From Panopea generosa (Eukaryota; Mollusca; Bivalvia; Adapedonta; Hiatellidae), in NCBI GenBank assembly GCA_029582155.1, contig CM055901.1, forward strand, positions 5,994,874 to 6,058,873: 64,000 nucleotides of DNA. The letters are read 5' to 3'. The notes beneath the pieces are model-generated. The model made no database searches. It saw only the letters and a program-made list of their open reading frames with translations, and was not told where the DNA came from. How positions within the stretch are numbered: the first letter of the stretch is position 1; each line of letters begins with the position of its first letter. Positions 1-64,000 of this stretch are shown in pieces. The position numbers and the translations under genes were made by a program.

Positions 1-133
1 ACTGACAGAGTGGAAAACAGTGCAGGAAGTGTTCAGATTGCTCGTTACGAGCAATCTGAACTCTTCCTGCACTGTTTTCAATGACCTTCTGCGATTGGTG
101 CAGGAAATCATGTATCTATGGAGTAAAGGGTTA
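1..133 (+). mobile_element. Palindromic (hairpin) dispersed element, copy 1
   Basis: Positions 13-45 and 47-79 form an inverted repeat of 33 bp with one mismatch and a one-base centre (GAAAACAGTGCAGGAAG arms; CTCGTTACGAG apex). A non-palindromic arm ends GGAGTAAAGGGTTA. A second copy lies at 47278-47408 in opposite orientation. The left edge may extend beyond the window. Confidence 0.85.
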
Positions 134-317
134 AGGCAGCAATTAAATCGTAAAACCAATGATAATGAACAGAAACGATAAAGTGATACGACTACATGCA
201 GAGTTACATTGTATGATATGTGTATGGACAGTTATATACGGCGTAATGAAACTATAATAATAAACGATAATAAAGGTAGGGATGTTTCTAGGACTAAATG
301 TTCGAGTCACAATTGGA

Positions 318-487
318 CTAGAGCACGCCTATCTCCTTAAGTCATGATAACTTTCCCATTTGAATCAGCGGTGAGATACACTGACAATGACATGCAATGC
401 CGTATATCAGCCATAACAGGAACTGTTGCTGGGTGAATATTTGAAATCACGACCCCGGTATTAAGTCTGACGCGCTAACCGGGTCCG
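318..487 (-). mobile_element. tRNA-derived SINE (ATTG-tail family), degraded
   Basis: Minus-strand fragment with the tRNA-like head near 440-487 and the family's middle segment (GATAACTTTCCCA..TGAATCAGCGGTGAGA on plus). The tail portion is missing or unrecognisable. Confidence 0.6.
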
Positions 488-1720
488 GTGTAGATATGTA
501 AACTCCCTGTACACGCTGTCCATCTCTCTGGATAATTCTGATGGAAGGATTTTCCAGAGAACTTTACATCCACTGAACGAATATTGGAATGGAAGCTTTG
601 TTACATAATGAACTAATTGGAAGTTATATGAATGTCTGAGAACAGAACAGTTGCATGCATTTCTTAATTTAAACGATAATTGCCATTACGAGCACCATCT
701 TATTGGAAATTTTGGCATTTTAAGAATAATTGTAATGACTTTTATTGCTCTCCATGGACTACATGAAATATAAAGTTGCAGACATATTACATTATATAGT
801 GGGAAATTTTTATAAAAAAATATGTCGTATCCTTGCATAAGAACGGACATAAAATATTGTCATTGGTTTACAATGATATGTGATTGTTGTTAAAAAGAGT
901 CCCATGTGGGTCTGTACCGCTTGACTGGTTAGATTGAATGTTGTGAGGCGGTTAACATGTTATAGACACTATCAGTCTATCGCAAAACCTGATATCTCCC
1001 GAATCAGATATTTTAACCGCCAGTGGAAAAAGCAGGGAATTCTATGCATGTCCCACAATGCATAGCAAACTGACCAATCAGCGTACTCGTAACCGTGAAT
1101 TGCTATTGAACGGACCCAATCGGCAACGGTGGGTCCGTTCTACAGACTAAAACAAAGGTACTATTTTATAGAAACTTTTTTTTTTTGACGGAACCGAAAT
1201 CAGTATGTGAATGGATCATGGACGCATAACTCTGTGACAGTAAAAGAGGCTGCATGGTTTCTCTAATTGTTATAAACAATATATCCAAATTTAAATTAAG
1301 TTCAACAAAACGTTTGATTATTAAATAAAATGAAAAATGACATCAAGGGATTATATAGAGATACGAGTCCTTGATGACATGTTTGGTTATTCAATGGGGA
1401 ACTAACTCCAACTTTAATAGTTCGATCCGACTGATTTTGGAAAGTCTTAGAGTTTTGATTAAAATCTTATCATTTTATTTTCGGACAAGACGAAAAGTGC
1501 ATTTTTGACCAAATGAGGACATAAAACTCGGTCTATGACAATTACTACAGATTTGTTTTCAAAATCACAAAAGGTGGTATTATCTGATACAATCCAATAA
1601 AAAACACACAGATCGACGGACATCACAAAAGTTCCACTTGGTATGCCAACAGAGAACATCTAATTACCATCATCATTAAAGTAGGTCAGACCAGAATCTT
1701 GTGCCATACATCGTAATTAT
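488..1720. other. 3' flank, no gene recognised
   Basis: AT-rich intergenic DNA. Apart from the 1108-1140 hairpin I see no conserved coding frame and no repeat shared with the rest of the window. Confidence 0.5.
1108..1140. other. Perfect 11-bp inverted repeat (hairpin)
   Basis: GAACGGACCCA (1108-1118) and TGGGTCCGTTC (1130-1140) around an 11-base loop. GC-rich for this region. Function unknown; possibly part of a decayed element. Confidence 0.6.
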
Positions 1721-1721
1721 A

Positions 1722-2158
1722 GAATGAATGAATGAATGAATAGGGTTTTACGGCGTACCAACACATTAAAGGTTATTCGACGCCAACAGGAAGGAAGATT
1801 CCAGGTTCACTCTACATATACAAAAACAACAAATTAACATACAGATTTTAAAAAAAAAATTCACCAACAAATGAATATGCAGAATGAACCTAGAACATTG
1901 ATACCTGCAGAACTTCAGAGTTTCAGCAAATTCTATCGTATTACTCAAATTGTCGCTTCTTGCGACATGTATGAGCCACAGTGATCCTATTCTTGCCATC
2001 ACTAATGGCTCCCTGGAGCCACACAGGGGTTGATAATTTAACCACAGTAGTGAACATGACAAAAAAAGATGAAATGAACATGACATCCATTCGGAGGATT
2101 CCAACCCTTCTGCAGAGATCGACAGTGATTATATTCTTAGTCGGAACCACACGGGCTT
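1722..2158 (-). mobile_element. 0.43-kb retroposon, copy 1, with TSD
   Basis: Its plus-strand left end is a (GAAT)n tail followed by AGGGTTTTACGGCGTACC; its right end is CACACGGGCTTG. It is flanked by GTAATTATAGAA on both sides (about 1713-1724 and 2158-2169), a target-site duplication of retroposon type. The 3' tail at the left puts it on the minus strand. No ORF and no clear tRNA head, so its class (SINE or truncated LINE) is open. Confidence 0.75.
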
Positions 2159-3291
2159 GTAATTATAGAACTTCTGTTTAAGTTTGGTCTTATCCAATAC
2201 AAATTCAGGTGCAAGAGTTTCAACAACTTACAAGGTCAAATTGAGCCGTTTTAGACAAATAAAGAGTCCTTTCTCAGATGTCAGTAATCCAGTTTCTCAG
2301 ATGTCGATAATCCAGCTCCGACAGTTTCACTAAAATTCAACTGTTCTGTGGACAACACCAGAAAAGATAATCGAAAACGGTTTTCTTAACCTTGCGAAGT
2401 TAACTTATATTAAAAAAATATTTTTAAATATTTAAAAAAAATGTTATTTTACCACCAAAAATATATTTCTTGTATTGGAATAGCAAATTAATTATATGTT
2501 CACTAAATATGTAAAATTTTATGTGCAGTTTTGGTGAAGAGTAAATGAAATATATGGCTGCTAGTGGGCCAAGGATTTATATACAGAAACTATACTAAAG
2601 TCCTTGCTACCCAAAATTGTGTCATTTACTCAAGTTCTTTACTTTAAAACCAAGCTAACAAAATAGTATAAAACAACACAGTAAATGTTATATATGGCAC
2701 CCAGATTTATTGAAAGCGGACAATCTCAGAATAAATCAAAGCAAGTAAATATCAAACTTTCTTACATAAAGGTTTATGGACAATGCTGGATTTAAAGAAG
2801 AACAAACACGGACATTGCTGGTTAAAAGAAGAACAAACACTAAATAATTTACTACTGTTGATGCATAACTCTTTATTAATATTTTATCATCAAACTTTCA
2901 ACTATACGGACAAAACTTCATCCTTCACATTTACATCAAATGCCATAACACAAACAATTGACCACAATGGAAACTAACACCAAACAAATACTTCACAAAG
3001 CATTTACCAGAGAATAGTAAACTGTTGGCAACAGCTTTTGTGAACAAATGTTTTTTTTCAAAGGGAGAATATTGCCATGAAATTATTGATTTAAAACAAA
3101 AGAATCATTTCATGTCACGCAAGTCACACATATTTCTTTATTTTTTAGGATATGCATGTTTTTATTTCATTTTCAAGGCACTTTTAACAAATTTAAAGAA
3201 TTTAGCCCTTCAAAAAACTGCAAGCAATTGTGAAAAGGACTAGCAGTTCTTTGAGAAATATTTTTAGATATTTCACAATATGAATCCAAAG

Positions 3292-3712
3292 AATGAATGA
3301 ATGAATAGGGTTTTACGGCGTACCAACACATATAGGTTATTCGACGCCAACAGGAAGGAAGATTCCAAGTTCAATTTACATGTACAAAAACAACAAATTA
3401 ACATACAGTTTAAAAAAATATATCAACAAATGAATAATCAGAATGGACTTAGAACCTTGATACCTGCAGAACTGCAGAGTTTCAGCAAATTCTATCGTAT
3501 TACTCAATTTGTCTCTTCTTACGACATGCATAAGCCACAATGATCCTATTCTTAACATCACTCATGGCTCCCTGGAACCACACAGGATTGATAATTTAAC
3601 CACAATAGTGAACGTGACAAAAAATGATAAAATGAACATGACACCCATTCGGAGGATTCCTATCCCTCTGCAGAGATCGACAGTGATTGTATTTTTAGCC
3701 GGAACCACATCC
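3292..3712 (-). mobile_element. 0.43-kb retroposon, copy 2
   Basis: About 85-90% like the copies at 1722 and 8246. It has the GAATGAATGAATAGGGTTTT tail at the left and ends near GGAACCACATCCG. Confidence 0.75.
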
Positions 3713-4519
3713 GAAGAAGGTCCCTATTGGTTTCTTTCAAGAGTAAATGCCCCATTATTGGATCAACTCAATTGGTTGGCTAGTTAAATTTTCAGATGTT
3801 ATGGTTATATAACTACTGCGTTAGCTTGCTAATGATGAACTAATAAATATAGGTCTTTAAGTACACATTTGATAAAAAAATTGCAATTTTAAATGGTATA
3901 ATTATCTCAAGAACTATCATCAGATATTGAGGGATAAACATGCACTTACTAATTGTGGATAAGTACACACAAGGTCAGAAAGTTTGATGATGTGAATATC
4001 TTGTAATGATATAACTACAACATAAGTTTAGTCAAGATCAAAAAAAAAATGCAGGTGCTACAGAGCACATAACCTGTACGTTAGTCACCACGACAAAAGT
4101 TGGACACCAGATGGGCCAAATTCATAATTCTTTTCAAGAGCATGTTACTTGAATAGTTTGCCCTATAGCACCCATGTTATAATTAATATAGATAATTTTA
4201 ATAATGACCAGGTCACACAAAATTATGATGCAAGGCTAACATTCTCCCTATAAAATCCCTTATAACAGTCAATCCATAACAAAACCATAGCACAACATAC
4301 AAACTCAAATTTATGACCAAGATCTAGAAAAGAGACAACATTCTAGTTTCCCCCCACAAGTAAAATATTTTAAAAGTAACTCAAACTACCCAAACAGATC
4401 AAAATTATATTATTTACAGAATTGAATGAAAAGGAGTTACAATTACCAACATTTGAATTAATAAGTTTTACTTATTTACTTTAGTTCAATTGTGAAGAGA
4501 ACTCAAAGCTTGTATGAAC

Positions 4520-4655
4520 CACTCTCAAGTCAGCTCCCTGGGTGGAACCAGTACTAATTGTTTTTTGAGAGGCATCAGGTGAAGCTGGGTATCGAATTAG
4601 CAATCTCTGATGTGAGTGACCAACACTTTATCCACTACAATACCATTTGAATTGC
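4520..4655 (-). mobile_element. tRNA-derived SINE fragment
   Basis: On minus, GTAGTGGATAAAGTGTTGGT resembles an A-box region and GCTAATTCGATACCC a B box. A body segment TTAGTACTGGTTCCACCC follows. Lies in the 3' flank of AGBL5. Confidence 0.55.
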
Positions 4656-5467
4656 AGCAATTACTCAAAAAGACCAGAAAAGAGATGATTTTACTGAACT
4701 GTCTTAAGTATCACAACTTTATTCTTGCTATATTTCTACATCTTTTTTTTTAATTAATACTTATATTTAGTACTTAAATCACTCTTGATGGCATGAATAA
4801 ACCAGAGTGCACTCAAGATCTTTGTTCATTCTGGGACCAACAATCTTCGCATATGTCAAATTTGGATGTTTGAACTCTTGTTACATTTTACTGATATTCA
4901 ACTCAAAAGCTAGTAGGTCTCTTTTCCAGTTCAAAGGTCAAAAGTAATACTCTAAAATTGCAAATTCCTGCGGTTTCAAAATTGTGTTCAAAGTCCATTA
5001 TGGTAAAACAATTTTAATGCCATTTAAAATAAAAATCTATCACAGACTCTACGGATTCATATAAAAAAATGTATAAAATTGTCAAAAGTTATCATTCAAA
5101 ATATATTTTTATTATCATTTTTAAATAGTAAAGTTAAAAGTTACATCCATGTACAAGTCATAAATAATTTAACAAATAAAACATGAATATCATATAAGGG
5201 CACGTGTCAATTAATTGTACAATAACAGGTTAATTGTTCATGTGCAGATGTACATCAACTTCCTCAGGCAGTACCTACATCAGATAACTATGTGTTATGT
5301 CATACAAAAAAATAACATTCACTTGAACAAGAGTTTAAAAAGAAAAGTTAACAAGAAGACCGTAAAAGTATAAATAAAATTATATAACAAAAACTATTGT
5401 TTAACAGTACATGGGTCACATGGCAGTCTTGATAGATTGTCACTCAACACAGTCTACACTCAACACA

Positions 5468-5493
5468 CTCAACACAGTCTACACTGTGTTGAG
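5468..5493. other. Perfect 11-bp inverted repeat (hairpin)
   Basis: CTCAACACAGT and ACTGTGTTGAG flank a four-base loop. Short direct repeats of CAACACAGTCTACACT just to the left suggest local slippage created it. Confidence 0.6.
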
Positions 5494-6330
5494 ATGATAA
5501 CTGCCATGCAGAAACCTTTCAAAAGTACAATTAAAATAAATAAGTTGGTTAACAATCATACAAATATTTGTTAAAATAAATTATACAGACCTGTTTAGTC
5601 AAAAGATATGGCAAACAAAACATTTTCCAATGATGAGTCAATCAACCCTAATTAAAACATACACAAACACAATTATAGAGCAGGGATCCACCACAGTACA
5701 TATATATCACATAAATAACTCCACAAAACACATTGTGACAACTTTTCACATGGCTTTGCAAACATATCGCCACAAAATCTCAAATAGTCACTTATCAAAA
5801 GTAAGTATTTAGTTAACTCATGAAGATTTTATTCTTTGACGAAAAATCTGACATGACTTTATGTCACCTTAAACTCCAGAAGGTTAGTTATAAAACGCTA
5901 ATGCAAATTCACAATGAGGGTAATACATGACAAACAAGATTTGAGATTCTTCTTATTTGGCCCCATCATAGTAACTGTAATATCTTTTGCCCATCATACT
6001 TAAATTCTCTTCATTGAATTGGAAGCAAAAGTAATAAAGATTAAAAAGACTTTTAATAATACGATTTTCACCTAATGTTTATATATTTGATACAAAAATA
6101 CTAAAATCTAATCGATATGAATATTGATCTAACATAGTATGTTTTACTTACACTCTTTATGGTATAAAAATCCATTTAGTTAGAGCAACAGCTTGTTTCA
6201 AATCAATCAATCAATCAATTAGGTTACATAATAACAGTCAACAGGCAGGTGACTTCCTGGATTATTACAGCTGTAAACAATGAATGAAATCAATTTAAAT
6301 GCTTCATTAATAAACAAATATATAATGTTT

Positions 6331-6590
6331 GTTTGTTTGAATATTTGGCATAATTTTTATGCCATTGATGGTTAACAGACAGTCAGTCAACCTAATCAAT
6401 CTTTCCAGGGATCCTGGAAGGTTGAGAAGTACACATATCTCCTCAAGTTACTAATTACTTTCCCACTTGAACCAGCTGTGAGAAACGAATGACAATGAGC
6501 CACAAAAATGTATACCGGTATCAATCATCATGGAGATAAATAGTGGCCAGATGGGTATTCAAACTCATGGACGCGCTTCTGGCACAAATA
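6331..6590 (-). mobile_element. tRNA-derived SINE (ATTG-tail family)
   Basis: Old, diverged copy. On plus it runs from a TTTGTTTGAATATTTGG tail through TTTTTATGCCATTGATGG to a B-box-like GGTATTCAAACTCATGG. Confidence 0.65.
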
Positions 6591-7429
6591 ATGAATAAAT
6601 TTGACTTTAATGACAGTACAAAGGACATATGTAATACTGGTGGATTTCTATTTGGCAATGATTCTGATATGTAATACTGTGTCTTATTTCAGCCTTCCGA
6701 CACTGATGGGTCTGAATTTATCAAACTTTCAAATCTTAAAAATCAGACAATGGTTAACAATTGAAAATATTGATTAAACAGGAAATAAACTAGAAATATC
6801 ACTGAAGGTGATGAATACCCCCAGATGGCGACCTGACATAATCATTGCACCCTTTTACTGCCCGCTTTGACACAGTGAACCGATCAGAGTAACAGATGTA
6901 GGTGTTTGACACTCGATTGTGGGGTTACAGGAAAGGTGAAGGTTTAACACTTTACACATGAAACACACTATTATAATTTTGAATTTTACTTGTGCTAAGG
7001 AATATTGTCTGGGAGTATAAAAATGAATGTGTGACATAAATTCCTTATAAAGCAAATTTTGGTGTATTGGTCAAGTCTTCGACTCTAGAAAAGGTCATCT
7101 TGAAGGTAAAAGGCAATAAAGATGCAGGTCACATTTTATGGGTGTGCATGGTGAGCAGAGTATACATTGGTGGAAACAAATACTGCCTACTTAAGGAAAA
7201 TAATACAAATACTTGAAAATGATCATACTTAGATTAAGCTATCAGATGTTCTGTGGAAGCATAGACAGCAAGTTCACCCAGTTGTCCTACAGGTCAGGAC
7301 CTGGAAGATAAGCCAATGAATACGAGCTGTGTCATGGGAGCCGTGTTTCTTCTTACAACGTGATCAGCTTCTCTTCTGACAGTGTATGCATGTTGAATCA
7401 TCTGAGCATTTTTTGTACTTCACAAACAT

Positions 7430-7975
7430 GTAACTGTCACAAGCTGCAGAATTATACCATTGAATTCCAGCCAATGGTTGCCAAGAAAAAGCGACCACAA
7501 AAACAATGTCTGAAAAATTCAAAGGACCATAACTTATTGAAAAATTATTCAGGCGCAACATGCCAATGATATGCCGAACTAGGCTTGGTACCAATCACTT
7601 TTGTGAAGTTTCACTGAATTCCAGTCAATGATTGAGGAGAAATAGCAACCACAAAAAAAATGTCTGAAAAATTCAAAAGGGTCATTGAAAAATTACTAGC
7701 GCCCCATATGCGGACAATATGCACAACTAGGCTTGGTCAATCACTCTTGTGAAGTTTCATTAAATTCCAGCCAATGGTTGCTGAGAAATAGTGACCACAA
7801 AAAATATGTATGAAAAATTCAAAGGGTCATAACTCTTTGAATTATTTATTCTCGCGCAACATGCCAAAGTCACCCTTGTGAAGTTTCATTGCATTCCGGC
7901 CAATGGTTGCTGAGAAAGAGCAATTACAAAAATTGTTCAGACTGACAGACCGACAAGCGTGACTCCAATATCACT
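7430..7975 (+). mobile_element. Dispersed element with ~165-bp tandem core
   Basis: Three to four units with GTGAAGTTTCATTAAATTCC, AGCCAATGGTTGCTGAGAAA and TGAAAAATTCAAAGGGTCAT, ending CAGACTGACAGACCGACAAG. A related fragment lies near 62440-62520. The 5' edge is not defined. Confidence 0.55.
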
Positions 7976-8036
7976 AATTATAATATATAATATATAATAA
8001 CTATATTATTTTCTCTTTTCGAAAGAAACAGTTACA

Positions 8037-9032
8037 AATGTGGCATGTGGCCTGATATAAATATGCTAAGAACATGACATATGGTCTGATATAAAATATG
8101 CTAAGAATGTGATACGTGGTCTGATATAAATATGCTAAGAACATGGCATGTGGCCCAATATAAAATATGCTTAGAACGTGGCATGTGGCCTGATATAAAA
8201 TATGCTAAGAATGTGGCATGTGGTCTGATAAAGAATATGCTAATTGGGTTTTACGGCATACCAACACATTATAGGTTATTCGACACCAACAGGAAAGAAG
8301 ATTCCAGGTTCACTCTACATGTTCAAAAACAACAAATTAACATAGATTTAAACAAAAATACACCAACAAATTAATATGCAGAATGAACCTAGAACCTTGA
8401 TACCTGCAGAACTGCAGAGTTTCAACAAATTCTATCGTATTACTCAAATTACGACATCCATGAGCCAGAGTGGTCCTATTCTTGCCATCACTCAAATGGC
8501 TCCCTGAAACCACACAGGGGTTGATAATTTAACCACAGTAGTGAACATGACAAAAAATGATAAAATGAACATGACACCCGTTCGGATGATTCCTACCCCA
8601 CTGCAGAGATCGGCAGTGATTCTATTCTTAGCAGGAACCACACGGGCTTGGCCTGATGTAAAAAATATGCTAAGAATGTGGCATGTTGCCTGAAATAAAA
8701 TATGCTAAGAATGTGGCATGTGGCCTGATATAAAATATGCTAAGAATGTGGCATGTGGCCTGAAATAAAATATGCTAAGAATGTGGCATGTGGCCTGATA
8801 TATAATATGCTAAGAATGTGGCATGTGGCCTGATATAAAATATGCTAAGAATGTGGCATGTGGCCTGGTTTAAATTATATGCTAGGAACATGGCATGTGG
8901 CTTGATATAAAATATGCTAAGAACCTGGCATGTGGCCTGATATAAAATAAGCTAAGAATGTGGAATGTGGTCTGATATATAATAAACTAAGAACGTGGCA
9001 TGTGGTCTGATATAAAATATGCTTAAGACATA
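8037..9032. repeat. 35-bp tandem array, interrupted by a retroposon
   Basis: Units of 35 bp carrying ATATGCTAAGAATGTGGC, ATGTGGCCTGATATAAA. GCTAAG recurs at 8669, 8704 and 8739. The array is split: about 8037-8245 and 8650-9032 flank a 0.4-kb dispersed element. Confidence 0.9.
8246..8650 (-). mobile_element. 0.43-kb retroposon, copy 3, inside 35-bp array
   Basis: Starts GGGTTTTACGGCATACC and ends CACACGGGCTTG, the same right-hand base as copy 1. That suggests a defined 5' end and not random truncation. It is inserted in the 35-bp array, whose units resume directly with GCCTGATGTAAA. Confidence 0.78.
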
Positions 9033-9464
9033 CATTATGAATATACAACAATTCTAAATATTTAATTTAAAACAGTACACAAATGTCATTAAGATGCTTA
9101 TATCACCTTTAATACATTTATCTAATACCATACAACTGAAGACTGTTGTAGTTAGTTTATACCCTGAAATATAGATTCATTAATACTTTTAGTTATATCT
9201 ATACTACAAACAAACAACATCAACTTTGTTTGTCCATACTGATTCATTTAAAAAGCCCCTAAATTTCGCAAATAAATGTTTGACAAATTAAGAGTTTCGC
9301 ACAAAAGAGTGAATTTAATTTGCAAATTTTTAGGAGACATAGAATTACATGTACGGTATGGTATGTAACTGGCCATATTTGGCAAGTAAAATGTAATTTG
9401 TGAAGTCCTGGGGCCTTTAACACCACTAGCACATAATCAATTAATGAATTTCCACACATTTTAA

Positions 9465-9877
9465 TTAAAGGGGCACACAACAATATCACTTAATACTACT
9501 TCCGAAAGTAATATATATATATCTATTTGATGCCAAATATCAAATTTCCTCAGAATGTATGTGTATCTTTAATTTTATTTCTTTTTTGGAAAGGGATCCA
9601 ACTCATGTAAATCTGGTGTTTGAAAAAGTTATCATCCTTTCAAAAGAATGGCAAAAATAATTTTATAGAAATATCAATTTTTAATTTTAAATTATTTCAC
9701 TCATATTTTCAAAACTGGCCTGATACCACTTATAGTCTAGTTTCATAAAAAAAAATTGATATGATACTTTTTTAAAAACGAGGTTTCAGACAATACTACC
9801 TGGATATTAATACTTCCTTAAGCTTGCACACATGTTATGATTAGATACATGAGTAAAGTTTATATGTGTCCCTTTAA
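9465..9877. mobile_element. MITE candidate (TTAAAGGGRCACA TIRs)
   Basis: The left end TTAAAGGGGCACAC and the right end, read inverted, TTAAAGGGACACAT form short terminal inverted repeats around 413 bp of AT-rich non-coding sequence. Only one copy is seen here. Confidence 0.5.
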
Positions 9878-11584
9878 ATATAAAAATAAAACAATAAGTT
9901 TTATGATTGTAATGCTGATTAGTTTATTTAATTGCATTGTTGTTATTTAATACACTGATATACACACCAATGGTGACTGAGTGATTAAAAACAATGAAAA
10001 TGACATAGTGTAATATGTACAGGGCTTTTTTACCTTTTTAAATAGAGGCCAAAATTCAGCTACTTCCCAATTAAAAAATCATGTTTTTTTCCTAATTGTG
10101 ACCCCAAAAATGAATTGTTTTTTTAGAGGAATTTTTCTGAAATAAGAGGATAAAAATGCTATTAGATTTTAATTAATATTTTAATATATGATAATCATCA
10201 CATAATTTACAGTGCAGGAGTGTAATATGACATTTTTTATATTAACCAAGTGTAATATCAATTCCTATTCTTTGCTCGGTGTTTTCCGTACAACTTGGCT
10301 CATGTACGTAAATTGCCAAAGTATGACCGGACTTGTCTGAAGATAAAAATGACATTGATTTGTCATGGTTAAATGACATTATTTTGAGATGTTACCTCAT
10401 ACGATGACTCACAGAAACAAATATAAGATTTTTTATTTGTTCTTTATAGAAGATCTGTTAAATAAATGGCAATTTTAAACTTTTATGTTATGTGATCAAA
10501 CGAATCTTACATTTGTGGTCATTTATTATTGAATTTATAAAATTCATTGTATGTGTTTTACAACTCATTTAATAAATTCAATAAGAAATAAGCACTCATG
10601 TAAGATCCTATATTTGATGGTTAGAACTTTTATTGGTTAGAACATGATCTTACCAGAGTTAAGCTTTATGTTTTAATTAGTTTCAAGCCATACAAAAATC
10701 CAAATTTCCACTTAATCATGCTGTTTTTTTTTTTTAATCTTGAAGGCTCGGGCCTCTTCCCAACTCCCAGGAAAAAAAGCTTTGATATATCTGTAAAAGT
10801 GGACAGTATGCTTTACTTTCTAGCACTTGCTATTTTACAGCAACTTTGTACATATTTATATATTACAACATTGCATACTACACACATACACCTACAACAT
10901 TTTACAACATATACACATGGTTGGTAAAAAATATTTCTTCATCTTGGAGCAGTTTTAAAGTCATAATATAGTCCATATGATAAACAGCAGAAGAAAAACC
11001 ACAAATACTTCCATGCTGATAAAATGTGCAATAAAATAAAATTTCAACAGTGTGCCATAATACTCCAATGACAAGTGGAACATTATTTTATGAATAAAGC
11101 GAAACTGCAGGTTTTGCTTTAATGTGATAATAGAATTCCTTACTTAACTTGAACTAATTATACATTTAAAATATATGGCAGGTGGCAAGAGAAATAATAA
11201 CAATAACACATGACAAATATGTGTATGAATAATATAAATGATGTAAAACCAGAATTGCCCAACGGACCAGTACAGTGAGACACCAACAACACTTAAATGT
11301 ATGTATTTGATACAGAGCATGCAATAATCTAGTTAATGCCACAAACAGATTATAAATTGACACGAAAAGTGAGATTAACTTTGGCAACAAAGCCATCAGC
11401 AGTTTTGATTATATAATTGGCAGACTGGAAAACCGGAAACCAGTATAAGTCACTTGTATACTGGTACAATCAAGTCAGAGCTAGATGTAGATGAACACAA
11501 ATCACACCTCAGACTGGAACAAATCAAGTTCCAGTATAGAATAAATCAAATGACAGACTGGTAAACCAATATTCAGACTGGAAC

Positions 11585-11800
11585 AGAAATCACTCCCTGA
11601 CTAACAAATCACATTCCAGACTGAAACACTACATTACAGAATGAAACACTACATTTCAGACTGAAACACTACATTTCAAACTGAAGCATTATATTTCAGA
11701 CTGAAACACTACATTTCTGACTAGAAACTACATTTCAGACTGAAACACTACATTCCAAGCTGAAACACTACATTTCATGCTGAATGAAACCAATCACATT
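11585..11800. repeat. ~21-bp tandem array
   Basis: About ten degenerate units of ACTGAAACACTACATTTCAG. A looser trail of CAGACTGG motifs reaches left to about 11.4 kb. It lies in the 3' flank of AGBL5. Confidence 0.85.
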
Positions 11801-12584
11801 CCATACACTTTACATTCCAGATTACATGTAGCAAACTGTATTTTCAGACTGGCACTCACATTATATTTTTTATTAATACAAATCACTTTTTGGAACTATA
11901 TATACCTTAATTTTGATGAGACAAAAGTCTTAGTGCTGATCATCTTCAATGCATGATTCTGTGACAGACAAAAGTATTGAAGATATTTGTGGAAAACACT
12001 GTGACAGGCACATCTTCAACATACCAAAAATAAATAAATATGCTATTTGTATTGAAGTCATGTCCAAGACTTTTACCATACGAAAACAGAACAAACACAA
12101 AATGACATAAAAAAAATATGGTAATGATAGAAAGTGTCTGTTTTAACCAATCAGATAGAGGAAACTGTCAAAGAGTTTTACTTTTGTCTTTTACTGAAGT
12201 AAAAGTCACAGATGATCAAAACTATAGCAAGAAATCATGTAAGATTATAAAATAATTCACTTTAAGAATGATACCAATGACTAAACAATTACTAAAAATA
12301 ATTAAAATCTGGTCTGATCTTCCCCCAGACTGGTATTACATCATTTGCTGATTAAAGTATATCCGATGACTCACTGACACAATGACAAAAATTCTAAGTC
12401 CAGTTGACTGCATGTGTTTACAGTTTAATTCTTTCTTGACCTTGTGCTTCTTTCCCATCACATAAAATCCATGGACTCATTACATAGCTGACATTCATAA
12501 CAATACATCCTGTAGATTTAGTTTCTTATTCAATGTTGAAGCTCTTTAATTACTTTTACTGACGCAATTTATAGTTAAGTCAGT

Positions 12585-12590
12585 TTTATT
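12585..12590 (-). promoter_or_regulatory. Candidate AGBL5 poly(A) signal AATAAA
   Basis: AATAAA on the minus strand about 260 nt after the stop, directly beyond the 40-bp repeat. Cleavage would fall near 12.56-12.57 kb, giving a short 3' UTR made mostly of repeat. AATAAA is common in AT-rich DNA, so transcript ends are needed to confirm. Confidence 0.5.
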
Positions 12591-12616
12591 GGTGACACGG
12601 TTGAGTAGGAAGGGTT

Positions 12617-12860
12617 CACAGTCTCATAGAGCAAAGGAGTGCAATGACTAAGGCTGGTTTCCAGTCTGATGAAGCGAAGGCATATAACTATGGCTTGTGC
12701 CCAGTCTGATGGAGTGAAGGAGCGTAACCAAGACTTGTGCCCTGTATGATGGAGAACAGGAGTGTAACTAAGGCTGGTGCCCAGTCTGGTGGAGTGAAGG
12801 AGTGTAACTAAGGCTGGTGCCCCGTATGATGAATCGCAGGAGTGTTACTAATAATCTGTC
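12617..12860 (-). repeat. 40-bp tandem repeat spanning stop codon and 3' UTR
   Basis: Six units; five start at 12661, 12701, 12741, 12781 and 12821 (exact 40-bp spacing), with a divergent 44-bp unit to the left. On the plus strand each unit runs from CAGTCTGATGGAGTGAAGG to a GGCTGGTGC-like end. The AGBL5 TAG stop lies at unit offset 28-30, and three of the other units also have CTA (TAG on the minus strand) at that offset. Confidence 0.85.
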
Positions 12861-12979
12861 CAGAAGATGTTTAATTTACTTGGGTTGATAGGATTGATCT
12901 CAGCCTTCGTTCGCGGAGGTGGTTGGAAGTTGTTGTCTCTACGTAAGTAATTCTCCAAGTTTACCAGACCTGTGACATT
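12848..12979 (-). CDS. AGBL5: AGBL5 terminal coding exon 14
   Basis: 132 nt: 43 codons ([15 protein letters not shown] to NIFWTDY) and a TAG stop at 12850-12848. Acceptor ATATTTTCAG. It enters in phase 0, matching exon 13. The last four codons and the stop fall inside the final unit of a 40-bp tandem repeat that continues through the 3' UTR. Confidence 0.83.
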   Translation of the reverse strand, partial: NVTGLVNLENYLRRDNNFQPPPRTKAEINPINPSKLNIFWTDY

Positions 12980-15900
12980 CTGAAAATATTGACAATACTA
13001 CTTGTTATAAATATATACTTTTCTTGATTATATCTGCCCTAGGGTAGGGCAGAAATAACCAAATTATGTCTTGAATAGATTTAAAAAATTGAAGAACTAT
13101 GGACATGGACAAAATAAGACATATGTAGATGCAGACAGCAGAAAGGAATTGCACCCAAGTAAATACAGATATAAATGAGGTTAGCATACAGACAAACGGA
13201 TGACAATTGACCTAAGTAACAACAGATTATCATGCAGGTAAACAAAGACAATGTACATAAGTGACAACATATTTACATGCAGACAAAACAAAGACAATTG
13301 ATCTAAGAAATACTAGATTTGCAGAAGATAGAAGACAATGGACCTAAGAAGTATTAGATTTGAGACAGACAAAAGAAAGACAATTGATCTTCATAATCTA
13401 AATAATGACCCCAAGTAAGGAGAGATTTATATACAGACAAGATGGCAACAATATACCCATGTAAGGAGAGATTTATATAATGACAAGATGGCAACAATAT
13501 ACCCAAGTAAGGAGAGATTTATATAAAGACAAGATGGCAACAATAGACCAATGTAAGGAGAGATTTATAAAATGACAAGATGGCAACAATATACCCAAGT
13601 AAGGAGAGATTTATATACAGACAAGATGGCAACAATATACCCAAGTAAGGAGAGATTTATATACAGACAAAATGTCAACAACAGACTCAAGTAAGGAAAT
13701 ATTTATATACAGACAAGATGGCAACAACAGACCCAAGTAAGGAGATATTTATATACAGACAAAATGACAACAACTGACCCAAATTAGGAGAGATTTATAT
13801 ACAGACAAAATGGCAACAATATACCCAAGTAAGGAGAGATTTATATACAGACAAGATTGCAAAAATAGACCCAGTCAGGAGAAATTTATATACAAACAAA
13901 ATGGCAACAATAGACCCAAGTTAGGCCAGATTTATTTACAGACAAGAAGGCAACAATAGACCCAAGTCAGGAGAGATTTATATACAGACAAAATGGCAAC
14001 AATAGACCCAAGTTAGGAGAGATTTGTATACAGACAAAATGTCAACAATATACCAAAGTAAGGAGAAATTTATATACAGACAAAATGGCAACAATAGACC
14101 CATGTAAGGAGAGATTTATATACAGACAAGATGGCAACAATATACCCAAGTAAGGAGAAATTTATATACAGACAAGATGGCAACAACAGACTCAAGTTAG
14201 AAGAGATTTATATACAGACAAAATGGCAATAATATCCCCAAGTAAAATGAGATTTATATACAGACAAGATGGCAACAAAAGACCCATGTAAGGAGAGATT
14301 TATATAATGACAAGATGGCAACAATAGACCCAAGTAAGGAGAGATTTATATAAAGACAAGATGGCAACAATAGACCCAAGTAAGGAGAGATTCATATACA
14401 GACAAGATGGCAACAATATACCCAAGTAAGGAGAGATTTATATATAGACAAGATGGCAACAATATACCGAAGTTAGGAGAGATTTATATACAGACAAGAT
14501 GGCAACAATAGACCCATTTAAGGAGAGATTTATAGACAGACAAGACGGCAGCAATAGACCCAAGTAAGGAGAGATTGATATACAGACAAGATGGCAACAA
14601 CAGACTCAAGTAAGAAGAGATTTATATACAGACAAGATGGCAACAACAGACCCAAGTAAGGATATTTATATATAGACAAGATGGCAACAATAGACCCAAG
14701 TAAGAAGAGATTGATATACAGACAAGATGGCAACAACAGACCCAAGTAAGGAGAAATTTTTATACAGACAAGATGGCAACAACAGACCCAAGTAAGGATA
14801 TACTTATATACTGACAAGATGGCAACAACAGACCCAAGTAAGAAGAGATTTATATACAGACAACATGGCAACAAAAGACCCAAGTAAGGATAGATTTATA
14901 TACAGACAAGATGGCAACAACAGACCCAAGTAAGAAAAGATTTATATACAGACAACATGACAACAACAGACCCAAGTAAGGAGATATTTTTATACAGACA
15001 TGATGGCAACAACAGACCCAAGTAAGGAGATATTTATATACAGACAAGATGGCAACAACAGACCCAAGTAAGAAGAGATTTATATACAGACAAGATGGCA
15101 ACAACAGACCCAAGTAAGAAGAGATTTATATACAAACAAGATGGCAACAACAGACTCAAGTAAGGAGAGATTTATATACAGACAAGATGGCAACAACAGA
15201 CCCAAGTAAGGAGATATTTTTATACATACAAGTTGGCAACAACAGACCTAAGTTAGGAGAGATTTATATACAGACAAGATGGCAACAATAGACACAAGTA
15301 AGGAGAAATTTATACACAGACAAGATGGCAACAATAAACCCAAGTGAGGAGAGATTTATATACAGACAAGATGGCAACAATAGACCCAAGTAAGGAGAGA
15401 TTTATATACAGACAAGATGGCAACAACCGACCCAAGTAATGAGAGTTTTACATACAGACAGAATAGTGACAAGGGACCCAAGTAAGGGGAGATTTACATA
15501 TAGACAGAATGGCCCCCAATGGACCCAAGTAAGGAGAGATTTACATACAGACAGAATGGAGACAATGGACCCAAGTAAGTTGAGATTTGCATACAGACAG
15601 AATAGTTAAAACTGACCCAAGTAAGGAGATATTTACATACAGACAGAATAGCAACAATCGACCCAAGTAAAGAGAGATTTACATACAGACACAATAGCGA
15701 CAAGGGCCCCAAGTAAGGAGAGATTTATATAAAGACAAGATGGCAACAATAGACCCAAGTAAGGAGAGATTAATATACAGACAAGATGGCAACAATAGAC
15801 CCAAGTAAGGAGAGATTGATATACAGACAAGATGGCAACATTAAACCCAAGTAAGGAGAGATTTATATACAGAGAAGATGGCAACAATAGACCCAAGAAA

Positions 15901-18900
15901 GGAGAGATTTATATACAGGCAAGATGGCAACAATAGACCCAAGTAAGGAGAAATTTATATACAGACAAGATGGCAACAATAGACCCAAGTAAGGAGAGAT
16001 TTATATACAAACAAGATGGCAACAATAGACCCAAGTAAGGAGAGATTCAAATACAGACAAGATGGCAACAATAGACCCAAGTAATGGGAGATTTATATAG
16101 AGACAAGATGGCAACTATAAACCCAAGTAAGAAGAGATTAATATACATACATGATGGCAACAATAAACCCAAGTAAGAAGAGATTAATATACAAACAAGA
16201 TGGCAACAATAGACCTAAGTTAGGAGAGACTGATATACAGACAGAATAGTAACAACCGACCCAAGTAAGGAGAGTTTTACATACAGACAGAATAGTGACA
16301 AGGGCCCCAAGTAAGGGGAGACTTACATATAGACAGAATGGCCCCCAATGGACCCAAGTAAGGAGAGATTTACATACAGACAGAATGGAGACAATGGACC
16401 CAAGTAAGTTGAGATTTGCATACAGACAGAATAGTTAAAACTGACCTAAGTAAGGAGATATTTACATACAGACAGAATAGCAACAATCAACCCAAGTAAA
16501 GAGAGATTTACATACAGACAGAATAGCGACAATAGACTCAAGTAAGGAGAGATTTATATACAGACAAAATGGCAACAATAGACTCAAGTAAGGAGAGATT
16601 TATATAAAGACAAGATGGCAACAATAGACCCAAGTAAAGAGAGATTAATATACAGACAAGATGGCAACAATAGACCCAAGTAAGGAGAGATTGATATACA
16701 GACAAGATGGCAACATTAAACCAAAGTAAGGAGAGATTTATATACAGAGAAGATGGCAACAATAGACCCAAGTAAGGAGAGATTTATATACAGACAAGAG
16801 ATTAACATACAGACAGAATGGTGACGACGAACGCAAGAAAGAATTGTGGCAATGGACCCAAATAAGGAGAGATTTACATACAGACAGAGTAGTGACAACG
16901 GACACAGGTAAAAAGAGATTGACATACAGACAGAATAATGATTACGGACGCAAGTAAGGAGAGATTTACATACAGACAGAATTGTGACAATGGACCAAAT
17001 AAGGAGAGATTTACATACAGACAGAATTGTGACAATGGACCAAATAAGGATAGATTTACATACAGACAGAATTATGACAATGGACCCAAATAAGGAGAGA
17101 TTTACATACAGACAGAATAGTGACAATGGACACAAGTAAAAAGATATTTACATATAGACAGAATGGTGACAATGGACCAAAGTACTGACACATGACTTAC
17201 TCGTGAGGATGAGAGGAGTGTTCTTGATGATGACGGTGGCTGTCTATGTGTATTGGTTGTTCCCCCTTCGCTGATATTGGCGGTGTGTCTGTAAATATAA
17301 ATGATGCATACAATACTGATAATTCTACATGAAATACTCTCAAATATTGAAGATTGAAATCAACACTTACATGCTGGATATTTTACTGCAATTTTAAATT
17401 AACTCTATCTTAAAAATTCACAATACATAAAACAATTACTTGGTCACATTCTCAAATATTGTTCAATTAGTGTAAAGATTCTTGAATGAAACTATAGGTA
17501 TACCTCTATGGATAAATACCAAATATGCTGATTGTGCCATTGTGTATTCTTTTTGTTTCTGTCAACAATGCAAACAGCAGCTAATCACATTGTAAAGCTA
17601 TGGCAGATATCCTATCATGTTTTACATGATAACAATTTAAGCAAATGATACACAAAGAACTAGACATTTTTTTTCTTCTTTTTTTGTGTGTTTTTTTTTC
17701 TTCTATTTATTTAAGGAACAAACTGACAACATAATCATCTGTCATTGTGTCCCGTGGCAAAAAAGGTAATCAATTTTGGTGGTTGAAAAACATATATACA
17801 TGTATATATAGAAATTATTATTCTGTTAATGAAACAAAATGGGTAAAATGTATAAAATATTGCAGATTTTCTCAACAAATCAAATTTGCAAAATGCAACA
17901 ACAAAAGACTGTAATAAGCCTTATTGAATGTGGAGAATTCTATTTGCAGTGCAACAGACTAAATTGGTTTTCAAATTGAATTAACGGTAAAAAACAAATA
18001 TAAAACCATAATTCTCTGTTTGATATATGGTGTCTGTCAAGACAATTACCTTATAATAATAAAGCAGTTTTAAAAGATGTGATATCCATTCACAAACTCC
18101 ATCAATAATCAAATTTAAGAGTCACATTCAATGTAAAATAAATAATTTTACAAAATCTTATTAATTACAATGTACATATTTGACTCCTGTTGCTTTCAGT
18201 TGCTAGTTGAAGAGTAAGAAACAGGAAACGTAACTTTGTATTTTATTGTTAATGATTTATTATTTTACAATTATTATTAGAACTAATACTGTTATAACTA
18301 TTATTATTATTTTATTATTATTATTATTATATCATAAAAGTCATATGCTTTTATTTATATTACTACTATTAATACTGCTATGTTTTTTATCATTATAATT
18401 ACTAGTTAAATCATTAAATTACTATTGGCATCACCATTGTTATGTTATCAGTACTATACTTGACACGTTCTTGTTAATTCTACGACCAAAAACCAACACA
18501 TATAGAGAGATTAATTAACATCTAAATACAGATATTTTAAATAAAGCATTCAAGGGCCTTAAAAGAATAGTTAATACATGATACTGTCAAACATAATCAT
18601 AACACAGAAAATACAGTTGAGTTGACGTCAGTTTCATATAAAAACTAATTTAACTTGTAGTTAAGTGAGAGAAATGCACACAAAACACAATTTGTCTAAA
18701 TTATAACAAAATGTATCAAAATAATACTTTCAAAATCCTAACTCTATTACTACTTGGTTTTGTAAATATCTTACCATATAGGGAGAATTCCTGTTAACCT
18801 AATAGCCCCATGTGAGCCTGCATGAAGCAATTCACCTAGACCTACTTATCAGGGCCTTTCCTCCTGAACAATTAAGGGGATCAAGCATGAACCGCCTATT

Positions 18901-21900
18901 TATTCACTCAACCACATTTCAAAACTTCTGTGAATAAAGTTTTAATAATATAAATGAGAAAATTATTCTCTAAAACACAATGTATTACTTAGACCACAGG
19001 GCCACGGAGAACCCATAAATATATTACAATACTAAGTATATATAATTATATGCATATTAGGTCCTTTGTGATAAAAAAAAATGTGGCTATGTGCTCTTTA
19101 ACCCCTTCTACAACTTCACCTGTTCTCTTATATAATTTTTATTAGACAAATCCGGTAATTAATCCAATAAAGGTCAGATTGGAATGAAACCAGGACATCA
19201 TGAAAGAAGATTTACATCCATGTATCATATACAGATAAAGGATGAGGATAATGTGGAACTTCTGAGGTAACTATTATTTTTCACAATTGACCAGGCAAAA
19301 CTTAATATCTGAATTGGCCAGTTAAACAGCTAAGTAAGTGGGTTTGTCATAATAACCTCTGGTCAAGATCCAATGAATAATGAAACCACAGCAAGATAAC
19401 TAAATTCTAACACAAAATAAAAAAAGGAACAATTAACAAACAAGAAATGTCACTGGTAAGTGTCACATGTCCCCCTAATGGTCTGTGAAATGTCACTGGT
19501 AAGTGTCACATGTCCCCCTAATGGTCTGTGACAGTAACAATATATGTTATAATAGGCAGCGATGTATCCATAAATAGCAAAATATCAAGTGTCATGGATA
19601 GAAATTTTAGACTAGACACACAATTTCATGTTTTTTTTAACATTAAAGTGTGACCTTGACCTTTGTGTAACCTTACATCTGATGTTGATCACTTGTGTCA
19701 AGCTATTTTAAAATCCCTCCATGTAAAACAAAGTTACAAACCAGACATGAAATATCATACAAACTGAAAGTGTGACATTGACCGTTGAGGTAAGGTTCTG
19801 GGTCTTAACGCGACACTCTGTCATGTCATGCTGATCAATTGATAAATTGATCTAGGTGTTTTGGAAATACATCCATGAAGGATAAAGTTACAGACTAGAC
19901 TTGAAATCTCAAACAGACTCAAAGTGTTGTCGAACAATCTCAAAGAATGACCATGACCTTTGAGGAAAGGATGTGGGTCTTAAAGCAACACCTCATCATA
20001 TTATGTTGATGATTTGTAGAAATATTAACAAACCCATCTATGCATGACAAAGTTACAGGCCGGACACAAAATCCTACACAGACTCGAAGTGTTGTCAAAC
20101 AAACTCAAAGTGTGACCTTGACCTTTAAGGTACAAGATAGGGTCTTACTCGCGACACGTCTTCATGTTATGTTGATCATTTATAGCAAGAATTAAAAAAT
20201 TTATCTATGCATGACAAAGTTACAGGCTGGACACAAAATCCCACAGACACAAAGTGTTGTCAAACAAACTCAAAGTGTGACCGTGACCTTTGAGGTACCG
20301 GGTGGGTATTACTTGTGATACATCTTCATGTTATGTTGATCATTTGTAGCAAGTATTAACAAAATCCATCTATGCATGACAAAGTTACAGGCCAGACACG
20401 AAATACCGGACGGAAGGACAGACGGACACTGTGATTACTATATGCAACACCAAATGGGGGGGGGGGGGGGATAAAAATCCCTAAACAATTATGTTCAAGT
20501 TCCTACAGATATATACACAATGATAGCTCATGGATGAAGTTATATATCTGGTTCTTTAAACATGTCTGTTAATGTTTTGTTGGGTGCGCATCTTGCCAGA
20601 TTACAATATCTCATTTTGTTTGAAAGAAGACATGTCTCGTTTGACCATGTCATGTTTAAGACCTGTTTTGTAGCTGTCATCTTCTGTTCCGGAAGTGTTA
20701 GGTTTTGTTTGAGAAAGGACATAAAATTATCATGTTTCAGAGATGTCAGGATATGTTTTCGAAAGGTTAGGTGTTGTTTCATTTCATGTTTGGAAACAGC
20801 CACATCTTATTTAGAAGAGGCCATGTTTTGTTTACGAGAGGCCATGTTTTGTTTGCAAAAGATCATATTATCTAGTTTGCAAAAAGTCGTGACTGGTATA
20901 GAGAGGACATCTTCTTTTTGGTGCATATCAAAAGCACCAGTTTCAGGGCCAGTCTGGGTTTTTAGGCAGAGTTGTGAAGCATATAATCAAATACATTTTG
21001 ATACAATCACTGTTTCTATCATTTCAACCATTCATGTCTACAGTTGTAAACCATATCTATATAAATCAAAACTTTAAATCCTAAATATAAATTTTAGAAG
21101 CTAAAATAATACATACAAAGTTTGTAGTGATAACTCACTGTAAATATAACATGCTCACAATGATTACATTGATTTAAATCATTTTTAAAAGAAAAACTAT
21201 AAAAATTAACACACTGGGCATAAAAAAACAACTTGTATAAATGTAAAAAAAAATAATGCATGTATAATCAAAACACTATGTAACTGTTATGCATAATAAA
21301 GTTTTAACGGAAATGATATAACATGTGCATAAGTTTGAACTATATTTAAATAAATTTAAAATAATCAATCGCACCTTGACTACAAATTAATTCCTTTTTC
21401 ATAAAAATAAAGACTACAGACAGACCTGCTGCAGGGGCTCAACTGAACTACCGGTGTGTTACCTAAAACTCAGATGTGTTCCATTTGGCAGAAATAGTTT
21501 ACAGCATTTTGTTATTCATCAAAAATGGTCATAAGCTTAACGGAAAAAAATGTAAATCAGATCGCTTCAGTGCATATCCTTGATTCAAAGGCAAGTAAAA
21601 TGAACAAACAAGTAATTCTTCTAACAGTTGCCTGATGATGTACATTTACATTCAATATATCATTCAGCTGGTTTCTATTAAGTTTTGTTAGTTAACACTT
21701 TAATATATACTGTTGTTACTATACATCAACGTTTTATAATCATTCTGTTAAACACAAAAATACCCCATTTTCCAATTTATTTTTATTTGGTTCAAAGATG
21801 AATGAAAACTTGAAAAAGTGTTTTTCTGTGGACCAAGTATAAAGCGAGCTGGTGCCTTATAGTTCGGTGTTTCAAAGTTTAAATTATTGTCTGCTGGTAC

Positions 21901-24900
21901 CAGAACCAGAACATTTATGACAAGATAAGCAGAGCCCCAGATACTTTTTTCAATCTGGTGAGTAATTATTCATCAAAATCAGAGTAGATGAGCATTCTTG
22001 AGTTTTTCAGAATAGTGATGAGTATTGCGCAGAAGATATACAACCAGTTCAGAGTTGACATTTCAATGTTAAATTAGCGTAAAACTCGATGCTTATGCGT
22101 AATTGATACACGCATAAAACAAATTTGATGCATATCCACTAATTTTCAATGCATCATATACACAGATGCGTATCTTATATGGGGCTCTATATAGGTGTTG
22201 GCTGCTGCCTGGTACAAGATCATGTTCTACAGTAACCTTACTGCCCGAAATTATGAAAAATAAGGGCATATTGCCTAACTGGTCCCAATATTAGTTAAGA
22301 TTGATTGATAAACTGATTGAATATTTTGCATCATTTAAATACCAAGGAGGGCTAATAGATGATCAGTTAACCGAACCACTCTTTCCTGGGATCCAGGAAA
22401 GTCAACCAATAGTTGAGAACATCCATCTTCGCAAGTAATTGATAACTTTCTCTCTTGAATCGGCGGAGAGATGGATGTCAATGGGACATAATTTCGTGTA
22501 TCAAACATAATGGAGACTGTGTGGGGATTCAAACCCACAACCCTGGATTGATAGTCAGATGTACTACCAACTGATCAAGCCTGGCATATGGTTGTGATTA
22601 CGGTAAGTTGAAGTTCAAACTTTACGTTTATCATTTAAATGCAAAACAATATTAACAAAGTGTTTCTATTTGCTCTGTGCATACATTCATAAAATATATG
22701 CCGGTTATGTTTTGCTGAAAAAAAACCAACAAAATCGATAAAAATATAGAGATTATGTGCTTAGATAGTGGTGATTATTTTTTTTTCAATTATGGTTCAA
22801 ACTTATTCAATTTTTGACAGCATCATGTTTGTGTTTTTTCGGTCACTTTTTATGAAATGTCAAGTTAAACAATACTAAGAATGGACACACTTGTATACGG
22901 TACAGAAAAGATGGATAAGGGTTACACTATCAATTTTCCCCATCACAATACCTCAATAATGAGGTATATAAAGGTACGGTACAATGATCGTTGATACTAG
23001 TAGCAGATAACAATACAAACAATTGTAAGAAAAAAGACAATAGTTAAGCCCTGTAGAACAGATACAAGTCTGGTTAATAATGAAAACACTGCATAAGTGA
23101 CGCCTCAGAATGAATTGACATGAACATAATTATGCAGTGGGGTAGAAATATGAACCATTCAATGATGTAAATTAGTTGTTTTCATGTTGTTTTTATATGT
23201 AATGGTATACGCTCATATGAGTATACGTATGATACTGTCTGTCATGTCCACTAAAATAGAGCGGTGAAAAGAAAGTTGCTGGACAACATTTTTGAAAAGG
23301 TTGACTCAAAATTATAAAGTATGCAAACCAGATGCCCATAACCCTGTATAACTCCAGCGCTCATTCTGGTCTTATCTGACCACATCGTCGGAAACCCACA
23401 GTTGTCAGTTATGATACTCTCCATACATCAACTGTGGGAAATTACACTACCACTATGTCGTTTTATTTGAACAAAACAAAATACAGCTAACTTTAACGTC
23501 TTATCAAAACGGCATCTGCATAAAGCTAGCATTGCAATTGGATAATGTTCCTTTCATGAAATCGTGAAGGAACCAATCATATTGCTGCCTTGTAGCTTGA
23601 TAGAAATGACACAAACCTAGTGTAATATCCATGGGTGATAAATCGAGAGAAACAGAATGGAATACATGTGGGTATCTGACGATGATATGACCAAAGAAAT
23701 AGTTTAATGATGGTAAACATCCCTGACAAGTTTGTTTAGGATTGGAAAACTGAAGGTATTATTTTGGATAAGTAGCTTTTTTTAGACCTTGAATTGATTT
23801 ACCTAAAATCCAATCCCAACATACAAACAAAATTTGAAACCCAAGCTTCTATTACACAAAATTCATCAAAATATCTCAAGGAAAACTAAAGTAACTGAGT
23901 GGAAAGCGTTGTTCTGTTTTTAGTCCCATTATTTCAAAACCAATCCCAAGCTTCCTTTATATGCCAGGTAGCTATACGCAAAATTTGAATGAAATATTTT
24001 AAAGGGAACTCAATTATTGAGAATGTGACCTTTTTCTTATTTCAGTAACAGTGACCCAATTTACCTTAACACCAACCCTAAGCTTCTTTTTTATTGTCCC
24101 TTTCATTGGAACTACTCACAATTTTTTTCACAATATTCGAAAGGAAACTAAAGTTATCGAGCAGAAACTCTTTTTTTTTTCTATTTTATTATTTATTATT
24201 TTTATTATTCAAGAGTCCAAGAGAAATAACTGTTCTAAAACACATGTGACCTTTATGCTTTAAAGCAATTAACCAAGTCTGATCACAATCCAGTGGATAT
24301 TAATGATGCTACAATGTTTACATTAGGCAAAATTAACCAATTTTTTTATCAGTCAAGGCAATATCTATGTCTACTCTGGTCCAATATGCAATCATTTCAC
24401 TCCTCATAACTCTGTCCATTCTAGTATTATACAGCTGGTTCAAGGACATATTTCAGTTTCATCAATATAAACAGTCTTACCAAGTTTGGTCAAGAATGGA
24501 TGAAAACTGAAAATGCTACTGTGTTAAAAAGTGAAGTAAATGTATGGACGGTAAAAAACGGACAGACATTTTTACCATGACATAAGCCCTGCTGGCACTG
24601 GCCTGTAGAGCTAAAAATAAATCATTTAAATTAAACTACCAAATATCTAAATTAACTTCAGTGGCTGTTCTCTTATTTCTACCCGCAAATGCATATCACT
24701 GCTCCCTGATAACATAAAACCTACCAAAATTGGTGTGGGAATTCTGAAATATCAATAATTCTAATGAGAACTACACTGGTGTAAAAGTTAAATTAATATC
24801 AACATACCTGTACAACAAAGTATACTGAGAGTTACTGTGATCATGAAAACTACAACAATGTAAAAATGGATATATGATTACTACAAACAAGAGTTGTCAG

Positions 24901-27900
24901 AAGATAACAAAGCTCGCCTCTGGGTGTCTAAGTCCGAAAAGGGCCATAACTGTGCCAAAATATAATCCAGAGTTATGGTTCTTATCTCTGTGTGTTCTAT
25001 TGATGATGGTGAACACACATGCGAAGTTTCATTCGCATCCAATGAATGGTTGCATAGATATCTTAAACGCAAAAAATTGACCTGGGTGTCTACAGACGCC
25101 GCCGACGACGACTACGCCGTCATGGCCAAAGCACTCCTTGGACTTTGTCCCGGCAAGCTAAAAATTATACTGGTGTGAGCTAAATTATAAATTTTGAAGC
25201 TCATTGTTTATACATTACTGAATAATAATGATCATGAGAACTACACTGGTGTGATATCTGATCATTTGTGTCAACCACGAGAACTACACTGGTGTGATAT
25301 CTGATCATTAGTGTCAACCATGAGAACTACTCTAATATGATGTGATTTCTGATTCTAATACTCATAGGAACACTTTGATGTGACATCTGATAAGTTGATA
25401 CAATATGTGATATTTAATCATTTGTGCAGCAATATTAAGACACATTTTGTGATAAATTGTGATAAAAATTATTTTTTGATAAAAACAAATCTGATTAGTA
25501 AATATTGTAATTTATGTTTTTATCTTCCATCTTTCTTCTTTGGCAGCTAAATTAACTAATAATTGTAAAAAATAAAAACTGCAGAGTACTCTAATTTTTG
25601 TATTTGTACACTGGCAACATGGTTCTGTTTAACTACATTAGCAATAAATACCATAATACATTTGGCAAAGTGCAGCAATGATGTTTAAATATATCCAGTA
25701 TGATGTATTATAAGTAATAATGATTTACAATGTCCATTAACTATATGATATGATGATATAGAGTCACTACAAAGTGACCGCTCATGTTTGAATACAGCAG
25801 CAGTTCAAATATATACATCAGTACAAAAAGCTTATAAAAGCAACACCAGAGCAAAATTTAGGATCACAGTTGCTTCCTCTAAATTCAAGCTGCAATTCCA
25901 TTACACTGAATACCTTTCATGCATGTCAACTGAATAATGAGATACATGGAAACATATCATTGTTATGCTTAATTCAACAAACAGCACTGAGTATAGAAAA
26001 CATGAACATTATATACAACAAGGAAAAATTCATCAAACGTTTTACCTAAATGTCTTTGTTTTAGACTCAAAGTAAAATATAAAACCTGAGCCAAGAAATG
26101 TCAGGCAAGGCTCTCACATGTGTAAGGTTGTGGGTAGGATACTTGGTCTGGTCATACCACAGGCTTTAAAAATGTCCCATGGTACTAGAATTGTGTTGCT
26201 TTATGCTCTGACAGAATTTAAAAGGTAGTTCTAGGACTGGTCAGATTGATGACAGTTTAATGTGTGGCAGGGGAATTGTACCATGTATCTGCAGCATGCT
26301 GTGTTCGTTAAGGTTGTAGATTTTAAAGTGTTGCTAACCAATACAACGTTGCTGGCACATACAATCAATCTAAAGTAATGAACAAGAGGCCTTAATTGGC
26401 CTAAGCTGCACACCTGATTTTACTTGGAAATCCTTTTCAAATTCTGAATGGACTAAGCTTACAAAGAAGCACTTATAAATGAGAAAATGAGAACAATCTA
26501 TTTTCCTATAGCATTCCCATATAAAATCAAAGTCCCCTTCCTGTGCCCCAATGGACTCTAGCTGCTTTATTTTAACAAACTTAAAAACAAGTCTCAACTG
26601 TTGTGACTAAGCAATTCTCTAGATCTTAAGATAATTAAAATATGTGTTTAAATAGAGGGGAAAAGAGAATTTCCAGTTCCCCCATAGTATTCCCATGTAA
26701 AATTAAAGTCCCCTTACTTGGAGATTATGAACCTTAGTTCCTATATTTGAACAAACTTGAAAGCACTGTGCATTGGGATCATTTATACCAAATACAAACA
26801 AATTTGGCTTATCAGTTCTTGTAAAGCAATTTTTGAAATTTTACAATTTTATCCCCTTTTTAGGCCCCAGCTAGTCCCTCATGGATACTAAATTCCCTAG
26901 TATGATAAAGTAATACTCCAATCTCAATATAATTAAAATGATTCATCCAATAGAAGAAAAAAAGAGAATTTGCTGTTTTACAGTATTCATTATGTAAAAA
27001 TCAATGTCACCTTACTGATTCTGTAAAATCGGAGATATTTTTTATTAACAGAGCTGCAAAACAAAATGAAATGCACTAGAACTTGAGTCCAAGCTATGAC
27101 ATGTGTAAAACTTTGATGAAGTTTCCTGGAAAAGCATACTGCAAAACAACTGAGAAATGCCAGGAAAAGCTTGCCAAAGAGTTAAAGGCTTTTTCATATT
27201 TTCCCATCACATGCGAGATCTTTTCCCTGGAGAACAGGTCTCCAGCAAATTTAAGAAGGTATACAAGCTTTTAAATTTCCCTATAGCACTTTTATCTAAT
27301 CAGTGTAAAATTTAGTAGTGTTCATTTCTAAAAGGCAATTATCTGTACTTGATTTATTTTAATTTTGTTTGTTTTATGTTATCTGATTAATCAAGATGCA
27401 TTGAAAAAGCCTTAAGATGACAGCTCAAAGTTTTAAGTGGCGTTGCCATGCAGTGATAACAATATAACAGAAGTAATACTATCAAAGATATCAGATTTGT
27501 CAATTTGTGCTCTTTTAGTTCCTCTGGAAATCCTGTAATTAAATTGACTACACATTGTTTTAAAATTCAGGATCTGAATTCATTCAAACTGAAAATGGTT
27601 GAACACTGCAATCTAGCCTCCAGAAAAAACCCATTGGTTTTTGAAATACGACTTTCCAATTAATGTTTCTCAACACCATTATCAGCCTATTTATATATCA
27701 ATGCACTTCCATTTTAATTAAAAATCCCCAATAGCAAAGATAGCTGTCAAAACTAGAATAAACCTTTCTGAGAAAATATTGACTAACTTGTTTATTGTCT
27801 GCAAGTGTTAACTTAGTGACAACTTTTTTTCTGATTTTTTTTATACCAGAGCGAAACACAACAGTAAAATACAGAAATAATATCCCTATACTTGTCTCCA

Positions 27901-28194
27901 AACAGACATAGCTGATGGATATACTACCAACTGTCAAATATAATAATGACATAGAACAAAACTTATAAAAATAAACAACATTTAAGATTATGTCATAGAT
28001 GTGTATAACATTTTTTGTGAAACTTGATTTTAATCTGTAGCCTTTGTTTATTAAAGATTAAACACGACTTGCCATCACTGCGATATAATTATCTTAACTG
28101 TTTTTTAATAACAGCAAAAGTCCCATTAATTCTCGATGACCCCTCTTGCATGCTTTTATATGTGTGAATGTGACCTGTTTGTTATAAATGTTTA

Positions 28195-28226
<32 letters not shown>

Positions 28227-31200
28227 TTTAGCGTCATTTTTATGCCATCGAGGGCTAACAGACGATCAGTTAACCTAACCATTGTTTCCTGGGATTAACC
28301 AGTACTCTACACACCCTGTCTCCGCAAGTAACTGATAACTTTCCCACTAAAATCAGTGGTGAAAGACAAATGATAATGAGACACAATGTCATATATCAAT
28401 CATCACGGAGACTGTTGCCGGGCGGGGGATTCAAACTCACGGCCCCTGGATTGATAGTCAGACGCGTAACCGACTGAGCTAATCGGGCCCGGCATAAATG
28501 TTTAATACTAGGCACAGTAAACTTTTCAGAGAAATGTCGGTATGCAGTAAATGTTTTACCATGACAAGAAACGTGAGAAATGATACATTATAAAACATCA
28601 TCATCTGGCTATGATATATAAAACTGGGAAATGAAATGACTCTTTTATGCAATACTATTAGAAAAAAAGTTGAAGTAAGTTATCCTCCATCTGTAGGGTC
28701 AATGTATTTTCATTGATACATGTTTGCAGACCTTCTGGAGATAAAAGCTCTTATTCATTTTTATGAGGCGCCAAACATGACTATATTCAGTGACATAAAT
28801 ATATATGTTGTTTGTAAATATATATATACGTTTAAGTAAAATATATACACCCTCGACAAATAAATATGGTAAACTGACTATATATATAAATATTGGCACA
28901 TCGGTAAAAATATATATACATTATGAAAATAAAATATATACACGTTATGCAAACAAAATATATATACATTATGCAAATAAAATATATATACATTATGCAA
29001 ATAAAATATATATGCATTATGCAAATAAAATATATATACATTATGCACACAACCTCAAAGTGGAATCAGTTTTGCAACAAAAAGGTAGTGAGGAATCTAC
29101 CCATTTTAACAACAAGAGTTCCAAGTTCAAAATGGGCCATAACTGTGCCAAAATGCAATCCAGAGTTATGGTTCTTGTCTGTGTGTGTTCCATTGATGAT
29201 GGTGAACACACATGCGAAGTTTCTTTCACATCAAATGAAAGATTGCATATATTAGATATCTTAAACTTAAACACAAAAGTTAAACCTGGGTGTCTACAGA
29301 CGACACCGGGGTCATGGCAATAGCGCTCCTTGGACTTCGTCCCGGTGAGCTAAAAACAGTTAAACAACACATCATAAGCATGTAAATTTTATGTAGAAAG
29401 ATGAAGAAGTAAGTTCAGTATCCATGGGTGGCAAAAATTTTATATGGATATTTCAAGATTTTTTATTTATTACTTTAAAAATGGGCTAAAAACAAGAGAA
29501 TGATCACAAAAAATAACTGTACACGTAAAAAATACAGTATTGAGTATCTGCATTTCGAGACCCATTGACTGGTGCAATCATTAATCATGGGTAATCCATT
29601 ACAATACTCTCCATTCATCATGGGTGGAGAGTATCAGAGCATTCATTCATCATGGGTGGAGAGTATCAGAGCATTCACCCGGGGGTATCCCACGATGGAC
29701 AATATGGTAGTCACTATAGCGAGACAGGCATGGAATTTCTTGCTTTTTCTCTTGGGTTCATCAAACATGAATCAGTCATTGACTGATATAAACTTATAAA
29801 GAGAATGCAATCAATTGATATAGATTTTATAGGAAATGTCATAGATTGATAAAGATTTATTAAGAAAATGCCATAGATTGTTATAAATTTATAAAAGACT
29901 GTCATAGATTGATATAGATTTATAAAGGACTGTCATAGATTGATATAGATTTATAAAGGACTGTCATAGATTGATATAGATTTATAAAGGACTGTCACAG
30001 ATTGATATAGATTTATAAAGAAAATGACATAAATTGATATAGATTTATAAAGAAAATGCCATAGATTGATACAGATTTATAAAGGAAATGCAATTAACTG
30101 ATATAGATTTATAAAGGAAATGTTATAAATTGATATACATGTAGGTTTATAAAGGAAATGCAATAAAGTGATATAGATTTATAAAGGAAATGTCATAGAT
30201 TAATGGACTTAAAAAAGAAATGTCATTGATTGATATAGATTTATAAAGGAAATGGCATAGATTGATATTGATTTATATAGGAAATGTCATAGATTGATAG
30301 ATTTATAAAAGAAATGTCATAGATTTATATAGATTTATAAAGGAAATGTCATGGATTGATAGATTTATAAAGATAATGTCACAGATTGATATAGATTTAT
30401 AAAGGAAATGGCATAGATTGATATAGATTTATAAAGGAAATGTCATGGATTGATAGATTTATAAAGATAATGTCACAGATTGATATAGATTTATTAAGGA
30501 AATGTCATTGGTTGATAAATTTATAAAGATAATGTCGCAGATTGATATAGATTTATAAAGGAAATGTCATGGATTGATAGATTTATAAAGATAATGTCAC
30601 AGATTGATATAGATTCATAAAGGAAATGGCATAGATTGATATAGATTTATAAAGGAAATGTCATGGATTGATAGATTTATAAAGATAATGTCACAGATTG
30701 ATATAGATTTATAAAGGAAATGTCATTGGTTGATAAATTTATAAAGATAATGTCGCAGATTGATATAGATTTATAAAGGAAATGTCATAGATTGATAGAT
30801 TTATAAAGATAATGTCATAGATTGATATAGATATATAAAGGAAATGTCATCGGTTGATAGATTTATAAAGATAATGTCACAGATTGATAAAGATTTATAA
30901 AGGAAATGTCATGGATTGATAGATTTATAAAGATACTGTCACAGATTGATATAGATTTATAAAGATAATGTCACAGACTGATATAGATTTATAAAGATAA
31001 TGTCACAGACTGATATAGATTTATAATGGAAATGTCATTGGTTGATAAATTTATAAAGATAATGTCATAGATTGATATAGATTTATAAAGGAAATGTCAT
31101 GGATTGATAGATTTATAACGATAATGTCACAGATTGATAAAGATTTATAAAGATAACGTCACAGACTGATATAGATTTATAAAGGAAATGTCATTGGTTG

Positions 31201-34200
31201 ATAGATTTATAAAGATATTGTCACAGACTGATATAGATTTATAAATGAAATGTCATAGATTGATAGATTTATAAAGATAATGTCGCAGATTGATATAGAT
31301 TTATAAAGGAAATGTCATAGATTGATAGATTTATAAAGATAATGTCACAAACTGATATAGATTTATAAAGGAAATATCATGGATTGATAGATTTATAAAG
31401 ATAATGTCATAGATTGATATAGATTCATAAAGGAAATGTCATAGATTGATATAGATTCATAAAGGAAATGTCATAGATTGATATAGATTCATAAAGGAAA
31501 TGTCATAGATTGATATAGATTTATAAAGGAAATGTCATAGATTGATATAGACTTTAAGTGTAAATGTAAAATTTAACAATTGGCAGATTCTTCAAAACTT
31601 GTCACATAGATTCATCCTACAATTTTCTTAAAACAAAGTTGAAATGCTTTAAATCTTTTACATCTGATGCCTTTGATAGTATTCACTTCACACAAAAACA
31701 GATAAAACAGAAAATACACGTAAGAATAATAGCGCTCTTGTAACATTACCTTGGTGAAAGAGTGACAGCGTTTCCTGCGACACCAACACCCGTGATTAAA
31801 TTAAAATCCACTGTGCAGACAATATAACAGTTGATTACTACCATGGTATATAACAACTCTAACAATATCACACCAAAACAACAAGTCATTACTTATATAA
31901 GATTTTTTTCACAAATATAACTATAATTTATCATAATAATACTGATAACGATATACTTTATATGAAGTGCATGGTAGAGTATTTTACTTGAGCAATGTAT
32001 TTTATCTGAACATGCTCAATACTGGTTCCAGCCAGGAATAAAAACTAGCAAGAGAGATTTGCATATCTCTATCATAATTTATTTAAAGGGAATATATCAG
32101 GATTTTTCAAAATTTTAAGATATGTTTTTCGTATATAGCATGCATATATCTACTCACTGACCCTGAATTGCCAAAAGGATATCTTTAAACATGTGAAAAT
32201 AATATAATGAAACGAGAAATCCTAGGTAAGACTAAAATCGATTCAAAACATTTTATGGCGCATAAAATGAGTTGTGATTTCATTTTAATTTCGATTTGAA
32301 CCATGATGCAGATTAAAAAATTGATAAAAATTGTTTCCTGTTAGTAATAGAAAGGGTCCGAATGACGCCAAGAAGTATTTTAGCACTGCCTAATTTTAGA
32401 ATGGGGATTTCTTTTCAAGTTCTCCACTCCAATTTAAATATCCAATTTGTAGCATTTTAGTGGATTTAACAAACCAAACCACTCAGATTTTATTTTATTA
32501 GTGATAATGAGATGCTTTTATCTATTTCAATAATTTTTAATTTTTTAAGATATTTATAGCATTTATTCCAGATATACTCCCTTCAAAAGACGTTTAAACA
32601 AACGACATCATCAGCGGCCCTTTCAACAGCTCCAGAGAGTAAAAATGTTATACTTTAGACATAATTTTTTTTATCATGAACATAATGAGAGGAAATTTGC
32701 ACCAAAATCATACATAAGTATTTATTTTTTCTGTGGAATAACTCTGTACATATATATTTGGGATGATGACCAATATCAGATTTTATATTTTACTTGAAAC
32801 TTAATGTCTCTGATAAATTGAGTAATTCTTAAAACAAGAGGCCCAAGAGGGCCTGAGGATGCTCTGCTGTCTCATAGTGGCCACTAAGCACTTTTTGAAA
32901 TTTCACAATATTTACCCTCTTTGGGGGTCGTCTTATCAACTTATGAATAAATACCCCATCCATACCCATTATAAACAAAAAGCTAATTGCTATGAAAAGA
33001 TAATACTTTAAGTTCCAATACCATTCATCTGTTAAAAAAAATAGTCCCTGTACAGAATCCATATACAACCAGTAGCCTTCTTGATTTGCCAGAATTTCAA
33101 TCGCCCACTCTTAGGTATTTGTTATGAGCAGAAATGCTTTAGATTTTAAATAGAAGTAAGTTTTTTTGTACACATGGATGTGAAAATGAAATAATTCAGT
33201 TTTCCTTATAATATTCCTATGTAAAAGTAAAAGTCACCTTGAAGGACCCCAATATAACCCAGTCCCTTGATATGCGGAATCTTCAATCCCTTGCTGATGT
33301 AAAGATAATTTATATCAAATATGAACTAGAGGAAGATTTATGAAAATTCCAAATTTAAACCATATTGCCCCCATTCCCTGGCCCCTTATGGAAATTCAAT
33401 CCTCTTTGTTGAACAAAATCAATTTTGCTGTTACTTGACAATGCTTTAGATCTCAAATTGAAAAACATAACTTATTATACACACAAATGGACGACAAAAT
33501 GAGAATTTTCCATATTCCCATAGTATTCCTATGTAAAACTCAAAGTCCTGATAAGGCCTCTATACATTCCAGTGCCCCTTAATTTGTACAAACTTAGAAC
33601 TCTTTATCATATGGGTAATTTATATTAAATATGAACAAATCTGACTGACTGGTTATTGAGAATAAGAACTATAAGAGAATGCTCAATTTTAACCACTTTG
33701 TGACCCAACCTGACTCCTTTTAGAAAGTCAATCCTTCAAATCTTATTTGTTATAACTAGAAGATGCTCCAAAACTCAAAATGAATATAAAAAAAAATCAT
33801 AAATGGATGAAAGAATGAGAATTTCTTGTTTTCCCATAGCATTCCTATATAAAACTCAAAGTCCCCTTACAGGGTCCCTATAAATACAAGCAGCTTGATT
33901 TGTACAGACTTTAAACCCATACTCATTGTGATAATCTATACCAATTATGAACAAATTTTACTGATCAGTTATTGAGAAGAAGATTTTTGAAAATTTTCTA
34001 TTCTAACCATTTTTTGAGCCACCCTGGCCCCTTATGGAAAGTTTATTTTCCTTATTGAACCATATCTTATTTTCTATGACAAGATGATGCTTCAAGACTT
34101 AAATTGAATAATAATTTTGCCAAAATGGATGAAAAAAAAAAAAGAATTTTCTGTTATCCAATAGTATTCCCTATATAAAACTCAGTGCCCTTACAGGGCC

Positions 34201-37200
34201 CCTATAAATACAAGCCACTTGATTCATACAAACCCATATTCATTGGGAAAATCTATATTAAATATGAACAAATTTAACAAGTCGGTTTTGAGAAGAAGAT
34301 TTTTAAAAAAAATTCTATTTTAACCCTTTTGTGATCACCCCTTATGGAAAGTCAATTCTTCTTATTGAGCCAAATCTTATTTCCTATAACTAGCTGATGC
34401 ATCAGAACTCAAATTGAATAATAATTTTGCTTTAATAAAGAAAAAAATGAGAATTCCTATGTAAAAGTCCCCTTACAGGGCCCCTATAAATATTAGCACC
34501 TTAATTCTAATTTCCATTCAAACCCCTACACATAGGGATAATTTATGCCAAATATGAACAAATATGACTTATTGGTTCTTAAGAATACGATTTTTGAAAT
34601 TCCCTAATTTTTACCCTTTTATGGCCCCTTCTGACTCCTTTACACAGTGGAACCCAGTCATTTACAAATCTGAACCTCCATGACCAAACAATGCTTTTGT
34701 GAAAATAATGGCAAAATCAGTTCCTTTCTTTTTTTTTTTTTTTAAATTCATGTTTATTATGACATGTGTCCACTAATTAAACCCTCATGGCGGGTCATTT
34801 TTAACCCCAGGGACACCATTTCAACAAACCTACTATATTGGTTATCATTACTACATAAATATTTTCAAAAGCTGTTGGGCAGTCCATGTGAAGAATAATT
34901 TTTAAGTTTGTGACTATTTTTAATAACAGTGGCCATCTTGAATTTCAGATCTAAAAAAAAAAAATCTTCTGTATAGTTTCCTATGCAATAGAACATCCAT
35001 GTGAATTTGAGTTTAATTGACCTAGTGGTTTTAGAGAAAGTGCTGCTAATGGATGACAGACGATGGACAAGTTGCGCCATCGCATAAGCCCTTCTGGCCA
35101 GTAGAGCTAAATAAACACAACAGATTTATTATCGGTAAGTTTCTTTCTGAAGAATAATAATAAATAGAGCACCTACATCAAGGTTGAAGCAACTTATAAA
35201 TTATTCAAAGAGATGTCATCTGACTATGTCCATGATATTATATAGTCAGAAACAAAAGCAGTGTCAGCATTGTATGAAGCATAAACACTCTTAAAATGCT
35301 TGTTGATGGGTGGGTCCGGTAAGAAGTTTATGTTGTTGTTTTTTTTTGCTTTTGGATGTCAGGTAAACAGGGTATTCTTAACACTGATACCATCGCCTGC
35401 ATCCTGACCTTCCTCGCTTGAGGGGCATAATAGATGAGATAAAGAAATCAAGGCAATTGTCTGTTAATACTTTTGGTATTGCTAAGAAATAAGAGTTTAT
35501 AGAGGTCAACAATTCAAAGTTTATTGATGATAATGTTTTAGAAATACTAATTCAGGGAAGTTTTTCGCTAAACATTGCTAATAAACAGAATCCTAAAGAC
35601 TTTCTTATAATAATTCTCATTCAATTGGCAACATTCATAAGTTGTTACAGGTCTGTAAACATTACAGTCTCCTCAATAGGTAGCTTATAATAAAACCTAC
35701 CTTCAACTTTTCAAATTTGAATTGCAAATATCAAGATTTTAAGCAAAACTTCACAAAATATCTTTAATTACATGATTATCAATCATCACCATAAGTGTTA
35801 ACATTTGGAATTATCTGACTTGTAGGTGATACCACTTTCGTCAATTAACTTTTAAGTAAGAGAGATGTTCTCTGGAGCTGTTCAAATGCAGAGCACACAA
35901 ATACATGACTTTATACTTAATTCAGGTTTATTACTTCCATTGTATATAAAAACAAATTACCAGGTAATAAACATTTCGCAATCACAATATAATGTGCTGG
36001 TTTATAACACCATGTACAATCTTGAATTTCACTTGTACAACTCAAGAATAAATACAGTTCAAGATTGGTAATAAAGTTCAAATTCTAATTCTCAAATTTT
36101 AATTCTAATTTCCAAGACTCCAGTAAAAGTTACACTCACTGTATAAATCATTTAAAGTCAGTTTTACAAAAAGGCCATACTTAAAAACTTCTTTGTTTGC
36201 ATTTTCCAGACCAAACAGTTTAGAAATGAGGTTGGCATTTTCAGTTGTTTTCCCATTCAATAATTAAAAATTCTTTATATGAAAATTTTACAAAAATAAT
36301 AGCACCAAAACATGAAAAAGGCCAATGATACGGTTTTGGTCCACCCTCTTTGCATAGGTGTAGAAAAACAAAAACAAAAAATTCAATTGTGGCCTTGAAT
36401 AAACTTGTAACTGTCATTGTTATATCCCTTTCAAAAAATAATTACATCAGCTTAAGGCCATTATAATTTAATTGCTAGATTATCATCCAAATTTTTTTAA
36501 AAACGGGGAGTGGGGGAGGGAGTATTTTATTTCTTAATTTTATTTTTAAAGGGTCGGAATGGTATGAAAATTAAGAGGCGGGCAGGGATGATAATCTAGC
36601 AATTAGATTATTATGGCCTAAAATAAAGCATGATAATCTGTATGGAAACTGTGATTAAACTTCACCCAAATAAACATTATGTTGCAGATACAGCCACCAT
36701 CATGTTAATACACTCCAGTCTCCATATAATGCATAGCCAAAGAACCAAACCGCGATATAGACAGATCTGCGTTATAAATAATCACAGCTATGGAAAGTTC
36801 CACATGTATATGGAATGAGACATCACCTGTGTATCTTTATGCACACATCTTTCAGCCAGTTTCAATAAATAGTGTAACTTATCATGAAATGATTACTTAC
36901 ATTGTTTCTATTCTGTTATTATATATGTCTATAGTATATACCAATAACTTGGACAAAAATGTGTTTGTTTTGAAACAAAGACATTCTGTGTCGGCCATCT
37001 TTATGCACTTTGCATCATGTGATTGACATGTGATTCTATAAACGAACCAAGTGAAAAGTCTGTATATTCAGTTTAAAGTACATGTATAAAATATCATATT
37101 ACCCTAAAAAAAAATGTGACAATTAATGTGTAATAAACAACACACCACTGTTTGTCGGGGTAAATCAATTAAAAGCATTATTGTGCATAACCATGGGTAG

Positions 37201-40200
37201 TTATCACCATGTCAGACTAAATTACTTAGGCAAATTTTAAATGAATTTGCAAACTTCGCGATTTAGTTTTGATTTTTCAAATCAATATTAATTTTTTTAA
37301 TATGTGAGCCATAGAAAAAAGCGTTATAACGATTTTCATATTGTATCAGACCGTGTAATCTCGGGACTGCTGTGTGCTTCAATTATTGCTAAGTACATAA
37401 CACATCTATAAAATACCATTTATAATATACTTGGAAGTCAGAAAAGCAGTCAGAAAGCAGTGTGTTAGTTGTATGTACATGTACAATTCCACTATATTTT
37501 GATATCATTAACAACTGTCAGCTCCAATATTTATCAAAAGTGGAAATATTTCTATGAACCTTGGTAGAAACAAACATGAAGTTAAAACTCTGATGGTTAG
37601 TAAACAGTTACATCTTAAGATCATTACTGAATTATGTAACTCCATTTTTAATAATTTCCAAATTAAGTAGTACTAAAACTATCCCCTTAATGCTGAGCAC
37701 CATGCCAGGAAGCTTCTAGTACCATTTTTCAAGTCTTTGGTTAGATCTGGCCGGGGATCAAACCAATGACCTTCGGCATGTGAGGCAGACACTCTACCTT
37801 TAAATCACCTCGCTGCGGTGCAATCATGCTTTACATTGAAACAGTAAGCCTCGTATCAGATAGTCTGTATCAGTGATTGAAGTGTTCCTTGTTTTAAAGA
37901 CTGTACGGCATAGATGGGAGCAATCAGTTATGAGTCAGGTGCCCTACAGCTAGAACAAAGCTATGATCATCACTGAAAAAGTTATGATTGGAGGTATGAG
38001 CTATATGTGAGAGAGGTTGCCAGTTACTTATGGAAAGGATGGACATTCCATTCCAGATTCATTCTTAGGTCTTACTTCATCAGTAATGGAGGCCATTATA
38101 TAATATACTAGTTGAAAATGTGAGAAAAAATAAAGATAAGTAATAAAAAAAAATGTGTCCGTAATAATTTTATGTATATGGCACACAAGAATATATATAA
38201 AAAGGTCAAATATTTAAGCAGTAAAGTGTTTCACTATGGTAATTTGAATGTCATATTGTTATCTTTTTTGTTTAGTTTCTGCCAAAGTTCAGCAAGAAAT
38301 TCCTAAAATTAGAACACTGATATTGGCAACCCATTTCACATTACAAGTCAACTACCGAGGTAAAAAAGTATGGCTATTTTTCTGAAGTACAATACAATAT
38401 CTGACAAATCAGTTTGCCGGCACGGCCATTCCACACAGGCAAAAACCAGAAACCATTTCTTTTCTTAAAAATCTACAGAGTTCAAATATGGTATCTTTCA
38501 CACCTTATGATTTTGAAAAAAAAATTTTTAAAATGTTACTGTTTGGAATGATTCATCCGTAAGGGCATTAAAATAATACACATGTATGTTATAAATAGAA
38601 AAATATCTAATTTCATTGCAATGTTTCTAAATTTCAATATAATGTATTTACCATCTACCATTTCAGTAAAAACATAAACTTTTAGGACTAGTTATATACA
38701 TATTTACATAAAATACTTGGATTCTAAAAGAGATTGTAGAAAATAATCAAAGATATGTTAGCAATTATGTTATTCCAACAGCTGTTATACAGAGTATACA
38801 TTAAGATAAAGATTTGAAGATGGTTTGAAGAAAGAATCTATTCTGGTTATGATAGCAGATCTATGTTATCCTACTACATGTAACAGAGTAACAGCAGTCA
38901 TACAGGTTAAAGTTATATATTTAAAACCAAGTTTGGTGAGGAACATTGATACCAGTTATCAGAGCATCTATGTTACACTACATAGTTACCTGGGACAGGT
39001 ATAAACATGGATCCTACCATTAAATAAAACATGTTAGTCATAGCCAATGGTCATATAGTTATATAACTATTTATATCAACTACAAATGTATCCCTGAAAC
39101 ATTTGTCATGCTGAATACAAGTTCCTCCTTTACAAATGACCATTTCTTTAAATAATGATTGATTGATAGATTGATTGATTGACTGATTGAATATTCAACA
39201 TCATTTTTATGCCATGGAAGGCTAAATGATGATCAGTTAATCTAACCACTGTTTCCTGGAACCCTGAAAGATTTACCAATACTCTAGCACATCCCATCTT
39301 TGCAAGTAACCAATAACTTTCTCACTTGAGTCAGCAGTGAGAGACGAATGATAATGAGATACAATATATCAATCCTCAAGGAGACTGTTGCCAGGCAAGG
39401 ATTCAAACTCACAACCCCTGGATTGATAGTAACCGACAGAGCTTATTGGGCCAAGCTTCTCTAAATAAAGCTGATGCATTGACTGTCCACAGGAAGGAAT
39501 GCAAGTGCTGGGGTAAGAGGGCATAAACACCTTCAACACATTTTCAAGTGTAAGGCACTCATTGAAATATATTTCACTAGTAAAACTTATATTAACCAGT
39601 TAAAGGCATCATATTTAGTTTGTTTCATTTTAGGCATTAAAATGAGAAAAGATATACAAAGAAAAATAATGATTTAGAGGAAAGTATACTTTTGCTATTT
39701 TTTTTAAAAAAATTGTGCGCTTGGGGAATACAATTTCTGATAGTCAAGCGCTTGGGTGCTTAAATGGCCTGTGGAGAAGTCTGTCCAATACATGTTTTAC
39801 CTTCATAACATTATATAAAGAATGATTTTCATGTTATGATGAGTTACATGTTTAAGATTATTTGAATATGCAATGGTAATACAGTAAACAGAAAAACAGC
39901 ATGTTTTATAGAGCTAAATGCATGTGTAACCCTGTAACCTTGACTCGTTGCGGAACCAATATATTTGTGAAAAAAATGAGAAAAACTCAATTTCACTTTC
40001 TTTATATTAGTTAAACATGCACAAGACAGTACTGGTCATTTTTTCAAAGGAAACATTTAGGAAGCAAATTTTAAGTTTAACTATTCATGCAATGCAAGTA
40101 AGAACTGCACATACACTTACAATTCTATTATTTACTATTCGTGCAATGCCAGAAACAAACATGCATAAACTATATCTTTACTATTCATGCAAAGTTAGAC

Positions 40201-43200
40201 ACACACAGATATAAACTTACAACTTCAATTTTTACTATTCATGCAAAGTTAAGAATTCATCAATAAATTTATTCAATTGTTTTTTCTGTTCATCAAATGT
40301 TGTTTTGAAGTAATGAGAAATGAGATACACCAATCCAGTCTTAATGCAGGAGTTCTCATTGTAAATTAACTTGTCTGTGACCTAGTGTAACTTTATGATA
40401 AAATAAAAGAGATAATATTTTTAATGTTGAGACATTTTTAGATCTCAAAGGAATAGACATAAATTTATTATTTAAAAAACTTTATCAAAATTTACAAATC
40501 TTTGGACTCAAACTTGGTGTGTATTTTGTACACAATTTAAAAAAAGATTTATGTACCTTGTCCTGTGTCATCTGATGACGGGGAGGCTATGGTTATGTTT
40601 TTACGAGATGATTTCTTCCTCCTGCGTTTTGTCTTGCCAGCTTTATCGACATCACTGGTATTGTCAGAGTTGCTGGCTTTCCTGGCCAGGCCACCACGAC
40701 CATTACTGGCACTGTTGTTTTTACCCGAGCTAGGACTCTGTGTGGCCAATGTCCGCCTCTTCAGGAACATGTAGCGTCGATTCTTCTTCTGAGATTCTCT
40801 GATAATTATGGGTATTTTTTTTTAAATAATAGCACAATGTACATTTTAATTCATTACAAATAAGTTCTTATGAATTCATGTTTTATAAGCTACATTGCCA
40901 GTAATCTGAGTACAGAAAACATCATAGGAAGCAAACATTTGAAATTGAAGCCAGATTAAATATGATATATTCTCCCATTCACAGAGGATATTTGTTTGTT
41001 TTGGTGTAAAGTCGAATTATATTTCATTATGGGATCACCAAAATAACAAATGTTAACGGTTTAAGATTTGTATGGTTGAACAAAGCAGAGGAAATTGAAC
41101 ACTTATTTTTAGGGGGTGAATGAGAATGAAAGATAAATATTTGCAAAATTGGTATAGCTTATTAGAATCAATATGAACTGATGGTGCATAAGCATATTAA
41201 ACCATATTATGGGAAAGAAGCTTATGTTTCTATACTTAATGTTAGGAAATTTAAATGTTTTGCAGTTTAGAGCTGGCGTACATAGCTTGGAAGTGGAAAG
41301 AGGAAGGTACAATAACATCCCTAGGAATGAACGCATTTGTTAAGTTTGTTCACTCAATCAAGTAGAAAATGAATTGCATTTTATTCTTGTCTGTCCTATT
41401 TACGAAGATTTGTGTTAATTATATATACCACGTAAATATAGTACTGGTAGAAATATTCATAAACTGCACATACTTTTAGTAAGTCAGAATGTAAAAACTA
41501 TTCATGATGTTGCTTCATACATTTATTATGCAACATTAAGGAGGAAAATATTTCTTGAATTGTGAAGTAGAACAATCATAAATTAATCACATATTGTTAA
41601 TCATTTAATACTTGACTGCAATGCAGATGTGTATATTCTTTTTCTGTATATTGTTATATGTGTCATGGGCTGGAGGCCTTAATCACAAATAAACGAATTG
41701 AACTGAATTAATAAACGAATGGAATGGAATTGAATTGAATTGAAAGTCATATTTTCATGTCAGAGTGGCTTGCAACAAGCAAGAAATTTATATATGGTGA
41801 TCACGAGATGAAATATCATTTGACCTTTAATACACCAAAACAAACAAATTTTCTTTTTATTTTATGCGTTCATATAAATTCCTGTTTATTTACGCACAGA
41901 TTCCATAATATCATGTACTGACCTTAATTCACCATCAAATATTATTGAACAAAAATAACTGCAATTAAAACAAAAATTAAAGTACCTTTTCATATGATAA
42001 ATTTTTTAAATGAATATTCAAGGACAAAAATTTTTTTAAAAAAATAATTTTATAATTTCAGTTTGAAACAGTGGATTACCATCAACAGTCCATGGAGAAA
42101 TCTTTATAATTCATCAAAAAGCATCAAATAAAACAGTCCCTTTAATTAATAATTTACTTATTTTATATCATTCAAGTATGCAGTACTGTGTAACAAACAA
42201 CTAACCACCTTGGGCTTATTTTGCCAAATATCTCAAAATTAGAACTAAAAAATATATCTTTCTCTAAATGATAACTTGACCTCTGTACACATGACCTAGA
42301 ATTGAAGTCAGAACAAATCTTTACTCAATGGTAAAGGATAATATGCAATATGATTTATGTTGCAATCGCGTATCATGTATAGTGAGTTGTCGTGTGTTAT
42401 TGTTTAAACAATTTGTGTTATGATGATGCCTTGTACGTCGTGTTGCTTTCTATTCACATGTTCCATCGGCACGAGAGGTGTGGTGACCCTGGTCCCTGCA
42501 GCGAGCTTGTGGATTGTGACGGCGACGGCGGCGACATAGCGCCTGTGTTCAGAGCAGAGGTTTGGTGGTAATTGTGGAAAACGGTACGTGGTCCATCTTT
42601 TTGCCATATTGTTTTTTCAATATTTCAAAATTTTGAGTTTTCGAGTTGATTGATTAATTGAATATTTAGCATCATTTTTATGCCATCAAGGACTAACAGA
42701 CGATCCGTTATCCTAATCTGTTTCCTGGGATCCTTAAAGGTTAACCAGTACTTAAGCACACCCTATCTCCGCAAGTAATTGATAACTTTCCCACTTGAAT
42801 CAGTGGTGAGAGACAAATGATTATCAGATACAATTTTGTATATTAATCACCACGGAGACTGTTGCCGGGCGAGGATTCAAACTCACGACCCCTGGGTTGA
42901 CAGATGCATAACCGACTGAGCTAATTGGGCCCAGCTTTTTCAAGTTAAACACACACAAATGACTCCTGTTTTTTTTTTCCTATATAAAATCTAGTAAATA
43001 CCTGCCAATACAATCTTCATTTAAATTCCATTTGATAACTCAAGCCAACATAACAAAGTTACTTAATACAGCTTGGTATTCTTTTTTTTAACAAGTCAGC
43101 TCCTGCGTTGATACTTACATATCATTATTGTTAGAGTTGACATTTGCATCTATGGGATTAGTTGGTTGCCTGGGCTGATATCCTGGGAGAGAAGTGGCAC

Positions 43201-46200
43201 TGGCTTTGTGCATATCCAGAAGTTCTCTCCCTTCTCTTTGATCGTGAGCACGTTGCTGACTGACAGGAGATAAAACTTGATTGGATGGGGGAGATTCTAA
43301 TGAAATCATCTTTGTTTCAGCCGTTGGTGGTTGGGATTTCCGTAAGTTGCCAGACTTGGGTGGCCGAAGATTTCCACTTGTGGGTGTTTTAGGTGGTGGA
43401 AGATCAGATGGAGAAAGATTTAGGAAATATCTGCCAGTAGGTAGAGGTATACGACTAGATGGACCTGCTCCCTTCTTGGATAAAGCAACCTGAGAAATAG
43501 ATGAACCAAGCATGTTTACAGATTTACAACCTTGCAACCTTATATCTGTTGTTCTGGATACATGTGACAGCAATTTTGTGTAGCATTTTGAAGAAAAAAT
43601 GGAGCGGCTCTATATGGCTTATTCTTCATTTCCATTTCATTCCAGTTTCCTGGATTTAAACCATATTAAATATATGTTGGTTTGTCATTAGGTAAAAAAT
43701 GCTATCATTGGTTCCAGTCCACTGGCTACTCCAGCTTTCAACTTGATCAACGTTGTAATCTAATGGCAGTGGATCATAAAATTCAAATTTGCTTGTTAAT
43801 TTTGTATAATTATACAAGTGAAAGAGCGTGGTATCCTTGAGATCCTTTTTGCATATGCTTATTACTGGTTCTAAGAAGGAAGACTTTGAGCATGACTTCT
43901 ATAAGTCAAACTAAAATCAATAAGTTTAAACTAAGCTAAGTTGAAGGAACATAACATAAACTTCATAGTGACTTTATGAGTTGTTACTTACATTTGTTTG
44001 GGTAATCAGTTCTGCAAAATACCTTTTCCATCTATACAAGTCAAATATAAAAAGTCAATGTAAGATGTAAATTTTACACAGTAATTGACCCTGGTTTGCT
44101 GGTTACTTTAAAACCTGTTTGTGAATGACCCACCAAGTTCATGTTTTTGCTAGTTATTTTAAAATCTGTGCATGAATGACCCACCAAGTTCTTATTTTTG
44201 CTAGTTACTTTAAAACCTGTGCATGAATGATCCACCAAGTTTATGTTTTTTCTAGTTACTTTAAAACCTGTGCGTAAATGACCCACCAAGTTCATGCTTT
44301 TGCTAGTTACTTTAAAATCTATGCATAAATGACCCACCAAGTTCTTATTTTTGCCAGTTACTTTAAAACCTGTGCATGAATGACCCACTAAGTTCATGCT
44401 TTTGCTAGTTATTTTAAAATCTGTGCATGAAAGACTCACCAAGTTCATGTTTTTGCTAGTTACTTTAAAACCTGTGCATGAATGACCCAACAAGTTCAGG
44501 TTTTTGCTAGTTACTTTAAAACCTGTGCATGAATGACCCAACAAGTTCAGGATTTTGCTAGTTACTTTAAAACCTGTGCATGAATGACCCAACAAGTTCA
44601 GGTTTTTGCTAGTTACTTTAAAACCTGTGCATGAATGACCCACCAAGTTCATGTTTTTGCTAGATACTTTAAAACCTGTGCATGAATGACCCAACAAGTT
44701 CAGGTTTTTCGCTAGTTACTTTAAAACCTGTGCATGAATGACCCAACAAGTTCAGGTTTTTGCTAGTTACTTTAAAACCTGTGCATGAATGACCCAACAA
44801 GTTCAGGTTTTTGCTAGTTACTTTAAAACCTGTGCATGAATGACCCAACAAGTTCAGGTTTTTGCTAGTCACTTTAAAATCTGTTTATGAGTAACCCACC
44901 ACATTCATGTTTGTGCTCGTCACTTTAAAATCTGTTTATGAGTGACCCACCAAGTTCATGTTTTTACTAGTCACTTTAAAATCTGTTTGTGACTAACCCA
45001 CCAAGTTCATATTTTTGCTTGTCACTTAAAAATCTGTTTATGAGTAACCCACCAAGTTCATGTTTTTGCTAGTCACTTTAAAACCTGTGCATGAATGACC
45101 CACTTAGTTCATGTTTTTGCTAGTCACTTTAAACTCTGTTTATGAGTAACCCACCAAGTTCATGTTTTTGCTAGTAACTTTAAACTCTGTTTATGAGTAA
45201 CCAACCAAGTTCATGTTTTTGTTAGTCACTTTAAACTCTGTTTATGAGTAACCAACCAAGTTCATGTTTTTGCTAGTCACTTTAAACTCTGTTTATGAGT
45301 AACCAACCAAGTTCATGTTTTTGCTAGTCACTTTAAACTCTGTTTATGAGTAACCCACCAAGTTCATGTTTTTCAGCTGTTCCACTTTATCATCCTCAGC
45401 TTGCCTCGACATCTGTGACACATTACTACCTGCTGAGAATTGTCTCATCTCCCCCCGCTTGTCCACAGGGGCTGTAGTTAACGTTAGGCTGACAGCCTGT
45501 GATGATGATGATGACGAGGCTTGAGGGGCGGATCTGCTAATTGTTTGATTGACAGACACATTTTGTCGCCGTCGTGACTGTTGGGTGATGTTTGGTCGAG
45601 TGGCTGCAATTACAATATAAAATTATCATATTACATTAAGAAAGTTTCCATTTTTTTAAAAAATCTCTGCCTGAAAACTACCAACATGTTTAATTTGAAA
45701 CATGCAAGCCAGAATTTCTAAAAAAAGATCTTTAGAGATTCTTGAAACACTGAAATTACTATAAATTCATCAGGGTTTTTTTTCTCAATATTTTATATCA
45801 CATGATTAATAATATGTTTAGACATATTTGTATAACAGACTCACATCTATGCAATTCATTTTATATTTAATACGTAACAGGCTAATAAAAGCATTCAGTT
45901 TTAACAGTTGCCGCAAAACCTCTGAATAAGTCTGAGATGCACTATTGTCTTTGTATAGACTAAAAATGTTTTGGTTTGTATAATGTTTTCTATGGTGTTT
46001 TTAAACTTTTTGGTTATTTATTAGTGGTCATTGCATTTAATTACCATTCCATGGATCTGCTAGGCAATTAACCAGTACTAATTACATCTCTGCAAGCCAC
46101 TGACTACCACCCCACATATTCAGAGATGAAAACCTCAATGTCATAGAACAAAGTAACATCAGACTTAGGCTGTACACGGATCTCACGACCACTTCTGAAT

Positions 46201-49200
46201 GAACAAAACATTTACACTACAATTATGAGCACTCACTCTCTCTTACTGGCCCAAGTTCTCTACGACCTTGTGTAACAGAGTCCCGTCTATTGTACCGTGA
46301 TGCTACACTGGAGTTAGTTGTAGATGCCGTAGACTCTGAGGAATTGTTTCGGGAATAGATGCTACGATTCGCAGTAGAGTTGTCGTTATTGTTTCCCATT
46401 CCAAATCTGAATCCACGATTATTGTTCTGGTTCCCGGGACCATTTATACTGTCAGACGAAATACAGAAAACATCTGTCTCAATCAGTGTATGTTATGGAA
46501 CTTGTATAATAAATGCAGTCAGATGTTTCATAAATAATTTGAAGTTATGTGTTAATATATTATATCAGTAAGAGTAAAGTAAACAGTCATCAAATAAATT
46601 AAATTAACTTCATCACATCAAGGACTTGTATAGAAGGATAGGAAACATCTCCTGACTAAATGTTGATGAAACAGCATACGAAGGATTCAAAATTTGCAAA
46701 CTAGTCATTCATAATTCACAGGCAACTGATTTCTTGTACAAAAACTATAAGTTGTATGTAATCTTAGATGTTTAAACATGTTTTGATCACTTAAAATGCT
46801 CTTGAATATATATTGAGGTTTGAAGGAAAAATTATCATAATTTGTCATTATTCTAGCTGCAGTATACAAATTTTGTAATCACAAGTACTTCAACAATTTT
46901 AAACACAAATTTCTGAGAATGGTATTGTTTTAATGATAGTTTCATTCTGCAGTGTAAGAATTTTTATTTGTGTTCCTGAGATGAATGGAAGTTAAGATAA
47001 TTAAAAACGAGATATTAAGAGATTTTGCATTCACAAAATCTCATTCAGTTGCCTTTCCTACTCTATAAAATTCCTTGATCACATCAACAATATTGTGTTT
47101 TGCCAGTCTTTTGTAATGGAAAGAAAAAGAAAATCATAATCAATGTAAACAATAATGAATTCATTATTAATATCTGAATATTAGGTTTTCTTTTATTATT
47201 CCCAAGACAATTATATAATATGAGAACAAATGGACAGCCAATTTTAACGATTATTGAAAACACATTCAAAGACAGTATAACCCTTTACTCCATAGATACG
47301 CGTTTTCCCACACCAATCTCAGAAGGCCTTTGAAAACAATGCAGGAAGAGTTCAGATTGCTTGTAACAAGCAATCTGAACACTTCCTGCACTGTTTTCCA
47401 CTCTGTAAGTTAATATAAACATAATTCACCCAATAATTCAAAAGCCTTAAAGGGATAATGATATTTTGGAATGTAAATTATCTTTTTTATGTCTTTTTAT
47501 AAAAAAATATAGCTTGCAAAAAACAGATTAAAAAGTTTATTTTATGGTATTAAAGTTCTATACACAACCGTATTGTATAAATAAAATTAAAAAAAAACGA
47601 GTTAAAAAATAATGATAATGGACTTTACCTGTTGTTTCTGGAAAGAGGTTTTGTTGGATTTCTGGGAATGCGTGGACCGCCACGAATACTTCGGAGGAAT
47701 CTACGTACACTCTCCTTCACACCAGTCAGACTATTATGCTCCGACAAGACGAGCCGAGACCAAGGATTGCAGTCATACATGTCTATTGCAGCTATTGCAA
47801 GTGCTCGACCGACCTGAAACAAATCATTAAATATTAATATTCCGACAGAAACACACCATACATTTGGATTCATGTATAATCAAGTCCCTCAGGTTTTAAT
47901 AAATCAACAAAACACCTTGTTTTGATTAGCCATCCCATGCAAATAAAAATACTGAGCATAAACCCCCTTTATAATTGCCAGGGAGACATGCAGTAAGATA
48001 TAGAAGTTTATATTTATAGCTTTATTGTTATAGCTTTATTGTATATAGTTATTGCTTTATTGTATATAGTTATAGCTTTATTGTCTATTGTTATAGCTTT
48101 ATTGTCTAATATTATAGCTTTATTGTCTAATTGTCTATTGTTATAGCTCAATCTTATTAAAATCAGATCAACTTTAGTTTCTATACTCTACGCATAGTAG
48201 ATCTGATGACCACGCATAGGAGGTCACCTCAGATTGACCTTTCATGTAATTAATATTCATAACAATTCAGCCAGTCAGATTAATCATTCACAATTTACAG
48301 CATGGCATTCTAGAGAAATTGTATATAATGCACTTATCAATCGCATAGTGCTGTTTCCTGGGTGTTGATTCACCCACAGTGATCTTCCTATGTTGTATAA
48401 ATAAAAAATGTCCTGGTATTGTCCCCATTTTCTAAAATTTCTTAAAACCATAAATGTTTAACATGGGATCAACCATGCTAGTTTAGTCATGAAAATTATT
48501 AACGCATGATGATCGCACATTATATAGCTAAATATAGACTTGTACTATCACTTTCAAAATTTTCTTGGTTGGCAGAAAGGTCAATCTGAAGTGACCCTCT
48601 ATGCATGCTGTCAGATCTACTGTGCGTAGAGTTTTGAAGCTGAAATTGATCAGTTTTTAATGATATTGGTTATAGCTTTATTGTCTATTGTTATAGCTTT
48701 ATTGAAGTACACCATAAGCTGTATTTTATTTACACAACAAATAAATGAAGTAAATATAAGTATAGCTAGAATTTAAATATAGCTTTATTGTAAGATATGA
48801 CAGTTGGCAACATGAATAATTTCACACAAAATTTAAATGAAATCGCAACATGGAAGTTTCCTTATCAGTTTGCTGTTCATGTCAGTTTTAACACTGTACA
48901 TGGACTCAGATCAGCTTGCTTCTAGTTCTTCTGATCAGTGTCTACATTGTTTAATTCTAAGTCAATCAGTCAATTCTTCCAATATACTTACTAGTCAATT
49001 AAGTTAATTTATTTAATGTCAATTGTGAGTTTTATATCCACTAATTCTTAGTACATTTGTGTAGCTACTAGCTATTACCTCCTCGTAGTGAGCCTGTGTG
49101 TACTTGGGTGGGAAGCCTGCCAAGGGAGGGGGAGTGGCTCGTCCATCGTCCCCATATGCTTGTGGGACGGGATTCACCATACGCCCAGTGTTGTAGTTAC

Positions 49201-52200
49201 ATTCCAAGGTATAGCTGAGATGAAAAAGCAATTTACATATGTTTTATTGTACTTTACACTAAAACTTGGTCCATAAGTTACTAAAATATAAATACACTGA
49301 TACTATGATGTGTAAACATTTATTATCAGACTAAATAGTTTGCACATATCTGAAAGAGAAATGTCACTGGTAACTGTCACATGCCCCCTAAATGGTCTAT
49401 GAAAATAATGATATATTTTATAATACGTAGCGATGTATCCAAGAATATCAAGAGTCATGGACTGACGTTTCAGATAAGACACAATTTTACGGGTTTTTTT
49501 TCAAATTCAAGTTTGATCTTGACCTTTGTGTAACATTGACATCTGATGTAAAGGTCTGGGTATTCTACAGGTAGATGCAGGTGACACATCATCATGACAT
49601 GCTGATCACTTGTGTCAAGCTATTTTAAAATATCTCCATATAAAACAAAGTTACAGACAAGACATGAAACAAACTGAAAGTGTGACCTTGACTTTTAAGG
49701 TAAGGTTCTGGGTCTTTAAGCAATATTTTATCATGTCATGTTGACCGGACTTGAAATCTCAAACAGATTCAAACTGTTGTCGAACAAACTCAAAGTGTGA
49801 CCTTAACCTTTGAGGTAATGTCTGTGTGGGGTGCGTGACATGTCACCATGTTATGTTGATCATTTGTATTAAGTATTTATAAAATCCATGTATGCATATC
49901 AAAATTACAGGCCTGACACGAAACCTCATACAGACTCAGTGTTGTCAAACAAACTCAAAGTGTGACCTTGACCTTTAATGTACGGGTGTGGGTCTTACAC
50001 GCCACACATCGTCATGTCATCCTTGTGAATTGAGCCAAGTATTTTTGAAATTTATCAATAGGTGAAACAGATTGAAAGTGTTGTCAAAGTTAAATTGTGA
50101 CCTTGACCTTTGAATTCAGAGTATGGATTTACATGCAACAAATCATCATGTTATGTTGATCATTTGTAGCAAGTATTAAGTATTAACAAAATCCATCTAT
50201 GCATGACAAATTTACAGGCCGGACACAAAATACCAGATGGAAGGATGATTACTATATGCAATCCCAAAAATTGGGGGTGGGGGAGGGGGGGGCATAAAAA
50301 CATTGGTTAGGTTATGTGCTTGTTTTGAGGGGTGGGGGTACCATTATACGGACATCAACACGCCTTGAGATAATTTGTGCCATGCTATTTCAAAATCCTT
50401 CACTTAATGACCTTATACTTAGCTCCTTAACCCAAAATGTTTGCTCAGATGTATGGACATAGTAAACCAATATAATCATCAACTTAAAACTTTGCTGCAT
50501 TGGGGATAGTAAAAAACTATAAGCTGTAATGCTTAGAATGGTGTTAAAACCACACATTCAATATAGGCAATACCTGTACTACAAGAAGTTGCAGGGCTTA
50601 AAATTAATTATAAAAGGTACTTGTCCTCCATTGCCAACATTTTTTATTGAATGCTTACAATCAAAGAAATATTAAGGTTAGTTTCTTAAATATTACTTGT
50701 TCTGACCTTATCATGGTAAGCGGAGGAGTAGAATTTTCCAGCCCTGGGTGCACATACCTGTGAATGATTCCAATAGCCTTATAAATGGCTACCCTGCCAC
50801 TCCCCTCCTTTGACATGCCGTCACGTTTATCCTTGGTATACATGTTTTTCTCAGTGAAGTTACAGCCCGTAAAGTCAAAATGGGCAGTATTCATAGAGAT
50901 GAGCTTCGGAAACAGCATATTTTCAACCTAAAATTATAAAACAAAATTATCATAAATATATAAACATAAATATAAATTGTAAATAACTGTAAAACAAACA
51001 AAAAACTTACGGAAATTAAAGTGAGAATAGCTAAATATATTATATATGTAGTTCATGTCTACAGTATAATCTTTAGAGAAATTACTTATTAAATAATATC
51101 TTAGCTCTACTATACAGTAGAACCAGCCTAAAATATGACTTCATTCTGAATAGTATACATATACCATTCCTGAAAAACTAGGGCGAAAAACATGTTAACC
51201 TCCCTGATTTGTGTGCAGTTCCCTGGATGAAGTCAAATATAACTTGATAAATTATGACTTTGCAGGAATGGGGAGTGATAATTTCTTTTTACACCTATAG
51301 CACAACGCTACATGTATACTGAATGGAACAGCTAACACGCCACCTGACATTTTATGTACCTGAGATTTAATGTATTTTCTCAAAAAATACCAAAGCAATT
51401 TCCTTGAAATTTGGACTTGATAATAAAAGACCACTGCTATGTAAAATCCATACATAATTGTATGTTTGTGTCATCTACAAATTTTGATAATGCTATTTAC
51501 TCAATAGTTTGATGAAGATAGAAAAGTGGTGGGTTAGCTCTTCCATTCAGTATAGCATAACTACAAATATTGTTTAATCAACTGTTTTTTCCTTTACTGA
51601 AAAATAATCCACAAGTTTTTCACAAATGGATTGTCATTTCTGAATAACAAGGGAATAATTTTTCAGTTCAACAGTTGAATAAACATTTCGTAAAATAAAA
51701 CTGGCAGGTTTTTTTTCCTGCAAATTGGGAAGAGGTCAAAGCTTTCAAGATTGGGAACAAGAGGGCAAAGATGGCCCTATATTGCTCACCTGACTGACCT
51801 TGATTCACCCAACTTAAGTAAATTATATAATACATGTACAAAAAATTCAAGATAAACGAGATGGGCGAGTAGTTAGAATTTTTATTTGTTTTGAAGATGT
51901 AACAGATGCGTAGAAGAGTTCAAATTTGGTAGAGGTTCACCCATGGTAAATGTCAGTGAAACTACATAGAAATCAGGTCAGTAGATTCTGACAAGAAGGC
52001 TTTTGAAGTTTTTACTATAGTTGCCTATATAGTAAACTAGCACCTCACCGTAGTGGTCATGTTTTTTAACAAATCGCAACAACTTGAACAAAGAGTCACC
52101 CAAGGAACATTTTTGCGAAATTGTTTTAAAAGCAATCTAGTGGTATTTGACAAGAAGATTTTTTAAGTTTTTACTATAGCTTAAATAGTAAACTAACCCC

Positions 52201-55200
52201 ACCCCCTGGCCGCCATGTTTTTTGACGAATCACTACGGTTTGACTAAACTTGGTGAAGGGTCCTCCAATGAACATTTCAGTGAAATTATTTTAAAATCGA
52301 GCCAGTAGTTTCTGACAAGAAGATTTTTTTAAGTTCTTACTAATTAAACTTGCCCACCCCGTGGCGGCCATGTTTTTTGACGAATCAAGACGGCTTGAAC
52401 AAGCTTTGTAGAGGGTCACCAAAGGAACATTTCTGTGAAGTTAAATCAAAATTGGCGAGTGGTTTCTGACAAGAAGATTTTTTAAATTTTTACTAAAGCA
52501 GCCATGTTTTTTGACGAATCACTACGGTTTGAACAAACTTGGTAGAGTGTCACCCAAGGAACATTTCTGTGAAATTATTTTAAAATCGAGCCAGTAGTTT
52601 CTGACAAGAAGATTTTTTAAGTTTTTACTATAGCTTATATAGTAAACTAACCCCACCCCCTGGCCACCATGTTTTTTGACGAATCACTATGGTTTGAACA
52701 AACTTGGTGAAGGGTCCTCCAAGGAACATTTCTGTGATATTATTTTAAAATCGAGTCAGTAATTTCTGACAAGAAGATTTTTTAAGTTTTTACTATAACT
52801 TATAAAGTAAACTAACCCCACCCCCTGGCCGCCATGTTTTTTGACGAATCACTATGGTTTGAGCTTATATAGTAAACTAACCCCACCCCTTGGCCGTCCT
52901 ATTTTTTGACGAATCACTATGGTTTGAACAAATTTGGTGAAGGGTCCTCCAAGAAACATTTCTGTGAAGTTATATTAGAATTGGCCCAGTGATTTCAGAG
53001 GAGAAATTGTTAGAAGCTAAAAGGTAACGATGGACAACAGACGACAGCCGACGGACAACAGACGACGGACACCAGGCGATCACAAAAGCTCACCTGTCAG
53101 CCTTCGGCTCAGGTGAGCTAAAAAAACGCAGGATTGAGGGAAAACTGGGAACTTGTTTAAAGCTTTAGTAAACTGGAAAATAAAACCTAATATGGTTAAG
53201 ATCATGTTCTAGCCATTAATTACCAGATATCATAATATATATATTCCAGTGTTTTTTTCATCCCCTTATGTATGAAAAAAATCACCATAAAAAAATACAT
53301 AAAAGTATATTCTGCCTCTGTTAAATAAGATTAAAAAACCTACTAGCATTAAATTCTAATACTGACATAGCCCTTGTTAATGCTCAAATTCTCCACCACT
53401 CCAGCCATCCTTAAAAAATATATTGTTTGCCATGTTCCTACCTACTCGCTCAAATTGCAGCTACCCAAACATTATTATTTACTTTTAAAGCATTTGATTT
53501 TTTTTTTTCATAATTTCTGTCCATTTTCCTTTAAAATGACTATGCTTAATCAAAAATTGGCAAAAAAAATTTAACTACCTACCTACCCACATTTAAAATA
53601 CTGGGAAACAGCAAACAAATATTTTTTTAAGAATGGCCTCATATTTGTCTAGATACCAACATCAGTCTATGTTCATAATAATGCTGATGATGCCTGTATG
53701 CTCAGTTGCAGATCCAGGTGGTTGTTGACTTCTGATAGATGAATATATTTCATAACAAGAGTTGTCAGAAGACCAAAAAAGCTCGCCTCTGGGTGCCTAA
53801 GTCCAAAAAGGGCCATAACTGTGCCAAAATGCAATCCAGAGTTGTGGTTCTTGTCGTTGTGTGTTCCATTGATGATGGTGAACACACATGCAAAGTTTCA
53901 TTCACATCCAATTAGTGGTTGCATAGATATCTTAAACTTAAATGCAAAAGTTTAACCTGGGTGTCTACAGATGACGCTGACGACGCCGGGGTCATGACAA
54001 TAGCTCACCTTGGACTTCGTCCCGGCGAGCTAAAAATCAGCAATTTCTTTTTTCAAGATATCCAATAGCTTATCATAAGGAATGTGATTATTATTACATG
54101 TACTACTTATGTATGTTGAATATATATCCGTCCATTATTCTGCAGTTTCAAAATTGACAATCTGACTACCAACATAGCGAAAAATAATTGCATATAATAT
54201 ATTAACTTAAATGTCAATTTTAAAACATATCAACTTACTTGTGTGTCTTCATTTTCAAGAAAGTTTCCATAAATAAAACAACCTCTTTTGGAGGCATGCC
54301 CATGCAGGTCAACATAGAATGCTATTCCACTTTCTGCAGGTCCGATATCTTTTAACTTAGCATGTAACAAATGTGGTGCATTACAGTTTGTAAGAACAGA
54401 AGGTGTGAGATCAGATTCATCCTCTGACCCCTCGTTACCAAGATTTTCTGTGTTTGGATCATCCTCATCATCGGAATCAATCACATTTTGACTAAGCATA
54501 CTAAAGCCTTTAGACAGTCGACCTTTGTAGTCGTCTGACATAGTCATCTGTGAGAGTCGCAGTCGCAGCTCACTATCCACTCTCTCCTTCTCATTCATTG
54601 CTGTGCTAATAAAACTGGACGTTGATGAAGATATCCGTATAGAGTCAGCCAAATTAGATTTTTCTCCTCTAAGAGCAATATCACTGTCAGACTCATCAAG
54701 CGCAGCCAGGTTTAACGGTTCAACCTTTGGAATCGAATGTTTATGAGGTGATTCTAACTTTGAAATACTGTGTCGGGGATTTCCTGATGTCCTATTTGGT
54801 TTAGGTGTTACGGATTCATGATTATACTTTGTTTCATTTTGAGAAACTTCTGCATTATGTGTGTCAATATCTCCATTTACCACATGATGATTAGCATCCG
54901 TTTTTCTCGGAGTTCCAATTTCAGTAGCTCTAGGCGTTTTAACATAACTTTTTCTTATGTTGTGACTGTTTCTGTAACTATTAGCACCATGCTCACCTTC
55001 ACCTTCCCGGTAGCTTTTCATAGAAATCTCACTGTCACGATAGCTCTTTAATGCTGTATCACTTTCACAGTTACTTTTCAACGTTGCATCACTGTGATTA
55101 TCAGTTTTCTCAGTGCTATTAGAACTGGAATGACTACCATGACTTCTATGTGTGTCAACGTGAGAATTTGTATTCACATTTTTTTGTTTTCGAGGTATCA

Positions 55201-58200
55201 GATTGAAACTATCGCGACTAGAAAGTACAAAACCTCCAGGGAAATTTATATTAATATCTGTATCGTCTTCATCTTGAATCACCCTATTCATAACATGGTG
55301 ATAAACAATAACACTTTTTGAGCCATATATACCGGGATGGTAGTCTATACTTGGGTCCAAGTACAAGCGGTTGAGATTCACACCTCTCTGATCAGTGCGA
55401 TAGTGACCTCGCTGCACGCCATCAGGATTTAGCATTGGGATCAACTTGAAAACAAAATGTCTGCGAAGAGATTTGGCACGCGGGTCATTATCACGTAGAA
55501 TGAAGTCAAGGAAACCATTAAACACAGAACTGGCAGGAGATTCGCCTGGGTGAACACGACTACTTAATAAATAAATCTGAAATAATAAAAACAAAAAAGC
55601 ATGGCAATAAATCTTTAATATTAACATGAATCATACATTTTCAAAGATTTTAAATACGTACAATTTGAGCTGTCATTCATCTTGTAATGGGATTTTTTCA
55701 ACAGTTAATTACATAAACAACATTTATATTTTTCATAATTTTACTACATGTTATTATTCATAAAATTATGATTGTCTTTTTATCCAGTATACATTTACTT
55801 TCTTTATATTTAATTTGAGATTAAAAATTGAATTTTGTCAAAATTATCAAAATTCCCTGATGAAAAATCTTCATGTTTGGGACTTACAATTATATTAAAA
55901 ACTGAAATAAATCAAAGTTATGAAGTTAAATATTTGTCCATATAAACAAAATAAATTTTTCTTCTGTTCCTTATACAAAAAGGGTAACATTCACTAACAT
56001 TATTATTTGTTAAAGGGAATATATTAGGATTTAAAAAAAAAAAAATTAAAAACATTTTTTCCAATATATTAATTAATAATGACAAGCTTTTTTTTGTCAT
56101 TTTAAGAATATATTTTTTTTAAGACATGTACAGTGTTGTTTCCTGATAAACTCCCTTTACGTTTAAAAAGTATGTCCATGTAAATTTCACCTCCAACAAA
56201 AAGCATTGAAATTCATTCAGTATAAAATGTCAAATGATTATTTTTTTTCAAAACAAAATTCTGTGTTTTATAGAATACTATAAATAATTTATATGAAACA
56301 GAAATGTTCTTTGTAAAATCAAACAGACAAGACTGAACAAGACACCCATAATAAAGTTAAGAGTTACTAGTCGCAGTAAAAACAAGATAAATGTATCCAG
56401 TTTGTCAAATGATGCATTTTTAAATAATTACAATAATTGCTAGCAGAGTGTATGAAAGAAATGTGACAGTGTACAATGGTTTAAGAACTATACATACAAT
56501 TATTGAAGACTATTACTTTAATAGAATAGAAAAGAAATCTACATAAAGTTGTTTTCTGTAAGCATTTGTGTTAGATGACCTCTTGGGCTTTACTTCATTG
56601 AAGTAAGATAAATAACTTGTTTGTATAATATAATATGAATGAAATTCTAAAATTTTGTCACTGTAGCAGAAAAAGTGAATTGAGAAACAGCAAAAAAGCA
56701 GTCAATTAAACATGTAATTTGATAAACAAATAAATTCATTAACCATTGCTGAAAAAAATAGATGTTCCAATTGCATGACAAGAATTATATAAGTTGGTCA
56801 AGCATACCAAGAAATACTAATTAAATATATCTGAAATAATTCCAGCAAGAATTTAAAATATAGTGTAAGCTATAGTTGAGATGATCTTCTGTTTCAAGAG
56901 TAGTTTATCAATGTTTTACATATGTGATATATGCACTACCTTCAAAACATATGGTAATATACCAGTTACATATACAATATTTGCACTTCACATCGCGGAT
57001 GCCCTTTCATGAAAATGAAAAAAAAAATATTTAAAGTTTCAGAATTTTTTTTTAAGAAGTGAATAATTATAACTGAGCTTCAAGCCTTCAAGTTTGGTAG
57101 AAAAATATTTTTTAAGTTTTCCCTATATAACATTATATAACAGTTTGACCCCTTAGGGTGGGCCAATTTTGCTCCCAGGGTCATGGTTCTGAATAAATTT
57201 TAGAGAGGGCCACAACCTTCTTGGTAAAACATCTAAGCTCAAGACCTTGTACTACAAGCTTTAACTCGATAAAAAGCTCTAATAAAATTTCTAAGTCTAA
57301 AAAGGCAATAATTCTGCCAAAATGCAATCAAGTGTTATGGTTCTTGTCTCTATGAGTTTCCTAGAGGATGCTGAACACACATTTGATGCTTCTTTCATGT
57401 CCAATGATATGTTGATGAAATAAGTACCAACTCAAAAACTTTTAACCTTCTAAAAATCTCTAACCAAAGTAAAAAAGGGCTATAACTCTGTAAAATTGCA
57501 ACCCAGTGTTATGGTTCTCATCTCTGTGCATTACGTTGATGATGCTGAACACACATGTGAAGTGTCTTTCATATCGAATGATAGGTGATGAAAAATGTAC
57601 ATGCTGAAAATTTTTTAACCAACTTTTCTAAGTCTAAAAGTGCCATAATTTTGCCAAAATACAACCCAGAGTTATGGTTCTTGTCTCTGAGCATTCTGAT
57701 GATGCTGCTGAACATAATGTGACGCATAGATATCTTATCTGAAAAAAAACTTATACCTCAAAAATTAAGTCCAAAAAGGACCCTAACTGTGCCAAAATGC
57801 AACCCAGAGTTATGGTTATTGTCTCTGTGTGTTCCATTGATGATGCTAAACACATGTGAAGTTTCATTCACATCCAATGAGTGGATGCAAAGATATCTTA
57901 CCTGATAAAAAGCTCAAACCTGAAAAAATTTAGTCCAAAAAGGGCCATTACTGTGTCAAAGTGCAACCCAGAGTTATGGTTCTTTGTCTTTGTGTGTTCC
58001 ATTGATGATGCTGAACATACATATGAGGTTTCATTCATATCCAATGAGTGGTTGCATACATATCTTATCTGATAAAAAACTTTGACCAGAAAAATTAAGT
58101 CAAAAAAGGGCCATAACTGTGCCAAAATGCAATCCAGAGTTATGGTTCTTGTCTCTGTGTGTTCCATTGATGATGCTGAACACGCAAGTGAAGTTTCATT

Positions 58201-61200
58201 CATAACAAATGTGTGGTTGCATAGATATCTTACCTGATAAAAAGTTTTAACCTGAAAATCCAATGCCGAAGCCAACGCAGACGCCAGGGTGAGTACAATA
58301 GCCCCCCCCACATATTCTACGAATAGTCAAGCTAAAAATTAATCTGTCAGGGCTAGGGTCATGACATTAGTGTTTCGATTTTTAAAATAAAACAAGCATA
58401 TAATCATGATAATGATATCGTCTAAAATTCAATGTCTTCACCATGTTCATGGCTTCAAACTTTAAAAAACATTCTATTATACCTTTTTACCCCTGAATTT
58501 CTTGCATCTTTGTTCCTTCTTTTCAGGAAACAAATTTGAATCAAAGCGTGGCTCTTTCTCATCAAGGAGTCCATGGTAGGAGGAGATTGTTACAAGATCG
58601 ATGCGTAGTTTGTCCATGGAGTAACACAGAAGTTCTCTATGGTAGTATATAGAATCTGCACCACTGGAAAACAGAAAATTAACAAATCCAGGGTTTACTG
58701 CATATCAACAAAAGCACTGTATGACGCAAACTTATACTTTAAAACAAGGTGTACAGCCATGACTTTTTGAAAGTGCTAAACTGTATCTGTTATTTTAGTT
58801 TACCACTTAGTGTCGCAGCTGTATTAATGGACTCAGTATGAACACCTTCAAATAAATCAGAGTTCACCCAATTCAGAACATGTCCAAAAATGTTAATTAT
58901 TATGTGAATTTACATACATGTAATATATACATAACTTTAACCATTTTAATCACTTTTTTTTTTAATTACTCACTATATTTTCTAAATTTCTAAAATATAT
59001 ACCAAAACCAATATTTCTAACAGTATGTTAAAACATTTTTATCAAATATATTTTGAACCAGGTTATATTCGCAATGTTAAGAGTGCAAATTAAATTGCTA
59101 ATAATCTAGTTAATTTGTTCACAATTAATATATGTCATGTACAGGAACTTTATCAGATTTTATCTTCTGTTTTAATGTATATTTATACCTAAACTTATGT
59201 GTGTTTACGTTCATTTGAATTAATAAATATATTTAAACCAAATCAGAGCAACAAATTAGCAAACTTTCTCACAATACATCTTCAGATGAAGCGGGTCTCA
59301 TTCATGCCCACAATGTGTTTGAGTTGGAATTTAAATACCATGGTTTGATCATGTAAAAAAGATTGGGTTAACAAGTTTATATGTATACCAGTGTCCCTAC
59401 CAGAAATTTTAATTGAGAAGTACAAAAAAATGGAGGTCCACATTAAGAAAACTCCATCAAATGTAAGGCCATTATAAATTAATTGCTGGATTATCATCCA
59501 AATTTTTCTTAAAAACAGTGAGGGCCGAAAATTTTATTTTTTATTTTCTATTTTTAAAATTTTTGATATGTTTTTATTTATTTATTTTTATTTTTTTTTA
59601 AATAAAAATTAAAAGGGTCGGGGCAGCATGAAATAAGGGGCTGGGCAGGGATGATAATTTAGCTATTAATTTATCAAGGCCTAAGCAATTTGTTTTAAAA
59701 ATAAACAAATTGCATTCACCATAGCTTCCAATTCCCCAGATGATGTTATTACTTTATTTGAGGGAAGGAAGTAAGTGTTTTTGAATTTGAAGGACCTAAA
59801 TCCTGGGTCCTCTGAGAGGGGAATTTCGCATTGTTTTTGTGTTTCATCATACCTTGAATTATGCAGAAGAACTCATCATACATGTATAACAAGTTAAAAT
59901 TAGTGAAAAAAAGTATATTCAAGAGCAGGGGGAATAGAGTTGTAAATTCGGCCCCAAAAACAGCCAAATGAGGGTCCTGAGTTTCTATACCTAATAACCT
60001 GGTAATGCATTCTTTGCTGGTTTTTAATAAAAATACAATATTTTGAATATCCTTTTGAAACAAAATAGCTTGGTCATTGTTAACTGTTGTCAAAATTTGC
60101 TTACTCATCATATTTGATGGACCATTTTCCAGTAAGTTTATCATTAAAAAAGATACACTGTTTTTATAGATTTTGAAAAACACTTCAATGTGTATAGTTT
60201 GTCATGTTTTATATCAATCATTTCATCAGTTTTGTGTTATTGATGATTTTTGGTTTTTATTTTGTCAAAATCTATCCAGAATTGAGAATATTGATTTGTT
60301 CATTCATATTACTCAATTGTGAAACACGAAAAAAACAGACAAATAGCTCTCAAGTCCTCCTGGGTATAAGCAGTACTTTAGTATATGCAGAAAGTGCCTT
60401 GCTCAAAGGATTGAACTCAGTACCCTCCGACTCTGAGTCTGGTAGTCTACTGCTGGACCATGCACCCCATAGTTGATTGTTTATGGTTTAAAAGGAAGTT
60501 TTACCTATGAGTGCTCCTTGCATTATCCAGTATAATTTTCACCATTTTTGGAACTGGGAATATTAGCAGCTTTATCATTAACATTAGAAAACTTTTGTAT
60601 TAAATATATGTCTTCAAATCATAAAAATGTGCACACTTAATTCTCTTCTTTTGATTAAAGAAGCAATGTCATACTCAATTCAGAATGGGGAGAACTTTTA
60701 TTTTTTTATCAAGGAATTATGGCAAGTTTATTGCAATTATTGAAGCTTTCAATTGAGATTTTTTACCACTCAGTTGGGAAAAAAAGATACTATTTGCCAT
60801 TGGGAATATGATCGAATAACGGCTATAAAACTGGCTGAAAAAAAAACACTGTCATCAATCTTATTTTCCAGTTATTTAGGTCACTTAAGCATAATATCTC
60901 TCACATCACCCAGAATACACATTCTGTCCTCGGTTATTCAGTCAAGTAAGTATATGTAAAGGGTTCAAGATGTACATAAATTGTATATAATATAATCTAT
61001 GTTCATTTGATAATACGTGTGCATTTATGTATCTGTTATAAATAATGAGATGTTATGTGAAAGGCTTAACAAAGATAGTGTAAAAACATGCTGTTAGATT
61101 TAATAACCTTTATATTGAGGAACATACATGTATTTGAAAAGCGCATAAAAGTCATCATTATTGATTGTACGCTTAATTATCTTGAATCACATTGGTCATG

Positions 61201-63087
61201 GTAATAGTTTGGAAAGTAGGTTTATAAAGAAAATTACATATTGTTGATTTTTTTATAGGGTTAAACCCCATTTTCAACACATTTCAGGTTATATATGGCA
61301 TATCCAGTTTTACTGGTGGAGGAAGACCTCAGACTGAGTCAGACTCAGTAGAACCACTGTCCTTCCACAAGTAACAGGAAACTTTCTCACCTCAAGTTTT
61401 TGGAGCAAGTGGGACTCGAACATACGACATTAGCAGTGACAGGTAAGTGATCTTGAGATGGCGCCTTAGACCACTAGGTCATGAAGGACACATATATTGT
61501 TGATAACATTGCACATTTAAAATCTGTCAGAGAACACATCATTACCTTTTTGATGTGAGGTTTTTACAATGTTCAAATTTCTTGTCAAGTTCTTGCAAAC
61601 AATCCTGACTCTCTGTGTATGACCATGGATACGAGAAGGCAAAGTATGTAGTCGCTCCACGGAACTCTGGGAACCGGTATGTAAAACTCAGAATAAACTG
61701 TCCATCTATTGTCTGAGAAAAGGAGAAATATGAAAAGTTGAAATGCTTCATTATTAATCACAGTATATATAGACTTGAATGATAGATAAAAAAAACATAA
61801 TTCAAGTTTTAGTGCTTTACATTCTCAATAAAAAAGCAGGGTTCTCCACAGGAAGGACTGCAACCACTGCGATAAGAGCGCGTAAATGCCTCTCACACAT
61901 TTTCAAGCGCTGTGTAAGGCACTCATTAAAATTTATTTCACTAGTAAAACTTCTATTAACCAGTTAAAGTCATCATATTTAGTATGTTTCATTTTTGGCA
62001 TTAAAATGAGAAAAGATATGCAAAGAAAAATAAATACTTAGAGAAAAGTAAGCTTTTGCAAAATTTTGTTAAAGAATGTTAGCGCTAGAGGAATACCATT
62101 TCTCAGTCAAGTGCTGGGGTGCCCCTGTGCTTAAATGGCCTGTGAAGAAGCCTGAACAAGGATTCAAAATGTCCAATGCAAATTACTGATATAACATGAG
62201 CATATACATGTACAAGCTGGCCATTTACGCTGATGGCCTTTCAAAAATAACACTCATTACTATTTTCTACTGAAGTCACTTGATATAGACTCTGGACTTT
62301 CATCGCAATCAAGGTAAAAATAAACAAGAAAAATGTTGATGAAAATAATATATGTCTTCCAGTTGTCCTCTTTTACGCAATTTTACACAGAGAATTTTTT
62401 CAAGAAATATAACTGCCTTAAAAACTATCGGACCAGAAAACTGCAGCTATATGCACAACTAGACTTATACTAATATAAATAAAGTTTCATTTAAATCCAA
62501 TGAACAGTTGATGAGATTTTTTTAATGGGATTAAACGCCATTGTCAACATGGCATATCCAGTTTAATTGGTGGAGAAAGACTAAAGAACAACTGTTCTTC
62601 CGCAAGTAACTGGCAAAATTTCTCACACAAAGTTCTTGGAGTGAACAGGACATGAACCTACCACAATGATATGCAAAACAAGATTTCATACTGATAATTC
62701 CAAAAAACATTTCATCAAAATACAGTGAGGGATAAAGTTCTCTCTTTAAAACACAAAGAGCAGTTTAGGAGCTAAAGTACAGATAAGATCTCAGACTAAC
62801 AGACACAGACAGGATAAAAGGGGAGGACATGATTAGCAATATAACTAAATATCAACATATACCCAATTGTTAAACAAAACTGCAGTAAGTATTATATGAA
62901 AATTTAATGCTCTACCTCAAATGATGGCTTATCTCTAATCCGCTCCCACTTAAGCCTGCCAGGCACTGTCTTGACGAGAGGGGTGTGACCTTGACTGTAC
63001 AGTTTGCCCTGCCGATTCATGTTGACAATGTTGATCTTGATCACACGACCAGGTGTCCATCCACGAATTCCAAAATGAAACCATGAC
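12848..63087 (-). CDS. AGBL5: Cytosolic carboxypeptidase 5 (AGBL5/CCP5), 14 exons, 5'-partial
   Basis: Metallocarboxypeptidase of the M14 CCP family. CCP5 enzymes remove glutamates, notably the branch-point glutamate, from polyglutamylated tubulin (family knowledge). The joined exons give 1,232 residues, numbered here from the first complete codon in the window. Residues 1-173 are the CCP-type N-terminal beta domain. Zinc ligands are in HPGE (H182, E185) and in [10 protein letters not shown] (about H598). Substrate-binding NPDG and RGVNLNR follow HPGE. The catalytic glutamate is E680 in [10 protein letters not shown]. The catalytic domain ends about residue 780. The rest is a Ser/Asn/Pro-rich tail with a basic patch ([11 protein letters not shown], exon 11). 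A ~300-residue disordered insertion lies between the NLNR region and the third zinc ligand, much longer than in vertebrate AGBL5. All 13 exon junctions keep phase with GT..AG introns. The start codon and about 60 residues lie beyond the right edge. Confidence 0.93.
13100..17190. repeat. 46-bp minisatellite filling the last AGBL5 intron
   Basis: About 80 units of 46 bp, clean from about 13.4 kb and degenerate down to about 13.1 kb. Plus-strand landmarks are CAAGATGGCAACAATAGACC, CAAGTAAGGAGAG and ATTTATATACAG. Two subfamilies occur: GATGGCAACAATA units, and GAATAGTGACAA or GAATGGCCCCCAATGG units (about 15.43-15.71, 16.22-16.54 and 16.80-17.18 kb). Long minus-strand open frames here repeat every 46 residues (three units), as an array in all frames would. 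Confidence 0.95.
17201..17288 (-). CDS. AGBL5: AGBL5 exon 13
   Basis: 88 nt: [15 protein letters not shown] to TLLSSSR, a Ser-rich tail segment. Acceptor TTTACAG, donor GTAAGT at 17195-17200. The phase fits exons 12 and 14. The 46-bp array begins within a few tens of bases downstream of this donor. Confidence 0.8.
19437..20475 (+). mobile_element. Dispersed element with ~165-bp tandem core and poly-G end, copy 1
   Basis: Begins at a duplicated GAAATGTCACTGGTAAGTGT segment and contains about four diverged units of 150-170 bp (AAAGTGTGACCTTGACCTTT, CATGTTATGTTGATCATTTG, ATGACAAAGTTACAGGC). It ends with a GACGGAAGGACAGACGG stretch and a 15-base G run (20456-20470). Intron between exons 12 and 13; no ORF. 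Confidence 0.7.
20600..20890. repeat. Degenerate ~21-bp tandem repeat
   Basis: Diverged units of GAGGCCATGTTTTGTTT type; the two best copies are exactly 21 bp apart (20821, 20842). Because 21 is a multiple of three, a plus-strand open frame of 171 codons persists here (repeat AMFCLRE). I read this as repeat-driven, not a gene. Confidence 0.6.
22300..22584 (-). mobile_element. tRNA-derived SINE (ATTG-tail family)
   Basis: The minus-strand head has GATCAGTTGGTAGTACATC (A-box region) and GGTTTGAATCCC (B box). The body shares TTACTTGCGAAGA with the other copies, and the tail has short ATTG repeats. It lies in the intron between exons 12 and 13, on the sense strand. Confidence 0.78.
23750..24614 (+). 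mobile_element. Helitron-like element, 3' end preserved
   Basis: Ends with GACATAAGCCCTGCTGGC..GGCCTGTAGAGCTAA, the same 3' end as 32834-35110. Interior units resemble CCAATCCCAAGCTTC..AAAATTTGAA repeats. The left edge is approximate and no ACAAGAG start was found. Confidence 0.45.
24887..25161 (+). mobile_element. Helitron-like non-autonomous element (ACAAGAGTTGTCAG type)
   Basis: Starts ACAAGAGTTGTCAGAAG and ends in a short hairpin GGACTTTGTCC followed by CGGCAAGCTAA. One core unit (GGCCATAACTGTGCC, CAGAGTTATGGTTCTT, GATGGTGAACACACATG). A 3' hairpin about ten bases before CTAA is the Helitron 3' signature. Similar elements at 29112, 53754 and 57260. Confidence 0.7.
26391..27276 (+). mobile_element. 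Helitron-like element, ACAAGAGGCC type, 3'-truncated
   Basis: AACAAGAGGCCTTAATTGGC start and repeated core motifs shared with 32834-35110 (CCATAGTATTCCCATGTAAA, AAAGTCCCCTTACTTGG). The hairpin-CTAA end was not found; the right edge is approximate. Confidence 0.5.
28197..28493 (-). mobile_element. tRNA-derived SINE (ATTG-tail family), intact with 13-bp TSD
   Basis: The best preserved copy. Its head on minus is GCCGGGCCCGATTAGCTCAG, with B box GAGTTTGAATCCC and an (ATTG)6 tail on plus. It is flanked by a perfect ATAAATGTTTAAT duplication at 28184-28196 and 28494-28506, so it is relatively young. It is a retroposed tRNA-like sequence, not a functional tRNA gene. Confidence 0.9.
28916..29050. 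repeat. 24-bp tandem array carrying ATGCAAAT octamers
   Basis: Five to six units of ATTATGCAAATAAAATATAT plus four bases. Exact ATGCAAAT occurs at 28971, 28995 and 29019, spaced 24 bp; neighbouring units are one-base variants. It lies just before a Helitron-like repeat. Confidence 0.85.
29112..29353 (+). mobile_element. Helitron-like non-autonomous element (ACAAGAGTT type)
   Basis: ACAAGAGTTCCAAG start, single core unit, 3' hairpin GGACTTCGTCC then CGGTGAGCTAA. It directly follows the 24-bp octamer array. Confidence 0.7.
29590..29680. repeat. Two-copy ~37-bp tandem duplication with inverted arm
   Basis: CATTCATCATGGGTGGAGAG followed by TATCAGAG occurs twice in tandem. A preceding ATACTCTCCA is the inverse of TGGAGAGTAT, so the region can fold. 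Confidence 0.6.
29792..31552. repeat. Dimeric 30/32-bp minisatellite array
   Basis: About 57 units built on ATTGATATAGATTTATAAAG followed by GAAATGTC or ATAATGTC. From about 30.3 kb a 32-bp unit (GATATAG) alternates with a 30-bp unit (GATAG), making a roughly 62-bp higher-order repeat. It ends about 200 bp from the donor of exon 12, inside the 14.5-kb intron. Confidence 0.93.
31750..31810 (-). CDS. AGBL5: AGBL5 exon 12 (61-nt small exon)
   Basis: 61 nt encoding [19 protein letters not shown] between split codons. It sits alone between an 8.7-kb and a 14.5-kb intron. Acceptor TTGTCTGCACAG, donor GTAATG. Only one frame is open, and it fits the one-base overhang of exon 11 (G+TG = Val) and the two-base overhang into exon 13 (AG+A = Arg). 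An alternative internal acceptor GTCGCAG would break phase. Confidence 0.75.
32083..32586. mobile_element. MITE with TTAAAGGGARTATATC TIRs, long copy
   Basis: The left end TTAAAGGGAATATATCAGGA pairs with the inverted right end TTGAAGGGAGTATATCTGGA. About 504 bp, non-coding. The same termini bound a 150-bp element at 56010-56159. Confidence 0.65.
32834..35110 (+). mobile_element. Helitron-like element, ACAAGAGGCCC type, with ~315-bp tandem core
   Basis: Starts ACAAGAGGCCCAAGAGGGCC and ends CTTCTGGCCAGTAGAGCTAA. About five or six degenerate units of 310-325 bp contain CCATAGTATTCCTATGTAAA and CCCCTTACAGGGCCCCTATA. A GGACAAGTTGCGCCATCGCA block precedes the end. Intron between exons 11 and 12; no ORF. 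Confidence 0.65.
36453..36620. mobile_element. MITE with TAAGGCCATTATAA TIRs, copy 1
   Basis: The left end TAAGGCCATTATAATTTAAT and the inverted right end TAGGCCATAATAATCTAATT continue into a shared TTGCTAGATTATCATCC, giving arms of about 36 bp around a G- and T-rich core. A second copy is at 59464-59683. Confidence 0.8.
37683..37821 (-). mobile_element. tRNA-derived SINE fragment (possibly Meta-SINE type)
   Basis: On minus: TTTAAAGGTAGAGTGTCTGC (A-box region), GGTTTGATCCCCGGCC (B box), then a body ending GGTGCTCAGCATTAAGGGG. It has lost tRNA pairing, so it is not a functional tRNA gene. The subfamily guess is by general resemblance only. Confidence 0.6.
39158..39456 (-). mobile_element. tRNA-derived SINE (ATTG-tail family)
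   Basis: Near full-length copy with an ATTG-rich tail at the left and a degraded tRNA head. Imperfect 14-bp TSDs TTCTTTAAATAATG (39144-39157) and TTCTCTAAATAAAG (39457-39470) flank it. Intron between exons 11 and 12. Confidence 0.83.
39486..39785. mobile_element. ~300-bp dispersed repeat, copy 1
   Basis: Matches 61845-62155 along nearly its whole length (shared CATTTTCAAG, GTAAGGCACTCATT, TTAACCAGTTAAAG, TTAAATGGCCTGTG). The ends TGTCCACAGGAAGG and GGCCTGTGGAGAA form short imperfect inverted termini, suggesting a DNA-transposon derivative. Confidence 0.65.
40557..40798 (-). CDS. AGBL5: AGBL5 exon 11 (basic patch)
   Basis: 242 nt: [15 protein letters not shown] to SPSSDDTGQ plus one base. 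[16 protein letters not shown] resembles a nuclear localisation signal, though basic patches may also bind tubulin or RNA. Acceptor AATTATCAG, donor GTACAT at 40551-40556. Confidence 0.85.
41190..41720 (+). pseudogene. Non-LTR retrotransposon (LINE) ORF2 3'-end relic
   Basis: Plus-strand conceptual translation shows [20 protein letters not shown], a stop, [20 protein letters not shown], and later [17 protein letters not shown]. The C-x2-C...H...C pattern after an ERGRY motif is the C-terminal zinc-knuckle region of LINE reverse transcriptases. At least two stops and one frameshift mark it as dead. It ends in a GAATTGAATTGAATTGAA tail near 41,740. It lies antisense in the intron between exons 10 and 11. 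5'-truncated; clade not determined. Confidence 0.8.
42390..42610. other. CpG-rich island inside an AT-rich intron
   Basis: About 220 bp with roughly 13 CpG (for example GACGGCGACGGCGGCGAC), against very few in surrounding intron. A minus-strand open frame of 67 codons crosses it with no recognised homology. It could be a decayed transposon, a retrocopy, or an internal promoter; not resolved. Confidence 0.45.
42648..42936 (-). mobile_element. tRNA-derived SINE (ATTG-tail family)
   Basis: Near full-length copy; the head includes ATTAGCTCAGTCGGTTATGC and GAGTTTGAATCC on minus. Imperfect TSD TTTTCGAGTT / TTTTCAAGTT. Intron between exons 10 and 11. Confidence 0.83.
43119..43489 (-). CDS. AGBL5: AGBL5 exon 10 (Pro/Ser-rich tail)
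   Basis: 371 nt: [13 protein letters not shown] to NVNSNNND plus two bases. Contains [10 protein letters not shown] and SQPPTAETK, probably disordered linker. Acceptor CTATTTCTCAG, donor GTAAGT at 43113-43118. The split codon AT+A gives Ile. Confidence 0.85.
44100..45374 (-). repeat. 51-bp minisatellite seeded on the exon 9 splice donor
   Basis: About 25 units. The minus-strand unit starts AAAAACATGAACTTG, then GTGGGT, then CATTCATGCACAGG, then TTTTAAAGTAACTAGC. Fifty-one bp is 17 codons, so distal units read as open 17-residue repeats ([17 protein letters not shown]). A 52-bp unit at about 44,709 shifts the frame. Units nearest exon 9 carry an in-frame TAA. Three unit types are visible: GTGGGT, GTTGGT (next to the exon) and TTGGGT (44.48-44.87 kb). 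Confidence 0.93.
45359..45603 (-). CDS. AGBL5: AGBL5 exon 9 (Ser-rich tail; 3' end merges into minisatellite)
   Basis: 245 nt: two bases plus 81 codons ([13 protein letters not shown] to EQLKNMNL). Acceptor TTGTAATTGCAG. The donor GTGGGT at 45353-45358 is the only nearby GT keeping phase 0 with exon 10. The last about 15 exon bases, encoding KNMNL, are identical to the start of the 51-bp minisatellite unit that fills the next 1.27 kb, so this donor is repeated downstream. Confidence 0.8.
46025..46232 (-). mobile_element. Old SINE-like sequence next to exon 8 donor
   Basis: Diverged copy related to the other SINE bodies (GGCTTGCAGAGATG, TTAGTACTGGTTAAT on minus) with a weak tRNA-like head (AGTGGTCGTGAGATCCG). 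The head edge is unclear and may abut the exon 8 donor at 46236. Confidence 0.5.
46237..46448 (-). CDS. AGBL5: AGBL5 exon 8 (Asn/Ser-rich tail)
   Basis: 212 nt, beginning [16 protein letters not shown]. Two donors compete: GTAAGA after LGP (phase 0) and GTGAGT ten bases later (phase 1). Only GTGAGT keeps frame with exon 9 and yields LGPVRETTRP, resembling a GPVRE segment in vertebrate AGBL5. Acceptor GTCTGACAG. An old SINE-like sequence begins at or within tens of bases of the donor. Confidence 0.82.
47278..47408 (-). mobile_element. Palindromic (hairpin) dispersed element, copy 2
   Basis: Reverse complement of the element at 1-133 with few differences over about 130 bp. It starts TAACCCTTTACTCCATAGAT and ends CCACTCTGTAA. 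The hairpin apex is CTTGTAACAAG. Compensating changes on both sides of the apex (CTCG..CGAG against CTTG..CAAG) keep the stem paired. It lies in the intron between exons 7 and 8. Confidence 0.85.
47629..47813 (-). CDS. AGBL5: AGBL5 exon 7 (end of catalytic domain)
   Basis: 185 nt: [20 protein letters not shown] through the last catalytic helix ([11 protein letters not shown]), then a basic linker. Acceptor GTTTCAG, donor GTAAAG. The split codon AG+T gives Ser. Homology to vertebrate AGBL5 is clear to about NSLT and weak after it. Confidence 0.92.
48010..48710. repeat. ~21-bp minisatellite split by a foldback element
   Basis: Units GTTATAGCTTTATTGTCTAT with length variants at 48010-48148, resuming at 48669-48710 after a 520-bp insertion. 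It lies in the intron between exons 6 and 7. Confidence 0.85.
48149..48668. mobile_element. Foldback MITE, Mutator-like (long TIRs, 9-bp TSD)
   Basis: 520 bp with terminal inverted repeats of about 95 bp. The left end starts CAATCTTATTAAAATCAGAT; the reverse complement of the right end starts CAATATCATTAAAAACTGAT. Both arms then share CTCTACGCA.AGTAGATCTGA and TCAGATTGACCTTTC. It is flanked by GTTATAGCT at 48140-48148 and 48669-48677. Deleting the element and one GTTATAGCT restores the surrounding 21-bp array, so this is a true 9-bp duplication. Long TIRs with a 9-bp TSD fit Mutator-like elements. No transposase is seen, so it is non-autonomous. Confidence 0.85.
49079..49214 (-). CDS. AGBL5: AGBL5 exon 6 (catalytic glutamate)
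   Basis: 136 nt: one base plus 45 codons, [11 protein letters not shown] to KYTQAHYEE. The glutamate of YTLEC aligns with the catalytic general acid/base of CCP enzymes. Acceptor CTCAG, donor GTAATA at 49073-49078. Confidence 0.93.
49355..50297 (+). mobile_element. Dispersed element with ~165-bp tandem core and G-rich end, copy 2
   Basis: Same order of parts and same orientation as 19437-20475: GAAATGTCACTGGTAACTGT start, repeated AAAGTGTGACCTTGACC units, ACTATATGCAATCCC and a G-rich tract (50273-50292). Intron between exons 5 and 6. Confidence 0.7.
50758..50927 (-). CDS. AGBL5: AGBL5 exon 5
   Basis: 170 nt: [10 protein letters not shown] to AIGIIH plus two bases. Conserved [18 protein letters not shown] lies in the catalytic domain. 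Acceptor ATTTTAG, donor GTATGT. The split codon AG+C encodes Ser and joins to YTLEC in the next exon, restoring the family motif; this supports both splice sites. Confidence 0.93.
51756..53121 (+). mobile_element. Helitron-like element, AACAAGAGGGC type, with ~180-bp tandem core
   Basis: The 5' end AACAAGAGGGCAAAGATGG is followed by GCTCACCTGAC. About six units carry CGCCATGTTTTTTGACGAAT and TCTGACAAGAAGATTTTTT. The 3' end is a strong stem-loop: AGCTCACCTG (about 53087-53096) pairs with CAGGTGAGCT (53110-53119), with an inner AGCC/GGCT pair, running directly into CTAA at 53118-53121. Intron between exons 4 and 5. Confidence 0.75.
53754..54033 (+). mobile_element. Helitron-like non-autonomous element (ACAAGAGTT type)
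   Basis: ACAAGAGTTGTCAGAAGACC start, single core unit, 3' hairpin GGACTTCGTCC then CGGCGAGCTAA. It ends about 200 bp from the AGBL5 exon 4 donor. Confidence 0.72.
54239..55576 (-). CDS. AGBL5: AGBL5 exon 4: zinc-binding core with giant insertion
   Basis: 1,338 nt, exactly 446 codons, phase 0 at both ends. Exon residues 7-12 (RVHPGE) hold two zinc ligands; 50-53 are NPDG and 64-70 RGVNLNR; 421-429 (YVDLHGHAS) hold the third zinc ligand. Residues about 100-413 are an uninterrupted hydrophilic insertion rich in Ser, Asn, Lys, His and Asp. It has near-repeats ([18 protein letters not shown]) and acidic clusters (DSDDEDD). Acceptor TTATTTCAG, donor GTAAGT at 54233-54238. Confidence 0.95.
56010..56159. 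mobile_element. MITE with TTAAAGGGARTATATC TIRs, short copy
   Basis: The left end TTAAAGGGAATATATTAGGA pairs with the inverted right end GTAAAGGGAGTTTATCAGGA. The A/T-rich interior is much shorter than in the 32083 copy. Intron between exons 3 and 4. Confidence 0.6.
57260..58335 (+). mobile_element. Expanded Helitron-like element with six tandem core units
   Basis: About six head-to-tail core units of 140-170 bp (GGCCATAACTGTGCC, ATGGTTCTTGTCTCTGTG, TTTCATTCACATCCAATGAG), then GACGCCAGGGTGAGTACAAT and a degenerate CAAGCTAAAAATT end. Same core as the 275-bp elements but tandemly amplified, as described for pearl-type and Helentron-associated repeats of bivalves. Intron between exons 3 and 4. 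Confidence 0.65.
58483..58663 (-). CDS. AGBL5: AGBL5 exon 3
   Basis: 181 nt: one base completing Ser, then 60 codons ([15 protein letters not shown] to KKFRGKK). Acceptor TGTTTTCCAG, donor GTATAA. It holds the start of the carboxypeptidase fold ([20 protein letters not shown]) just before the zinc-binding exon. Confidence 0.92.
59464..59683. mobile_element. MITE with TAAGGCCATTATAA TIRs, copy 2
   Basis: Same termini as 36453-36620 (TAAGGCCATTATAAATTAAT left; inverted right end TAGGCCTTGATAAATTAAT), with an interior lengthened by simple TTTATTTATT sequence. Intron between exons 2 and 3. Confidence 0.78.
60310..60473 (-). mobile_element. tRNA-derived SINE fragment
   Basis: On minus: TGGTCCAGCAGTAGACTACC and a B-box-like GAGTTCAATCC, followed by TTGAGCAAGGCACTTTCTGC, a post-head motif seen in some SINE families. 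Intron between exons 2 and 3. Confidence 0.55.
61252..61490 (-). mobile_element. tRNA-derived SINE, second family
   Basis: The head on minus has TGACCTAGTGGTCTAAGGCG (a leucine/serine-like A-box region) and GTTCGAGTCCCAC (B box). The tail end on plus begins TTTTTTTATAGGGTTAAACC. Intron between exons 2 and 3. Confidence 0.72.
61546..61712 (-). CDS. AGBL5: AGBL5 exon 2
   Basis: 167 nt, 55 codons plus two bases, running [10 protein letters not shown] to KNLTSK. Acceptor TTTTCTCAG, donor GTAATG. The [13 protein letters not shown] stretch is a strongly conserved CCP-family signature at the N-domain/catalytic-domain junction. The split codon AG+T gives Ser with the next exon. Confidence 0.92.
61845..62155. 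mobile_element. ~300-bp dispersed repeat, copy 2
   Basis: Second copy of the 39486-39785 repeat in the same orientation, with termini TTCTCCACAGGAAGG and GGCCTGTGAAGAA. Intron between exons 1 and 2. Confidence 0.65.
62515..62670 (-). mobile_element. Truncated SINE, second family
   Basis: It shares the tail (TTTTTTTAATGGGATTAAAC on plus) and middle (CATATCCAGTTTAATTGGTGG) with 61252-61490 but lacks most of the tRNA head. Intron between exons 1 and 2. Confidence 0.6.
62916..63087 (-). CDS. AGBL5: AGBL5 exon 1 of those visible (N-terminal beta domain)
   Basis: 172 nt: the last base of a split codon plus 57 codons, beginning [10 protein letters not shown] and ending DKPSFE. The acceptor TTTGTAG lies at 63088 and upwards; the donor is GTAGAG at 62910-62915. 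The [17 protein letters not shown] segment is typical of the CCP N-terminal domain. Because it enters in mid-codon, at least one more coding exon must lie to the right of the window. Confidence 0.9.
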
Positions 63088-63184
63088 CTACAAAGAAATT
63101 TAAGAATGTTAGTTTATACTATTTTATTTCATGAAAGCATTAAACAATGATGCCATGCTGCTTCAGGTCACTCAGATAGACTTA

Positions 63185-64000
63185 AGGCCAAGTTACAGAG
63201 TGGAGGAAATCTCGGACATGAAGAACCATGCCATGCTGTTCCAGGTCAGATAGACTTATGGCCAAGTTACAAAGTGGAGAAAATCTTGAACATGAAGAAC
63301 CATGCCAGATGTTCCAGGTCAGACAGACTTATGGCCAAGTTACAGAGTGGAGAAAATCTTGAACATGAAGAACCATGCCATGCTGTTCCAAGTCGGATAG
63401 ACTTATGGCCAAGTTACAAAGTGGAGAAAATCTTTAACATGAAGAACCATGCCAGATGTTCCAGGTCATATAGACTTATGGCCAAGTTAGAGTGTGGAGA
63501 AAATCTTGAACATGAAGAACCATGCCAGATGTTCCAAGTCAGATAGACTTATGGCCAGATTACAGAGTGGAGAAAATCTTGAACATGAAGAACCATGCCA
63601 GATGTTCCAGGTAAGATAGACTTATGGCCAAGTTACAGAGCAGAGAAAATCTTTAACATGAAGAACCAAGTCAGATGTTCCAAGTCAGATAGACTTATGG
63701 CCAGGTAACAGAGTGGAGAAAATCTTGAACATAAAGAACCATGCCATGCTGTTCCAAGTCGGATAGACTTATGGCCAAGTTACAGAGTTGAGAAAATCTT
63801 GAACATGAAGAACCATGCCAGATGTTCCAAGTCAGATAGACTTATGGCCAAGTTAGAGTGTGGAGAAAATCTTGAACATGAAGAACCATGCCATGCTGTT
63901 CCAGGTCATATAGACTTATGGCTAAGTTAGAGTGTGGAGAAAATCTTGAACATGAAGCCATGCCAATTGTTCCAGGTCAGATAGACTTATGGCCAAGTTA
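63185..64000. repeat. 73-74-bp minisatellite, continues past window edge
   Basis: About 11 units keyed on CTTATGGCCAAGTTACAGAG and AACATGAAGAACCATGCCA. CTTATGG recurs at 63255, 63328, 63402 and 63475. Two unit types mix, with CATGCTGTTCC or CAGATGTTCC. It lies about 100 bp upstream (in gene sense) of the first visible AGBL5 acceptor, in an intron whose other end is off the window. Confidence 0.92.

Follow-up and report, generated by a model that had tools for sequence, protein, structure and literature searches.

The region analyzed here is a window of 64,000 nucleotides from the bivalve Panopea generosa, whose minus strand carries a gene of the M14 carboxypeptidase family. An open frame at 54233-55630 matches Peptidase_M14 (Pfam PF00246, E 1.9e-09), and the exon in this frame matches the solved chains of cytosolic carboxypeptidase-like protein 5 (CCP5) with E 1.6e-58. 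The exon at 47629-47813 also matches solved CCP5 (E 3.6e-09), at the end of the solved constructs (residues 477-521 of 524 in chain 8v3m_A). Judged by these matches, the gene is AGBL5, encoding a CCP5-type M14 carboxypeptidase. No solved structure matched the open frame at 61588-61824.

The exon at 47629-47813 and four exons downstream of it, all on the minus strand, share a single open frame over four junctions. Two of these tail exons lie at 46237-46448 and 40557-40798. Between them lie the tail exon at 45359-45603, known as exon 9 in the numbering of the original prediction, which is preceded by an acceptor ending in TTGCAG and closes with TTG before the donor GTGGGT, and the next exon, exon 10 in the same numbering (43119-43489), which is in phase 0 and ends in TTTCTCAG followed by GTTGCT. 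The residues encoded past the 47629-47813 match have no counterpart in the solved CCP5 chains, and a Pfam search of the four open frames holding the tail exons returned nothing above the cut-off. The end of exon 9 is therefore predicted from frame, phase, and splice-site consensus. A near-perfect hairpin (47332-47398), perhaps the remnant of a small mobile element, lies in the intron that separates the exon at 47629 from the one at 46448; its two 33-nt arms are 94% complementary and 1 nt apart.

The end of exon 9, AAAAACATGAACTTG followed by GTGGGT, is located at 45373-45353 of the minus strand, at the edge of a tandem array that TRF places at 44095-45373 (period 51, 25.1 copies, 91% matches) and that accounts for 1264 of the intron's 1869 bases. 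Cutting this array yields 25 units of 51 bp, except for unit 13 (44710-44761), which holds an extra base and counts 52, and a trailing AAA. Since minisatellites are made of head-to-tail units of about 10-100 bp in many copies, an array of 25 x 51 bp belongs among them. Unit 1 opens with the final 15 coding bases of the exon (45359-45373, encoding K N M N L), and the native donor hexamer GTGGGT follows at 45353-45358. The original prediction had described the end of exon 9 and its donor as the beginning of a 51-bp unit repeated about 25 times into the intron, and both the position of the predicted exon end and the copy number agree with it.

The copies of the junction fall into a few types of donor. 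The GT is kept in 18 of the 25 units: 13 read GTGGGT (units 1, 5-10, 15, 20-22, 24, and 25), with an A at position -1 in units 6 and 20, three read GTTGGT (units 2-4, with their donors at 45200-45307), one reads GTGGAT (unit 23), and one reads GTGAGT (unit 19, 44434-44439). The remaining seven units read TTGGGT (units 11-14 and 16-18, within 44455-44863). Scored as consensus log-odds with frequencies from human data, the native donor reaches 7.2, a value equaled or exceeded by 11 of the 24 extra copies, the best of which is the GTGAGT of unit 19, with its donor at 44439 and a score of 9.0. The many intact copies, the single improved one, and the three weakened units adjoining the exon had all been announced by the original prediction and were found as described. 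The block of seven units with a displaced GT was correct in number, but it is not unbroken, as the intact unit 15 interrupts it.

All of this depends on where exon 9 ends. If the tail exon ended instead at another in-phase GT, the array would be purely intronic, and exon 9 offers no Pfam match against which its end could be checked. Nevertheless, the 16 GTs of exon 9 and the bases just after it have the native donor at the top, the other 15 reaching at best 2.3 in phase and 4.5 in any phase (the latter out of phase). The native score is also in line with those of the other four mapped donors (4.6-7.7), the frame runs on into the next exon, and the phase-0 acceptor of that exon fits the present exon end, all of which makes a misassigned boundary very improbable. 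Most splicing presumably still takes place at the native donor. Predicted local folding does not favor this donor, as its probability of being unpaired is 0.002, compared to a median of 0.022 over all 9-mers, and all 25 donors are predicted to be mostly paired (P unpaired <=0.028).

The consequence of using any other copy is largely set by the first bases of the intron, which read GTG GGT TAC TCA TAA. The TAA, at 45344-45346 of the minus strand, is in frame as the fifth codon past the native exon end, so both intron retention and the use of any downstream donor of the array are predicted to yield a protein ending in ...KNMNLVGYS. The truncation of a retained product had been anticipated from the outset, together with a 51-bp period that preserves the frame. 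The latter holds for units 2-13, whose donors are in phase with the native one, but not for units 14-25, whose donors the extra base in unit 13 moves out of phase by one. This shift hardly matters, since the TAA gives every downstream donor the same truncated tail. Such a truncation would remove the C-terminal tail and spare the catalytic domain, or else trigger nonsense-mediated decay. Additionally, an open frame of 213 amino acids runs through the distal units; it was set aside as a coding candidate, as one open unit copied repeatedly suffices to explain it.

The array bears the marks of repeated local duplication. Identity between units drops with distance, from 0.913 for immediate neighbors (lag 1) to 0.804 for units 19-21 positions apart, a pattern that local duplication predicts, and the 25 units comprise 20 distinct sequences. 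Unit 1 is identical to unit 5 across its 51 bases, which indicates that the exon-bearing unit joins in the turnover of the array. In a tree of the units, in which a single inner branch is well supported, units 2-4 cluster with one another and with units 1 and 5 at moderate branch support. On the basis of this grouping, the GTTGGT of units 2-4 is probably one mutation copied twice rather than three separate events. Leaving aside the extra base of unit 13, five of the seven TTGGGT units have the same sequence.

Whether the donors are under selection was approached through raw column means, which are descriptive. Changes between neighboring units average 2.0 per column in the nine donor columns and 2.12 in the other 42, minor-variant counts are 1.78 and 2.38 in the same two sets, and differences from the consensus per cell over units 2-25 amount to 0.061 in the 15 exon-derived columns, compared to 0.101 in the other 36. 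The lower variation in donor and exon-derived columns could be a hint of constraint or the mere result of subfamily structure, and the comparison of nine donor columns with 42 others gives no clear signal of selection on donors.

As to its origin, the array was probably born in place by duplication of the exon 9/intron 9 junction of AGBL5, and then expanded and partly homogenized. According to this model, a 51-bp piece spanning the junction would have been tandemly duplicated, expansion and partial homogenization would have brought the array to its 25 units, and every duplication would have placed in the intron a further copy of the donor and of the five codons before it. In the present sequence, 17 copies that keep the GT follow the native donor, and 11 of these equal or surpass it in consensus score. 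The trailing AAA, which repeats the three bases that open the unit, might fit slippage between short repeats, but it is short enough to have arisen by chance.

The distribution of the unit in the genome is consistent with this origin. A 24-base junction pattern, searched with up to three mismatches in the 39 contigs of the 1.47-Gb source genome, was found at 28 sites or more, the counts being lower bounds; 25 of these sites lie within the array, and the three outside it carry three mismatches each. A reversed control pattern was found at 0 sites of the same genome, the whole array region matched only itself there, and unit pieces compared by BLAST with the window, with the array masked, gave short matches only (best E 0.072). 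At the sensitivity tested, the unit thus looks private to the AGBL5 locus, as would fit an origin through tandem duplication of the junction.

The opposite order of events, in which the array arose within the intron and later took over the end of the exon, would turn KNMNL and the donor into repeat-derived additions to the protein. The exon just upstream of AAAAAC is not clearly repeat, so the border between exon and array could be a breakpoint. An anchored gapped extension upstream of the 15 shared bases scored 5.0, a value that 12 of 1046 other exonic 36-mers and 219 of 3000 random 36-mers of the window also attained. The identity of units 1 and 5 is also compatible with a takeover. However, such a takeover requires that the unit happened to hold a correctly phased donor, the present exon end is in keeping with the phase-0 junction to the next exon, and the search of the source genome gave no other source of the unit, so this order of events seems unlikely. 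Growth from the splice junction, with the exon end within the edge unit and the junction pattern nearly confined to the array, is the best-supported origin, and this part of the original prediction is retained as a probable one.

The position of an array on a splice site is not in itself remarkable in this window. Ten arrays were counted (TRF, at least 5 copies, period of at least 20, overlapping rows merged), which together cover 13.9% of it. Over 20000 trials of random placement, 12% brought an array edge to within 20 bp of one of the ten mapped splice sites, and in 52% an array covered such a site; both figures are probably underestimates because the mapping takes in only five of the gene's exons. 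Other large minisatellites are found at 13410-17184 (46 bp), 29775-31556 (32 bp), and 63172-64000 (73-bp period), all of them at least 9 kb away from the ten mapped splice sites. Tandem repeats with a 165-bp period were also reported by TRF at 57724-58258 and 19865-20404, a period reminiscent of the 160-bp repeats of bivalve Helitron-like elements. Judged by eye, positions 42860-42930 of the minus strand resemble the head of a tRNA-derived SINE (TTAGCTCAGTCGGTTATGC ... GGGTCGTGAGTTTGAATCC), and ARAGORN called no tRNA gene in the window.

A functional role for the extra donors has also to be considered, with the array acting as a bank of decoys that tunes the balance between full-length and tail-less CCP5 under the control of repeat number. 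The 11 extra units that equal or outscore the native donor and the identical truncated end given by all downstream choices agree with such a role, and intronic VNTRs in TERT (PMC11830802) and ABCA7 (PMC6660495) alter splicing or correlate with it, according to excerpts of both reports. On the contrary, the raw column means give little sign of extra conservation in the donor columns, and the GT is lost in seven of the 25 units and weakened in three, each pattern resembling one mutation spread by duplication. A bank of this kind is therefore very unlikely. Equally doubtful is the broader proposal that the native donor evolves in concert with its decoys, with turnover weakening or strengthening it and the number and type of repeats setting the share of tail-less CCP5 from one individual to another; it would have the exon-bearing unit trade sequence with the array, as the identity of units 1 and 5, with the GTTGGT units lying between them, might suggest. 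The weight that the original prediction placed on the many donors, and on the three weak ones beside the exon, is not supported, as donor columns vary about like the others, the weak units cluster at moderate support, and the downstream choices share one stop. Following duplication in place, the array itself would most likely be close to neutral, possibly with occasional mis-splicing: the occasional use of a downstream copy, or retention of the intron, would add VGYS and a stop, giving rise to a tail-less CCP5 or to decay of the mRNA.

The closest known system is the minisatellite of the human gene IFI6, which adjoins the end of an exon and has a unit of 12 bp. In IFI6, the use of a downstream unit adds in-frame residues and the rest of the protein is kept. 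Two downstream repeat units act there as splice donors, leading to three mRNA species, as stated in an excerpt of PMC4526556; the primary paper, Turri 1995, is listed in the references of both PMC4526556 and PMC2572611. The AGBL5 minisatellite likewise offers several splice donors, here candidates known from the sequence, and likewise sits at an exon end, with 15 exon bases and the native donor in unit 1 and the GT in 18 of 25 units. Contrary to IFI6, whose copies are used in mRNA and give rise to protein isoforms in the excerpted account, the copies of AGBL5 are predicted donors. Moreover, the AGBL5 unit is of 51 bp and carries an in-frame TAA, and the gene is an unrelated carboxypeptidase. 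The in-frame extension of IFI6 has no equivalent in AGBL5, where the fifth intron codon is TAA and units 14-25 are out of phase.

Other intronic repeats have been connected to splicing. The VNTR6-1 of TERT intron 6 has a 38-bp unit and has been shown to alter splicing (PMC11830802, in excerpt); it resembles the AGBL5 array in being an intronic minisatellite of similar unit size and copy number, but it is located some 3.5 kb upstream of exon 7, and G-quadruplexes have been proposed as its means of action, with no splice-site copying in the excerpted text. In ABCA7 intron 18, skipping of exon 19 correlates with the length of a VNTR (PMC6660495, in excerpt). This repeat is intronic like the AGBL5 array, but a copied donor goes unmentioned in that excerpt. 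An array of copied donors is thus not described in the excerpts on TERT or ABCA7, nor in those on the intron repeats of fish myostatin-2 (PMC3045353) and earthworm metallothionein (PMC12783039). Among the papers listed in a literature search for splice-donor minisatellites, no clear second case besides IFI6 stood out, and a search on the rules for choosing between duplicated donors returned nothing.

The AGBL5 locus gathers 25 near-identical donor contexts in a natural series within a single gene, and the variants GTGGGT, GTGAGT, GTTGGT, GTGGAT, and TTGGGT come ready-made. Such a series could reveal how the spliceosome chooses among equal donors and whether the turnover of minisatellites endangers a real splice site. 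Compared to the known systems, the AGBL5 array is a further example of the IFI6 kind in an unrelated gene, with the twist that the first intronic copy brings a stop.
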